In this document: positions 1 to 47,701 of the stretch, in pieces
Layout of the letters: the number at the start of each line of letters is the position of its first letter
Numbering within the stretch: position 1 is the first letter of the stretch
Source: a virus
Length of the DNA stretch: 47,701 nucleotides
IMG/VR virus record: IMGVR_UViG_3300037134_000092
Span: 1-47,701 of that record
Strand: one strand, 5' to 3'
The notes under the pieces: generated by a model
Databases searched by the model: none
The model's input: only the letters and a program-made list of their open reading frames with translations
What the model was told of the DNA's origin: nothing
Program-made: the position numbers and the translations under genes

Positions 1-21
1 AGAGGGTCCTTAAAACCCTCT
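1..21. terminator. Hairpin at window edge, possible terminator
   Basis: AGAGGGT (1-7) and ACCCTCT (15-21) form a 7-bp stem with a 7-nt loop, followed by a short pyrimidine run (CTCTTT). It could end transcription of a gene lying left of the window, but the left flank is not visible. Confidence 0.3.
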
Positions 22-107
22 CTCTTTGAGTAATGAAATAACATGAAATCCATCTGATTGATTGTTGGCTTACAGACGGTTAAAACAAGACCGAGCAGGG
101 TGCCGCC

Positions 108-137
108 TTGACAGGCGGCCCAGCCGAGTAGTAGGGT
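108..137 (+). promoter_or_regulatory. Putative promoter of the primase gene, TTGACA-18-TAGGGT
   Basis: TTGACA (108-113) and TAGGGT (132-137) are 18 bp apart and only 9 nt before the ATG at 147, so the transcript would have almost no leader. The -35 lies in the loop of a GCCGCC/GGCGGC hairpin (102-119), which may be coincidence. The -10 is weak. Confidence 0.35.
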
Positions 138-146
138 GGTGCCCGT

Positions 147-776
147 ATGGACAAATCTTTAGCAACGACATTTTTACAGGTCATATTTGGTCGAGTTCCG
201 GGTGATCAATGGGTATCCTGTTTCGCCATTGACCGGACCGCCAACCAGTCTGCCCGAGCAGCCCAGAAGGTGCTGTGGTCCCGGGTTGATGAGATCCCGG
301 AGTTGGTCGAGCGGCTAGCGCCGCTCTCCCCCGATCACTGCATCTGGTATGGTGTGTCGTCCAGAAGGTCCAAACTTGAGTCAGGGAGAGGTGGCACAAA
401 CGACTGTGCACTCGTTCCCTGTCTCTGGGCAGATCTGGACGTTACTGGACCGGGGCACAAGTCAGAGAACCTGCCCCCCACTGAAGCCGATGCCCTAAGT
501 CTTCTCGCGTCTTTCCCGGAGCCATCGTTCGTGGTCCGCACGGGGGGTGGTCTCCAACCTTACTGGATGCTCGACGAGCCGTGGCCAGTCGAGGAAGCGC
601 TGCCGATCCTGGATCGGTGGTACTACACCTGGAAGGAGCTGTGCGATGAACGCGGGTGGCACATTGACAACGTCTTTGACCCGGCTCGGATTTTGCGGCT
701 TCCTTCGACCACCAATAACAAGGACCTGTCCGCACCTTTGCCGGTGACAATGCTTCCCATGGCGCCAGTTGTCTAG
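147..776 (+). CDS. Primase-polymerase catalytic domain (AEP/PrimPol-like)
   Basis: A 209-residue protein resembling the catalytic domain of archaeo-eukaryotic-type primase-polymerases, which make primers for phage replication. Visible motifs are W-ADLDV (metal-binding Asp 96 and 98), RTGGGLQPYW (131-140, matching the family 'GGG-x-H-x-YW' strand but with Gln where many members have His), and DPARILRLPSTTN (178-190), matching the conserved 'D-R-RxPGTxN'. It ends soon after this last motif. The linker and helicase parts that usually follow in one polypeptide are encoded separately at 1487-3250. The ATG at 147 has no strong ribosome-binding site, consistent with the near-leaderless promoter. The family is fairly secure; activity of this split form is inferred. 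Confidence 0.75.
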   Translation: MDKSLATTFLQVIFGRVPGDQWVSCFAIDRTANQSARAAQKVLWSRVDEIPELVERLAPLSPDHCIWYGVSSRRSKLESGRGGTNDCALVPCLWADLDVTGPGHKSENLPPTEADALSLLASFPEPSFVVRTGGGLQPYWMLDEPWPVEEALPILDRWYYTWKELCDERGWHIDNVFDPARILRLPSTTNNKDLSAPLPVTMLPMAPVV

Positions 777-862
777 GTTCCCGTCGTACAAGGCTGATTG
801 GAACGTGAAGACGTCAAGCGAGCCGACATCCCCTGGCCCGGCTGCTCGCCCAGGACGCGGAC

Positions 863-937
863 ATGTGGTACATGAACGCCGGCCACGATATCGAGCTGTT
901 CCCCGAGGACCTACGCATCCAGGAGTACCCGTCATGA
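863..937 (+). CDS. Possible small ORF or gene remnant between the primase parts
   Basis: A frame open from 809 to 937 reads ...LARLLAQDADMWYMNAGHD and on to a TGA overlapping the next gene's ATG (934, ATGA). The first ATG is at 863, giving only 24 residues. Composition looks coding (Asp/Glu-rich, aromatic, C/G-ending codons). The neighbouring frame just upstream (769-830, LSRFPSYKADWNV) also looks coding, so this may be a decayed gene with a frameshift. Low confidence as a functional gene. Confidence 0.25.
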   Translation: MWYMNAGHDIELFPEDLRIQEYPS

Positions 938-1494
938 GCAGCAGTTACCGCGATCGGACTGAGCACGGCACCTGGCAGTTTGGCTGCGGCGCCCCGTTGG
1001 CGGACGGCAGTCGGTGCCCCAACGCCTGGTACCTCAAAAACCAGGTCCTGGTGTGCCCGTCGACGGAGCGTTGCGACAACTGCAAGGACTTTGGTCCTGG
1101 TGACCCGATGGACCTCGACGACATCAACGTGCCCGCCGAATTGGGCTGGTGCGGTTGCGGCCATCCCGACCTCGTCGATGATCTAATGCTCGCCTTCCTG
1201 ACCGGCGTCGAGACCAGGTGGGCGGTGTGCCACGCGGCGCCAGCCGGACACGACTGCGGCACCAACGAAGTCACCTTCCCTTACGGCATGAACTACGACG
1301 TGGCCACCCTGCTGGCCTACATCGCCGACGAGATCGGCTGGACCGAACACGGGGGCGCCGTTGGCGGTGAATGGTTGACGCCTGACGGCGAGGAAACGCT
1401 GGCCAACTTGAGGGCGAGGTTGGTCCTGGTCATGGATTATTTCGAAGACGGAGAGTGGAAGAGATGCTCAAAGAGAAAGTTTTGGCATGAGTGA
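934..1494 (+). CDS. Cysteine-rich hypothetical protein (CGCGxPD type)
   Basis: A 186-residue soluble protein. The ATG at 934 is preferred over the upstream TTG at 769 because AGGAG (921-925) sits at the right distance. The N-terminal half is cysteine-rich: CGAP, CPN, a CPSTERCDNC cluster and a CGCGHPD motif, suggesting a structural zinc site. Similar small 'CGCG-xP-(D/E)' proteins are common in actinobacterial phages, without assigned function. The gene sits between the two halves of the primase-helicase, and its TGA overlaps the ATPase start by 8 nt, so the genes are co-translated. Confidence 0.65.
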   Translation: MSSSYRDRTEHGTWQFGCGAPLADGSRCPNAWYLKNQVLVCPSTERCDNCKDFGPGDPMDLDDINVPAELGWCGCGHPDLVDDLMLAFLTGVETRWAVCHAAPAGHDCGTNEVTFPYGMNYDVATLLAYIADEIGWTEHGGAVGGEWLTPDGEETLANLRARLVLVMDYFEDGEWKRCSKRKFWHE

Positions 1495-3250
1495 CCTTAG
1501 TGTTTTTCAGAACTTTTACGTCTATACTAAGGACCAAATCCTGGCGTGCACGAAGGAGCGGCCCAAAACACCCGTCGTGATGTCCCAGCCGTGGAATGGT
1601 CCCATGCGAGCCGGCGACGAGTTTAACCGAGTGCACCGAATAGATGAAGTCCTAGCGCTGTTGGGCTTTACTCAGGCTCATACAGATGGGCAGGGTGTCC
1701 ACTGGACTCGACCGGGAAAGGAGGTCTCCCAGGGGACTTCCGCTACCGTCTACCATGATGCTCCGGATAGGGTTACTGTTTTTTCGAGCACGTGCACTGA
1801 CATGTGGCCGTCCCTGGAAGTGAACCACCCGTACGACGCATTCGGGTTGTTGGTGGTGACCAAGTACGGCGGCGACTTCAGCATGGCGGCGGAGGATCTG
1901 CGCGATCTTGGATTTGGAACCGAGACAGATACAGGACCGTCCTTGATCGACGAACTGGGCGACTATCTGGCCGACATCGCGGCCACTATGGACGCAGTTG
2001 GCGAAACTGTTCCTAAAGGCGACGAGAGCACCAACGGATGGGATGTCGTCGATCTTAGTGATCCTCGTTATGGCGTACCACCTCCGCCACCCGACCTGTT
2101 CGAGCGTTCTGACGGTGTCAACCTTCTGTATCGGGGGAGAATCCACTACTTCTATGGGAAAAGTGAGAGCGGCAAGTCGTGGGCTGCTCAGGTTGCCACG
2201 GTGTGGACGTTGCAGAAGGGTCGTTCGGTGGTCTACATCGACTTCGAGAACGATGCCTGGTCGGTGAGGGAAAGGTTTGAGGCTTTAGGGCTTGACCTTG
2301 CAAAGACGAAGCACTTGCTTTCCTACTGCAGCCCTAACGGTCCTTACACCCCGATCCAGTGGGAGACTTTTAAGAAGAACCTGAAGGGAGCCGAACTGGT
2401 CATCATCGACGGTGTTTCTGACGGGATGAGCATGTTTGGACAGGATCCCTTGCTCAACTCTGACGCCGTCAAGTTTGACCGGGGTTTTCTACGTCCGCTT
2501 ACATCCTTTGGGGCTGCCGTGGTGGCCATTGACCACACCCCCAAGAGCACAGAGGGCCCAGCAGCTGTTTTTGGGGCCCAGCACAAGAAGGCAGCCGTGA
2601 CGGGGGCTATGTTCGAGTGCAGGGTCAAGAGCCCCTTTGGTCGAGGTATGGTCGGAACGTTGACGATGCGCCTGGAGAAGGACAAGCCGGGCTACATGCG
2701 TCAGCATACTTTGAACGGTATCATCGCCGAGCTCACCCTGACTTCTCACACGGATGGGTCCGTCGACGCCGAACTCAACCCTCCCGGGTCTGGCGGATGG
2801 CGTCCTACCATTATCATGGAGAACTTCTCTTTCTACCTAGAGCGTCACGCCGGGATCACGGCTCAGGAACTGAACACGCAGGGTACTCACATCCAGGACG
2901 TCAACGGACGCAAGAGGTCTATTGAGATCTTGTTGAAAGAGGGGTACATCATCAAGGATCTCAACTCTCGGTTCTTCTCCAGGAAACCGTACCGGAAGGA
3001 TGACGAGGGTCGTGCTTCGACAGCGTGGGCCCCTGTTGTACCGCCTGTCGAGCCGCCGGCTGTCTTCCAAACCACCTTCGAGGATATGGGACTTGATCGG
3101 GGTGTCCCCGATCTCCCCAAAGTACCCGTTCCTGGTACTCTCGGCTCTCCACTGACACCCGTTCAGGTCGACCGGGAACAGGAGCTGCAGGACTACTTGT
3201 CCGACCCCGGTCTGGCTTTTTCTGACCTGGACGACATGGACCTGACTTGA
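1487..3250 (+). CDS. RepA-like RecA-fold ATPase/helicase with primase linker domain
   Basis: A 587-residue replication protein. Residues ~45-145 (RIDEVLALLGF, TRPGKEVSQGTSATVY, VFSS, YGGDFSMAAEDL) match the linker found between primase and helicase in phage PrimPol-helicase fusions. The C-terminal half is a RecA/AAA-25-type ATPase: Walker A GKSESGKS (224-231), YIDFEND (250-256), Walker B LVIIDG (304-309) and VVAIDHTPK (345-353). It probably unwinds DNA together with the AEP domain at 147-776. It is the last gene of this unit; a promoter begins at the stop codon. The ATG at 1487 overlaps the upstream gene. A later in-frame ATG at 1580 cannot be excluded. Confidence 0.8.
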   Translation: MSDLSVFQNFYVYTKDQILACTKERPKTPVVMSQPWNGPMRAGDEFNRVHRIDEVLALLGFTQAHTDGQGVHWTRPGKEVSQGTSATVYHDAPDRVTVFSSTCTDMWPSLEVNHPYDAFGLLVVTKYGGDFSMAAEDLRDLGFGTETDTGPSLIDELGDYLADIAATMDAVGETVPKGDESTNGWDVVDLSDPRYGVPPPPPDLFERSDGVNLLYRGRIHYFYGKSESGKSWAAQVATVWTLQKGRSVVYIDFENDAWSVRERFEALGLDLAKTKHLLSYCSPNGPYTPIQWETFKKNLKGAELVIIDGVSDGMSMFGQDPLLNSDAVKFDRGFLRPLTSFGAAVVAIDHTPKSTEGPAAVFGAQHKKAAVTGAMFECRVKSPFGRGMVGTLTMRLEKDKPGYMRQHTLNGIIAELTLTSHTDGSVDAELNPPGSGGWRPTIIMENFSFYLERHAGITAQELNTQGTHIQDVNGRKRSIEILLKEGYIIKDLNSRFFSRKPYRKDDEGRASTAWAPVVPPVEPPAVFQTTFEDMGLDRGVPDLPKVPVPGTLGSPLTPVQVDREQELQDYLSDPGLAFSDLDDMDLT

Positions 3251-3274
3251 CATCGTCGTCAGATGTGCTAGTCT
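3247..3274 (+). promoter_or_regulatory. Promoter TTGACA-16-TAGTCT
   Basis: TTGACA (3247-3252), overlapping the ATPase stop codon, is followed after 16 bp by TAGTCT (3269-3274), a TANNNT-type -10. The next gene starts 30 nt downstream with its own AAGGAG, so this probably drives the membrane-protein and tRNA unit. Confidence 0.6.
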
Positions 3275-3304
3275 AAATAACGAGAACCAACCCAAGGAGT
3301 CCCC

Positions 3305-3913
3305 TTGACATCACTGGTAGTAAAGTTAGTCCCCCCATCCGTCTTCACTAAACTGGTCACCCTGATCAAGGCCCACTTCATCAAGTTCCTGATTGCGGGC
3401 ATCCCGACAGCGTTGGCCCTTTGGCGACCCAACCATACGTTCACGTCGGTCAGCGCTCAAACCGTGCTGGTTTCCGGCGGCTTCCTGCTGGCGTCTCTAG
3501 TCCATGTTGTAGAGATCGGTGTCAAGAACCTGAAGGAGTACGGTCTATCCAAGACGGCCCTCCAGAAGACTTATACTGAGGATGAAGCTTGGGTGAAGAA
3601 CAACGCCACTGCTGTACGTACGGCTTTCTCGAAGACTGACGCTGCCCTGGATACCATTCCCGGGATCCCGGCTATTGTGGCTGGTCTGAAGAGCGACGTC
3701 GTCGACCTGCGTTCTCGTGTACCCGCCATTGACATCACTGCCATTGAGAACGTTGTTCGGGGTTACTTGGACAAAGATAAGAAGCCGGCAGTGGCAGTCG
3801 CTCCATTCACGCCTACTGCTACCGTCCTGGCCGAAACTCGTCAAAACGAATCAGCTGTTGGAGACGTTGCCGTTCCGCCACATGCGCCCGATGGCATAAC
3901 CACCGGCGTCTAA
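3305..3913 (+). CDS. Hypothetical membrane protein, two N-terminal membrane segments
   Basis: A 202-residue protein starting at TTG 3305, chosen because AAGGAG (3294-3299) lies 5 nt upstream. Two hydrophobic stretches (about residues 24-40, FIKFLIAGIPTALALW, and 52-68) are probably membrane helices, followed by a charged, helical soluble part and a Pro/Ala/Val-rich tail. The arrangement is compatible with a holin-like or inner-membrane accessory protein, but I recognise no family. It is first in the unit behind the 3247 promoter and is followed by tRNA-Asn. Confidence 0.6.
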   Translation: MTSLVVKLVPPSVFTKLVTLIKAHFIKFLIAGIPTALALWRPNHTFTSVSAQTVLVSGGFLLASLVHVVEIGVKNLKEYGLSKTALQKTYTEDEAWVKNNATAVRTAFSKTDAALDTIPGIPAIVAGLKSDVVDLRSRVPAIDITAIENVVRGYLDKDKKPAVAVAPFTPTATVLAETRQNESAVGDVAVPPHAPDGITTGV

Positions 3914-3925
3914 GTTCTTCACCAA

Positions 3926-3997
3926 TCTAGGGTAGCTCAATGGTAGAGCGCTCGCCTGTTAAGCGAGAGGTTGTTGGTTCGATCCCAACCCCTGGAG
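3926..3997 (+). tRNA. tRNA-Asn (anticodon GTT)
   Basis: A full cloverleaf: acceptor TCTAGGG/CCCTGGA (one T-G pair), D arm GCTC-AATGGTA-GAGC, anticodon stem CTCGC/GCGAG with loop CTGTTAA, T arm GTTGG-TTCGATC-CCAAC and discriminator G. CCA is not encoded. It lies in a gene-free stretch on the coding strand. Confidence 0.93.
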
Positions 3998-4040
3998 CGT
4001 AGGTCTACTGCCACTCAACAGCCAGATGCTGATTGGTAGG

Positions 4041-4077
4041 CCCGCAAGCGGGGACTGGTCTGGAACTTCAGTCCCCG
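4041..4077 (+). other. Pair of mutually exclusive hairpins before a small gene
   Basis: CGGGGACTG (4049-4057) pairs with CAGTCCCCG (4069-4077), a perfect 9-bp stem with an 11-nt loop. CCCG (4041-4044) can instead pair with CGGG (4049-4052), excluding part of the long stem. No T run follows. It may be a processing or translation signal between the tRNA and the gene at 4102. Confidence 0.35.
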
Positions 4078-4101
4078 TGAGGGTTCTCTCAAGGAGGAAT
4101 T

Positions 4102-4287
4102 ATGACTGAATTCGTTGATCTTCAACTAGCCAAGAGACTGCGTGACGAGGATCATTTCCTGTCTGGTTGTCTCGATGTGACACGACCTGGGACTACGGCT
4201 GATCTTATATGGGAGAGGCGTACCGAAATTCGTAGCCACTTCGCTGAAGGCAACATCCAGGGGGAGCTACTCGTATGCCCCTCATAG
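4102..4287 (+). CDS. Small hypothetical protein
   Basis: A 61-residue charged protein (MTEFVDLQLAKRLRDEDHFL...) with a strong AAGGAGG 6 nt before the ATG, the main evidence that it is real. It contains an RLRDEDHFLSG stretch and ends in LLVCPS. No membrane segment or recognised domain. It follows the tRNA and the hairpin pair. Confidence 0.6.
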   Translation: MTEFVDLQLAKRLRDEDHFLSGCLDVTRPGTTADLIWERRTEIRSHFAEGNIQGELLVCPS

Positions 4288-4337
4288 AATTACACACGAC
4301 CATCGGTCTCCTTGCCGCTGCTCTCAAGACGGACTGA
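4275..4337 (+). CDS. Possible 20-codon micro-ORF overlapping the previous stop
   Basis: ATG 4275 to TGA 4335 encodes 20 residues (MPLIELHTTIGLLAAALKTD), amphipathic or hydrophobic in the middle, with GGGGGAG about 10 nt upstream and a 13-nt overlap with the preceding gene. It may simply couple translation to the gene at 4347. Confidence 0.2.
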   Translation: MPLIELHTTIGLLAAALKTD

Positions 4338-4346
4338 GGGGAAAGC

Positions 4347-4880
4347 GTGAACGACAATGACTACCGAGACGGCTGGACGCCAGAGGTGCGAGCACACCTG
4401 CTCGACAATATCGAGAGCCTTCGCCGCGAGATGACCTCCATAATGAACGAGCGAGACCGACGGTACACGGAGCGCTCAAGCCAGCAGGACAAGGCCGTGG
4501 TCGACGCCCTTGCTGCCGCCGAGAAAGCGGTCAACGCGGCGCTGGTGGCGGCTGACAAGGCTGTGAACAAGGAGGAGACCAACGCCCAGGTGTGGCGTAA
4601 CAGTGCCAACGAGTGGCGCCAAGCGATGAACGACCGGGAGACCAGGTTCCTCGGTAAGGATGAGGCGGCTCTGATGGTGCAGGGCATCACTGATCGGGTA
4701 ACCAAGATAGAGAAGGCGGGCGCCACGGCTGTAGGGCGCCAGGAGGGCATCTCATCGGCAGAGGCAGTCCAGATCCGACAGCGGACCGACCGGACGAACC
4801 AGACGATGGTCCTGCTGTTCGCGATGTCCACGCTCGTGGGGATCGTCGCCGTCATCTTGTCTATCGTGCTCAAGACCTAG
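4347..4880 (+). CDS. Coiled-coil protein with C-terminal membrane anchor
   Basis: A 177-residue protein starting at GTG 4347 (GAGGGGAA upstream). Residues ~15-75 form a charged helix; AAAEKAVNAALVAADKAVNK (about 52-71) is a typical Ala/Lys heptad segment. The C terminus has a single membrane helix (about 150-175, TMVLLFAMSTLVGIVAVILSI) with almost nothing beyond it. This long-cytoplasmic-helix plus tail-anchor plan is widespread in uncultured phage genomes near lysis or accessory genes; its function is unproven. Membrane-lysis accessory or spanin-like roles are possible. Confidence 0.7.
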   Translation: MNDNDYRDGWTPEVRAHLLDNIESLRREMTSIMNERDRRYTERSSQQDKAVVDALAAAEKAVNAALVAADKAVNKEETNAQVWRNSANEWRQAMNDRETRFLGKDEAALMVQGITDRVTKIEKAGATAVGRQEGISSAEAVQIRQRTDRTNQTMVLLFAMSTLVGIVAVILSIVLKT

Positions 4881-4892
4881 AAACGACTCCTC

Positions 4893-5171
4893 GTGCCATT
4901 TCTGCCGCTCCCGCCTCCCGATTGTGAGGGGGCTTACACCGAATACCAGGTGGTTAAGATCTTTGGTGATCTCCTACCGGAGTTCCATCGCTGGATGGTT
5001 GGACAGACAATGCCCATCTGTAATGGCCGGCGGTGGGATCCTTTTAACCAGAAGTACCAGCAGGCATGCGGTGGCATCTCTCACGGTCCTTGTTACTACG
5101 ATTGTGACGTAGTCGAATTTGCAGAAGGTAAGGACCGTGGGTTGGAGAACGTACCCGTGACGGACTGGTGA
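4893..5171 (+). CDS. Conserved small phage protein (HGPCYYDCDVVEF type)
   Basis: 92 residues from GTG 4893; the Shine-Dalgarno is weak. Features are a WMVGQTMPICNGRRWD segment, several cysteines and HGPCYYDCDVVEFAEG near the end. Small proteins with 'GQT-x-C-x-GR..' and 'HGPV.Y..D' occur in many actinophages, with no known function. The TGA overlaps the start of the first glycosyltransferase, so translation is coupled. Confidence 0.6.
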   Translation: MPFLPLPPPDCEGAYTEYQVVKIFGDLLPEFHRWMVGQTMPICNGRRWDPFNQKYQQACGGISHGPCYYDCDVVEFAEGKDRGLENVPVTDW

Positions 5172-5926
5172 TGGCAGATCTTGTCATAGGGGCGCCAGCG
5201 CGGCGTCGGGAGTGGATTATCGAGCCGTACCTTGAGCACGTCATGGAGGCTTGTGGTCAGGCGCACGTGGAACCCGAGTTCGTTTTTGTCGTACCGAAAG
5301 ACGATCCCACAATCGACCTTATCCGGTCTCGTATGTCCGAGCCGTTTGCTGGTGGCGCAAAGGTGGACTTCATCTTGACCGATGAAGAGCCGGCGCCTCA
5401 TGACAAACGAACGTGGGGACCAGTCAGGCTGAGGCTCATGGTTGACCTCAGGAACCGGCTGCTGAGGCGCGTGAGGCAGTTGGCGCCTTTGGCGTTCCTC
5501 TCCCTAGATACGGACATCCTTATCGCTCCTGGGGCAATCCAGGCGGCGTTGGAGGGACTACAGTGCTATAGGGGTACGGACGTGTCTGGCAAACCCTGGC
5601 AGTATGACGCCGTGGGGATGCGGACCTACATGAGCATCTTGGGAAATCAATTCCCCTCCCAGGGGCAGCTCGTGAACAACCATTTGATGAACCGGACAGA
5701 TTGGATAAAGGGTACACACCCTGCTGACGTGATTATGGCGGCCAAGCTGATGGGCCCAGCGGCGTACAAAGTGGATTACGAGTTTCACACTGAAGGTGAA
5801 GACGTCGGTTGGTCAGTTGCTTGTGCCCGGTTTGGAGTTAAGCTGGGTTACTGTGCTGATGCTAAAGCTAAGCATGTCATGCGTCCCATAGACCTTACTG
5901 CACTCGATGAGAGGGTTGGGTTCTGA
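5171..5926 (+). CDS. Glycosyltransferase 1 (GT-A fold)
   Basis: 251 residues, first of five adjacent glycosyltransferases. Beta-strand FLSLDTDILI (109-118) carries the DxD motif (D113, D115) that binds metal and nucleotide-sugar. Later segments (GEDVGWSVACARFGVKLGYCADAKAKH) match the acceptor-side helix and C-terminal His region typical of GT-A enzymes. Start ATG 5171 is in TGATG with the previous stop; the GTG at 5168 is also possible. It probably transfers a sugar from a nucleotide donor in the host cytoplasm; substrate unknown. Confidence 0.75.
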   Translation: MADLVIGAPARRREWIIEPYLEHVMEACGQAHVEPEFVFVVPKDDPTIDLIRSRMSEPFAGGAKVDFILTDEEPAPHDKRTWGPVRLRLMVDLRNRLLRRVRQLAPLAFLSLDTDILIAPGAIQAALEGLQCYRGTDVSGKPWQYDAVGMRTYMSILGNQFPSQGQLVNNHLMNRTDWIKGTHPADVIMAAKLMGPAAYKVDYEFHTEGEDVGWSVACARFGVKLGYCADAKAKHVMRPIDLTALDERVGF

Positions 5927-6126
5927 TGGAGGAAGAAACCAGGATCCATATGGTACCGGACAAGCCGCCGCCCGATGGCTGGGTATTCGGGCATCGAGTT
6001 GCTCTCCCAGACGGTAATGAGCGAGTGTTGTGGATGAGCCCCGACAAGTCGCAACATATATGGATAAGATCTCAGGCCGTACCTCAACATCGCACGGTCA
6101 CTGAATGGATCAACGATATGCCATGA
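5926..6126 (+). CDS. Small hypothetical protein inside the glycosyltransferase operon
   Basis: 66 residues (MEEETRIHMVPDKPPPDG...), charged and Trp-containing (WVFGH, VLWMSPD, WINDMP). It starts in TGATGGAGG overlapping the previous gene and stops in ATGA overlapping the next, so it is translated as part of the operon. It reads like a compact accessory domain (SPDKSQHIWIRSQ), but I do not recognise it. Confidence 0.55.
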   Translation: MEEETRIHMVPDKPPPDGWVFGHRVALPDGNERVLWMSPDKSQHIWIRSQAVPQHRTVTEWINDMP

Positions 6127-6929
6127 GCATCGGCGTTGTCGTTGTCGCGTATCACGACATGAGCGATCTGCGCGGGTTCCTCGAATCCTTTCAGTCCTTT
6201 CGTTCTCAGGTCGAGACTTCTCTGGTGATATCGTTGGTTGATACCAATGAGGCCGAATGCAGGATAGTAGATAATCTGATTACCAAGTACTGTTCGGGCC
6301 AGGTCCAGTGGCGTTCCTTTTCAGAAAATATAGGCTACGCTCGGGCGTGTAATGATGCTGTCGCGCAGTGGGTCGATGATCCTGAGATAACGACGTATGC
6401 CCTTTTCAACGCTGACACTGAACTGCGTTCGGGCGTGCTTGACGGTTGTAATGAACTGCTGTGGTCCGATCCGACGTACGGAATCGTCGGTCCCCGCCAG
6501 GTGGACCGGAGCGGTTTTCTGACCCACTCCGGGATTGTGGGACCGCCTCCTCGATTTCGTTCCTGGAAAGACTCTGGTAGGGATGGCCGATGGAGTGATA
6601 CCCTGACCGATGCCTGGAGTGTTGTCGGGTCGGCTTACTTTGTGAAGGCGCCTGTCTGGTGGGAGCTGGCTCATTGTCCGATCTATCGGGAAGTGGACCC
6701 CACTTCGGAGGGAGCCTTTCTGGTCACCGATCTCTACTTTGAGGACGAGTGGTGCAGCCGGCATGCTGTTGCGCATGGGTACAAGGTCGTTTTTGCCGGA
6801 GGTTTTACGATGATGCACACCCAAGGCGGAGCCTCCCCGGATAGGACTCAGGTGATACAGAAGATGAAAAAGTCGCAAGTGATATACGAGAACGCTTGTG
6901 CTGTGCATGAGATTGTGAGTGGAAAATGA
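6123..6929 (+). CDS. Glycosyltransferase 2 (GT2 family)
   Basis: 268 residues, with the start taken at ATG 6123 (ATGA overlap) rather than 6105. The N terminus SIGVVVVAYHD is the classic GT2 first strand. It is followed by NIGYARACNDAV (69-80), FNADTEL (DxD-like, 95-101), GIVGPRQVDRSG and a C-terminal EDEWCSRHAVAHGYKVVFAGG acceptor/catalytic region. This is closest to the rhamnosyltransferase-like GT2 group. Probably glycosylates a virion component or lipid-linked acceptor; substrate unknown. Confidence 0.85.
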   Translation: MSIGVVVVAYHDMSDLRGFLESFQSFRSQVETSLVISLVDTNEAECRIVDNLITKYCSGQVQWRSFSENIGYARACNDAVAQWVDDPEITTYALFNADTELRSGVLDGCNELLWSDPTYGIVGPRQVDRSGFLTHSGIVGPPPRFRSWKDSGRDGRWSDTLTDAWSVVGSAYFVKAPVWWELAHCPIYREVDPTSEGAFLVTDLYFEDEWCSRHAVAHGYKVVFAGGFTMMHTQGGASPDRTQVIQKMKKSQVIYENACAVHEIVSGK

Positions 6930-7768
6930 TGAAAGATGTTGCCGAAGGCGTAAAACCCCAAAAAAAACCCGGCTGGAGGGCTCCGGGGGCGGTCTTGGCT
7001 GTTGTCGTTTCTTACGGGAACCCCGAACTGACTCTTAATGCCGTGAACGCGTTGGTTCGGCAGCGTGGTGTCAACATTCGAATTGTTGTGTGGGACAATT
7101 TCTACGCTGACGATACCCGAGATACCTTGGCAACCAAACTTCCAATCCGGGTTACTTTGCATTGTTCTCCCAATATCCTGTGGTCGCCGGCTATCAATGC
7201 GGCCGTCAAACAGCATTGGGATGGCGAGGACTTTCTCCTTTTTCAGAACAACGATTTAACTTTGCCCGCACCGAATGGCGTGAGAACATTGAAGAGTGTT
7301 TTTGAGCTGTACCCTGATGCCGGAATAGTAGCGCCTATGACACCAGCCCTGGGTGGCCCCCAGGATCCGTTGCAATGCACAGATCGGTCGAAGCCGATTA
7401 GGACCGCCTTTGTCTTGGGTGCCTGCACTATGGTGCCGTACAAGGTTTGGACTGAGGTCGGACCTTTAGATCCTGAGATGCCGCTTGGTGCTGACGATCA
7501 CGACTACTGCATACGCGTCAAACACGCTGGTTACAGTATTTGGGTGGATCCCCGGGTGGGGGCCGGGCACAAGGGACACGCCTCGGGGTTTTCTGATACG
7601 TGGGAGAAGTACGGGGGTCAGAGCTGGGCCCGGTTCAACGAGAAGTGGGGTGGCTACTACGCCACAGATGAAGAGGCTTGTCGTGCCCACTGGGACGGTA
7701 TCTACGTGCCTGGGTTTGAAAAGGGTACGGGATGGACGGAAGCAAAGTACAAGGAGAGGACGAATTGA
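6926..7768 (+). CDS. Glycosyltransferase 3 (GT2 family)
   Basis: 280 residues; ATG 6926 overlaps the upstream stop. LAVVVSYGNPELT (24-36) is the first strand, and SPNILWSPAINAAVKQHW corresponds to the 'N-G-xxxxxN' helix. FLLFQNNDLTL (103-113) replaces DxD with NND, and LGADDHDYCIRVKHAGY contains the likely catalytic base region. A Lys/Gly-rich N-terminal extension (MMKDVAEGVKPQKKPGW) precedes the domain. Sequence diverges clearly from its neighbours, so the five genes are not recent duplicates. Confidence 0.82.
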   Translation: MMKDVAEGVKPQKKPGWRAPGAVLAVVVSYGNPELTLNAVNALVRQRGVNIRIVVWDNFYADDTRDTLATKLPIRVTLHCSPNILWSPAINAAVKQHWDGEDFLLFQNNDLTLPAPNGVRTLKSVFELYPDAGIVAPMTPALGGPQDPLQCTDRSKPIRTAFVLGACTMVPYKVWTEVGPLDPEMPLGADDHDYCIRVKHAGYSIWVDPRVGAGHKGHASGFSDTWEKYGGQSWARFNEKWGGYYATDEEACRAHWDGIYVPGFEKGTGWTEAKYKERTN

Positions 7769-8403
7769 CGCATCCCATGAGGGCGCCCATCACTGTCATA
7801 ACCGCAACCATCCCCGGTCGAGAGGAGCGGTTATCCCAAACGGTCAAGAGCGTTTATGCTCAAACCATTGAGGTTGAGTCCCAATTAATTATGGCACAGT
7901 CATGCAGCGAAGGTTTCCCCGGGCCGGCGCATTGCGCTATGCAACAAAACGCCTTGCTTGCAGCTGTCACGACGACCTGGGTAATGCGGCTTGCCGACGA
8001 CGACCTTTTACTTCGGCACCATATATCTACACTGCTTCCCTTTCTGACTGATGAGTTCGATGTTGTCTATAGTTGGGATGCTACTGGGAACCGACCACGG
8101 GAAGACTGTACGAACTGGAGCCGAGAGGAACTCATCGCTCAGTTCGCTGTCCGTAATTGGATCGATGCCAGTGCTGTTGCCTTCCGGATGAACCTGCTCC
8201 GACGCGTTGGCGGGTGGCCGACGAATTACGAAGGGACGCCGCCTTTTCAGGGGCATTTTCTTGGCATAGAGGCTACTTGTGAAGATCACGGTGGTTTTTA
8301 CCTTCTAGCCCGAGCGGGCGCCCGGTTCCGCTGTGTCCCCGAGGAGACTTGGCAATATCAGGCGGGAGCATGGGATCGTATCTCTAACGGGAACGTTCGA
8401 TGA
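7765..8403 (+). CDS. Glycosyltransferase 4 (GT2 family)
   Basis: 212 residues with start TTG 7765, because AAGGAGAGG (7751-7759) is correctly spaced and the TTG overlaps the upstream TGA; the ATG at 7777 is the alternative. ITVITATIPGREERLSQTVKSV is the first strand and helix, MRLADDDLLL (74-83) carries an acidic DxD, and FLGIEATCEDHGGFYLL and CVPEETWQYQ make the acceptor half. Shorter than the others (about 210 residues), but the core GT-A domain appears complete. Confidence 0.78.
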   Translation: MTHPMRAPITVITATIPGREERLSQTVKSVYAQTIEVESQLIMAQSCSEGFPGPAHCAMQQNALLAAVTTTWVMRLADDDLLLRHHISTLLPFLTDEFDVVYSWDATGNRPREDCTNWSREELIAQFAVRNWIDASAVAFRMNLLRRVGGWPTNYEGTPPFQGHFLGIEATCEDHGGFYLLARAGARFRCVPEETWQYQAGAWDRISNGNVR

Positions 8404-9158
8404 CGCGACACGTTTATGGACTAATGGTCACCGGCAACGAAGCTGGCAGGTATCTTCGCTCTGCCATCAGGAACGCTCTATTGACCGTGGACGTCCTTTT
8501 TGTCTATGATGACCAGAGCGACGATGGCAGCGCCGAGATAGTCCAGTCGTTCAACCCCAACACCACGGTCTATCAGCGCCGGCCGGATGACGTGCCGAGC
8601 TTCCTTGAGCACGAGGGACAGTTTCGCCAGGCGAGTTGGGCAGCCTTTGAACGGTACATTCAGCCTACAACCAACGACTGGATCATTGGCATTGACAGCG
8701 ACGAGGTGTTGGTCGGGGCGACCGAATGCCGTCCCTGCGAGCTAAAACTGGTGTTAGATCGAGCTGAGGGTCATGATGCTGTTCTGTTGCCCAGGCCCGA
8801 GGTCTGGGGTTATGACCATGACGGGTGGCCTCTTGTACGGATGGACGGGATGTGGGGTACTATTAAGTGTACGAGGCTGTTCAAGTACCGCCCGGGTGGG
8901 AAAATTCGCAACGTTCCCATGGGTTGTGGTTCTGAACCCGAAGGCTTTTGTAAGAGCCTGAGTATGTACACTGGAGGCTTGGAGCTGCTCCACTATGGGT
9001 ACGCCGAAGCCGACACTGATCGTGTGGAAAAGTTTATACGTTATACGTCCCACCCCATTGGACACAACCCGGCGCATATTCAGTCAATCCTGGCTTCTCC
9101 TACTGTGGAGAGGTGGGGGGGTCTCATTCCGCCTAACATGACACGTGGTGACGTGTAA
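8400..9158 (+). CDS. Glycosyltransferase 5 (GT2 family)
   Basis: 252 residues, ATG 8400 overlapping the previous stop (ATGA). VYDDQSDDGSAEIVQSF (35-51) is the textbook GT2 nucleotide-binding 'DD.S.DG(S/T)' loop, and WIIGIDSDEVLV (94-105) holds the DxD-E metal site. This is the most canonical member of the set. Its stop codon forms the left half of the repeat element at 9153, which probably ends the operon. Confidence 0.88.
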   Translation: MTRHVYGLMVTGNEAGRYLRSAIRNALLTVDVLFVYDDQSDDGSAEIVQSFNPNTTVYQRRPDDVPSFLEHEGQFRQASWAAFERYIQPTTNDWIIGIDSDEVLVGATECRPCELKLVLDRAEGHDAVLLPRPEVWGYDHDGWPLVRMDGMWGTIKCTRLFKYRPGGKIRNVPMGCGSEPEGFCKSLSMYTGGLELLHYGYAEADTDRVEKFIRYTSHPIGHNPAHIQSILASPTVERWGGLIPPNMTRGDV

Positions 9159-9180
9159 ACGTAGTGGTTACACTTTTTTT
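9153..9180 (+). terminator. Repeat element copy A with T7 run, likely terminator
   Basis: GTGTAA (9153-9158, containing the stop of glycosyltransferase 5) pairs with TTACAC (9168-9173), followed directly by seven T. This is a rho-independent terminator layout with a short stem. The 21-nt core (9153-9173) recurs nearly unchanged at 13330 and 11283. Confidence 0.6.
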
Positions 9181-9203
9181 GATTACCTCAACCTAGGAGA
9201 AAA

Positions 9204-9680
9204 ATGCCAGAAGTAGAAGATATACGAGAAGACATACCAGCCGAGGGCGAGCGCCCGCCAGTGCCCGAGGGATGGGTTGGGCTCCAGTCCATGCCGGTCA
9301 CTAAGGCCAACGAGCGAAAGTTGGCAGACCTTCATGCTAGCAACGCGACCCTGCTAGAGCGTGTCCTAAAGTTGAACGCTCGTCCGACGTCCATGGGTGT
9401 GATGGCGTGTCGAGTGAAAGCCCTATTGACTCTCTCTCCGGACGAAGGCGAGAGTCGCTCCGCGGTAGAGGATGTGTCTCCTACTCAGGTTGTGATGAAC
9501 GCCCTCGAAGGGTTGGTCATCATGGGCGTAGGTGGGGATCCCGGACGCCAACAGGCATTCGAACTGGCGTTCGAGGAGGAGATGAAAGCCCTGTTGATCG
9601 AGACAGAACACCAGGTCAACGCTGCTGTGCTGGCAGGTAACGGGCCCAGGCAGACAGCCGGCGGGCTGGTGCTGCCCTAG
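9204..9680 (+). CDS. Hypothetical protein
   Basis: 158 residues with a good AGGAG (9195-9199) before ATG 9204. An acidic N terminus (MPEVEDIREDIPAEGERPP) is followed by a mostly helical body (ERKLADLHASNATLLERVLKL; QAFELAFEEEMKALLIETEHQ). It appears soluble with no cysteine cluster or membrane segment. It is the first gene after the terminator at 9153. No family recognised; helical packing suggests a small structural or regulatory protein. Confidence 0.6.
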   Translation: MPEVEDIREDIPAEGERPPVPEGWVGLQSMPVTKANERKLADLHASNATLLERVLKLNARPTSMGVMACRVKALLTLSPDEGESRSAVEDVSPTQVVMNALEGLVIMGVGGDPGRQQAFELAFEEEMKALLIETEHQVNAAVLAGNGPRQTAGGLVLP

Positions 9681-9682
9681 GG

Positions 9683-9688
9683 TATACT
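9683..9688 (+). promoter_or_regulatory. -10 box TATACT of a probable leaderless transcript
   Basis: TATACT (9683-9688) ends 6 nt before ATG 9695, so transcription would begin at or next to the A of the start codon. No convincing -35 and no Shine-Dalgarno are present. Leaderless mRNAs are common in actinobacteria. Confidence 0.5.
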
Positions 9689-9694
9689 GGCAGC

Positions 9695-10321
9695 ATGTGG
9701 GACAACACGGTGAGGCAGACTCCTCGTAAGGAGTTGCTGAAGATAGAGGTGCCCTGGCCAAGGACGGGTTCTTGCTACCTGTGTGGTGAGGAAATGGATC
9801 ACCAGACGTCCCTCCTTTTAGAACCCACCCTGCCGGCCCACCGGCAGGTCTTGGGGTATTCAGGGATCGCTATCCATCTGCATTGTCTGTATGACGTTTC
9901 CAGGGATATACCAGGGGACGGTACGCCGGTTAGGTCGTCCTGGATTCAGACGAGCGAGTGGTCGAGCCCTCCTTTTGAGATCGGATCGGGGGATGTGCAT
10001 GCGTTGGTTTTGGGTCGTGACGGTTCAGGGTCGAGGGGTGGGTTAGGGTTCGAGTTAGGGTTCGACAAGTTCGGAGTGTTCGAAGGACCCCTCCAGGCGG
10101 AGTACCGGAAGGGTTGTCTGTGGTGTTGTGGCAACGGACACGCTCCCGGTGTGGTCCTCAACTTTCCCCTGTCGCCACCTGCCCAGCGCTTTAGGTTGAT
10201 ACACACGCCTTGTATCGAGGAGATCTACAATGGGGTATATGCTCCGTACGACGGTGGGGTGCCCGTCCCCGACCCTGAACCTTTGTTGCGCGGGTTGTCC
10301 GAGCTTTTGCAACTGACTTGA
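9695..10321 (+). CDS. Zinc-site hypothetical protein
   Basis: 208 residues read from a probable leaderless ATG. CYLCGEEM (27-34) with HLHCLYD and later CLWCCGNGH suggest two metal sites. The middle is glycine-rich and contains an imperfect repeat encoded by two copies of GTTAGGGTTCGA (10043-10066). The C terminus PEPLLRGLSELLQL closely matches that of the unrelated-looking gene at 14969 (PLLRGLAELLELK). Function unknown. Confidence 0.6.
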   Translation: MWDNTVRQTPRKELLKIEVPWPRTGSCYLCGEEMDHQTSLLLEPTLPAHRQVLGYSGIAIHLHCLYDVSRDIPGDGTPVRSSWIQTSEWSSPPFEIGSGDVHALVLGRDGSGSRGGLGFELGFDKFGVFEGPLQAEYRKGCLWCCGNGHAPGVVLNFPLSPPAQRFRLIHTPCIEEIYNGVYAPYDGGVPVPDPEPLLRGLSELLQLT

Positions 10322-10346
10322 CTTCTTTGGAGAGAAGGAGTACCAT
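10318..10346 (+). promoter_or_regulatory. Promoter TTGACT-17-TACCAT
   Basis: TTGACT (10318-10323) overlaps the preceding stop region and is followed by a 17-bp spacer and TACCAT (10341-10346), directly abutting the tandem operator at 10347. It would drive the small gene at 10419 and the RNA ligase. Confidence 0.65.
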
Positions 10347-10378
10347 ATTCACCGTGATGGTAATTCACCGTGATGGTA
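10347..10378 (+). repeat. Tandem 16-bp operator-like repeat (two units)
   Basis: Two perfect, contiguous copies of ATTCACCGTGATGGTA (10347-10362 and 10363-10378). Each contains the 9-bp palindrome TCACCGTGA. The predicted start of transcription from the 10318 promoter falls inside the first copy, as expected for a repressor site. A T6 run and SD-like GGAAAGGGG follow. Confidence 0.6.
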
Positions 10379-10418
10379 AATAACGCTTTTTTAGTAAATA
10401 ACCCGGAAAGGGGTTCTA

Positions 10419-10610
10419 GTGCTTGATATCCAAAGCCGTGAAAAGACCGATAATAGTTGGAGTGCATGGATACCGGAAGGAGACATGTTCGTGGCCATAG
10501 CGCTTCGGCAGCTCGTTCGGGCGTTAGAGGACAGTTGTACGGAGCCCGTCTGTGCCATTACTGTTCGTTGGGCTGACAATGACAAGACGCAGTTTATTCT
10601 GGACGCCTGA
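10419..10610 (+). CDS. Small hypothetical protein, first gene of RNA ligase operon
   Basis: 63 residues from GTG 10419 with GGAAAGGGG upstream. Contains MFVAIALRQLVRALEDSC, an amphipathic helix, and ends TVRWADNDKTQFILDA. Soluble and mildly acidic. Its TGA overlaps the RNA ligase ATG (TGATG), so the two are co-translated and probably share regulation through the tandem operator. No family recognised. Confidence 0.6.
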   Translation: MLDIQSREKTDNSWSAWIPEGDMFVAIALRQLVRALEDSCTEPVCAITVRWADNDKTQFILDA

Positions 10611-11947
10611 TGTTCAAGCTTGTCTTGAATAAGCCAGAAAACGATAATTACGCCGCTGTCGTTGTACGCTTGAAGGCGGTCGTTGACCTTCCCAAGCGTG
10701 ACCTGATTGTGGGCACCCCTCTGCTGGGGTGTCTACAGGCCATCGTGAGCAAGGGGGCCAAGGTGGGTGACATTGGCATCGTCTTTCCTCCCGAGACCCA
10801 GCTTGATCCCGAGTACTTACGGGAAAACAATCTTTATAGACACGGCGAACTGAACAAGGCTCCCGAGTCCAAGGGCTACTTCGAGGACAACGGACGAGTC
10901 AAGGCGATGAAGTTTGCCGGCAACCGGTCGGACTGTCTCTTCATGTCTCTGGACAGTTTGGCGTACACAGGAGCGGACCTTTCAGCCCTCAAAGAGGGGG
11001 ACATCTTTGACGTCCTTGAAGGCCACCACCTTTGCAAGAAGTACGTGAAGAAGGTCAAGGTTCCTGGTTCGGGTGCCATCAAGGCACCGAAGTTCAAGCG
11101 GGTTAACCCGCAATTTTTTCCGCCCCACATCGATACGGATAATTATTTTCGAAACTCCCATTTGATTGGTCCCAATGAAATAGTGTACGTGACCCAGAAG
11201 GTGCACGGTACCTCTATCCGGATCTCCCACTCCCGGGTGGCACGCAAGCTGACCCTGCGGGAGCGCATTGTGAGCCGGCTGGGTGTAAACGTTGTGGATA
11301 CAGAATTTGCCAACATTTACGGCAGTCGGACACAGGTCAAGGATGCCAATAACCCGAACCAGATCGACTGGTACGACCGCGATCTCTGGTCACAAGAAGG
11401 TAAAAAGCTCGACGGCATCGTGCCTTCTGAGTATATTCTCTACGGCGAACTGGTCGGTTACGTCAGTCCTGGCCGCCCTATCCAACCGAAGTACACCTAT
11501 GAGATTCCTGACGGTGAATGCCGGCTGATGGTCTACCGGATTGCTCATGTGAACCCTCAGGGGCTCGTTACGGACCTTAGCTGGCCGCAGGTGCTGGTTG
11601 CCTGTGCTCAGTGGGGTCTGACGCCTGTCGTGGAGCTGATGAGGGGTTTTCACCAGGACTTCCAGAATGAGCATTGGAGCCTGACCGTTCCTGGTGCCCA
11701 CGCTGCCCCATCCGCACAGGGTGCTCTTGGTTGGTTAGACAAGCGTTTCGCTGACCTTGATTTCACTGGTGCACTCCCTCTGGGCCCGGACAAGAAGCTG
11801 GTTGACGAGGGTATTGTGATTCGCGCCGATAACGGCTTCCGTCCTACCTTGCTCAAGGCAAAGAGCCCGGTGTTCCTAAGCTGGGAGACTCGTCAATTGG
11901 ATGAGGAAGCGCCGGATCTGGAGGCGGATCAGGATGTTGTCCCATGA
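10610..11947 (+). CDS. RNA ligase (Rnl5/DraRnl-like, with N-terminal OB-type domain)
   Basis: 445 residues. Residues ~1-165 form an N-terminal domain preceding the nucleotidyltransferase, as in Deinococcus-type Rnl5 ligases. Catalytic motifs are KVHGTSIRI (motif I, adenylated Lys 197), ILYGELVG (motif III region, 276-283), EGIVIR (motif IV, Glu 400) and LLKAKS (motif V, 414-419). It seals RNA nicks with ATP; in phages such enzymes repair tRNAs cut by host anticodon nucleases. It follows an operator-controlled promoter. The window also carries at least four tRNA genes, which fits a role in maintaining translation (inference). Confidence 0.85.
   Translation: MFKLVLNKPENDNYAAVVVRLKAVVDLPKRDLIVGTPLLGCLQAIVSKGAKVGDIGIVFPPETQLDPEYLRENNLYRHGELNKAPESKGYFEDNGRVKAMKFAGNRSDCLFMSLDSLAYTGADLSALKEGDIFDVLEGHHLCKKYVKKVKVPGSGAIKAPKFKRVNPQFFPPHIDTDNYFRNSHLIGPNEIVYVTQKVHGTSIRISHSRVARKLTLRERIVSRLGVNVVDTEFANIYGSRTQVKDANNPNQIDWYDRDLWSQEGKKLDGIVPSEYILYGELVGYVSPGRPIQPKYTYEIPDGECRLMVYRIAHVNPQGLVTDLSWPQVLVACAQWGLTPVVELMRGFHQDFQNEHWSLTVPGAHAAPSAQGALGWLDKRFADLDFTGALPLGPDKKLVDEGIVIRADNGFRPTLLKAKSPVFLSWETRQLDEEAPDLEADQDVVP
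11283..11303 (+). repeat. Repeat element copy C, inside the RNA ligase gene
   Basis: A 21-nt sequence beginning GTGTAAAC and ending GGATACAG differs from copy B (13330) at 2 positions and from copy A (9153) at 3. It lies within codons for GVNVVDTE and has no T run, so here it cannot act as a simple terminator. Confidence 0.5.
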
Positions 11948-12176
11948 CCAGGAGCTTGCCCTGTTGGGTAAGCAGGTAGAGGCTGTCCTCGACTTTGGGG
12001 ATGTCTGGGTTGCGGGGACGGAGTTCGGTGACGCCGTGCTTCTTCGAAAAGACCCAGAGGTCGTTGCCCGAGGTCAGCTGATGTGTTTTGATGACGGTGG
12101 TGGGATTGTGCTGCTGGACGACAATGGGTTTCTTGCGTTCTGTTGGCCACGACTTAGGATGCGTTCCCGTGGCTAA
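11934..12176 (+). CDS. Small hypothetical protein
   Basis: 80 residues from ATG 11934, overlapping the RNA ligase end by 14 nt. The upstream extension (MRKRRIWRRIR) is out-of-frame ligase sequence and was excluded. The chain looks all-beta (VLDFGDVWVAGTEFGDAVLLRKD; CFDDGGGIVLLDDNGFLAF). It ends in basic RLRMRSRG and overlaps the next small gene. Function unknown; part of the ligase operon by position. Confidence 0.5.
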   Translation: MLSHDQELALLGKQVEAVLDFGDVWVAGTEFGDAVLLRKDPEVVARGQLMCFDDGGGIVLLDDNGFLAFCWPRLRMRSRG

Positions 12177-12315
12177 GGATGACCTTGTAACGATCCCGTA
12201 CGATGACCTGCAGTTGGTTTTGGCTTGCATATCAACTGAGCAGTTGGGATACGTTGTTGGGCTTAGGGACGCCGTAAAGCGTCTATACAGAGCTGTACCG
12301 TTATCGCAACGATGA
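12169..12315 (+). CDS. Very small hypothetical protein
   Basis: 48 residues from GTG 12169, overlapping the previous stop by 8 nt, with a TTAGGA sequence upstream. The product MAKDDLVTIPYDDLQLVLACI... reads like a compact helical peptide. The longer frame from 12088 is mostly shadow of the gene before it. Moderate support only, from start-stop overlap and coding-like composition. Confidence 0.4.
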   Translation: MAKDDLVTIPYDDLQLVLACISTEQLGYVVGLRDAVKRLYRAVPLSQR

Positions 12316-12349
12316 CGAGTAATGGGTGTGCCCTCGCCGACAATAAGGC

Positions 12350-12694
12350 ATGGGCAATCAGTCGGATCTTGAAGATACGCTCGACGAACAGCTACGGGGT
12401 GGCGATGCCATCCCGCATGATTACGTTCGTCAGTTCCAATTCGCAAAGAATATAGGTCGTAAGTGGAAGTCCGACTTTGCCTGGGTGGATCAGAAGCTCC
12501 TTGTTGAGGTGGATGGCGGGACGTGGAACGGCGGTCGTCACACAACTGGTGCTGGTTACCATGAGGATAGCATTAAACTCAACACGGCCACCTTGCTAGG
12601 TTTTTATCAGCTTCGTGGGGACTCTAATATGGTTAAAGACCGTAGCCTTTTGGCCATGATTATCCAGTTCTTCGAAAACCTTGCCGTATTCTGA
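12350..12694 (+). CDS. Small PD-(D/E)xK-type nuclease (Vsr/DUF559-like)
   Basis: 114 residues. The core RKWKSDFAWVDQKLLVEVDGG (38-58) is the D-x(n)-E-V-(D/E)-G pattern of Vsr/DUF559-like nucleases: D43 and the E-V-D at 54-56 would bind metal. GGRHTTGAGYHEDSIKLN (61-78) follows, and LLGFYQLRG matches the usual 'llGw.vlr' strand. Such small phage nucleases act in recombination, repair or junction cutting. ATG 12350 has only AAGG nearby. Family assignment is good, exact substrate unknown. Confidence 0.7.
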   Translation: MGNQSDLEDTLDEQLRGGDAIPHDYVRQFQFAKNIGRKWKSDFAWVDQKLLVEVDGGTWNGGRHTTGAGYHEDSIKLNTATLLGFYQLRGDSNMVKDRSLLAMIIQFFENLAVF

Positions 12695-12709
12695 CCCTGT
12701 AGTGGTTCT

Positions 12710-13033
12710 ATGACCAGGAGAAACACCGGAGACGCCCCGCCTCGGTCAGACAAACCACCCTCACTGGGACAGTACATCCTTGGTCACAATCTCTCTGGTC
12801 CGTACCCCTATCACTGGGCGACCTTTATTTGTGGGTTCCCGCTCAAATGGTGGTGCCGGACAGTTTGGTGTCGCCTGAGAGGGCACCGCTGGCGCCAGAC
12901 CATGAAGGGTATATACACAGAGGGTGATCACGAGAAGATCTACGGTCGCCAGTGTCTTCGTTGTTGGCTATCCGAGGACTGTCCTTGTTTGGGGTGTATA
13001 CACATCCGCGTTGGTCACTCTTCGGACACGTAG
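12710..13033 (+). CDS. Hypothetical protein with C-terminal cysteine knuckle
   Basis: 107 residues. The N-terminal part is polar and proline-rich (RSDKPPSLGQYILGHNLSGPYPYHW). The centre has FICGFPLKWWCRTVWCRLRGHRW, and the C terminus has CLRCWLSEDCPCLGC, likely a metal-binding site. Its last 19 nt overlap the convergent minus-strand gene. The Trp/Cys-rich RGHRW segment suggests nucleic-acid contact, but no family is recognised. Confidence 0.5.
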   Translation: MTRRNTGDAPPRSDKPPSLGQYILGHNLSGPYPYHWATFICGFPLKWWCRTVWCRLRGHRWRQTMKGIYTEGDHEKIYGRQCLRCWLSEDCPCLGCIHIRVGHSSDT

Positions 13034-13182
13034 CGCTCCCGGCACAGCCGCCTCTGCGCCTCCCTGCGCCTGTTGGGGATGGTTGATGCACGAAGATGAG
13101 TGAACGGGTTCATGCGTCCCCTGACGTCCGCCAGCGTCAATCGTGGAGTCAACCTGTTCGGTACCCGTTTAGGTTGAGCCAT
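13015..13182 (-). CDS. Divergent small basic protein with its own promoter
   Basis: 55 residues (MAQPKRVPNRLTPRLTLADV...), very rich in Arg. The start was chosen because GGAGG lies 8 nt before this ATG, while the upstream ATG in the same frame has none. A GAGACA-17-TATACT promoter on the same strand sits 51 bp upstream. Apart from the AbiEi remnant it is the only minus-strand gene supported here. The basic composition suggests nucleic-acid binding, perhaps a regulator acting before the packaging genes; no known fold. Confidence 0.55.
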   Translation of the reverse strand: MAQPKRVPNRLTPRLTLADVRGRMNPFTHLRASTIPNRRREAQRRLCRERYVSEE

Positions 13183-13232
13183 ATCGTTGCCTCCGATGAA
13201 GTGATCGGCGTTCTGATCCATTCGCCGTTTAG

Positions 13233-13261
13233 AGTATACCACTTGTGAGTGTCATTGTCTC
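13233..13261 (-). promoter_or_regulatory. Minus-strand promoter GAGACA-17-TATACT
   Basis: On the minus strand, GAGACA (13261-13256), a 17-bp spacer and TATACT (13238-13233) precede the gene at 13182 by about 50 bp. It is divergent from the packaging operon promoter at 13451. Confidence 0.55.
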
Positions 13262-13329
13262 TGAAGAGTCTTTCTTCTCGATTGGTGTGATGTTGCCAGA
13301 TGTCATTGGGTTGCACGAAAACCTCCGAG

Positions 13330-13357
13330 GTGTAAACATAGTGGATACAGTTTTTTT
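13330..13357 (+). terminator. Repeat element copy B with T7 run
   Basis: The 21-nt core (13330-13350) begins GTGTAAAC and ends GGATACAG and is followed by seven T, as in copy A. The stem is weak here (TGTA/TACA only), so a protein-binding function is as plausible as termination. It lies in the divergent region between the minus-strand gene and the packaging operon. Confidence 0.5.
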
Positions 13358-13450
13358 CTTCATTCTGTCGATAACATATGGCAGACGGTAACCCTTATGT
13401 TCGGGTTGCTGGAGTTTGTATTGTAACTGCCCAGGTGGCTCCCGAAAAGG

Positions 13451-13459
13451 TGCTATAAT
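13451..13459 (+). promoter_or_regulatory. Extended -10 promoter TGC-TATAAT of the packaging operon
   Basis: A perfect TATAAT (13454-13459) preceded by TGC gives an extended -10. No good -35 is found at normal spacing. It lies 21 nt before ATG 13481, which has AAGGGAG (13468-13474). Confidence 0.65.
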
Positions 13460-13480
13460 CGCAGGTGAAGGGAGTTATTT

Positions 13481-14122
13481 ATGTCCACAAATGCAAATGC
13501 TGTTGTTGAAGACGGGATCCCGGTTAAGATGCCTTCCGGTGCGGTATATCTTGTGCTAACGCAAGGCGAAGCCGAGGGGCTTACTGAACGAGTTAAGGCG
13601 TATACGGACGCGTTTCATTTCTCCAACGTGTCTGATCTGGCCAGTCTGGACCTTATTCTCCAATTGGAGACGTTGACCACAAGGTGGACTACTTACCTTA
13701 GTTTGGAAAAGGATTACGATAACAACACCCTGCTCAACGCTGGTTCTCTTCGGCGGGAATTGGCCAACGTGTCAACTGAGTTGCGTCAGCTGAAGGAATC
13801 GGTGGGGGTCAACAAGAAAACACGGGATGCGGATGCAGCGACAGACGTAGCGTCCTACCTGGAAGGACTGCGTATGAGGGCCCGGGAGTTTGGCATAATG
13901 CGCGACATGCAGTGTGCAAAAGCCGTGGAACTGGCTCAAGATCTCGTCGCCATGTACGAGTTGTGGTTGCGTTGCGATGAACAGGAGCGTCAGACGAACC
14001 ACGCTACTCCTGAGGACGTTCTCCAGTGGATCGGAGAGTTCTTTATCCCGCAGTTCCAGGCAGTGGATGAGCATTTCAGAAACGTGAACCAGCGCGCCTG
14101 GATCCAAACGGGTGGTGTGTGA
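13481..14122 (+). CDS. Conserved helical protein upstream of terminase, possible small terminase subunit
   Basis: 213 residues, ATG with AAGGGAG 6 nt upstream. A beta N terminus (VKMPSGAVYLVLTQGEAEGL) is followed by a long helical part (DLASLDLILQLETLTTRW; SLRRELANVSTELRQLKESVGVNKKTRD) and an aromatic end (HFRNVNQRAWIQ). Proteins of this pattern stand just before the large terminase in many actinobacterial phages. A role in DNA recognition or packaging is suggested by position; the HTH protein at 14322 is the competing candidate. Confidence 0.55.
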   Translation: MSTNANAVVEDGIPVKMPSGAVYLVLTQGEAEGLTERVKAYTDAFHFSNVSDLASLDLILQLETLTTRWTTYLSLEKDYDNNTLLNAGSLRRELANVSTELRQLKESVGVNKKTRDADAATDVASYLEGLRMRAREFGIMRDMQCAKAVELAQDLVAMYELWLRCDEQERQTNHATPEDVLQWIGEFFIPQFQAVDEHFRNVNQRAWIQTGGV

Positions 14123-14325
14123 TGGCTTTTAAGAAAAGTGACGAGCCGGCGAAGACCGTCAGGCCGATGCCGAGCGGTGTTCCCGCCTACCGCGTGAACG
14201 TATGGGTGAGAGTAACTGGTGTTGCCAGTGCTGCCGATGCCGAACAGAAGGTGATAGACCTGCTATACCCGCTCCCCTGGGTCGCCGGTGTGCGTTCGAC
14301 GACAGAGGACCGGGAGAAATCTTGA
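14122..14325 (+). CDS. Small hypothetical protein in packaging operon
   Basis: 67 residues from ATG 14122 in TGATG with the previous stop. AYRVNVWVRVTGVASAADAEQKVIDLL and the following WVAGVRSTTED read as a compact beta-alpha-beta unit, like a small ferredoxin-like or ACT-like fold. Its TGA overlaps the TTG start of the HTH gene. Function unknown. Confidence 0.5.
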   Translation: MAFKKSDEPAKTVRPMPSGVPAYRVNVWVRVTGVASAADAEQKVIDLLYPLPWVAGVRSTTEDREKS

Positions 14326-14972
14326 GTGAGACCACCAAGACCTTTGTTGGAGGGCATGATAGGGTCAAGAAGACAGACATATCTGAAATCGTTGAAATGA
14401 ACAGGGGAGTTAAGCGGCTCCCCTGGGAGCGACGTGCGGCCCTGATTAGAGCCACTTTCCCAAGTATCGTCGATGTGGACTGGATCTCTGCATTCGACGA
14501 CATCGACATGATGGGACAGCTCATCCAGGACGTCCTCAAAGTTGACGCTTCAGACCATCACACAGATGGTCCTCGTCCCCATGTTCTAATGGAACAGGGG
14601 TTTCCTCGGATGCAACAACTCTTTGGTCAGGACTACTCTGAGCTGCCCTTCACCGAAGCCTTCCGTTCTTTAGCTACTGGCGAGTATGTTGCTAGCGAGA
14701 ATCCCAAGGAGGCCCGCAGTTGGCATACGTTATCCACGCGGGCGTTGGAATCCAAAATCGGGCTAAGCCACATGCAGGTATTTAGGCTGATGCGTGGTGA
14801 CCGGCAGCCGTCGCTCAGACAGATGGAGATGATTGCCAAGGCTTTCGGTAAGAAGCCCGGGTGGTTCCTAGATTACCGTATCGGTATCATCATAGCCATA
14901 GTGGCGGACCGGATGGTCAAGTCCCCCGAAATGTCCATAAAATATTTCCAGAGGGTGACGGGGGAGCGATGA
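14322..14972 (+). CDS. XRE-type HTH protein before terminase, small terminase candidate
   Basis: 216 residues from TTG 14322, chosen because CGGGAGAAA precedes it and it overlaps the upstream stop; an upstream extension is shadow sequence. Residues 140-182 (LESKIGLSHMQVFRLMRGDR, then QPSLRQMEMIAKAFGKKPGW) form a clear Cro/C1-type helix-turn-helix. The N-terminal half is helical (MNRGVKRLPWERRAALI...). A DNA-binding protein immediately upstream of the large terminase is a natural small-terminase candidate; a transcriptional regulator is the alternative. No phage repressor signature such as a C-terminal protease is present. Confidence 0.6.
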   Translation: MSETTKTFVGGHDRVKKTDISEIVEMNRGVKRLPWERRAALIRATFPSIVDVDWISAFDDIDMMGQLIQDVLKVDASDHHTDGPRPHVLMEQGFPRMQQLFGQDYSELPFTEAFRSLATGEYVASENPKEARSWHTLSTRALESKIGLSHMQVFRLMRGDRQPSLRQMEMIAKAFGKKPGWFLDYRIGIIIAIVADRMVKSPEMSIKYFQRVTGER

Positions 14973-15184
14973 GTGACGCTGCCTCCATGCGCCTTAGGGA
15001 TATAGCAAGAAAATCCCTAGCGAAAAAGAAGTTGGACCAAATACGGCTTCGGGGTCAGGGTGTATTCGACGTCGAGACCGTTTTTATCTCCGATCATCCT
15101 CCGGATGACCCGAGCATTGAGGCCCTGGTAGACAACTACACACCCCTCTTGCGGGGACTGGCCGAATTGTTGGAGTTGAAATGA
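14969..15184 (+). CDS. Small basic-to-acidic protein overlapping terminase
   Basis: 71 residues from ATG 14969 (ATGA overlap). A basic helix MRLRDIARKSLAKKKLDQIRLRG is followed by an acidic part and the C terminus PLLRGLAELLELK, nearly the same as that of the gene at 9695. The stop overlaps the terminase start (AAATGA). Function unknown; could be a small adaptor translated with terminase. Confidence 0.5.
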   Translation: MSDAASMRLRDIARKSLAKKKLDQIRLRGQGVFDVETVFISDHPPDDPSIEALVDNYTPLLRGLAELLELK

Positions 15185-16989
15185 GCGTCCTTGAAACACT
15201 CACCGACGATGAGCGTTACCTTTTTTCGATTCTCCAGGACCAAAGTGGTGTCGATCAGTCCGAATTCCTCTTCGTAGATCGTCAAAAACCGGACAACTGC
15301 TTCCGGGTCCGACCGTATCAGTGGGGTTGGTTCCGGTCCATGGATCCTCAACAGGTTGAATTGAGCAGTCGTACCGTGGGCAAGTCTCTCGGTATCCAGC
15401 TTCGCGCTGTGGCACACGTGCTGATTAATTTCGGCGCTGACATGGGCATAACCGCTCCTGAGCTGAACCACCTCGAACCAATCCTGCAAGCCATTGAAGA
15501 CAGGCTTCTTTCTTGTCGGCTGACAAGAGAGATGCTGCCCAAGGGGCGTTTCTCGGCTACTGGTGGTGGAACCCGTTCGATCAGTCACCATCCCTTCATG
15601 CTCTCGACGGTGCTCAACACTCGTATTCTCGGCCGGCTGCCCCAGAGGGATGGTCACGGCGTAAAAGGGCTGCACGTCAAGTGGCTGGAGCTGGACGAAG
15701 CGCAGGACTACCCCGACAGAGGCTATCGAGAACTGATTGAAACGTGTACCGGTGAGGGGACCATCTGGCGTACGCATGGCGTGTCCAGTGGTGTGGGTGG
15801 GTGGTTCTACGACATATCCAAGCAGGCCGTTGATACACCTCCTCTACGTGAGACGCCCAAGAAGAGTGATGCTGACTGGACGATTCACCGACTTGTTGCG
15901 CAGTGCCGACCTGACTGGACGGACATGGAACGTCAGGGAAAGATTGACAAGTACGGATCTCGGGATGATCCTGACTATGGACGTAACGTCTTGGGGCTAC
16001 CGGGGCCCGCAGAGAACATTATCTTTGTTCTTCGTCGACTTGTCAAGTGCACCGACGACGTCCCGGATAGTCCCTATAACCAGGACGAATACGCTCACAT
16101 TACGATACGCGATGCTGACATGCAACGAGAGGGTGTCTCCATCCTCGACTTTATTCAGCTGCCGGTATCTCACCAGGTTTACGGGAACATTTACATCGGT
16201 ATGGACGTCGGCTATGTCAACGACCCTTCCGAGATTTTGGTCTTTACCGACTACCTGCCGAGTGTTGCTGAGCTGAGGAAGTGTCGGGAGGATCACAAGG
16301 CTGTTCCCAAGCACTCGGATGGTGATGAGGCGGGGAAGCGCCGGTTCAAGTTGTTGACAAGGATCTCTCTCGTTCGTATTCCGTCGCCAGACCAGATGGA
16401 GGTCATGCTCTACCTCATCGACTTCTACAAACCCGTGGCCTTTGCCATGGACAAGACGGGCAACGGGTTGCCGTTGTACCAGGATGTTACCCGGGAGCTG
16501 GAGAACAAAGTCAACCAGACCCGGTCGGCACAGGCTCGTTATGCCCTCAGCATCATGAAGGGCTATAATTTCTCCGAAAACGTGCTGGTGGAGATAGACC
16601 CCGCTCAAGAACTTGCGCCAGGGTTGACCATAGACGAAAAAGCCGACGAGGCTGGTATCTTCCGGAAGGTCATCGAGGTGTCTACGGATGCCCTGCGAGA
16701 CCTAGTCGACAACGAACGTATGTGGTTGCCGTGGGACCGAGAGCTCATAGGGCAGTTCAACGGGCAGACCTTCCACTACTCAAAGGTCACTACTGACGCC
16801 TATGGCCGGCGCCGGCTGTTTAGTCAGGGTGACTTCCACTGTCTGGATGCAGCCCGGATGGCTGCCCTGGCTCACAAGCAGCGCCAGATTGAAGAGCTGT
16901 TGGCTACCCGTGAGGCGCCACGTAAGCCCGTCTTGGACGTTTTCCGAGTGATGCCTTCTATGAGTTCCCGTCAGGGTGCAGGTTGGTGA
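15181..16989 (+). CDS. terL: Terminase large subunit
   Basis: 602 residues. The packaging motor pumps DNA into the prohead and cuts it. ATPase domain: Walker A SSRTVGKS (62-69) and Walker B WLELDEAQD (168-176, with the usual D-E). Nuclease domain (RNase H-like): IYIGMDVG (Asp 342), VAFAMDKTG (Asp 424) and HCLDAAR (Asp 556) supply the metal-binding acids. Length is normal for siphophage TerL. Start ATG 15181 overlaps the upstream gene. Portal follows after one small gene, the usual order. Confidence 0.93.
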   Translation: MSVLETLTDDERYLFSILQDQSGVDQSEFLFVDRQKPDNCFRVRPYQWGWFRSMDPQQVELSSRTVGKSLGIQLRAVAHVLINFGADMGITAPELNHLEPILQAIEDRLLSCRLTREMLPKGRFSATGGGTRSISHHPFMLSTVLNTRILGRLPQRDGHGVKGLHVKWLELDEAQDYPDRGYRELIETCTGEGTIWRTHGVSSGVGGWFYDISKQAVDTPPLRETPKKSDADWTIHRLVAQCRPDWTDMERQGKIDKYGSRDDPDYGRNVLGLPGPAENIIFVLRRLVKCTDDVPDSPYNQDEYAHITIRDADMQREGVSILDFIQLPVSHQVYGNIYIGMDVGYVNDPSEILVFTDYLPSVAELRKCREDHKAVPKHSDGDEAGKRRFKLLTRISLVRIPSPDQMEVMLYLIDFYKPVAFAMDKTGNGLPLYQDVTRELENKVNQTRSAQARYALSIMKGYNFSENVLVEIDPAQELAPGLTIDEKADEAGIFRKVIEVSTDALRDLVDNERMWLPWDRELIGQFNGQTFHYSKVTTDAYGRRRLFSQGDFHCLDAARMAALAHKQRQIEELLATREAPRKPVLDVFRVMPSMSSRQGAGW

Positions 16990-17025
16990 CCAAGTAACAA
17001 CCCGTCGCAAGCCGATAGAACTCTT

Positions 17026-17373
17026 GTGACCCCCGACGAACCTCTTTTTGCTGCTCTTTCCGGTCTTGATCCTCAACCATCCCGCGATTGGCTGGATGCA
17101 ATGAAGGACGAGATTATGGGATATGCCACAGAATTGAAAGACCTGAATACAATGCCGTCCGATGAGGCCATGCAGTGGATATCTGCCATATCCGCCCGTG
17201 TGCACGAGATGATCATGGAAACCCTCAGGTCAGACGGCCGTCAGGCGACGAAGTGGCGTATTGATGGGTTGCTTACAACTCGTGACGAGTTGCGTTTTCA
17301 GTTCGAAGTTAGCAGCCGGCGTGTGACTTTGATGAAAATAGAGGCGGACCAACTAAGAGGCGAGGCATACTGA
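17026..17373 (+). CDS. Small helical protein between terminase and portal
   Basis: 115 residues from GTG 17026; no clear Shine-Dalgarno. Entirely helical and charged (RDWLDAMKDEIMGYATELKDL; ATKWRIDGLLTTRDELRFQFEV). Contains a PSDEAMQWISAISARVHEMIM segment resembling part of the protein at 13481. Its TGA overlaps the portal ATG. The role is unknown; position suggests packaging or portal assembly. Confidence 0.55.
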   Translation: MTPDEPLFAALSGLDPQPSRDWLDAMKDEIMGYATELKDLNTMPSDEAMQWISAISARVHEMIMETLRSDGRQATKWRIDGLLTTRDELRFQFEVSSRRVTLMKIEADQLRGEAY

Positions 17374-19391
17374 TGGCAAAGAACCAGGCTCTCATCAATG
17401 ACCCAGTTACCATTCGTCCGGTTGGTCCCGTACCTCCGATGACGGCTTCCAGCAAGCTTGGCCGGGCCATTCCCACTCGTCCTCGGACTCGCAGAGCGCC
17501 CAGGATCAAGAAGGACGCCCAGCTGACAGCCAGTTCTAACTCCGAAGACGTGGAGATTTGGCAGTCTTCTGATGGACGGATGGGGGCGGCAGTTATCAAC
17601 CGGTCTGGTATCCCTACTCGCCAAGTGTTGGGCGGACAGTTTGAAGATCCATCGGTTAAACCCCTGATGGACGCCATGGTGACGTGGACGCACAACGTGC
17701 AAGGTGGACGGGGTGGTAGGGGTCGGCAGGGCAACTTGTACGAACGAGATCTGTTTGTCGTAGAGGACTCGTTCTTTGAACAGGTGGCGGCGGCGTACAA
17801 CGCTGCTGACGATGATGTGGTGGGCGCATATCTGTCGTCCTCCGAGGCACTGGCTTTCGGTAATATCAAGATCGAATGTGACGATGAGGACGAAGAGAAC
17901 ATCTGGGAACAAATCACCGACAAGATCGACCTTTCTTCTCGTATGCGTGAGATCTGGCATGAGCTGGCTATAACGGGTCAGGCTTATATTGCTTCTTGGT
18001 ATGGGACGCAGTCTTTCAAGGTGCAGGGCAAGAATACCGGGACTGGTGTCAAGCGCAAGAAACCTTTCAACAACCTGACGGTTCCACTGGGACTTACTGT
18101 TCTGGACCCATTCAAGGTGATTGCGACTGGGAACTTCTTGTTTAATCAGGAAACTCTAGTGTATATTGCGGATCCGACAGAGAAGGACGTCATCGACTCC
18201 TGGTTGCTGGGTGATAATGCTTCTGGCGCTGACCCCATCATTCAGCGTCTGATCGTGGCCAAGTACGAACCTGACTATCGTGACCGTAAAGAGCTGGTCA
18301 ACATTGGTGGAGGTGGCTACAGCGTTGACCCCAACCGTCTGTACGTTTTGAATCCGAAGTACGTTTGGCGCCACACACTGACCCGGCCGGCTTATTCTCG
18401 GTTCGCTCCTGTTCCGATGCGTCGCATCTTTGAGCTGCTTGACCTGAAACGGCAGCTCAAGGCCGCTGACAGAGCAGCCCTTATTGGGGTGGCGCAGTTT
18501 ATTATCTTGATCACCAAGGGTACCGACAAGCATCCGGCGGACCAGTACGAGATCGATTTCTTGCAAACTCAGGCTTCCACCATGGGAGGTTCTCCTGTGT
18601 TGATCGGTGATCACCGGCTGCACGTAGAAATTATCACTCCTAAGACTGAGCATATCATTGACGAGGGTCGCTACGGAGTGCTGAACCTGGCCATCCAGGG
18701 TTCTCTCTATGGGATGTTCATGACGACCCACGCCGGCAGAGACGATAGCTTGAAGCTTGCCCGGGTGGTTGCTCGTGGATTGGAGTCTCGTCGGGACATG
18801 CAACGTATGTCGCTTATGGACAACGTGTTCACGCCAATCTACGAGTTGAATGATTCTTTGACGGCGCTGCCAAGGATGGCTTTTCACCCCAAGAGAATTG
18901 CTCTGGACTTTGACCCGTCGCTGGCCACATACCTGCTTGACCTGCGTGACCGTGGCGATTTGTCTCGTAAGTCGACCCTGGCGGAAGTGGATTACGATGA
19001 AGCTGACGAGGCTAAACTTCGCCAGATGGAGATTGCCAAGTACGACAAGTTCTTCCAGCCTCCGGTAGCTACGCTAGCTCCTGCTAACAGCACAGCTCCC
19101 AAGCCTGGAGGTCCGGCGCCTGGGTCTCCAAGTGATCCTAAAGTCGCTGGTAGGAGTCAAGGAGGCAATCATGACCATGGAGGCAACGGGGGCAAAGCCC
19201 GTGGTGCTGGTCAAGCGCCGATCAGCGGGACGCCCAAAGATGCCCACGGTGGGACCTCTACTCCTCCCGGCTCGTCCGCCGTAAAGGGGATAAGGTCTCG
19301 CCCTAGGCTGGAGAAACATGGTCAAACGTCCGAGCTTGAGGATTCTGAATCGGCCGAGCTGGAGGATTCTGAACCAGCTAACGACGACTGA
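17373..19391 (+). CDS. Portal protein
   Basis: 672 residues. The dodecameric portal forms the DNA entry vertex. The 'clip-stem-wing' region shows the usual pattern: LAITGQAYIASWY, RHTLTRPAYSRFAPVPMRRIFELLDLKRQLKAADRAAL (around 330-365), a GSPVLIGDHRLHVEIITP loop, then ALDFDPS and YDEADEAK near the end. A long low-complexity tail (Gly/Pro/His, ending in a duplicated 'LEDSE' segment) follows from about residue 570. Order terL-small gene-portal supports the call. Confidence 0.85.
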   Translation: MAKNQALINDPVTIRPVGPVPPMTASSKLGRAIPTRPRTRRAPRIKKDAQLTASSNSEDVEIWQSSDGRMGAAVINRSGIPTRQVLGGQFEDPSVKPLMDAMVTWTHNVQGGRGGRGRQGNLYERDLFVVEDSFFEQVAAAYNAADDDVVGAYLSSSEALAFGNIKIECDDEDEENIWEQITDKIDLSSRMREIWHELAITGQAYIASWYGTQSFKVQGKNTGTGVKRKKPFNNLTVPLGLTVLDPFKVIATGNFLFNQETLVYIADPTEKDVIDSWLLGDNASGADPIIQRLIVAKYEPDYRDRKELVNIGGGGYSVDPNRLYVLNPKYVWRHTLTRPAYSRFAPVPMRRIFELLDLKRQLKAADRAALIGVAQFIILITKGTDKHPADQYEIDFLQTQASTMGGSPVLIGDHRLHVEIITPKTEHIIDEGRYGVLNLAIQGSLYGMFMTTHAGRDDSLKLARVVARGLESRRDMQRMSLMDNVFTPIYELNDSLTALPRMAFHPKRIALDFDPSLATYLLDLRDRGDLSRKSTLAEVDYDEADEAKLRQMEIAKYDKFFQPPVATLAPANSTAPKPGGPAPGSPSDPKVAGRSQGGNHDHGGNGGKARGAGQAPISGTPKDAHGGTSTPPGSSAVKGIRSRPRLEKHGQTSELEDSESAELEDSEPANDD

Positions 19392-19699
19392 TGATCTTTG
19401 TCCTACCACTGGTTGTCTTCGGGGCGATGGCGTTTCAGGACGTCTTCAGCACGGCGAAGATAGAGTTGCTTGAGCAGCGTCATCCCTGGTTGGCAGGCAT
19501 GGCGGATGGTTTCGCCGATGTTGGAGGTGCTCTCTCGGTTGGTATTGGTGGGGCGTCCATTTTGCGTTACGGCTTTAGTCCAGAGACTCTTTTGATCATG
19601 CTGGCTTTATGGTCGGCGTCTGTGGTCGGGGCCCGGATTGGTTACTGGTTGACCAATCGCAACCGTATTGACACAGAGCCTCCAATTACGCTAATCTAA
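19391..19699 (+). CDS. Small membrane protein
   Basis: 102 residues from ATG 19391, overlapping the portal stop. Three hydrophobic stretches (MIFVLPLVVFGAMAF; FADVGGALSVGIGGASIL; LLIMLALWSASVVGARIGYWL) make two to three membrane helices, with a short polar C terminus. Small polytopic proteins of this kind sit near portal genes in several actinophages; role unknown, holin possible. It is followed by a different-looking region starting at the methyltransferase. Confidence 0.65.
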   Translation: MIFVLPLVVFGAMAFQDVFSTAKIELLEQRHPWLAGMADGFADVGGALSVGIGGASILRYGFSPETLLIMLALWSASVVGARIGYWLTNRNRIDTEPPITLI

Positions 19700-19750
19700 A
19701 TGGTATGCCCTGCGTAGAGGAACTTTTACGAGACAACGTCGAATGGGCAG

Positions 19751-21496
19751 ATGACTATGAGTAACATGTTGCCCATGGACCAAGACATCTTCGTGAAACG
19801 CACCGATCCCGTCTACATGGCTCATGCCTATCTCACCAAAGTCCCCCTTGCTGCGATCGAGCCGTTCATCACGCGCTTCACCGAACCTGGCGCAACCGTT
19901 GTGGACCCCTTCGCCGGCTCTGGCATGACCGGCGTCGCCGCCGCGATCCTTGGACGCTCCGCACGTCTGTTCGATATCAGTGTCCTCGGTCAGCACATCG
20001 GCCGCAACTACCTCAATGTCGTCGATCCCGACAACCTCACCAAGGCTGCTTCCAGAGCCGTCCACGAAGCCACCCAGCTTGTCGGGGACCTCTATTCAAT
20101 AAGCTGCTCCCGTTGCGCCTCTCAGGCCGCCACACTCACCAAGACCACTTGGAGCGTGGTACTGCGCTGCCCTCAATGTGAAACGCCCGTCAACTACTAC
20201 CGCGCCCTCCAAGCCGCTGCCTGGGACAAGTCCCGTACTCTCTGTTCGACTTGCCACTCGAATCTCAGCACAAAAGCGCCCCGAGTCGCGGAGGAACCCG
20301 TTCTCGACTCGATCACTTGTCCCTGCTCATCTGTTCAGATCGACCAACCCCCCGACCTGAATTGCCCCGAAGCCCCGGCACTGGATATCAGCCCCCCCTC
20401 CGTAGACATCCCTGCCGATCGTCAGATGTACCAGGCCTCAGCCTTGGGCAAGCATGGCCTCACCACCGTCGCTTCTTTTTACAGTCCTCGAAATATCGCT
20501 GTCCTAACCGCCCTCCGCCACGTAATCGGCGCCATCGATGACGAGCCGCTCCGTAACAAGCTGACCTTCGTCTTCACTTCCATCCTCACACGCGCATCGA
20601 AACGATACCAGTGGTCACACAAGCGTCCCCTCAATGCAGCCAACGCGAACTATTACGTCGCTCCTGTCTTCTACGAGTGGAACGTGTTCGATCTATTCCT
20701 TCGCAAAGTTGATGCCGCTATCAGCTCTGACCAGTGGCTTCTTGATCGCCACCTCACGGAGACCGGCACGCCGACCTTAGCCCCTGATGTCACATACAGT
20801 CTTGCTAGCGCCGATCGTCTTCCTCTCCCTGATAACAGCGTCGACTACGTATTTACCGACCCTCCCTTTGGCTCCAACCTCTTCTACGCCGACATGGCAC
20901 TGTTCCAGGAGGCCTGGCTGGGCCGCTTTACCGACCACACACTCGAAGCGGTCATCGACCGTGGCAATCGAAAGAAACGGGACGGCGACCGATACGAGCG
21001 CTTACTGACGGCTGCGCTGAACGAGTGCCGACGCGTCCTTCGCCCTGGTGGCTACATAACTATGGTCTTTGGTAACTCGTCGGGGCACGTGTGGCATCTG
21101 GTGCAACGTGCCGTCAGCGCCGCTGGCCTCACAATTGACCCCGACTCCATCGTCATCCTTAACAAGGGCCAACGCTCCGTCAAAGGTTTGGCCTCGGGCT
21201 TCGAAAATGTGGTCACTACGGACCTCATTCTCTCTATGCGACCAGCCCAACCGGCTGACCCCTCAGCTGTGCACATCCCCGCGTCCACTGAAGTCGATTC
21301 CGTCATCGCGACCCTCCTACAAACCCACCGTGCTGATACTCCCAGTCATCTCTACCTCGAACTCCTCCGACGTGGTATTGCCTCCGGCTGGGATTTGTCC
21401 GCTCTCGACCTCCGGCTAATCACAACCGCCGTCCGGGAACACGGTTGGGCTGTCAATCCCGCAACGGGTCACCTTGAGCGCAACCGTCCCTACTAG
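19751..21496 (+). CDS. DNA methyltransferase with internal zinc ribbons
   Basis: 581 residues. Residues 50-60 (VVDPFAGSGMT) are the SAM-binding motif I, and 366-373 (YVFTDPPF) the catalytic DPP(F/Y) motif IV of amino-methyltransferases (N6-A or N4-C). ECRRVLRPGGYITMVFGNS follows as the usual strand. Between the two motifs are about 300 residues with CxxC pairs (119/122 and 140/143; 165/168 and 190/192) that probably bind zinc and help target recognition. Codons are much richer in C-ending triplets (CTC, ACC, GAC, CGC) than in neighbouring head genes, suggesting transfer. It splits the portal from the maturation protease gene. A likely role is protection from restriction. Start may be 19751 or 19757. 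Confidence 0.8.
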   Translation: MTMSNMLPMDQDIFVKRTDPVYMAHAYLTKVPLAAIEPFITRFTEPGATVVDPFAGSGMTGVAAAILGRSARLFDISVLGQHIGRNYLNVVDPDNLTKAASRAVHEATQLVGDLYSISCSRCASQAATLTKTTWSVVLRCPQCETPVNYYRALQAAAWDKSRTLCSTCHSNLSTKAPRVAEEPVLDSITCPCSSVQIDQPPDLNCPEAPALDISPPSVDIPADRQMYQASALGKHGLTTVASFYSPRNIAVLTALRHVIGAIDDEPLRNKLTFVFTSILTRASKRYQWSHKRPLNAANANYYVAPVFYEWNVFDLFLRKVDAAISSDQWLLDRHLTETGTPTLAPDVTYSLASADRLPLPDNSVDYVFTDPPFGSNLFYADMALFQEAWLGRFTDHTLEAVIDRGNRKKRDGDRYERLLTAALNECRRVLRPGGYITMVFGNSSGHVWHLVQRAVSAAGLTIDPDSIVILNKGQRSVKGLASGFENVVTTDLILSMRPAQPADPSAVHIPASTEVDSVIATLLQTHRADTPSHLYLELLRRGIASGWDLSALDLRLITTAVREHGWAVNPATGHLERNRPY

Positions 21497-21751
21497 AAGC
21501 CACCGGTCCTCTGCGGAACCTGCTCAGGCCCCGTCTTGTACCGTCTACCCCGTGGGCGCTGACCAAGGCCATCCGTGGCCTGGTAGTCACCTGCCCGCTT
21601 AGGAACCCGAGGCTTGCCAAGTATCTCCCAACGAGGTTCATACCTGCCCCGTGCCGTTGCTCCTGTTAGCCGAGTTCACTCTCGGGGCCCCACGAGGCGT
21701 CACTCTGGTTTTTAGCAAGTTAGGTAGTCTGGTTGGTCGAACACATTATTG
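21497..21751. other. Gene-free stretch after the methyltransferase
   Basis: About 255 bp with no gene I can support. The methyltransferase frame stays open for 21 codons past its TAG (KPPVLCGTCSGPVLYRL...). A minus-strand frame of about 57 codons (RYEPRWEILGKPRVPKRAGD...) is open from roughly 21665 down to 21494 but has no start codon. Composition follows the methyltransferase rather than the phage, so this is probably the tail of the imported segment. TAGTCT at 21725-21730 may be a -10 for the protease gene. Confidence 0.4.
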
Positions 21752-22537
21752 ATGACCAATATCGTCCTTGAAGGTAAACGCGGCATCGTTGTCGCCTCTC
21801 AGGCCCGGGTTGTGGAAGAGGGCCGAGAACTCGCGTGGGCTGAGCCGTTTGTACGGCGGGCACCCGACGTCAAATGGTTGATCGGGAATTACGTCCAAGC
21901 ATCCACAGAAACGGCATCTCGACCAAACAGCAATGGTCATATTTTTCCGCTTGCTGATCTGCGGGACGCTGTTCAAGATATCCCCAATCGCCCGCTTAAC
22001 TACCTCCACATCCCTAACCGCCGCATCGGTTGTTTCACTGCGGCTGAGTTTGTGTGGCCCATGGGGGAACCCTCGGCAGAGGCTGCCGGCGTAGAAGAGC
22101 CGCCCATTATTGAGGTGCTAGCTGCGTTCTGGAGTTACTACGACGAGGGGCTCTGGCCTTCCATCGAGATGGCCCACAGAGACGGACGTCTATGGTTCTC
22201 CATGGAAGCTGTACCTGAGAGCTTGACATGTATGGCGGAGAGCTGTGGGAAGTCCTTTACCTATGATGGTCCTGGCAGCTTGACCTACTGTGCTCACTTG
22301 CAGAGACCACGTTCGCAAAAGACACTTCACAAGCCTCGTTTCACTGGTGGCGCCTTGATTGTTCCGCCAGTTCGTCCTGGTTGGGTTAACGCCAACATCA
22401 AGGAAGTGACTCAGTTGCTTGAACAGGACCTTCAACTGACCGATAGGTTATATAAGGAAGTAGCGGCAGAGTCGCCGCAGCTCGAAACGACTGAGATCGA
22501 AAATATCGTAACGATTTTACTTCACGCAGGAGGATGA
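21752..22537 (+). CDS. Prohead (capsid maturation) protease
   Basis: 261 residues from ATG 21752 (a TTG lies one codon earlier). NRPLNYLHIPNRRIGCF holds the candidate catalytic His region. SYYDEGLWPSIEMAHRDGRLWFSMEAVPESLTC matches the 'S-M-E' strand of phage head maturation proteases, followed by a CAESCGKSF cysteine pair and a PVRPGWVNA segment. The enzyme cleaves scaffold and capsid during maturation. Order portal-protease-scaffold-decoration-capsid is standard, ignoring the inserted methyltransferase. Confidence 0.7.
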   Translation: MTNIVLEGKRGIVVASQARVVEEGRELAWAEPFVRRAPDVKWLIGNYVQASTETASRPNSNGHIFPLADLRDAVQDIPNRPLNYLHIPNRRIGCFTAAEFVWPMGEPSAEAAGVEEPPIIEVLAAFWSYYDEGLWPSIEMAHRDGRLWFSMEAVPESLTCMAESCGKSFTYDGPGSLTYCAHLQRPRSQKTLHKPRFTGGALIVPPVRPGWVNANIKEVTQLLEQDLQLTDRLYKEVAAESPQLETTEIENIVTILLHAGG

Positions 22538-22538
22538 C

Positions 22539-23654
22539 ATGCCCTTGACTAAGCCAGAGTGGGAAAAAGCCATGGACATGGTTCAGGCTGCCCTCATTAC
22601 GGAAATTCCCGCTGACGGTGGCTGGCAGGTGAAGCCCCCTCTGCACTACACGAAGAACACCAACTCCGAGGAAATGCCCAACAACCATCCGGCCAATGCC
22701 GACACCAGCCATGACGGTGACGAACCCGGTGGGGGTACTGCCGGGGGTGGACTGACGGAAGAGATCCCTGCTGACGGTGGTTTCCAGGTGAGGGGTCCTC
22801 TGACATACACGGAGAACAAGGTATCGCAGGAAATGCCTGACGCCCATCCGGCCAAGGCGTCGATTGCTCAGCGAGCTGCTGCCATCTCTAAGGCTGCCGT
22901 CGATTTTGGTGTCGATACAGCTACAGCATGGCAGGGTGTGAAGACAAGCGGAACCGGCAACAAGGGTAAGCCTGACATTTCCGGTGACACGGCAAAAGGC
23001 TGGTCCAAGGGTAAGCCTCTACCGAGATCAAAGGCTCTCGGGAAGAGTACCGCCGCGGCCGTTCCCGCTAAGAGCAGTGTCTCGTTGGAGCCAGGTGACC
23101 CCAAGGGTCTCGCTCATTCCAACCCTACGCCACGTTCTAGCATGGCGAGCGCTTCGGATCCCACTACGGTGGGTCCTTGGGATTCTCCCCAGCTGCCTGA
23201 TGGGTCATTCTCCCTTGCTCAGCCGGGTGATGTTGCTGCCGCTGTAGGCAAGGTTCAGACAGCCGAGACGACTCTGCCCGCTAGGGCGGGGCACGTACAT
23301 TTTCAGGAAGTCAAGAACCACATCGCCAAGCGTGCCAACGTTTTGGGTGTGAGTCATCTTGTGCCCCCAGACTGGCAGCTTTCCATGGCTATGGCAGCTT
23401 CGCTGGAAATAGCTCGCAAGTTTACAGACGAAGAGCGACAGGCTTTGGCCAAGGATGGCAAGGCCATGCCAGGTGGGGGATACCCCATTAAAGATCTGGA
23501 AGATCTTGATAATGCAATACAGGCTTACGGTCGTGAACCTGAAGGTAAACGGGGTGCTCTTAAGTCTCATCTTGCTCGTCAAGCACGTGCACTGAAGGCC
23601 GGTAAGAGTGTTTTGGCACGTATTGCCGCTCTCGCTAGTATCGATTCTAAGTAA
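22539..23654 (+). CDS. Head assembly protein with internal duplication
   Basis: 371 residues, start ATG 22539 with CAGGAGG upstream. A 33-residue unit is duplicated in tandem (residues 22-54 and 75-107; both carry EIPADGG(W/F)QV and EMP--HPA-A). The disordered centre is Ser/Pro/Lys-rich. The C-terminal half has two copies of a small helical motif: HFQEVKNHIAKRANVLGVSHLVP and KDLEDLDNAIQAYGREP with SHLARQARAL. That motif is common in phage head proteases and scaffold-related proteins. Likely a scaffold partner; the exact role is inferred. Confidence 0.55.
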   Translation: MPLTKPEWEKAMDMVQAALITEIPADGGWQVKPPLHYTKNTNSEEMPNNHPANADTSHDGDEPGGGTAGGGLTEEIPADGGFQVRGPLTYTENKVSQEMPDAHPAKASIAQRAAAISKAAVDFGVDTATAWQGVKTSGTGNKGKPDISGDTAKGWSKGKPLPRSKALGKSTAAAVPAKSSVSLEPGDPKGLAHSNPTPRSSMASASDPTTVGPWDSPQLPDGSFSLAQPGDVAAAVGKVQTAETTLPARAGHVHFQEVKNHIAKRANVLGVSHLVPPDWQLSMAMAASLEIARKFTDEERQALAKDGKAMPGGGYPIKDLEDLDNAIQAYGREPEGKRGALKSHLARQARALKAGKSVLARIAALASIDSK

Positions 23655-23666
23655 GGGGATTGACCG

Positions 23667-24404
23667 ATGCCGAAGGATAAGTTAGTGAACAATGCAAAGG
23701 CGATCCATGACGTGCTGATGGCGAATATGCCTGATGACGCTGTACATGACGCTAAGACTTGCGTTGTCTGTTCCGTAGAGCCCGAAGGAGGGAAAGTGCC
23801 GGACGGTAAAACTTACACCGCCGAAGAGATGCAGGCAGCTCTGGATGTGGCGACCACGCCCCTCCTACAGGAGCTGGCCCGTTTCCAATCGGCTGAAAGT
23901 ACCGCTGCTATTGATGATGCGGTAGGAGCCGTGAGGGCAGAACTCGAAGTTCGCATTGACGAACTTCAGGCTGAACTCGATCTCACTGTCTTGGGTAAGC
24001 AAGCTGCAATTGATGAGTTTGCTAACTTCAAGGCGGACAAGGAAGCCAAGGAGAAGGAAGACGAGGACGCCAAGGGATGGGATGCTAAGAAAGCAGCTCG
24101 TACAAAGGACGCCATCGAAATCGCTTCTTTCCCTGAGGACTACGTCGCAGCGAATGCTGACCGCTGGACCGCTCTGACTGACGAGGTTTGGGAAGAGCGC
24201 AAAGCCGAGTGGGCTGCAATCGCCCCTATTTCAGGATCGGCCGATCGTCTCGGCGCCTCGATCCCCAAGACGACCGCTCTTGGTTCTCTGACAGCGGCTC
24301 GTGAGACGGGACAGACCCGTACCAACACAACCACCAAGCATCGGGCCCTTATGCACGACGTCATGTCGGGCATGCAGCAGGGCTTCGATCCCCGGTCTAT
24401 CTGA
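23667..24404 (+). CDS. Scaffolding protein
   Basis: 245 residues, highly charged and helical. After a CVVC pair (~32-35) comes KTYTAEEMQAALDVATTPLL. The coiled coil around 88-138 includes EVRIDELQAELDLTVLGKQA and the KADKEAKEKEDEDAKGWD run. A Thr/Ser-rich loop and a basic C terminus (TKHRALMHDVMSGMQQGF) complete it, as scaffold C termini bind capsid. Position directly before the decoration and capsid genes supports the call. Confidence 0.7.
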   Translation: MPKDKLVNNAKAIHDVLMANMPDDAVHDAKTCVVCSVEPEGGKVPDGKTYTAEEMQAALDVATTPLLQELARFQSAESTAAIDDAVGAVRAELEVRIDELQAELDLTVLGKQAAIDEFANFKADKEAKEKEDEDAKGWDAKKAARTKDAIEIASFPEDYVAANADRWTALTDEVWEERKAEWAAIAPISGSADRLGASIPKTTALGSLTAARETGQTRTNTTTKHRALMHDVMSGMQQGFDPRSI

Positions 24405-24413
24405 GGAGGGTAG

Positions 24414-25052
24414 ATGGCATCTTACGGACGTAACTTCGAATTCCGCATCCCTCCGAAGCCAGAGGCCAGGGCGGGCCGTTTCATTAGCCCCGCAACTGCA
24501 CTTTCTGGTTCTGGTAGTGGTGGTGGTTCAGGTGCTGGTGGGTCTCCCACTGGCGCCGTCGGGCTGCTCCCCATAGGCGTTCCTGTCGTAGCGGATCTTA
24601 CCGCTGGTCAGGACGCTCAGGGTGCTCAGTATGTCAAGCTTGCTACGGCAGGTGAGACCACAACTTCTGTGGGCGTCTTCGGGTTGCTCATGTTCGAATA
24701 CGGTCCTGCGGCTTTCGCCCTGACCGATCCGTACATGACTACCTATTCCGATCTCGGAATAGTCCCGCCGAACGTTTACTGCCTCGTTATAGCCGGCGAT
24801 CCGGCAACGAAGATCGTTCTGCGTAACACCTTGGCTTTCTCCTTCTTGGGTCAGCGTAACTACGCTGGTCGGACCATGGTGAACGGTCTCGGTGCTACAC
24901 CGGATGTCACTGCCGGGGACTATCTGGTCCCGGGTGCTGGCGACGATGCCGATGGCTACTGGGAATCAACCGGTACTGCCGCAGGCGCATGGGCTGTCAT
25001 TACTCACGTAGATTCTGCAAGGGCCGAAGTCGAAGCTCGGCTGCTCTTCTGA
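24414..25052 (+). CDS. Capsid decoration/stabilisation protein
   Basis: 212 residues with GAGGAGGG before the ATG. A Gly-Ser linker (SGSGSGGGSGAGGSP, about 31-45) separates an N-terminal arm from a beta-rich domain (LLPIGVPVVADLTAG; GDYLVPGAGDDADGYWE; AVITHVDSARAEVEARLLF). This resembles lambda gpD-like head fibre/decoration proteins and stands just before the major capsid gene. Strong expression is likely, but homology is by pattern only. Confidence 0.6.
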   Translation: MASYGRNFEFRIPPKPEARAGRFISPATALSGSGSGGGSGAGGSPTGAVGLLPIGVPVVADLTAGQDAQGAQYVKLATAGETTTSVGVFGLLMFEYGPAAFALTDPYMTTYSDLGIVPPNVYCLVIAGDPATKIVLRNTLAFSFLGQRNYAGRTMVNGLGATPDVTAGDYLVPGAGDDADGYWESTGTAAGAWAVITHVDSARAEVEARLLF

Positions 25053-25068
25053 AAGGGGGGGGCTAAAA

Positions 25069-26052
25069 ATGACCAAAGTACTTATGGACAACAAGGGCCG
25101 CTCTCTTGAAGATAGGCGTGTCTGGGAAATCCAGAAGAAACAGCTTAATGAGATCGCTCGTGACAACTGGGACGATCCGTCCTGGCGTCGGGAGATGGCT
25201 CAGGAGCTGACCGAAACCATTTACTTGGGCTTCGAGCATGAGAATCTGCTCGGCTACATGACCCAGGTCGAGAATGCCGACTTCGACGAGCGTGTGTTCG
25301 TGAAGGAAGTCAGAGGTCTTCGGGCCTTCTTCGTAGCCCGTGGTGGCTATATCGAGTCCAGCTCGGTTCACTCCGAGGTGTTCGAGATTACTCGTGAGAC
25401 CGTAGGGTTCCACGTTTACGAAGAGGAAGACAAGCTGCGCACGAACTTCGCCGAAACTCAGGCGACGCTCGTGGAACTGGGTGTCCAGCGTTTGGACGCC
25501 ACAGTCAACAGCTGGTTCTTCACCGGTCTGCAGGCTGCAGTTCCCTCGGGTGCACCTAACTACCACCTCGTCGATGACCTGTCTACTTCAGGTCTTGGAC
25601 TCGTCAACACTGCGTTGACGGCCGTCCGTGACGTGTCTCGTGACTGGGAAGTTGCGATAGTAGGTCGTAGCACGATGACCGACCAGATTGTGAATGCCCT
25701 GTTGGGCATTGGCACTCAGGGCGGTGCCGGGTTCTTCCCGGAGACCAATGAAGCCCTGCTCCGTCGGGGCGTTCTCGGGGTCTATCGTGGTGCCCAAATC
25801 ATCTCGCTGAAGAACTACCTCGATGACACTGGGGTGCCGTACTTCCCAGCCAACGAGCTCTGGGTCATCGGCCGGGACGCAAGTAAATTTGCGTTTTTTG
25901 GGGGACTTTTGTCGAAGGAATGGATAGAAAATGCTGCTTGGGAGTGGCATTATCTGGCTCGGCGTGACGCCGGCTTCGTAGTCCATCGTCCCCTGCGTTC
26001 CGCTCGTATCGTCGACAGCTCGATAGCGCCGTACACGGTTATCGCTGAGTGA
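25069..26052 (+). CDS. Major capsid protein (HK97 fold)
   Basis: 327 residues with AAAGGGGGGG upstream. An N-terminal charged arm (RRVWEIQKKQLNEIARDN) precedes the E-loop/P-domain pattern. SVHSEVFEITRETVGFHVYEE, a GVQRLDATVNSWFF helix and an A-domain (WEVAIVGRSTMTDQIVNALLG; LGVYRGAQIISLKNYLDD) follow, and RIVDSSIAPYTVI ends it. No separate delta domain, because a scaffold gene is present. A strong terminator follows immediately, fitting high expression. Confidence 0.82.
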   Translation: MTKVLMDNKGRSLEDRRVWEIQKKQLNEIARDNWDDPSWRREMAQELTETIYLGFEHENLLGYMTQVENADFDERVFVKEVRGLRAFFVARGGYIESSSVHSEVFEITRETVGFHVYEEEDKLRTNFAETQATLVELGVQRLDATVNSWFFTGLQAAVPSGAPNYHLVDDLSTSGLGLVNTALTAVRDVSRDWEVAIVGRSTMTDQIVNALLGIGTQGGAGFFPETNEALLRRGVLGVYRGAQIISLKNYLDDTGVPYFPANELWVIGRDASKFAFFGGLLSKEWIENAAWEWHYLARRDAGFVVHRPLRSARIVDSSIAPYTVIAE

Positions 26053-26080
26053 GCTAGACTCACCAAGCTGTCCAGTAGTA

Positions 26081-26119
26081 AAGAAGAGGGCCCCCAATAG
26101 GTACGGGGGTCCTCTTCTT
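26081..26119 (+). terminator. Strong hairpin terminator after the capsid gene
   Basis: A 15-bp stem (26081-26095 with 26105-26119; AAGAAGAGG...CCCCC against GGGGG...CCTCTTCTT, one G-T pair) with a 9-nt loop. It is followed by GTTGCCT rather than a T run, as in many high-GC terminators. Confidence 0.8.
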
Positions 26120-26132
26120 GTTGCCTACTGAC

Positions 26133-26160
26133 TTGACACTCGCTCTGGATGGTGTACTCT
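26133..26160 (+). promoter_or_regulatory. Promoter TTGACA-16-TACTCT, leaderless
   Basis: TTGACA (26133-26138) and TACTCT (26155-26160) lie right behind the terminator. The ATG at 26168 is 7 nt after the -10, so the transcript probably begins at or just before the start codon. Confidence 0.65.
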
Positions 26161-26167
26161 GGAGCAT

Positions 26168-26365
26168 ATGCCATACCAGAAGTCGGGCCAGAATTGTATT
26201 TCGTGCGGCAAGCCTAAGCCACCGGGGATGGGTCGAGGTCGTAAGACCTGTTCGGAGGCATGCCAGGAGGCGGTCTATCAGGCGAGGTTGGACTTCAATC
26301 AGACGTGGCGTCGAGAACACCAGCGTCCGGGAATGGACCTGCGCGGCCTGCGGCGTCACGCATGA
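26168..26365 (+). CDS. Zinc-finger protein truncated by TnpB fragment
   Basis: 65 residues from a leaderless [15 protein letters not shown] with [22 protein letters not shown] (C10, C13, C28, C32) is a zinc knuckle like those at the N termini of phage homing endonucleases. From about residue 53 ([13 protein letters not shown]) the frame reads out-of-frame TnpB sequence, so the native C terminus is missing. Probably the remains of a longer phage gene disrupted by an IS200/IS605-type element. Confidence 0.6.
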
Positions 26366-26501
26366 CCGGGACGTGAACGCGGCCCGGAACATCCTCGCCC
26401 TGGGACGCAGGGAGAGACTAAACGCCTGCGGAGGCGACGTAAGACCACTGCTTGCGGTGGCAGATGCCAGCGAAACAGGAAGCCTCAGAGGTGCCGCGTG
26501 A
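26325..26501 (+). pseudogene. 3' fragment of IS200/IS605-type tnpB
   Basis: In the +1 frame relative to the zinc-finger gene the sequence encodes [18 protein letters not shown] followed by [20 protein letters not shown] and ends ETGSLRGAA. This is the signature C terminus of TnpB: the CxxCG zinc knuckle, the [12 protein letters not shown] helix with its last RuvC Asp, and the 'LNACGG' tail typical of actinobacterial copies. Everything upstream (the RuvC I/II and WED/REC parts) is absent. The retained segment plus the right end below is exactly where omega/reRNA is encoded in intact elements. Confidence 0.8.
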
Positions 26502-26548
26502 CGCGGCACGGGCTGAATCCCCGTCCTTCAGGGCGGGGAGCGCGTCAA
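26491..26548 (+). mobile_element. IS200/IS605-type right end with two hairpins
   Basis: GTGCCGCG (26491-26498) and CGCGGCAC (26502-26509) pair perfectly around TGA, the tnpB stop codon. CCCCGTCC (26519-26526) pairs with GGGCGGGG (26531-26538) around TTCA. GAGCGCGTCAA follows, resembling the terminal sequence of actinobacterial TnpB elements, with the boundary probably after GTCAA (26544-26548). ATGTCT/AGACAT just beyond forms another small hairpin. Confidence 0.65.
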
Positions 26549-26598
26549 TGTCTGCTCAGACATGATACCATCACGACCGACACTATCAACATGGACAA

Positions 26599-26656
26599 CC
26601 TGCAACCAACCCCCCGACCGCCTGGTGGCAGCGGCGCTGGCTGAGCTGGTTGCAGG
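26599..26656 (+). other. Inverted repeat with inner hairpin next to tRNA-Pro
   Basis: CCTGCAACC (26599-26607) and GGTTGCAGG (26648-26656) form a perfect 9-bp stem enclosing 40 nt that includes CAGC-GGC-GCTG. At 58 nt it is too short for a tRNA. It could be a degenerate tRNA or a processing structure before tRNA-Pro. Confidence 0.35.
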
Positions 26657-26671
26657 GCGCCGCTTGTGCCT

Positions 26672-26743
26672 CAGGTACAAGTCGCGGGGTGTGACGCTGG
26701 TTTTGGAAACCAGAAGCGCCGGGTCCGACCCCCGGGTACCTGA
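26672..26743 (+). tRNA. tRNA-Pro (anticodon TGG), CCA encoded
   Basis: Acceptor CAGGTAC/GTACCTG, D arm GTCG-CGGGGTG-TGAC, anticodon stem CTGGT/ACCAG with loop TTTGGAA, T arm CCGGG-TCCGACC-CCCGG and discriminator A, followed by CCA (26744-26746). The T loop is TCCGACC instead of TTC-. All stems pair. Confidence 0.85.
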
Positions 26744-26827
26744 CCAAAAGTAACGTCAGCATCGAACTATTACGATGCCTCTCCTGGGTCTCCGATACTT
26801 TGACTACAAGCAACCATAGGAGATCTA

Positions 26828-27367
26828 ATGCCATCCGTTAAGAATTTCAATCTGCCCCCCGAGATAGCGACAGACGTCGAGCAGTGGCAGAGTACCGTTT
26901 TGGGCGATACCTACGTGAAGCGCCTGGATGCCTTCGGCAACGTTTCAAGCCAGAGGGTGACGGCCAAGAAAATCTTCTCGGTTACCCCGTTGGAACGCCG
27001 GCTTCATCAGCAGGGATGTGTTTCTGCGGATCTTGATCCCTACCTCAACGGACGTCTCCAGCCGGTTAAGCTAATCGACAGCGAGCCGGACACGGCCGTC
27101 CTGCAGGCCATGCCCAATGCTCTGTCGGAGACGGCCATGAAAGCGTTGTTCCATAGCCAGCTTCCGACGTTCACTACCAAGGTCCAGGCCATTACCAACA
27201 CGGCTACCCTGGAACGTTTGAAGGAAGTTGCCCAGTCCATCGACGCCAAGTTTAGTCAGGTTGCTGTGATTGACGCCCGGCTGGACGTTGTTTCGGGGAA
27301 GGGAACATTCAGCAAGGTGCAGGTTGGAGAAGACGTGGCTCACAAGGCTGGTGTCGCTCTTCCCTGA
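26828..27367 (+). CDS. Hypothetical protein of the accessory zone
   Basis: 179 residues; AGGAG sits 7 nt before ATG. N-terminal NLPPEIATDVEQWQSTVLGDTYVKRLDAFG and central FSVTPLERRLHQQGCVSADLD are polar. The rest is helical (AMKALFHSQLPTFTTKVQAITN; TLERLKEVAQSIDAKFSQV). No cysteine cluster or membrane helix. It follows tRNA-Pro and precedes the 27373 promoter. No family recognised; it could be a virion accessory protein given its place behind the capsid gene. Confidence 0.55.
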   Translation: MPSVKNFNLPPEIATDVEQWQSTVLGDTYVKRLDAFGNVSSQRVTAKKIFSVTPLERRLHQQGCVSADLDPYLNGRLQPVKLIDSEPDTAVLQAMPNALSETAMKALFHSQLPTFTTKVQAITNTATLERLKEVAQSIDAKFSQVAVIDARLDVVSGKGTFSKVQVGEDVAHKAGVALP

Positions 27368-27372
27368 GTGAC

Positions 27373-27401
27373 TTGATATTCCCTCGTGGGTGTGATACCT
27401 T
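27373..27401 (+). promoter_or_regulatory. Promoter TTGATA-17-TACCTT
   Basis: TTGATA (27373-27378), a 17-bp spacer and TACCTT (27396-27401) follow the stop of the previous gene. ATG 27409 is 7 nt after the -10 (again leaderless). The structured stretch to 27585 and thyX lie downstream. Confidence 0.55.
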
Positions 27402-27408
27402 CATTGCA

Positions 27409-27585
27409 ATGGCTCTTTACCTGTCGAGCGAGAGTCAGAGACTCGGTACCGGAGCGCGCAGGGTGCGTACGACAGCGCGTGGATCCTGGCTAACCGGAGG
27501 GTCGAATGGAGTGGTACGGACTGACGAGTCTCACATGCGGGGGTCGAGGGCCATGGTGCCTGGTACCCCCGCCTCTCCATGTTAA
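27409..27585 (+). other. Structured leader or 58-residue ORF before thyX
   Basis: From the leaderless ATG a 58-codon frame (MALYLSSESQRLGTGARRVR...) runs to TAA 27583, rich in Ser, Arg and Gly and unlike its neighbours. The same DNA is full of hairpins: GAGTC-AGA-GACTC (27431-27443), CGCGC/GCGCG (27456-27480), GACT-GACG-AGTC (27519-27530), and GCGGGGGT/ACCCCCGC (27537-27572) with a partial outer stem TGGAG..GG/CC..CTCCA. I favour a structured non-coding RNA or thyX leader over a protein, without certainty. Confidence 0.4.
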
Positions 27586-27601
27586 GAGCTAAGGAGCTGA
27601 C

Positions 27602-28450
27602 GTGACCGTTGCAAGTGCCAAGATCATTGCCGATTCCATCTCACCCAACGAGAGCCGGCTGATCACCCTTCAGGTCACCATACACAGGTTTGTCCTTTCA
27701 GAGTTCAATACCCATCGGGCCTTCTCCCGCAACTCGGCGTCGAGCCGGGCCATCCCTGTCAAGAAACAGATTGACCGGGTACTCAATGACCCTGCCATCC
27801 CCATCTCCTGGCCGCTAGAACAACCAGGGATGCAGGGAGGCGCCGAGTTGTCTACTAATCGAGACTACGCCATCAGGGAGTGGCTCATTGCCCGAGACCA
27901 CGCTGTTGAGTCCGTCAGACAACTGCAAGAGCTGGGAGTGCACAAGTCGATCACCAACCGTCTCCTGGAACCATGGATGTGGCAAGTAATTGTGTGTAGC
28001 AGCACTGAGTGGCAGAACTTTTTCGACCAGCGAGCGACAAGGTTCTCCCCTTTTGCCCAGCCCGAGATGCGGGCTGCAGCTGACGCAATGTTCGACGCCA
28101 TCGAGAGTTCTTCTCCTGTTCTAGTCCAACCAGGCGAGTGGCATCTGCCGTATGTGGATGAGGACGAATTCAACCTGTCAGATAAGGAAGATGGACCAGA
28201 GCTCGGCGAGTTGGAAATGGCCAAGATGTCCTCGGTGGCTCGATGTGCACGGGTCTCCACGTTGAACCAGGAAGGCAAGAGGGACTTAGACTCAGATCTG
28301 AAGCTGTATGACCGCCTGGCGAAGTCTGTACCTCCCCATGCCAGCCCACTTGAACACATAGCCACGCCGTTGGTAGACGGACCCCCGATGGGGAACTTCG
28401 CCGGCTGGCGTCAGTTGCGTCACATCGTTTTGAACAACGTTCAACCTTAG
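27602..28450 (+). CDS. thyX: Flavin-dependent thymidylate synthase ThyX
   Basis: 282 residues from GTG 27602 with AAGGAG upstream. Converts dUMP to dTMP using FAD, NADPH and methylene-tetrahydrofolate. The ThyX signature (RHRxxSxNExSxR) appears as THRAFSRNSASSR (about 38-50): the first Arg and the Glu of the usual motif are replaced, as in a phage subgroup of the family. WQNFFDQRA and ASPLEHIATP (His-rich active site) and a C-terminal FAGWRQLRH are also present. Length is at the upper end for ThyX. It supplies dTMP for phage DNA synthesis, or may use a modified substrate. Confidence 0.85.
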   Translation: MTVASAKIIADSISPNESRLITLQVTIHRFVLSEFNTHRAFSRNSASSRAIPVKKQIDRVLNDPAIPISWPLEQPGMQGGAELSTNRDYAIREWLIARDHAVESVRQLQELGVHKSITNRLLEPWMWQVIVCSSTEWQNFFDQRATRFSPFAQPEMRAAADAMFDAIESSSPVLVQPGEWHLPYVDEDEFNLSDKEDGPELGELEMAKMSSVARCARVSTLNQEGKRDLDSDLKLYDRLAKSVPPHASPLEHIATPLVDGPPMGNFAGWRQLRHIVLNNVQP

Positions 28451-28463
28451 AAAGGGGTCGACG

Positions 28464-28745
28464 GTGCTGGCAGGTGATGAAAGGTGTGTGAAGAGGATCT
28501 TGAATCTCGATCGAGCCGTTCTGTCCGAGGCCGTTGATGGCTGGCTGCAAACAACTGGATCGGCGAACTGGGGTCAGTCTTGTGATATCGTCAAGGCAGA
28601 CAACCGAGGCCCGGCTATCGAAATCATTCTGGACGCTCTGCTTGGTGTACTCGGGCACATGATCGCACCAGACCAGTTCCGTATTGACCGCAACCTGTTG
28701 CTGGAGAAGGTCGTCCGAGAGACAGCAGAGAAGTATCGGCAGTGA
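28464..28745 (+). CDS. Small hypothetical protein after thyX
   Basis: 93 residues from GTG 28464 with AAAGGGG upstream. Helical throughout (VKRILNLDRAVLSEAVDGWL; EIILDALLGVLGHMIA; RNLLLEKVVRETAEKYR). Co-transcribed with thyX by spacing (13 nt). No recognised family; similar small helical proteins often accompany nucleotide-metabolism genes in phages. Confidence 0.5.
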   Translation: MLAGDERCVKRILNLDRAVLSEAVDGWLQTTGSANWGQSCDIVKADNRGPAIEIILDALLGVLGHMIAPDQFRIDRNLLLEKVVRETAEKYRQ

Positions 28746-28836
28746 TGCCGATAAGACATTAGCACGGTAGAGGAGTCCGGTTGTCCCCGTCAGAGTCATA
28801 ATCCCGCCCGAGCCACTATAAACAGATAGGAGCCAT

Positions 28837-29103
28837 ATGACCATCATAGCCACCACACCACAGGTCCTTGCACCTGTCCAGCTCGCCCCTGAGGGCGCTC
28901 CGCAAACGCAGTTCACTGCCCCCGAATCCGAGGCTGTCGACGCCGCCCACCGGGCGCTCGGGGCGTGGCATACGGCCACGGGACTCCACGAGACCGACAT
29001 CCCGCCGGCCGGTGTGAACGTCTACGCTGATGGGGCTGATCCGTCCACCGCTGTGTGGACCCCAGCCGGACTGTTGGTTTCCGCCCCTGGACAGCACGAA
29101 TGA
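28837..29103 (+). CDS. Small hypothetical protein
   Basis: 88 residues, ATG with ATAGGAG upstream. Ala/Pro/Thr-rich (TPQVLAPVQLAPEGAPQTQF), then AAHRALGAWHTATGLHETD and VYADGADPSTAVWTPAGLL. Soluble, low-complexity in part. Its TGA overlaps the next gene. Codons are more C/G-rich than in neighbours, so it may be a recent arrival. Function unknown. Confidence 0.5.
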   Translation: MTIIATTPQVLAPVQLAPEGAPQTQFTAPESEAVDAAHRALGAWHTATGLHETDIPPAGVNVYADGADPSTAVWTPAGLLVSAPGQHE

Positions 29104-29255
29104 AAACGTTCATTCCTAAGGAACACGCTTTCCACAGTTGGGAGCGTGTGGATTCCTGGGTTGACACTGGTGGATCTCGGTGGGTTGAGGAGGTTTGTAA
29201 GAACTCCGAGCACAAAAAAGAGTGTGGTCAGCTTCGTCGTCGCCGGACCAGGTAA
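29100..29255 (+). CDS. Small basic protein
   Basis: 51 residues from ATG 29100, in ATGA with the previous stop. MKTFIPKEHAFHSWERVDSW is followed by EEVCKNSEHKKECGQ (two cysteines) and a strongly basic C terminus LRRRRTR. Probably nucleic-acid binding by composition. The frame's upstream extension is shadow of the previous gene. Confidence 0.45.
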   Translation: MKTFIPKEHAFHSWERVDSWVDTGGSRWVEEVCKNSEHKKECGQLRRRRTR

Positions 29256-29377
29256 GGTCCTTCTGAAGTAGAAGGGAGGTGGTCCCTGTCTCGGGAAAGC
29301 CCCCGCAAGTAGGCTTGACAGCTCGGAGAGACGAGCACCAGATACTTAGAAAGGTCCTTGGTTTAGGTGGTGATGAA

Positions 29378-29506
29378 ATGTTACTCCTTATTTTGCTGAT
29401 TATCCTGCTCTTTGCTTTCGCAGGCGGTGGGTTCGCCGTCCCCGCTCTCTGGGTCGTGGCCGTAATCGTGCTCGTCGCTCTGGTGGTTGTGGGCGTGCGT
29501 AGATAA
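29378..29506 (+). CDS. Tiny two-helix membrane protein (Lmo0937-like)
   Basis: 42 residues from ATG 29378 with AGGTGG 7 nt upstream. Nearly all hydrophobic: LLLILLIILLFAFAG, then ALWVVAVIVLVALVVVG, ending GVRR. Length and plan match small Lmo0937-type membrane proteins of bacteria, and would also suit a miniature holin. It is immediately followed by the tRNA pair. Confidence 0.55.
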   Translation: MLLLILLIILLFAFAGGGFAVPALWVVAVIVLVALVVVGVRR

Positions 29507-29516
29507 CTGAAGTCTT

Positions 29517-29589
29517 TTCCTCCTGGTGTAACCGGTAACACGTGCGCCTCTGGAGCGTGAGAGTCGAGGTTCGAAGCCTCGGGAGGAAG
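29517..29589 (+). tRNA. tRNA-Gln (anticodon CTG)
   Basis: Acceptor TTCCTCC/GGAGGAA, D arm GTGT-AACCGGTA-ACAC, anticodon stem TGCGC/GCGTG (two wobble pairs) with loop CTCTGGA, T arm CGAGG-TTCGAAG-CCTCG and discriminator G. CCA is not encoded. Confidence 0.85.
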
Positions 29590-29591
29590 CT

Positions 29592-29664
29592 GTGACCGAA
29601 GTGAATGGGGATACACGCTGCCCCGTGGAGGCGGAGATAGCCGGTTCGAGTCCGGTCGGTCACC
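29592..29664 (+). tRNA. tRNA-His (anticodon GTG), atypical
   Basis: Acceptor GTGACCG/CGGTCAC, D stem GTG/CAC, anticodon stem CTGCC/GGCGG with loop CCGTGGA, T arm GCCGG-TTCGAGT-CCGGT and discriminator C, followed by CCA (29665-29667). GTG-acceptor and C73 fit His identity. Odd points are C instead of T at position 33, a G-rich D loop, and T at -1. Confidence 0.7.
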
Positions 29665-29684
29665 CCATGGATCTGAGTACATCG

Positions 29685-29960
29685 TCCGAGGTAGTAATCG
29701 CGCCCGAGGTGGGTCATCATCGGTTCGATGAACTGGGCCCCGGGGATGACACGCCATGTCCTGTACTCAGGCGGGACGGCCACCCACAGCCCGCGCGCAG
29801 GAGAGAATACCCGGCCGCTTCGCGCCAACGGCTGCATCCGTACCCGGACATGCTCAGGCGGCACCTGCAGCAGCTGGGCGACCTCTTCGGTGCTCACGGC
29901 CAGCCGGCCGTGCGCGAGCAACGTGTCGAGTGCCTCTGCCGTCGTGTGGTGACCGGGCAT
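29685..29960 (-). pseudogene. Truncated AbiEi-like antitoxin (N-terminal winged-helix part)
   Basis: Read on the minus strand from ATG 29960 (AGGAGG 7 nt upstream), 92 residues match the N-terminal part of AbiEi-type antitoxins of type IV toxin-antitoxin systems. There is a winged helix (RLAVSTEEVAQLLQVPPEHV, RMQPLARSGRVFSPARGLWV), then PPEYRTWRVIPGAQFIEPMM and HLGRDYYLG. After 'YYLG' similarity stops, and the frame runs through the antisense of the two tRNAs into Arg-rich junk (stop near 29400). AbiEi proteins repress their own promoter through inverted repeats, and two such repeats lie upstream. No AbiEii toxin is present. The domain may still be a functional repressor. Confidence 0.75.
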
Positions 29961-29975
29961 CGAGTGCCTCCTCGC

Positions 29976-30001
29976 CCAAGGTAACGACCATCGTTACGTT
30001 G
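29976..30001. promoter_or_regulatory. Palindromic operator, copy 1
   Basis: GTAACGA-CCA-TCGTTAC (29981-29997), a perfect 7-bp inverted repeat, lies 20 bp before the AbiEi-like start codon. A 26-nt block around it is identical to copy 2. Confidence 0.8.
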
Positions 30002-30052
30002 GCCTACTGAATACTACACACGGTTGTCTCTGGTTGCCCAGCGATTGACGCG

Positions 30053-30078
30053 CCAAGGTAACGACCATCGTTACGTTG
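30053..30078. promoter_or_regulatory. Palindromic operator, copy 2
   Basis: The same 26-nt block with GTAACGA-CCA-TCGTTAC at 30058-30074, 77 bp from copy 1. On the minus strand TAGTAT (about 30016-30011) lies between the copies and could be the -10 of the AbiEi-like gene. TTGACG boxes (30045, 30076) face the HNH gene. Confidence 0.8.
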
Positions 30079-30176
30079 ACGCACCGACCACTGCTGGCGG
30101 GACGTCTCGCCGTTGACGCTGGAATGGCGATGCGAACCAGGCGGGTGCTCTCGGAGACCTTCCAGATCTGGGCTTT

Positions 30177-30452
30177 ATGCGTGCTTTTCAGACCAGAGAG
30201 GCCCGAGCCACGGTTACACTTAAAGACCTCCACCGTTTGTTGGTTCGTTTTGATTGGTGCTGTGCCTATTGTGGGAAAAAGCTCGACTTGGCGACTAAGG
30301 GTTCTCAGGCGTTGGAGTGGGACCACGTTGTTCCAATCTCCAGGGGTGGAAGACATTCAATAGGGAATCTTTTGCCGGCCTGTAGCTTCTGCAACCGGTC
30401 GAAGGGTAACAGATTTTTGGTAGAATGGAAACGCCGACCAACTTGCCGATAA
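30177..30452 (+). CDS. HNH endonuclease
   Basis: 91 residues. CAYCG (C29, C32), LEWDHVVPISRGG (D49, H50), SIGNLLPACSFCNRSKGNR (N64, C69, C72) form a complete beta-beta-alpha HNH site with a four-cysteine zinc. Free-standing HNH nucleases act in packaging or as homing enzymes. The ATG at 30177 has no Shine-Dalgarno and a TGA blocks extension beyond 30114, so the true start is uncertain. It stands directly before the connector gene at the right edge of the accessory zone. Confidence 0.82.
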   Translation: MRAFQTREARATVTLKDLHRLLVRFDWCCAYCGKKLDLATKGSQALEWDHVVPISRGGRHSIGNLLPACSFCNRSKGNRFLVEWKRRPTCR

Positions 30453-30479
30453 AGACAGAGAAGGTCTAGGAGGTGGGTC

Positions 30480-31118
30480 TTGATTGATTTGAGCGAGTAC
30501 CAGCAGAACTACCTGTTCGCCATTTCTCCACCGGGGCAAGCAATGCTGGCCTCAACCACTGCGGGTTCTACCGGCCCCTTCGTCAACATGTCCGAGACCG
30601 AGATAGTTGGTCGCTTGTCAGATGCTTTCTGGATGATGCGACTCGTTGGCATGGATTTTTTGGCCTGCTGGAATTGTTCTGATGACGGGATCATAACGCC
30701 CCGCACGTCGGGCAATATCGGCAACACCCAGCAACGTCTTCCTCCGTCATGGTACCTCGATGGGTCCATAGACAGCTCGACAGGGCTGCCCGACCTGGGC
30801 CGGCAGATAGTACAGGCGATTATCCTGTATGCCGCTTACAAGAGCGTACAAACTCAACTGATCAACATCAAGACGATGGTCTCTTACAAGGCTGGTCCGG
30901 TCAGCTACGAGGTGCAGCAGTCAGCCAATGTTTTGCAGAACCTACTGAAGATCCTTACGGCTGAGATAGACATAACGATTACTCGTCTTTCTGACCTGGG
31001 GAGCACAACCGTCCAGGTGTTTGATGCTGTAATGGAGGTAACCCGCAATCAGGAACTCGGGAGCGCAACATGGGTCCGCGGTGGTGGGACTTCTAATGGG
31101 GGGCGTGACTATGTGTGA
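30480..31118 (+). CDS. Head-tail connector (adaptor) protein
   Basis: 212 residues from TTG 30480, chosen for the strong AGGAGGTGGG before it. MIDLSEYQQNYLFAISPPGQ is followed by a helical body with GRQIVQAIILYAAYKSVQTQLINIKT and SYEVQQSANVLQNLLKIL. The mostly helical plan and position as the first structural gene after the accessory zone fit a gp6/gp15-type adaptor that docks on the portal. Homology is inferred from order, not motif. Confidence 0.55.
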   Translation: MIDLSEYQQNYLFAISPPGQAMLASTTAGSTGPFVNMSETEIVGRLSDAFWMMRLVGMDFLACWNCSDDGIITPRTSGNIGNTQQRLPPSWYLDGSIDSSTGLPDLGRQIVQAIILYAAYKSVQTQLINIKTMVSYKAGPVSYEVQQSANVLQNLLKILTAEIDITITRLSDLGSTTVQVFDAVMEVTRNQELGSATWVRGGGTSNGGRDYV

Positions 31119-31126
31119 GGTCTTAA

Positions 31127-31588
31127 ATGGCCGGCGCTGACCCTACGGGGTCTTTCGGCGACGGGAGTGATTTCAAAGCGGGGATAGGGATAGCAATGGC
31201 TATGGGGTTGCCGAATGCTGTCCAGCTACGACCCACATTCCATTGGGTTGTTGATGCTACGTACGCCGATGCCGACTCCTCGGGGTGGACGTATGACCTG
31301 GGTGCAACGCCTATTAGTTGGAATAGCATCACCGACAAGGCAGTCAACTGTGCAGTAGAGTACCAGGGTGGCACAGAGATGGGTACGATAGCTGGTTTCG
31401 AGAACGCCATTACGATCAAGCTCACGTTGCTCGACGCCGACTACAACCTTCTCATTGCCCACGGTGGACGACCACCAGATGAGGTCTTTATCGCCAATGC
31501 TACATATACCTTTGACCGTATTGAACAGACGGCTCTTTTTACCGTGGACGTCTATACGATTTACTGCACAGCTGTGGACCAACCTTAA
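31127..31588 (+). CDS. Neck protein, possible head-tail stopper
   Basis: 153 residues. Beta-rich, with alternating polar and hydrophobic strands (HWVVDATYADADSSGWTYDL; ITIKLTLLDADYNLLIAHGG; FTVDVYTIYCTAVD). A small beta-barrel here is typical of stopper or tail-completion proteins. Start ATG 31127 has a poor Shine-Dalgarno; the stop overlaps the next ATG (TAATG). Confidence 0.5.
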   Translation: MAGADPTGSFGDGSDFKAGIGIAMAMGLPNAVQLRPTFHWVVDATYADADSSGWTYDLGATPISWNSITDKAVNCAVEYQGGTEMGTIAGFENAITIKLTLLDADYNLLIAHGGRPPDEVFIANATYTFDRIEQTALFTVDVYTIYCTAVDQP

Positions 31589-32229
31589 TGACTTACCCTG
31601 TCGTCGCTGATAATGGTTCCTGGCCAGGCGCGCCGAGTTCTTTAGCTCTGGGCCCGATCGGGGTCGCTGGTGGGCTTCGAGACCGGTTTATCTTTAACTC
31701 CTTGTGGGAGTGTATCAACGCTAGTTTGGGTGGTTTGGGGTGGTTCAACGCTACCAGGTATGATACCCCGCCCGGGGTGCGTCAAAACCGGCCAGTGACG
31801 TTGACCAAGGAACAGGTCAACTGGGACGTAGAGATCGTTCCCAACACGATTGCCTTCGCTCCCGAGGATGTTAGCGATCCCGGAGCGTGGGAGCTCGGCT
31901 CAGACTACAGGGAGAATCGGTGGGGATTTTACTGTACCGTCATTGCAGAGAGCGAACCCGTTTCAATCCAGCTGGCTGGTGATATTCGGGACATATTACG
32001 TGGGAAACTTCCCGAGGTCGGTCGTGGTGGTGGTCCTTTCGTGGACGTGTTCCGTTGGGATGCAGCGACACCGTACAAGCTGACGTACCTCGAAATTGAG
32101 CACGTGGCGATATCTCGCATGCCTTCGTATTCTCAGAAATGGCAGCGGTATATGAGGGACGTTCGCTGGGAGGCACTGGATTACTACGATTCATCCGAAG
32201 ATAGCTCCGATTGGGCGTTCAGTCCCTAA
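31588..32229 (+). CDS. Neck protein, possible tail terminator
   Basis: 213 residues. N-terminal loop-rich part, then WDVEIVPNTIAFAPEDV, WGFYCTVIAESEPVSIQLAGDIRDILRGKLP (the 'adiv-i-l-G' strand-helix often seen in tail terminators), and YLEIEHVAISRMPSYSQKWQRYMRDVRWEALDYY near the end. The alpha-beta plan and place before the tail genes suggest the tail terminator/completion protein. An HNH gene separates it from the next structural genes. Confidence 0.5.
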   Translation: MTYPVVADNGSWPGAPSSLALGPIGVAGGLRDRFIFNSLWECINASLGGLGWFNATRYDTPPGVRQNRPVTLTKEQVNWDVEIVPNTIAFAPEDVSDPGAWELGSDYRENRWGFYCTVIAESEPVSIQLAGDIRDILRGKLPEVGRGGGPFVDVFRWDAATPYKLTYLEIEHVAISRMPSYSQKWQRYMRDVRWEALDYYDSSEDSSDWAFSP

Positions 32230-32250
32230 AAGTCCGTTAGTCAGTCCAGA

Positions 32251-33081
32251 GTGCCGAAACATAATAGTATGATTCCATGTAAGGTACTTGATTGCACCCG
32301 TTTGGCGGTTGCCAACGGTTTCTGTGGTGCCCATTATCGTCGTTTGCGCATCAAAGGGGACGTTCAGGCGGACATTCCTATTCGAGAGCGACTGACGAGA
32401 GAACGAGACGTTTGTTCTGTTGTTGATTGTGAACGTCTCGTTCTCGCAAAGGGCATGTGTTCTCCGCATTACTACCGTTGGAAGACTACAGGTACGGCTG
32501 CGCCGGAGCGGAGATTGCGAGGGACGAAGACCAATTGTCGAGTTTTAGGTTGCGACCGGCCGTCCTATTGTTTGAACGTCTGTCGAACCCATTATTCACG
32601 CCTCCGTTCTGGCGATCTAAAAGAAGACGTGGCTATCGGTCTGCATCCACCAACAGAGTGCACAGTGCCAGGGTGTTTGAGGACAGAGTATGTACGGGGA
32701 TGGTGTGCGGGACACTACTATCGTTGGAAGACATGTGGAGATGTTCAAGCCGCCAAACCTCTACGTCGGTTGAGAAGGTTAAAGGGGACGCCCCGGATCA
32801 AGGAAGGTTACGTTTACATCAACTCACGGGCTGAACATCGCCTGGTGATGGAACAAGTTCTTGGACGTCCTCTTCTCTCCAACGAGAACGTCCACCATAA
32901 GAATACCATTCGTGCCGATAATAACCCTAGTAACCTGGAACTGTGGAATGTCAGTCAACCTAAAGGTGGTCGAGTGCGAGACAAACTGGCGTGGGCCCTT
33001 GAGTTCGTTGCTAAATATATGCCAGATGTTCTGACCGACGTCCCAGCTCTGGTTGCCCAAGCAGAAGTTATGTACCCATGA
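32251..33081 (+). CDS. HNH homing endonuclease with four zinc knuckles
   Basis: 276 residues. Four repeats of the form C-x(4)-C-x(6-8)-(G/V)-x-C-x(2)-H-Y-x-R occur at about residues 10-32, 55-76, 96-117 and 137-158 (e.g. CGAHYRRLR, CSPHYYRWK, CRTHYSRLR, CAGHYYRWK), a DNA-reading zinc array. The HNH domain is EHRLVMEQVLGRP then NVHHKNTIRADNNPSNLELW (about 204-240). This is a typical mobile endonuclease inserted between structural genes. Start is GTG 32251 or ATG 32269; Shine-Dalgarno is weak. Confidence 0.82.
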   Translation: MPKHNSMIPCKVLDCTRLAVANGFCGAHYRRLRIKGDVQADIPIRERLTRERDVCSVVDCERLVLAKGMCSPHYYRWKTTGTAAPERRLRGTKTNCRVLGCDRPSYCLNVCRTHYSRLRSGDLKEDVAIGLHPPTECTVPGCLRTEYVRGWCAGHYYRWKTCGDVQAAKPLRRLRRLKGTPRIKEGYVYINSRAEHRLVMEQVLGRPLLSNENVHHKNTIRADNNPSNLELWNVSQPKGGRVRDKLAWALEFVAKYMPDVLTDVPALVAQAEVMYP

Positions 33082-33115
33082 ACATCGGAGAAACGAGTAC
33101 ATCGGTGCAACAGCG

Positions 33116-33358
33116 ATGATTAACGCCATGCTTTCCAGTGACGCCGTGCGTGAGTTGGTAGAACGCCGTTCGCGTCGCATGATCGCTCTTCTTCTGTCGG
33201 CCAAAGAACGTCACATCGACCAATTTCTTCCACCTGAAGTTCAGGATGCTTTTCGAAAGACAATCCTTGACGAGGTCAACGACTACACAAGTTTGGTGCA
33301 AGAAGTGATCGACCTGTTCGAGGACAAGTCACCTGATCTCGGTAATGAAAGACACTGA
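33116..33358 (+). CDS. Small helical protein of the neck region
   Basis: 80 residues taken from ATG 33116 (the frame is open from 33053 but overlaps the HNH gene). MINAMLSSDAVRELVERRSRRMIALL and VQDAFRKTILDEVNDYTSLVQEVIDLFED form two charged helices. Probably a small structural or assembly protein originally next to the tail-terminator gene before the HNH insertion. No family recognised. Confidence 0.45.
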   Translation: MINAMLSSDAVRELVERRSRRMIALLLSAKERHIDQFLPPEVQDAFRKTILDEVNDYTSLVQEVIDLFEDKSPDLGNERH

Positions 33359-33363
33359 AAGCA

Positions 33364-34284
33364 ATGGCAAGACGTTCTTTAACAGGACAGCAGTATGGTC
33401 TCAAGATCAAGCAGGTGGCTAGCGAGGGACTGGCGGACATCGCCCTGGCTGGTATGCGGGGGGTGGTCTTGGCCATGGGAGAAGCAGTCATTGAGTGGTG
33501 TACTCGGATGGCGGACAATGCTGAACTAGTCAACGACCCCGCTGCTCTCCAGAAGATGTGGCAGGTTTTAGGGAAACAAGCGCAGAGATCCATGATGAGC
33601 TCCTTCGGGCAGTTGGTAACAGCTCGGGAAGGTCCCATCTATCGCGTGGGGGAGAATCGTTTGGCTGGTGGTGTACTGCGTTCTGCTTTGGGGCGTAGCG
33701 ATTTCTTCTCGGCCACAGCAGAAGGGCTTGATTGGGGCAACATAGATATATTGAATACAGCAGCCCGGGACTGGCATCGAATTGCCTTCGGTGCGGGTGG
33801 TCGTGGCTCTGGCATAAACACGCAGTACCAGATAGATTTTGAGGGAATGCTCATGATGATCTTCGGGATCGACCAGGGTCCGTCGCCTGGGTTTGGCATG
33901 CCCGAGGGGCAATGGTTTGATGCTGGCGAGCATCGGCAAGATGACGGTGCCCGTGGTACGGGTATATTCTACCCCGGTGCTTATACGAAAGAGAAGTATG
34001 TAGGGGGGAAGGGTGCCTACACCATGGACATTACCCGGGGGCGTAAGGCGGCGGCGGCCGGGGGCGCCGGGGCGAGTGCTCAGGGAGTGGGTATGCACCC
34101 CACAGCAGGTATTTCCACTCATGACTTCTTCTCGGCAGGTTTGAGGCGTATTGCTCAGGAGTTGCCGGCAGCCCTGGGGGGATATGAGCAGGATGTACTT
34201 GGACGCTTGGCGTCGTCAACTAACGGAACTATAACGAGGGTTGTACGCATCACACCTAAGGTCCGTCCTTCTTGGCGGAACTAA
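33364..34284 (+). CDS. Hypothetical neck/tail structural protein
   Basis: 306 residues. N-terminal helices (GLKIKQVASEGLADIALAGM; AVIEWCTRMADNAELV) are followed by a glycine-rich middle with TGIFYPGAYTKEKYVGGKGAY, an Ala/Gly run around the TRGRKAAAAGGAGAS stretch and a C-terminal helix GLRRIAQELPAALGGYEQDVL. It sits just before the tail tube gene, where HK97 gp10-like or minor head/tail proteins lie. Function inferred from order only. Confidence 0.45.
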   Translation: MARRSLTGQQYGLKIKQVASEGLADIALAGMRGVVLAMGEAVIEWCTRMADNAELVNDPAALQKMWQVLGKQAQRSMMSSFGQLVTAREGPIYRVGENRLAGGVLRSALGRSDFFSATAEGLDWGNIDILNTAARDWHRIAFGAGGRGSGINTQYQIDFEGMLMMIFGIDQGPSPGFGMPEGQWFDAGEHRQDDGARGTGIFYPGAYTKEKYVGGKGAYTMDITRGRKAAAAGGAGASAQGVGMHPTAGISTHDFFSAGLRRIAQELPAALGGYEQDVLGRLASSTNGTITRVVRITPKVRPSWRN

Positions 34285-34357
34285 GTAGCATCCTCTCTTA
34301 CGTCGAACATCATTGTAGTGAGTACTTCTCTGCTCCATCGAATTTTTAGCAAGGTCT

Positions 34358-34375
34358 TGAGCCGGCAGCGGCTCA
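34358..34375 (+). other. Hairpin upstream of the tail tube gene
   Basis: TGAGCCG (34358-34364), loop GCAG, CGGCTCA (34369-34375): a perfect 7-bp stem ending 12 nt before AAGGAGG (34388-34394). It may protect the mRNA 5' end or affect translation of the tube gene. The rest of 34285-34401 shows nothing else. Confidence 0.45.
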
Positions 34376-34401
34376 GGGTCGCCTCGTAAGGAGGGCCTAA
34401 G

Positions 34402-35712
34402 ATCGCTACACGTGCTGGCCAGCTTGTTTGGACCTCTCAGGGGTTCCTAATCGACCGTCTCCAGTCTGCAGACGTTCGACCCAACGTTCCCAAGGAAACA
34501 GTAGCGGAACTTGGCAATGAATACACCGTCGGCGTGGTTCGTGACACACCGGACCTTTCGTTCGACTGTGAGTCTTTTGACATGACGGCCAAGTTGGAGG
34601 CTCTGACCTTGGGTATAGCACCCAGCTCCCTAACCTCCGGTCAACAGCTGGACTTCAACGCTCAGGTGCCGTTGAACATCCTTACTATGTTCCGCTCTTC
34701 GCAGGCTAACGACTCCATCGTTAGCGGTGTGGTTGTGCCGAACCTGGCTTTGGCTTCCATGGCTTATCGTTTCACCATCAAGCAGGATGCACAGCAGACG
34801 GCGACGCTTCGTGGTGACTCCATCTTCTACACTCCCGGTCCCCCCCAGGAGGATGCGTTCATTTGGGATGGGACGCTTGACACCATCACGCTGGGGTGTT
34901 CTCCGGCGCACGCAGATCCGTACTACAACCCGGCTGTTGACAATGATGAACAGTACGTTCTGAACTTCAACTTCTACAATACCGATGGATCGTACGGTCG
35001 TCTGTTCAACGGTGCTGAGTTCGATTATACGGACACGGATACGACTGTTTCGTTCAACACGTCTGCTACCCTGGTTGCTGGCAGTGCTGTGTTTGCCAGT
35101 GGTATGGTAATGCACGCAGGAGCCACGATTCGTCTTCAGTACAGTAGCATAGGTGTTCCCACGACCGTCTCGGCCGCCGAGAACACCGCTGACGGTACAA
35201 TCGTTAAGCCGGCGGCTGTTCGTCCCTACGATATCCAAGTATACTTCCAGACTGGTGGAGGTTCGCCTGTCTGGAACCTCGTTCCTGGTGTCCAGAGCGT
35301 TGATGCGACCTGGACCGCTACGGGGATGGAACAGAACTGGGAATTCGGTAACGCTCTGGCTGTGAGCATTGACTTTGTTGTGCCAGCCTTTGCCGGTACC
35401 GTGACCGTTCGACCCAACACTGTACAAAACCTTCTGTCCATTCTGGCTCAGACGGCCAATGTCTCTGCCGGTCACGTGATAGGCGCTCTGACGTCTTCCC
35501 CGATCCCGATGGCTTGTGTGATATCAAGTCCGGGTCCGAACCCGACTGTTGGCAGCTTCCTGAAGACGCTGTATACGGTTGATGCTCACTTTGACCCACC
35601 CGACCTTTCGTCTCGGGTGAACCAGAAGATCGACCTGCCGTTTGCTTTCCAGTCGGATACTGGATCGTATTACACCTATAACAAGATAATGGCTGGTTTG
35701 CCGGGATCTTGA
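34402..35712 (+). CDS. Major tail (tube) protein, apparently starting at ATC
   Basis: 436 residues if translation begins at ATC 34402, which lies 7 nt after a perfect AAGGAGG (34388-34394). The first residues (I/M)ATRAGQLVWTSQGFLIDRLQ and SADVRPNVPKETVAELGNEY read as coding and fit a phage tail tube N terminus. An in-frame TAA at 34387 prevents earlier starts, and the next canonical start is GTG 34534, which would delete 44 such residues. The rest is beta-rich with an NTDGSYGRLFNG loop and an Ig-like C-terminal part (AFAGTVTVRPNTVQNLLSIL). A structured RNA follows. The tube call rests on position before the frameshifted chaperone. Confidence 0.7.
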   Translation: MATRAGQLVWTSQGFLIDRLQSADVRPNVPKETVAELGNEYTVGVVRDTPDLSFDCESFDMTAKLEALTLGIAPSSLTSGQQLDFNAQVPLNILTMFRSSQANDSIVSGVVVPNLALASMAYRFTIKQDAQQTATLRGDSIFYTPGPPQEDAFIWDGTLDTITLGCSPAHADPYYNPAVDNDEQYVLNFNFYNTDGSYGRLFNGAEFDYTDTDTTVSFNTSATLVAGSAVFASGMVMHAGATIRLQYSSIGVPTTVSAAENTADGTIVKPAAVRPYDIQVYFQTGGGSPVWNLVPGVQSVDATWTATGMEQNWEFGNALAVSIDFVVPAFAGTVTVRPNTVQNLLSILAQTANVSAGHVIGALTSSPIPMACVISSPGPNPTVGSFLKTLYTVDAHFDPPDLSSRVNQKIDLPFAFQSDTGSYYTYNKIMAGLPGS

Positions 35713-35745
35713 TCTTCTCACAGTTTCACATAGAAAATAGGGAAT

Positions 35746-35831
35746 AGCGAGAGAGCCCTCTGCAGGACGACTAAACTCACCGGTCGTCCGGCACATGCTG
35801 AGCTTGGTGCTCAGCTGGCTCTCATCACGCT
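35746..35831 (+). ncRNA. Three-way-junction RNA between tube and chaperone genes
   Basis: P1 GAGAGCC/GGCTCTC (35751-35757, 35817-35823), extended by AGCG/CGCT (35746-35749, 35828-35831). It encloses P2 GGACGAC/GTCGTCC (35765-35771, 35783-35789; 11-nt loop) and P3 GCTGAGC/GCTCAGC (35797-35803, 35809-35815; loop TTGGT). All stems are perfect Watson-Crick and 7 bp. It is not tRNA-like and no T run follows. AAGGAG of the next gene is 23 nt downstream. It could be an mRNA processing or stability element, or an attenuator that sets tube-to-chaperone ratios. Confidence 0.6.
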
Positions 35832-35865
35832 AAGGGTTTTGAATACAAGGTACAAGGAGATTTAA

Positions 35866-36672
35866 ATGCCCAAGACACGATCGTTGGCTGATCTATTTGT
35901 TCGCGGTACCGAACTCACCATTGATGACGGCAAGGGCCCGAGGCAGGTTTGGGTCCAGAAGCTCAACCCCATTGAGCGTGGCGTTATAATCCGTAAGGCT
36001 GATGCTGCTCGTGCGCGCACTATTGCCGGGCAGCACGACGAAACGTCTGAGACGTACATGAGCGCCTTGGGAGATCTTGCTCCCTACGAGCGGGAAGAAA
36101 AGGTTGACATGTTGGTCCAGGCGGAAAGACGTCGGATTCTGCCCATGGTCGAAGAAGAGTGGGCCACGAAAGACGAGTGGCTCAACGAGGACTACTTGCA
36201 GGGTTTGCGGGACGCCTGGGCGGGCGGGGTGGAGAAGACCTTCATAAACGACCCCGAAGACGCTGAGGCGAAGCGCGTGGAGCGAGAGCTGCAGCGTTAT
36301 CTTGACCAAGTGAATGCGGAACTTGATGTTCGGTTGGCTGATCATCGGCTGTCTTTGGAGACCCTGCCCGAGGACGAGCTGGACAAGACCGTATTGCGGC
36401 TAACGATGAAAATGCGCGGTGAGATGTCCTGGATTGAGGAATACAGAAGGGCTGAGTTATGGCAGAGTGTTCGGACCTGTGTTGGCACTAAAACTGACGA
36501 CGGTTGGAACCATGATAGATGCAACCACCGTGACAAGGAATTACCGAACCGAGAGGATGTTGATTTTCTACAGGACCAGGTTTTGGAACCCATCCTGGTG
36601 TCCATAGGTACATTAACCGTGGACCAACTGGAGGGAAAAGACTTGCCGGTGACCCCGGCTTCCTCAACCTAG
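35866..36672 (+). CDS. Tail assembly chaperone (G protein)
   Basis: 268 residues, AAGGAG before ATG 35866. Helical and acidic (VQKLNPIERGVIIRKADAAR; VEEEWATKDEWLNEDYLQGL; LRLTMKMRGEMSWIEEYRRA). By position between tube and tape measure, and by the slippery site near its end, this is the gpG-type chaperone that coats the tape measure during tail assembly. The short form ends at TAG 36670. Confidence 0.78.
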   Translation: MPKTRSLADLFVRGTELTIDDGKGPRQVWVQKLNPIERGVIIRKADAARARTIAGQHDETSETYMSALGDLAPYEREEKVDMLVQAERRRILPMVEEEWATKDEWLNEDYLQGLRDAWAGGVEKTFINDPEDAEAKRVERELQRYLDQVNAELDVRLADHRLSLETLPEDELDKTVLRLTMKMRGEMSWIEEYRRAELWQSVRTCVGTKTDDGWNHDRCNHRDKELPNREDVDFLQDQVLEPILVSIGTLTVDQLEGKDLPVTPASST

Positions 36673-36986
36673 TCCGCTCGTTCGGAAGCGATATTCGGGC
36701 ACTTTGGCCACCTGACTGTCATAGTCTCGATGAGTTGCCATGGGATCTAGCCGAGGCAATTGGACATGCCCAACGAATACTTAATTGGTACCAAAACTTG
36801 CCTCAAAAAGACGTGCCGCCGGTATGGATGTGGCTATTTCCGGAAGCGCAGAACGATTGGTTTAAAGAGCTTGACTACCGGCGTAACCGTGATCTCGGGA
36901 AGCCCAACGACACCCGGGACCAGGTTCCCATGACGGAAAATGAAGACCCTCGTATGGTTGCCTTTAGACGCGGTAAAGTGACATAA
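35866..36986 (+). CDS. Tail assembly chaperone G-T fusion (-1 frameshift product)
   Basis: After slipping at 36633-36639 the ribosome reads ...LEGKRLAGDPGFLNLVRSFG and continues through DELPWDLAEAIGHAQRILNWY and WMWLFPEAQNDWFKELDYRRN to the stop at 36984-36986. There is no normal start codon with a Shine-Dalgarno for this second frame (only TTG 36735), and the Trp-rich T domain matches the usual tape-measure-binding extension. In lambda the G:GT ratio is critical for tail assembly. Confidence 0.78.
36633..36639 (+). other. Programmed -1 frameshift site GGGAAAA
   Basis: The heptamer G-GGA-AAA is in register with the chaperone frame (GGA 36634-36636, AAA 36637-36639). A -1 slip gives GGG-AAA and enters a frame open to 36986. 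It lies about 30 nt before the short form's stop, the classic position in siphophage tail chaperones. Confidence 0.82.
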
Positions 36987-37071
36987 GTTCGTTGTAGAGT
37001 GGCGTTTTTGTAATTCACTCTGTCAGGCCGATAATGGAGATAGGACTAAGTAGAGGGGAAGGAGGTGCTTT

Positions 37072-40000
37072 ATGGTTGCTCTAGCTGAGCTGCGTGCAAC
37101 AGCTAACCCGGATCAGATTATCGGTGCAATGCGCGCCGTCGTGGCCGAATACGAAAAGGACCTACGTACCGTTTCTGGCATGGGGGCGACAGCCGGCGGC
37201 GGTAAAAGCACCTCAGGAGGTTACAGCTACGGCACCCAGTCCAAGGATCAAGAGGAGCAGGTTCGCGCCCGTCTGAAACAGTTCGACGAAGAATTGGCGG
37301 CGACCAACGTCGCCGACAAGGGGAACCTCGGCAAAAACAAGAATCAGTACAAGGCAGTCGGCGCCAACCTAACCAACCAGCTGGCCGGTATCTATGGCGG
37401 TGCTGACAAACTTCTAGCACTCGATCCAACAGATCTTGGAAACCTAAAGCACGACATTGGTAATATAACCAAGAAGTACTCTTCGACCATGTCCGGAGCC
37501 ATCCTGCGTGGGATGAACCGGCAGCTTGGGGAGCTGTCAAGCGATCCCACGATACAGGGTAACCTCATGGCCCAGAAGGACCTACGGGACCGCGCAACAA
37601 GAATGCACAGTCAGTTTGCTCAGGTCCCCCAGACGCCAGCAGAGCTTCGTGCTGCAGGGTTGGCCCACAATGCAGCGCTCATGCTGCCCCAGGCGGGTAC
37701 GATTGCCGGTCTTGCGGGACTGCAGGAACCTGGGGGTAAACCCTTCCTTGATCTGGCTGCAAAGGCTGCACAGGCTGCTAGCATACGTGCCGAAATGGTT
37801 GGAGGCGGGGCTGCCCGTCTGGATACCGAACAAGATACCATGGGTAAGGGTTCCCAGCAGGAATCTAAGAAGATTTCTCGGCTGCTTACTGAAGTTGCTA
37901 GTATCCGGAAGGGATATGGAGAGGACCTTCAGGGACACACTGTTGAGAATACGAGTCTGGTCGAGGCTCAAAGAATGGCGAAGGTGGACAGAGCTCGGTT
38001 AAAAGCTGACTCGGCACCACCTAAACCTGAACCAATCTCTTCGCCGTACAATCGTGTGCTCAATGGTCGTTTGACAGGTTTCACGCCGCCACCGCCGCCT
38101 ACTCCTCAACAGGTTGCACAGGATGCTTATACGGCGCGTCTGGTTTCTAGTGGCACCAGGGGCACGGCTGCTGGACTGAATACCACCAACGATTTACAGT
38201 CTCTGGGACGCAGCCAGGGAATGACCTCGGTTCAGTCCAATCTGACCAGGGCGTTTTCTCTTTTTGAACAAATGGGTGTCACAACGAAGGCACAGTTTGC
38301 CGCTCTAGGGATCCCCTTAGAAACTCTTACGGCTGTGAGCACCACCTTAGCTGAATCCATGGCAATTCTGAATACGGCTGAGATTGAGAACGCTACGCTT
38401 ATCCGTGCGGCCAAGGTGGAGGCGCTTAACAAACAAGGTCTTAGGGGTGAGGGTACCTTCTTTCAGCGCATGCGGTTTGGTAGCCGGAATAACGTCGCTA
38501 ACAGCACAAGCACGGCTATTGCTGCTGAGGGGCAGACTGGTAGGCAGTTCCTCGGACAACATGCTACCAACACCCTGGGTTATGCTGCCCCGGGCATTGC
38601 TATTGGGGTGGGTTTCGAAGAGCTGAGTAAGTCGGTTGTCGAGGCTGCAGCCGCTCAGGTGAGCCTGGCTCAGGTAAAGGCTGAGTTCGAAGCCTTGGGT
38701 CAGGGTCAGGCGTTCCAGGGTTACTCGAACTCTATCCAGGGCATTGCTACGGATACTGGTGTGGCTGTCAACGAAGTAGCCGAGCTCGCTCTTGCCTTCA
38801 AGGGCGTGTTTCAGAGCACGGCGCAGGCCACCATAGCGCTGCAGTCGGCTGCCGAGGGAGCTCAAGCTCTGGGCGTGCCTGTGGCACAGCTGCAAGAAGA
38901 CCTGACTGGGATTTCACAGGCGTTTGACAGCCTTCGCGGTACCGGCGGCGGGTCGTTCAATACCATCCAGAACGAGGCCCTCCACCTTCAAGATATTTTC
39001 GGTGTACCCGCCAAGCAGACGCTTTCTGGTACGGCCGACATCAGTGCCATAGCCAATCAGCTCGGGCTGTCACCGAACTTTACGATGTCCATGGTGGCCG
39101 CCACAGCACAGCGGTCTGGGTTTAGCGGGACAGACATCGGGTCGGCGTTCGGTAGGATTCTTCCTGGGTTTGCTACAGCCGGCGGTCAGGTCGCTCAGTA
39201 TGCTTCGACCTTGGGTCCAGCGGGACAGCCTCTTGAGAATGCAATCATAGGTGGGAACGAACAGGCTGCTGTAACAGACTTTCTGACATTGCTTCCCAAA
39301 CTGACGGCTGCTGCTTCTGACAGTTTGATTACCATGCTTGGTGGCAATGCCTCGTCCAGAGCCATACTGATTGCTGCTGGGCAAGCCGTAGGGGAGGGTG
39401 GCAACTTCATTAGTAAAGCTAATAGTGTTGCTCCTGGTAATCGTCTTCAGCAAGAATTCAACCTCCAAATGAGCACTGTCGAGGGACAGTTGAAGAGGTT
39501 TGGTTCGGCACTGTCTAATGTGGGCGTAGACATTCTTGATTCTAGTCTTGGTACGGTTCTTGCTGACATAGTTGCCGTGTCACGGACCGTTGTCAACATT
39601 TTTGGTGATATCAACAAGGTCACCAGAGGCTTAATCGCCGAGATGACCGAAGCGGTGGCGGCTTTCTTGGTATTGAAAAAGGGTGTACAGCTCCTGGGTG
39701 CATTTAGCAAGATTGGCAAAGGTGCTTCTGGTAGTGCTGCAGGTGACCAGCTTGTCGTAGGAGCATCTAAGTCTAGCGACATCCTTATAACGGGTATGAC
39801 AAAGGCTGTTGATATTCTACAGACTGGCCTTGGTAGAGACGCCGTTGTCCCACTTGGCAATAATGACATTCTACCCACAGAAACAGCGGCGAGTGGTCTT
39901 GCTGGTTCCTTCTTGAATGCAAACGTGGGTTTAAAGACTTTCACGAGTGCGGCGTCGGTCGGGGCTCTTGCCTTAGCGGGGTTTGCTGGTTTCAAGATTG

Positions 40001-42240
40001 GCGATTGGCTCAACAACTATGCCAAAAGCAATGCTAATAACACCGGTTTTGTGGCTCAGGAACTTGTGGGGGCTCACACACTGCTTGCACTTCCCGGTCA
40101 GGGTGCGGCCAACGCTGTAGACTGGATGACTGGCACACATGGGGGACCTAATGATACTGGTGTTCCCACCAGTGCTGGCATCACGGCTGCCCGGGAGTAC
40201 CAAGAGCAATACCGGGTAAACGCAGCTCTTGGTCTTAAGGGGAAGGCAGCTGAGACTACGGGCCCTCATATATTGACGTCTGCTGAAATGTCAAAGATGG
40301 ACACAATTTATGGTCCGGCAATGGCGACGGCACTACAAAACATTGAGAAAGCCTTGGTGGGCGGGCACCCGGCTGGTAAAGCGCCTAATCTTGCAATTGA
40401 CCAAGAACAGGAACAGCAGAGTTCTGCTAATAAAATGGTCAAAAACATACAGGGGAGTGGATGGAATGCCGGGTTGCCGGGACAAGTGTCAAGGACTCAG
40501 ATGCAGACCCCAGCTCAAGCGGCTACAATTCTTCAAAACACATTCGATACAGTCCATGGGCTAACGGGCATTACGCATCAGGTAGGAATGGATTTCACCG
40601 CTGTCCAATCTGCCTATACTGGTGGTTTCGCTTCCTTTGCTGACCTGAAGAGGGAAGCCGAGAATACACTCAGGATTGCCCAGGGCGTCTATAAGAGCGC
40701 CAATGCTGGTCAATCGCAAGCAGACGCAGAGGCAGTCGAAGCTGACCGGGCCCAGTTGCAGGCTCTTATCGACGCACAGGCACAACAGGTGTCAACGCTT
40801 GCCCAGTCCTTGGTACAACAAGGTTCGACCGCTGGTGCGCAGCAGGCTATCAAGATAGGGTTTGCACAGTTGAGCAACACGGGCCATAATGCCAACGCCG
40901 AACAGGTTGCCGCTTCGATTATTCAGAGTTCTCAGACTTATATCCAAAATGCAGCTGCAATGGCTTCCACTGCTCAGGGTGCGGTCCAGGCTACCGAAAA
41001 GGGGTATACTTTTGGTGCAGCTCAAACGCAAGCCATTATAGCTGCCTACAATATTTCAACTGATAGCATCACAAAGACTTTGGCGGATTTGGCCAGCGTT
41101 GGTTTGACGCTCCAGAATGGTCAGTTGAAGGTTAAGGGACAGGCTCAAAGCGCTACGACCCAGTTCCAGGCAACACAAGCTCAGATCCAGGCCCAGACTG
41201 GTCTGGCTTCGGCACAAGCGTTTGGTGACCCCCAAAAACTAGCCCAAGAACAAATGTTGGCTGCTCAACAGTCCATGGCTGCAGGGTTGAAGGATAAGTA
41301 TGCTTCGACTAATCCAAACAGTCTGAATTACCAGAACTGGCAGACGCTGGAAGCTGCTATCGTGACCGCTGACCAAGCTAAAATAACAGCCGGCGTGGCG
41401 GTCTCGCAGGCTAAGTTGGGTTTCTACGGCGCTCTTTTTTCAGAGGATCCGATTGCGGCAGCTCAGCAAGCAGTCAAACAGAGCCAGGCTGGCGCTGCTC
41501 TTGCCAAGAAACAAGGTAAGGCAGCTCAGTGGGCAAACATGCAGCAGACGATCTCGGCTCAGCAGGGCGTGGAGTCAGCGCTGACGACTCAGATCTCGGC
41601 TCTTGGTTCTGTCCAGGTGGCTTTGGCTAACGTACAAGGGTCCCCTCTCTTGGGGGCTATAGCGCAATTGACGACCGACTCCAAGGTCCTCAACGTTAGT
41701 ATGGCGTATCTGAAGACACAATATAACAGTTTCAATGCAGCGGAGAAGGCGCAGGTTGGTACTTTCCAACAGTTTGCGGCTTCGCAAAAAGCGGCGAACA
41801 CAGCCACTGTGTTGAACGATACGGCCAATATGGTGTCGACCATGGTCAGTTCGGGGATGAACATCATACAGTCGCAGTTAACGTTGGGAGACATCACGTC
41901 GACCCAGGCCATCGCGGAACTTCAGGCGATGCTGCCGAAAGCCAAGGGAAATGTAACAGAGACCTATCAAATTTTGACCGATGTCCGTCAGCTGATGGAC
42001 GCAGCTGGACAGAACCTGAACTTCAATCTGCCCACCACTCTTGTTCCGAGCACGCTTTATCAGGCTCGGCTGGCTGAAGCTACCAACGGGAGCATGGCCA
42101 TGCCGGGACAGCAGACCAACAACATGACGATTAACATCGTTGGTGGGTCGGCCTCGTCGGTCCGGTCTGCCGTGAGTTCAGTGACGAAGGCGGTCTACGG
42201 TAGGTCTATGAACGTGACAACTCCGACGGGGTTGACATGA
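37072..42240 (+). CDS. Tape measure protein
   Basis: 1722 residues, AAGGAGG 7 nt before ATG 37072. Long helical protein rich in Gln, Ala, Ser and Thr. N-terminal part with ATAGGGKSTSGG and many AQAA-type heptads, a central hydrophobic segment (VGALALAGFAGFKIGDWL) and a long Gln/Ala coiled-coil. At about 1.5 angstroms per residue the tail would be roughly 250 nm long (inference from the known proportionality). It follows the frameshifted chaperone, as in nearly all siphophages. Confidence 0.9.
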   Translation: MVALAELRATANPDQIIGAMRAVVAEYEKDLRTVSGMGATAGGGKSTSGGYSYGTQSKDQEEQVRARLKQFDEELAATNVADKGNLGKNKNQYKAVGANLTNQLAGIYGGADKLLALDPTDLGNLKHDIGNITKKYSSTMSGAILRGMNRQLGELSSDPTIQGNLMAQKDLRDRATRMHSQFAQVPQTPAELRAAGLAHNAALMLPQAGTIAGLAGLQEPGGKPFLDLAAKAAQAASIRAEMVGGGAARLDTEQDTMGKGSQQESKKISRLLTEVASIRKGYGEDLQGHTVENTSLVEAQRMAKVDRARLKADSAPPKPEPISSPYNRVLNGRLTGFTPPPPPTPQQVAQDAYTARLVSSGTRGTAAGLNTTNDLQSLGRSQGMTSVQSNLTRAFSLFEQMGVTTKAQFAALGIPLETLTAVSTTLAESMAILNTAEIENATLIRAAKVEALNKQGLRGEGTFFQRMRFGSRNNVANSTSTAIAAEGQTGRQFLGQHATNTLGYAAPGIAIGVGFEELSKSVVEAAAAQVSLAQVKAEFEALGQGQAFQGYSNSIQGIATDTGVAVNEVAELALAFKGVFQSTAQATIALQSAAEGAQALGVPVAQLQEDLTGISQAFDSLRGTGGGSFNTIQNEALHLQDIFGVPAKQTLSGTADISAIANQLGLSPNFTMSMVAATAQRSGFSGTDIGSAFGRILPGFATAGGQVAQYASTLGPAGQPLENAIIGGNEQAAVTDFLTLLPKLTAAASDSLITMLGGNASSRAILIAAGQAVGEGGNFISKANSVAPGNRLQQEFNLQMSTVEGQLKRFGSALSNVGVDILDSSLGTVLADIVAVSRTVVNIFGDINKVTRGLIAEMTEAVAAFLVLKKGVQLLGAFSKIGKGASGSAAGDQLVVGASKSSDILITGMTKAVDILQTGLGRDAVVPLGNNDILPTETAASGLAGSFLNANVGLKTFTSAASVGALALAGFAGFKIGDWLNNYAKSNANNTGFVAQELVGAHTLLALPGQGAANAVDWMTGTHGGPNDTGVPTSAGITAAREYQEQYRVNAALGLKGKAAETTGPHILTSAEMSKMDTIYGPAMATALQNIEKALVGGHPAGKAPNLAIDQEQEQQSSANKMVKNIQGSGWNAGLPGQVSRTQMQTPAQAATILQNTFDTVHGLTGITHQVGMDFTAVQSAYTGGFASFADLKREAENTLRIAQGVYKSANAGQSQADAEAVEADRAQLQALIDAQAQQVSTLAQSLVQQGSTAGAQQAIKIGFAQLSNTGHNANAEQVAASIIQSSQTYIQNAAAMASTAQGAVQATEKGYTFGAAQTQAIIAAYNISTDSITKTLADLASVGLTLQNGQLKVKGQAQSATTQFQATQAQIQAQTGLASAQAFGDPQKLAQEQMLAAQQSMAAGLKDKYASTNPNSLNYQNWQTLEAAIVTADQAKITAGVAVSQAKLGFYGALFSEDPIAAAQQAVKQSQAGAALAKKQGKAAQWANMQQTISAQQGVESALTTQISALGSVQVALANVQGSPLLGAIAQLTTDSKVLNVSMAYLKTQYNSFNAAEKAQVGTFQQFAASQKAANTATVLNDTANMVSTMVSSGMNIIQSQLTLGDITSTQAIAELQAMLPKAKGNVTETYQILTDVRQLMDAAGQNLNFNLPTTLVPSTLYQARLAEATNGSMAMPGQQTNNMTINIVGGSASSVRSAVSSVTKAVYGRSMNVTTPTGLT

Positions 42241-42662
42241 CGATGCCTATCAACGGTTCAGGTTGGACCTGGACAGATCCCGCTCCTGACGGTCTTGGGA
42301 CTTGGTCTTTTGGTGTGCTGTCGTCTTCGTCGGCGCAGGCAACGGACCAGATGGTTTGGCAACGCAACTTCCAGATGGAGCTGCAGCCTATCCCCTCGTC
42401 CCAAATGCCTCTATTGTTTGAAGGAATGGCAACTCCGGTCGTCCTGACGCTTTCTGGTTTGATGTTGAGCCAGGTGCAGTATTCGACGATGGTGGCCTTC
42501 TACTTGTTGGAGCATACAACGGTGATGGTGGATGATCGCGGTGTTAGCCGAACGATTTTCCCCAGCGGGTTGACCATTACACGGATCAAGAGTACTCTCT
42601 ATCCGTATAAAGCTTCATATCAGCTTGTTGCTTACTTGATTGGGCAGCCGGTCGTCCCATGA
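42237..42662 (+). CDS. Minor tail protein, distal-tail-like
   Basis: 141 residues, ATG 42237 in ATGA with the tape measure stop. Beta-rich (WTWTDPAPDGLGTWSFGVL; VVLTLSGLMLSQVQYSTMVAF; YKASYQLVAYLIGQPVV), with QMELQPIPSSQMPL in the middle. Small beta proteins directly after the tape measure are commonly distal tail (Dit-like) proteins linking tube and tip. No catalytic motif seen. Confidence 0.55.
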   Translation: MTMPINGSGWTWTDPAPDGLGTWSFGVLSSSSAQATDQMVWQRNFQMELQPIPSSQMPLLFEGMATPVVLTLSGLMLSQVQYSTMVAFYLLEHTTVMVDDRGVSRTIFPSGLTITRIKSTLYPYKASYQLVAYLIGQPVVP

Positions 42663-45600
42663 TCCATCTTCCGAAGAACCTGCGTGCTGGCATGTACCCC
42701 CCCTTCGTAGGGGACAACGCTCCGAATAGTTACATCACCGTCCAGACTTCTCCGACCTGGTGGTTGACTTCGACAAACTCCCCGCGCCCTGGTGCCTTGG
42801 GCGGCGGGGACGATACCAACGTAGGTATAAATCCATCGCCGGGCATGTTGCCTTATCGGTTCTTTATTGATCAAGCTAACACCATCAACGAGGTGAGTGT
42901 TCCCAACCTGAAGTCTGTGGTGTATGACGACCAGATCGCTAATGACGCCCCCACGCTGACGGTGTCGATCTTCAACCTCGATACGACTGCCTATGGTGAC
43001 GCTCCTTTGCCTGGCATCGAGCAGGTGTTCGGTGACCCTGGTGCTATGTCTTTTACCTATGGGGCGACGCAGACCAATACCGATCTCTGGGGACAGGTGT
43101 CCGGCGAAGATTCGTGGAACAACATCCTTCGTGAGGGTGCCTTGTTGCGCTGGTACTTTGGGTATGGTGGGTTGGGGTTGACTCAGGCTGAGGCGTTTGA
43201 CAACAACGATCAACACGGCAACGCCTACGTCGTCAAGAAGGGCTTGTTCACGGTAGATAACGTCCAGATTGATGCCAATACCGGCATAATAACGCTGACC
43301 TGCCGGGGTACGGGTGGTAAGTGTATGCTGGATTCTTCTGTCTATCCGGATCTGGTCTCCGCCAAGTTTTATACGTCTACGGGCATCCAGTTTAACAAGC
43401 CTTCGTACTTCGCTTATCTAGCACACCCCGGATATGGTGCTGTGGACGTCAAAGGCCATCCTGTGGGCAATAACGGTGCCGTGGGAAAGCGCAGCAAAGA
43501 GGGTTTCGCCAAGCAGATCACAGACATGGCCGTTGACCCCAACGATTTAGGATATTGTGTGGCAGGAACAGACGGAGGTACCTTTTCCTACAACGCGGGA
43601 GGTTTTGGGTACGGCGGCATTTCGGCTACCGATCCGTCTGGTGCCCCTCCCGGTGTGGCACTGTCACCGATGCGTGCTCAAGTGGTAGCTATTTGTGCGA
43701 CGAAGTTAGGTGCAGGGTACTGGCTGGTGGACCGGGTGGGGAATGTCGCTCCTTATGGGAATGCCAATCCATTTACTGATCCTCCTGATTTTACTGGTGC
43801 CTACGAAGCGGCGGGTTTGCTTTATGGTTATCACAACATAGTGGTTGCCGCTTCTTCCGCCTCCGGGGCGGGACTGTGGGCTATGGACTCAGCTGGGCAC
43901 GTCTTTGGTGTGGGGGATGTTGCTCTGGCTGCAAGTGGGTGGACAGTTCCGGCAGTCGCTGTTGGTGTTACGTTCGTTGGTTTTAGTCCCAATCCCAACA
44001 CTCAGGATTTTCCGAATGCCTTTGTTGTTCTGGATTCCGCAGGCGGTGTGCACGGCCACGGTATGCCCTCATATGGAAATTACACATTCCCCGGGCATGC
44101 TACGGCTATTGAGATGACGAATGATGGGCTGGGCTATTGGATCGTGGGAAATGCGAACCTTTACGGTGTTGTTGGGGTACCCACTAACTTTACTGTCTAC
44201 GTTCAGCCTTGCGGTTCTGCTCCGACCTACATCTCTAAAGATCCGGCGTTCTCCTTAGGATTTTCTCTTTTGGCTGCTCCTATTTGCAAGCTGCGTCGAA
44301 GCCCACAGGGTTCGTCAAATCCGGGGTTCTGGTTGTTGGGGGAAGATGGTGGGATTTTCACCTTTGGTGAAGAGTTTTTCTATGGAGCGATCCCCGCAAA
44401 CTACACGTTGTGGACTCCTTCCAACTACGTGAGCCCGTACAACACTGGCGGCTATATACCCATCCCCGACAACGTCGTGCCACCAGTCAATGCCACGATC
44501 ACCACCTATGATCCCGCGACGCACACGTCGAGCTCTAAGATCGGCGGTCCGGGTGCCGCACCTCTGTTGGCGCCTGATTATTGTCAGGTGATCCGTTGGC
44601 TGTGGCTGATCTCTGGAGGTTACTATCCGCCGGCCATGGCTTTTAATCTCGATACGGGCACCTATTACGTTTCCGAATATCCGCCGATTAACCAACCTCC
44701 TCCCATACTGGGTTGTATCTACGACAGTCTTGCTTACGATGCTCTGGGGCCCATTGACCCCTCGACTCTTGACAAGGTGCCTCCGATGCAGGCAGCAAAT
44801 TCCCTACTTACGGCCATTGGCTACATCAAAAGATGGCGCGACGACGGGGGTCTGTACGCCGGCATACCAAACATTTTCTTGCCTGGTAATTTTATGGAAG
44901 ATGATGACTACAAACCGTGGCCCGGTTCTTATCCGGAGTTGGCAGGACCTAGAGCTATTCCCCTGTTTGAAGCCCCGCTCATAAATGACTACCAGTTGAC
45001 TTCAACGGATCAGTCTGTTCGTTCTGTGATCCTAGTTGGTGCCCTAGATCCGTACCTGTTTGAAAATACTCCGTCTTTTCCTACTTCAACTGCCCTACCC
45101 AGTGGTACGTCTATTACCATTACTCGGGTGACGCCTCCTGCTACGACGTCGGACGTTTTGCACGGGCTGCCCAAGCCGGCCATGATTGGTGTTCCGCTTA
45201 ACGTACCGATTAGTCCATCTGATCAGGATCTTATGGGGGAGTTCCAGTTGATGCAATGCTGGTTGGCTATCCGACAGGGACAGCTTCAGTCAGTATATGA
45301 CCCCGAGATTACAACGGATTGTCAGATCCAGATCTACGAGCGAGTAACGGGAGAGACGAACGTTCAATACGTGACAGGTGTGCACGTCGAGCACGATTGT
45401 GATACAGGTGAGTGCCTTGCTACTTACACCGTACAGTGGTTGGGTGATAATGGTACTGATGGTGTTTGGGCGATTGGTGGTGCTGTCAACAATCAGTCGT
45501 TTGATGCTTACGGTAACTTGAAAGCTAACAGGAGTTTCACTCTCTCAAAGAACATGATTGCTCAGCTCATAAAGGGCAAGTCACCGCCGGCTATCTTCCT

Positions 45601-46603
45601 CAACCTTGAAACGGAACCATCGAATAGTGCGATTTCTCCTAGTGCTGCCACTATTCCCACTCCTCCCCCTTCGTATCCGGGGTACGGGTACCTGCCTCCC
45701 CCTCCTTCTGCCCCCGTTGCACCTACAATCAGTGGTTCATCTTCTACAGCGGATAGCGTTACTTTGAACTGGGTTGCTCCTATTTCAACTCCTGCTACTA
45801 TAACTGGTTATGATATTTACATGGGGACCACCAAAGGCGGGGAATCGGGGACTCCCGTCCTGACTGTAGGCGATGTTTTGACAGGGACAGTGACCGGGTT
45901 GTCTGTCAAAACAGTGTACTACTTTACTGTTGAAGCTCTTTCGACTTCGGGCAATGGCCCTGCTTCTAATGAACAAGCAGTTTCTACTCTTTCTAGTTCC
46001 GTGAGCCCTTCAGCTACGCCACCAATCCTAAGGGGTTTGTCTTCTACACGTACCAGCGTAACTGTGAATTGGGATGCTCCTAATTATACTCCTGATCCTA
46101 TAACAAATTATGACATTTATATGGGTACCATTTCGAGTGGTATAGGAACGTCTCCTGTTCTAACCGTGGGCAATGTTCTGACTGGGACTGTTACTGGTCT
46201 TACCCCCAATACTGAATATATGTTCACCGTTGAAGCTGTATCAAGTGCTGGTCATAGTCCAGCCTCCGCTGAAGGGGCGATTTACACTAGTAGCAATTTG
46301 CCGGGTGCCCCCTTTAATGTTAGCGCAACACCTGGTAACGCACAGGTTACTGTACACTGGACTCCCCCCACTTCTGATGGTGGGTCTACCATTCAGGAGT
46401 ATAACATATACATTAGTGAGAACCCTAACGTTACTGAGTATACCACTGGACAGCTCATAGGGGCTGCCGTCCCTCCTTACACTTCCTATGATTGGGTCAT
46501 TGGACTTTTTAATGGCACAACCTATTACTTTGGTGTAGCTGCTTCGAATGCCAATGGACTAGGACCCATATCCGCCATTGTTCATGCAACACCAAGAGGA
46601 TAA
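42659..46603 (+). CDS. Large tail-tip protein with propeller-like repeats and three FN3 domains
   Basis: 1314 residues from ATG 42659 (overlap with previous stop). The N-terminal ~270 residues are hub-like beta structure. About residues 296-580 contain at least five 'GYW/GFW...D(G/A)G-V..(F/Y)G' repeats (GYCVAGTDGGTFSYN, GYWLVDRVGNVAPYGN, GLWAMDSAGHVFGVGD, GYWIVGNANLYG, GFWLLGEDGGIFTFGE), a beta-propeller-like array also found in secreted actinobacterial proteins. A second hub-like part follows (to ~1000). The C terminus holds a Pro-rich linker and three fibronectin type III domains (from about 1015, 1118 and 1214); the first two are near-duplicates (YDIYMGT, TPVLTVG, GTVTGL). Likely receptor-contacting tip protein. 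Confidence 0.75.
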   Translation: MIHLPKNLRAGMYPPFVGDNAPNSYITVQTSPTWWLTSTNSPRPGALGGGDDTNVGINPSPGMLPYRFFIDQANTINEVSVPNLKSVVYDDQIANDAPTLTVSIFNLDTTAYGDAPLPGIEQVFGDPGAMSFTYGATQTNTDLWGQVSGEDSWNNILREGALLRWYFGYGGLGLTQAEAFDNNDQHGNAYVVKKGLFTVDNVQIDANTGIITLTCRGTGGKCMLDSSVYPDLVSAKFYTSTGIQFNKPSYFAYLAHPGYGAVDVKGHPVGNNGAVGKRSKEGFAKQITDMAVDPNDLGYCVAGTDGGTFSYNAGGFGYGGISATDPSGAPPGVALSPMRAQVVAICATKLGAGYWLVDRVGNVAPYGNANPFTDPPDFTGAYEAAGLLYGYHNIVVAASSASGAGLWAMDSAGHVFGVGDVALAASGWTVPAVAVGVTFVGFSPNPNTQDFPNAFVVLDSAGGVHGHGMPSYGNYTFPGHATAIEMTNDGLGYWIVGNANLYGVVGVPTNFTVYVQPCGSAPTYISKDPAFSLGFSLLAAPICKLRRSPQGSSNPGFWLLGEDGGIFTFGEEFFYGAIPANYTLWTPSNYVSPYNTGGYIPIPDNVVPPVNATITTYDPATHTSSSKIGGPGAAPLLAPDYCQVIRWLWLISGGYYPPAMAFNLDTGTYYVSEYPPINQPPPILGCIYDSLAYDALGPIDPSTLDKVPPMQAANSLLTAIGYIKRWRDDGGLYAGIPNIFLPGNFMEDDDYKPWPGSYPELAGPRAIPLFEAPLINDYQLTSTDQSVRSVILVGALDPYLFENTPSFPTSTALPSGTSITITRVTPPATTSDVLHGLPKPAMIGVPLNVPISPSDQDLMGEFQLMQCWLAIRQGQLQSVYDPEITTDCQIQIYERVTGETNVQYVTGVHVEHDCDTGECLATYTVQWLGDNGTDGVWAIGGAVNNQSFDAYGNLKANRSFTLSKNMIAQLIKGKSPPAIFLNLETEPSNSAISPSAATIPTPPPSYPGYGYLPPPPSAPVAPTISGSSSTADSVTLNWVAPISTPATITGYDIYMGTTKGGESGTPVLTVGDVLTGTVTGLSVKTVYYFTVEALSTSGNGPASNEQAVSTLSSSVSPSATPPILRGLSSTRTSVTVNWDAPNYTPDPITNYDIYMGTISSGIGTSPVLTVGNVLTGTVTGLTPNTEYMFTVEAVSSAGHSPASAEGAIYTSSNLPGAPFNVSATPGNAQVTVHWTPPTSDGGSTIQEYNIYISENPNVTEYTTGQLIGAAVPPYTSYDWVIGLFNGTTYYFGVAASNANGLGPISAIVHATPRG

Positions 46604-46606
46604 CTT

Positions 46607-46804
46607 ATGACCCTGAGCAGACAGATAGTCCACGCCGTTAATGCTATCCCAACCCCTGTTGGTCATGGTATTTTAGCTGGTCAGCTATTGGGGCACAATC
46701 AAGGGATCAATACTCAGGGGATGATCTATATCGTCCCTGTTTCGGGGGCGGCTCAGACCTTCCCTGGCCTGAAGGCCAGGGTTTCCTCGGAAGGATCCCG
46801 ATGA
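46607..46804 (+). CDS. Small tail-region protein
   Basis: 65 residues, ATG 46607. QIVHAVNAIPTPVGHGILAGQLLGHNQGIN, then IYIVPVSGAAQTF. The stretch 'GQLLGHNQGINTQG' resembles 'GQLVSHTSGINQG' in the partial gene at 47337, so the two are probably related. A strong hairpin lies at its 3' end. Its TGA overlaps the next ATG. Confidence 0.5.
   Translation: MTLSRQIVHAVNAIPTPVGHGILAGQLLGHNQGINTQGMIYIVPVSGAAQTFPGLKARVSSEGSR
46762..46781 (+). other. GC-rich hairpin at the end of the small tail gene
   Basis: CCCTGGCC-TGAA-GGCCAGGG: a perfect 8-bp stem followed by TTTCC, within codons FPGLKARV of the 46607 gene and 19 nt before the next ATG. It could attenuate transcription or shape translation of 46801. 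Confidence 0.4.
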
Positions 46805-47340
46805 TCAACGAGTCTCTTTCCGCTCGCGTCTTGTTGCGGCTTCTGGCTAACCGGGAGTTGCAACAAGCTCAGGAAGTGGACGACTACAACCAGATTGGGA
46901 AAGTGATGATCAGCACGGGTGGTTCGACCAACCCGAGCCGGTGCGAAAGCGTGGCCGTGATAAGCTTTACCTATGTCTTTATCGAAGAACCTCTTTTCAC
47001 GTATGGCCACGCTCTCGATCCGACTACGGACGTTCTCCCCGGGTTTTTTCCCGAGTTGACGGCTCATGTGATGCGTTGGACGTATGAGCATTTGCCTACC
47101 GTCGCGAACACGCCTACCGACTCATCCCTGCAAGGCAATGGCGTGCCGAGTTCCTGGCTCATGCCTGGAGGGTTTGGTCAATCTACCAAACTCATTCCTG
47201 GGATTATAGGCGCTACTATAGGTGTGGTGACCACGGCGTTGCCCAACACTAATCACTGGCTGCACTATAAGTTTTCCGGGCGTGCTCTTTCCTTCTTCCC
47301 ACCCGGGAGCGCCGCCGCAAACGTGGATGCTCCTTCATGA
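46801..47340 (+). CDS. Hypothetical minor tail protein
   Basis: 179 residues, ATG with GGAAGGA upstream. A helical start (SLSARVLLRLLANRELQQAQEV) is followed by a beta-rich body with VAVISFTYVFIEEPLFTYG, an NTPTDSSLQGNGVPSSWLMP loop and HWLHYKFSGRALSFFPP near the end. The 'W-H-Y-F-G-ALSF' ending looks like a virion domain. It overlaps the next gene by ATGA. No family recognised. Confidence 0.5.
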   Translation: MINESLSARVLLRLLANRELQQAQEVDDYNQIGKVMISTGGSTNPSRCESVAVISFTYVFIEEPLFTYGHALDPTTDVLPGFFPELTAHVMRWTYEHLPTVANTPTDSSLQGNGVPSSWLMPGGFGQSTKLIPGIIGATIGVVTTALPNTNHWLHYKFSGRALSFFPPGSAAANVDAPS

Positions 47341-47701
47341 GACAGGTACATACTCCTCCTGTCGTCAACGCTATTCAGGCCAATCAGACGGCGACCATGG
47401 CGCTGACGCAGTCCATACTGTCTTGTGAGACGGCGGGTAATGTCGTGTCCACTGGTCAGCTGGTTAGTCACACGTCTGGCATAAACCAGGGGGTCGTCAA
47501 TATAGTCGGTGCTGCGGGTGCCACTCTTACCCTGGCGGCGGGGGCAGGCACGGACGCTGTTCTTACAGCCGACTGTGTCGTCACGTTGCCGGAGACAGGA
47601 ACGACCTGTTGGCTGCGCACTCATCAGGCTCCAGTTGCCGTCTGGGCGGCTTCCTACTATGGGATTGGTGCTATCGTCTCTCCGTCTATACCGAATGGGT
47701 T
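47337..47701 (+). CDS. Hypothetical tail protein, truncated by window end
   Basis: Begins at ATG 47337 (overlap with previous TGA) and is open to the last base, 121 codons so far. MRQVHTPPVVNAIQANQTAT, GQLVSHTSGINQGVVNIVG, then a Gly/Ala-rich beta segment GAAGATLTLAAGAGTDAVL and later CWLRTHQAPVAVWAASYYG. Beta-solenoid-like composition suggests a fibre or tip-associated protein. The C terminus lies beyond the window. Confidence 0.55.
   Translation, partial: MRQVHTPPVVNAIQANQTATMALTQSILSCETAGNVVSTGQLVSHTSGINQGVVNIVGAAGATLTLAAGAGTDAVLTADCVVTLPETGTTCWLRTHQAPVAVWAASYYGIGAIVSPSIPNG

Follow-up and report, generated by a model that had tools for sequence, protein, structure and literature searches.

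The viral record analysed here (47,701 bp in full, hereafter the window) probably owes about 522 bp of its sequence to a recent and accidental capture of host chromosomal DNA, a piece that most likely has no function in the phage. The captured fragment (29686 - 30207, minus strand; blastn) comprises the 5' third of an abiEi gene, its ribosome-binding site, a promoter region with two putative operators, and a further stretch of about 130 bp lying upstream. Over its 522 bp, it aligned at 89% identity in 523 columns to an Acidimicrobiaceae MAG (PMLI01000111.1; locus L011, positions 1370 - 848), and its part from 29686 to 30100 aligned at 82% identity to a second host locus, L012. The identity to L011 extends from the abiEi codons across the ribosome-binding site and the two operators into the DNA upstream, hence through coding and non-coding DNA alike, and this identity is combined with sharp ends and with absence from sister phages, as is characteristic of host-derived fragments. 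When the island from 28450 to 30480 was compared with the whole host genomes G001 and G002, the match was confined to this segment, the GC content of which is host-like (63.8% versus 55.1% for the whole window). The initial annotation had placed the site at 29685 - 30078; the site is real, but the host-derived DNA is wider, reaching 30207 and entering the open reading frame of an HNH endonuclease.

Locus L011 possesses two operators, followed by a full abiEi gene (266 aa; Pfam AbiEi_1, 1.7e-33) and an abiEii gene (242 aa; Pfam AbiEii, 8.9e-26). Locus L012 contains abiEi as well, followed by an abiEii that is read in two frames (138 and 122 aa), which is due to a genuine frameshift or to an error in the assembly. 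Among 397 genomes of the host order, no closer donor than L011 was retrieved, and the exact donor was not found. From the source of the fragment, the host of the phage is probably Acidimicrobiaceae-like. A search of the same 397 genomes with the capsid-region protein of the phage, run without a positive control, gave no match. Elsewhere in the window, an 82-bp stretch within a DNA methyltransferase gene (20836 - 20917) is 80% identical to host genome G001 (contig C527).

The abiEi part of the fragment (29685 - 29960, minus strand) encodes residues 1 - 92 of an AbiEi protein in an intact frame, comprising the winged helix and the first helix of the C-terminal domain, as indicated by PADLOC, host identity, and AlphaFold2. 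A GAGGAGG motif precedes the ATG at 29960. The 92 residues matched the PADLOC AbiEi profile (E=8.1e-22; profile positions 3 - 88 of 258), were 93% and 91% identical to the full-length AbiEi of two Acidimicrobiaceae MAGs, and matched annotated plasmid AbiEi genes by tblastn, down to 5e-8. The match to Pfam AbiEi_1 was below threshold (E=0.057) and no NCBIfam AbiEi match occurred, which is expected for this fragment, because AbiEi_1 models the C-terminal domain. A sequence search among solved structures gave no match, and a fold search returned generic winged-helix regulators only, none of them below E=0.001. AlphaFold2 modelled residues 11 - 90, covering the winged helix and the first C-terminal-domain helix, as a block with a pLDDT of 81 - 93; from residue 95 onwards, the pLDDT was below 50 apart from a few residues. 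The C-terminal antitoxin domain is absent, as homology ends at residue 92 and the window contains no further AbiEi. Similarly, tblastn with host and plasmid AbiEii sequences revealed nothing significant in the window for the abiEii toxin gene. The initial annotation had thus correctly recognised the ribosome-binding site, the AbiEi-type N-terminal winged helix, and the loss of both the antitoxin part and the toxin. It had also described the gene as encoding the N-terminal part only, which is accurate for the AbiEi homology but not for the frame. Indeed, the minus-strand frame stays open for 186 aa (29400 - 29960) and runs antisense across tRNA-His and tRNA-Gln, its run-on (29400 - 29684, minus strand) consisting of 94 meaningless codons of low pLDDT before a stop. 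Since no stop codon occurs where the gene is cut, any product would bear a 94-aa artificial tail.

Upstream of abiEi, the 17-bp palindrome GTAACGA-CCA-TCGTTAC occurs in two exact and identical copies (29981 - 29997 and 30058 - 30074), in agreement with the two intact palindromes of the initial annotation. The copies lie within a putative proximal operator (29977 - 30001, CAAnGTAACGAnnnTCGTTACnTTG; -17 to -41 relative to the start of abiEi) and a putative distal operator (30054 - 30078, again CAAnGTAACGAnnnTCGTTACnTTG; -94 to -118). Allowing up to three mismatches, the window contained eight palindrome matches, against a mean of 1.36 in shuffled sequences, none of 100 shuffles reaching eight; apart from the two copies, no match with two or fewer mismatches was present in the window. 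Similar palindromes had been predicted upstream of host abiE genes and were found there in both L011 and L012. The counterparts of the distal operator are perfect (L011 at 982, L012 at 3885) and those of the proximal operator carry two mismatches in L011 (at 1059) and one in L012 (at 3964), so that the phage has two perfect operators, whereas each host has an imperfect one. Furthermore, each host genome contains the perfect palindrome once, at the abiE promoter. At three positions of the proximal operator, the phage has replaced a state common to both hosts by that of the distal operator, changes that resemble gene conversion and are possibly older than the capture. The distant abiE loci L013 and L036 contain a related, longer palindrome at a roughly equal distance from the gene. 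Because the palindromes sit at abiE promoters and are kept across loci, they are, by position and conservation, operators of this abiE family, at which we infer binding; as far as sequence goes, the phage promoter region possesses inverted-repeat operators that match those of host abiE promoters. A sigma-70 scan found no promoter, and TAGTAT was noticed by eye between the operators. One copy of the 17-mer is present in each of four other viral contigs, likely by chance, since tblastn found no AbiEi in these contigs.

The fragment lies between tRNA genes and an HNH endonuclease gene, and both its ends cut into a gene. At the left junction, the abiEi homology ends at codon 92, and 18 unassigned bases (29668 - 29685) separate this point from the 3' end of the phage tRNA-His (29592 - 29667, plus strand; ARAGORN), which has no match in host genomes G001 and G002 and is preceded by the phage tRNA-Gln (29517 - 29590, plus strand; ARAGORN). 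The phage contains four tRNA genes, and an RNA ligase domain (Pfam PF09414, 8.5e-10) was found at 10610 - 11947. At the right junction, the host identity continues to 30207, making the first 10 codons of the HNH open reading frame (30177 - 30452, plus strand) host DNA. This frame retains an intact HNH domain (Pfam HNH, E=8.7e-14) and is 5'-truncated. Indeed, all HNH homologues examined have 79 - 168 more N-terminal residues before the shared part (118 in L044, 79 in L057, 118 in L058, 168 in L059, and 95 in L060). A search for the missing 5' part elsewhere in the window failed to recover it and matched only the zinc-finger region of a second HNH gene. That second HNH endonuclease gene (32251 - 33081) has an N-terminal zinc-finger region resembling gp37 of Gordonia phage BrutonGaster. 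With abiEi and the HNH gene both truncated at the fragment ends, the arrangement looks like a recombination scar rather than a purpose-built regulatory cassette.

Related phages lack the fragment. The related phage contigs L003 and L004, with 74% amino acid identity in the adjacent gene and about 98.6% identity to each other, contain neither the fragment nor the tRNA genes nor the HNH gene, and the corresponding place is occupied by a ThyX gene together with a short intergenic stretch. The expectation of conservation in related phages was therefore contradicted, an outcome that the initial annotation itself had named as counting against its proposal. Among the IMG/VR viral contigs searched for this AbiEi type, no relative was found, and the phage collection contained only two unannotated faecal contigs with AbiEi at about 30% identity, the one examined having a full-length gene. 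A recurrent phage AbiEi of this type was rejected, as the viral-contig searches were empty. The cargo region of the window contains a diverged ThyX of its own (27602 - 28450; Pfam Thy1, 4e-10), without a tblastn match in the relatives L064 and L065. The ThyX gene of L004 (6263 - 7930) is interrupted in frame by about 319 codons that encode LAGLIDADG homing-endonuclease domains; this insert begins with Cys, ends with GN before Thr, and is absent from L003, which is otherwise about 98.7% identical. From its sequence, the insert looks like an intein. In addition, a direct repeat (22602 - 22858; 98 bp, 73% identity, 159 bp apart) was found within the open reading frame at 22539 - 23654.

Taken as accidental capture, these data would be explained by the transfer of a piece of the abiE locus of an Acidimicrobiaceae-like actinobacterium into the phage by illegitimate recombination. 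The piece would have landed in a variable cargo region, between tRNA-His and the HNH endonuclease gene, bringing with it the abiE promoter, the two operators, and 92 abiEi codons, with a broken gene left at each side. It may have been acquired through the repair of a double-strand break or by the copying of host DNA, with a possible link to the HNH enzyme. The operators and frame would then have been kept intact by selection that acted in the donor bacterium, prior to capture. On the branch leading to the phage copy, with L012 as outgroup, we counted 16 coding substitutions, 14 of which are silent. Evolution free of constraint would predict 11.7 replacements, and two or fewer were not obtained in any of 20,000 draws. 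This pattern shows coding constraint, as judged from the substitutions, on a branch that includes time in the donor. It would be compatible, too, with selection acting on the protein inside the phage, the times before and after capture not being separable. Together with the two perfect operators of the phage, set beside one imperfect operator in each host, this silent-change bias counts against a mere passenger.

It is nevertheless unlikely that the phage has kept the fragment to control the host defence operon, be it as a decoy for AbiEi or as a truncated protein blocking the host operator. No truncation of the Streptococcus agalactiae AbiEi, the single AbiEi for which truncations have been assayed, was autoregulatory, truncations were unstable, and N-terminal ones were not protective, the C-terminal domain alone neutralising the toxin (PMC3985639). 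Rv2827c of Mycobacterium tuberculosis bound its several repeats as full protein, and the full length was needed for autoregulation (PMC7319586). With N-terminal truncations unstable and inactive and Rv2827c binding as full protein, the phage fragment most likely does nothing.

A decoy, in which the two operators, multiplied with phage replication, would draw host AbiEi away from its own promoter by titration and upset the balance between abiE toxin and antitoxin, is very unlikely. It would account for the perfection of both operators, including the proximal one with its three host-shared states changed to the distal state, and it fits the uniqueness of the perfect palindrome to abiE in the host genomes; however, gene conversion in the donor would give the same pattern, and conservation in related phages is lacking. 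Moreover, antitoxicity resides in the C-terminal domain (PMC3985639), and derepression would be expected to raise the levels of both toxin and antitoxin, from which no gain is evident. That the 92-residue domain plus tail is made and represses either host abiE or its own promoter is highly improbable, even though the ribosome-binding site and frame are intact, the winged-helix model is confident, and the branch displays the silent-change bias. Indeed, N-terminal truncations of the S. agalactiae protein are unstable and non-repressing (PMC3985639), autoregulation requires the full length (PMC7319586), the 94-aa tail is disordered in the model, and the phage has no other operator. The initial annotation had suggested reuse as a phage repressor or as a mimic acting on host AbiE. 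Both suggestions are overstated and lack support: the phage has no other operators, related phages show no conservation, the IMG/VR searches yielded no further relative, both fragment ends are ragged gene truncations, and the published truncations are inactive. A repressor with its own regulon was rejected, as the window contains no other operator at two or fewer mismatches, and a mimic of the antitoxin would lack the toxin-neutralising C-terminal domain.

An assembly chimera, with host reads joined into the phage contig, is highly improbable as well: although no independent contig crosses a junction, two separate false joins would be needed around a 522-bp piece in an otherwise continuous phage contig, and no evident junction repeat would cause them. 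Contig L063 (IMG/VR contig 3300037133_000102) is 100% identical to 17069 - 26681 (9.6 kb) and stops short of the locus, and a 29-mer across the left junction had no match in IMG/VR. The end of L063 lies close to the tRNA-Pro gene of the window (26672 - 26746) and possibly results from the strain-variable cargo region beyond.

Passenger DNA of this kind has a known setting, as host gene fragments occur in phage cargo regions beside HNH endonucleases and tRNA genes. Like such fragments, the one described here lies between virion genes, beside tRNA genes and an HNH gene, and is absent in relatives; unlike them, it can be assigned to a named source group, and the host promoter that it contains is recognisable, with both operators present. 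With the type IV AbiE loci, such as S. agalactiae AbiE and M. tuberculosis Rv2827c/Rv2826c, it shares the winged-helix N-terminal domain and the upstream palindromic operators, but it lacks the antitoxin domain and the toxin gene. Read as four half-sites, all located no more than about 120 bp from the start, its operators resemble in layout those of Rv2827c, where four repeats lie within 131 bp; as two palindromes 77 bp apart, they differ from the 23-3-23 bp layout of S. agalactiae AbiE. As a precedent for the capture, part of a toxin-antitoxin locus has recombined into the genome of phage PhiTE-F, which acquired ToxI antitoxin repeats from a toxIN plasmid by recombination (PMC3475682). However, PhiTE-F captured an active antitoxin that allowed escape, and here the antitoxin-active C-terminal part is missing.

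The capture of host DNA in this phage is ordinary but well traced, and it shows how the control region of a host defence locus, here a toxin-antitoxin system, can be followed from its source group into a phage genome. The fragment suggests that this uncultivated phage infects an Acidimicrobiaceae-like host, which is useful for host assignment, and its palindrome offers a well-defined operator candidate for abiE loci of this family. The decoy reading, if true, would add a novel route by which phages manipulate type IV toxin-antitoxin systems.
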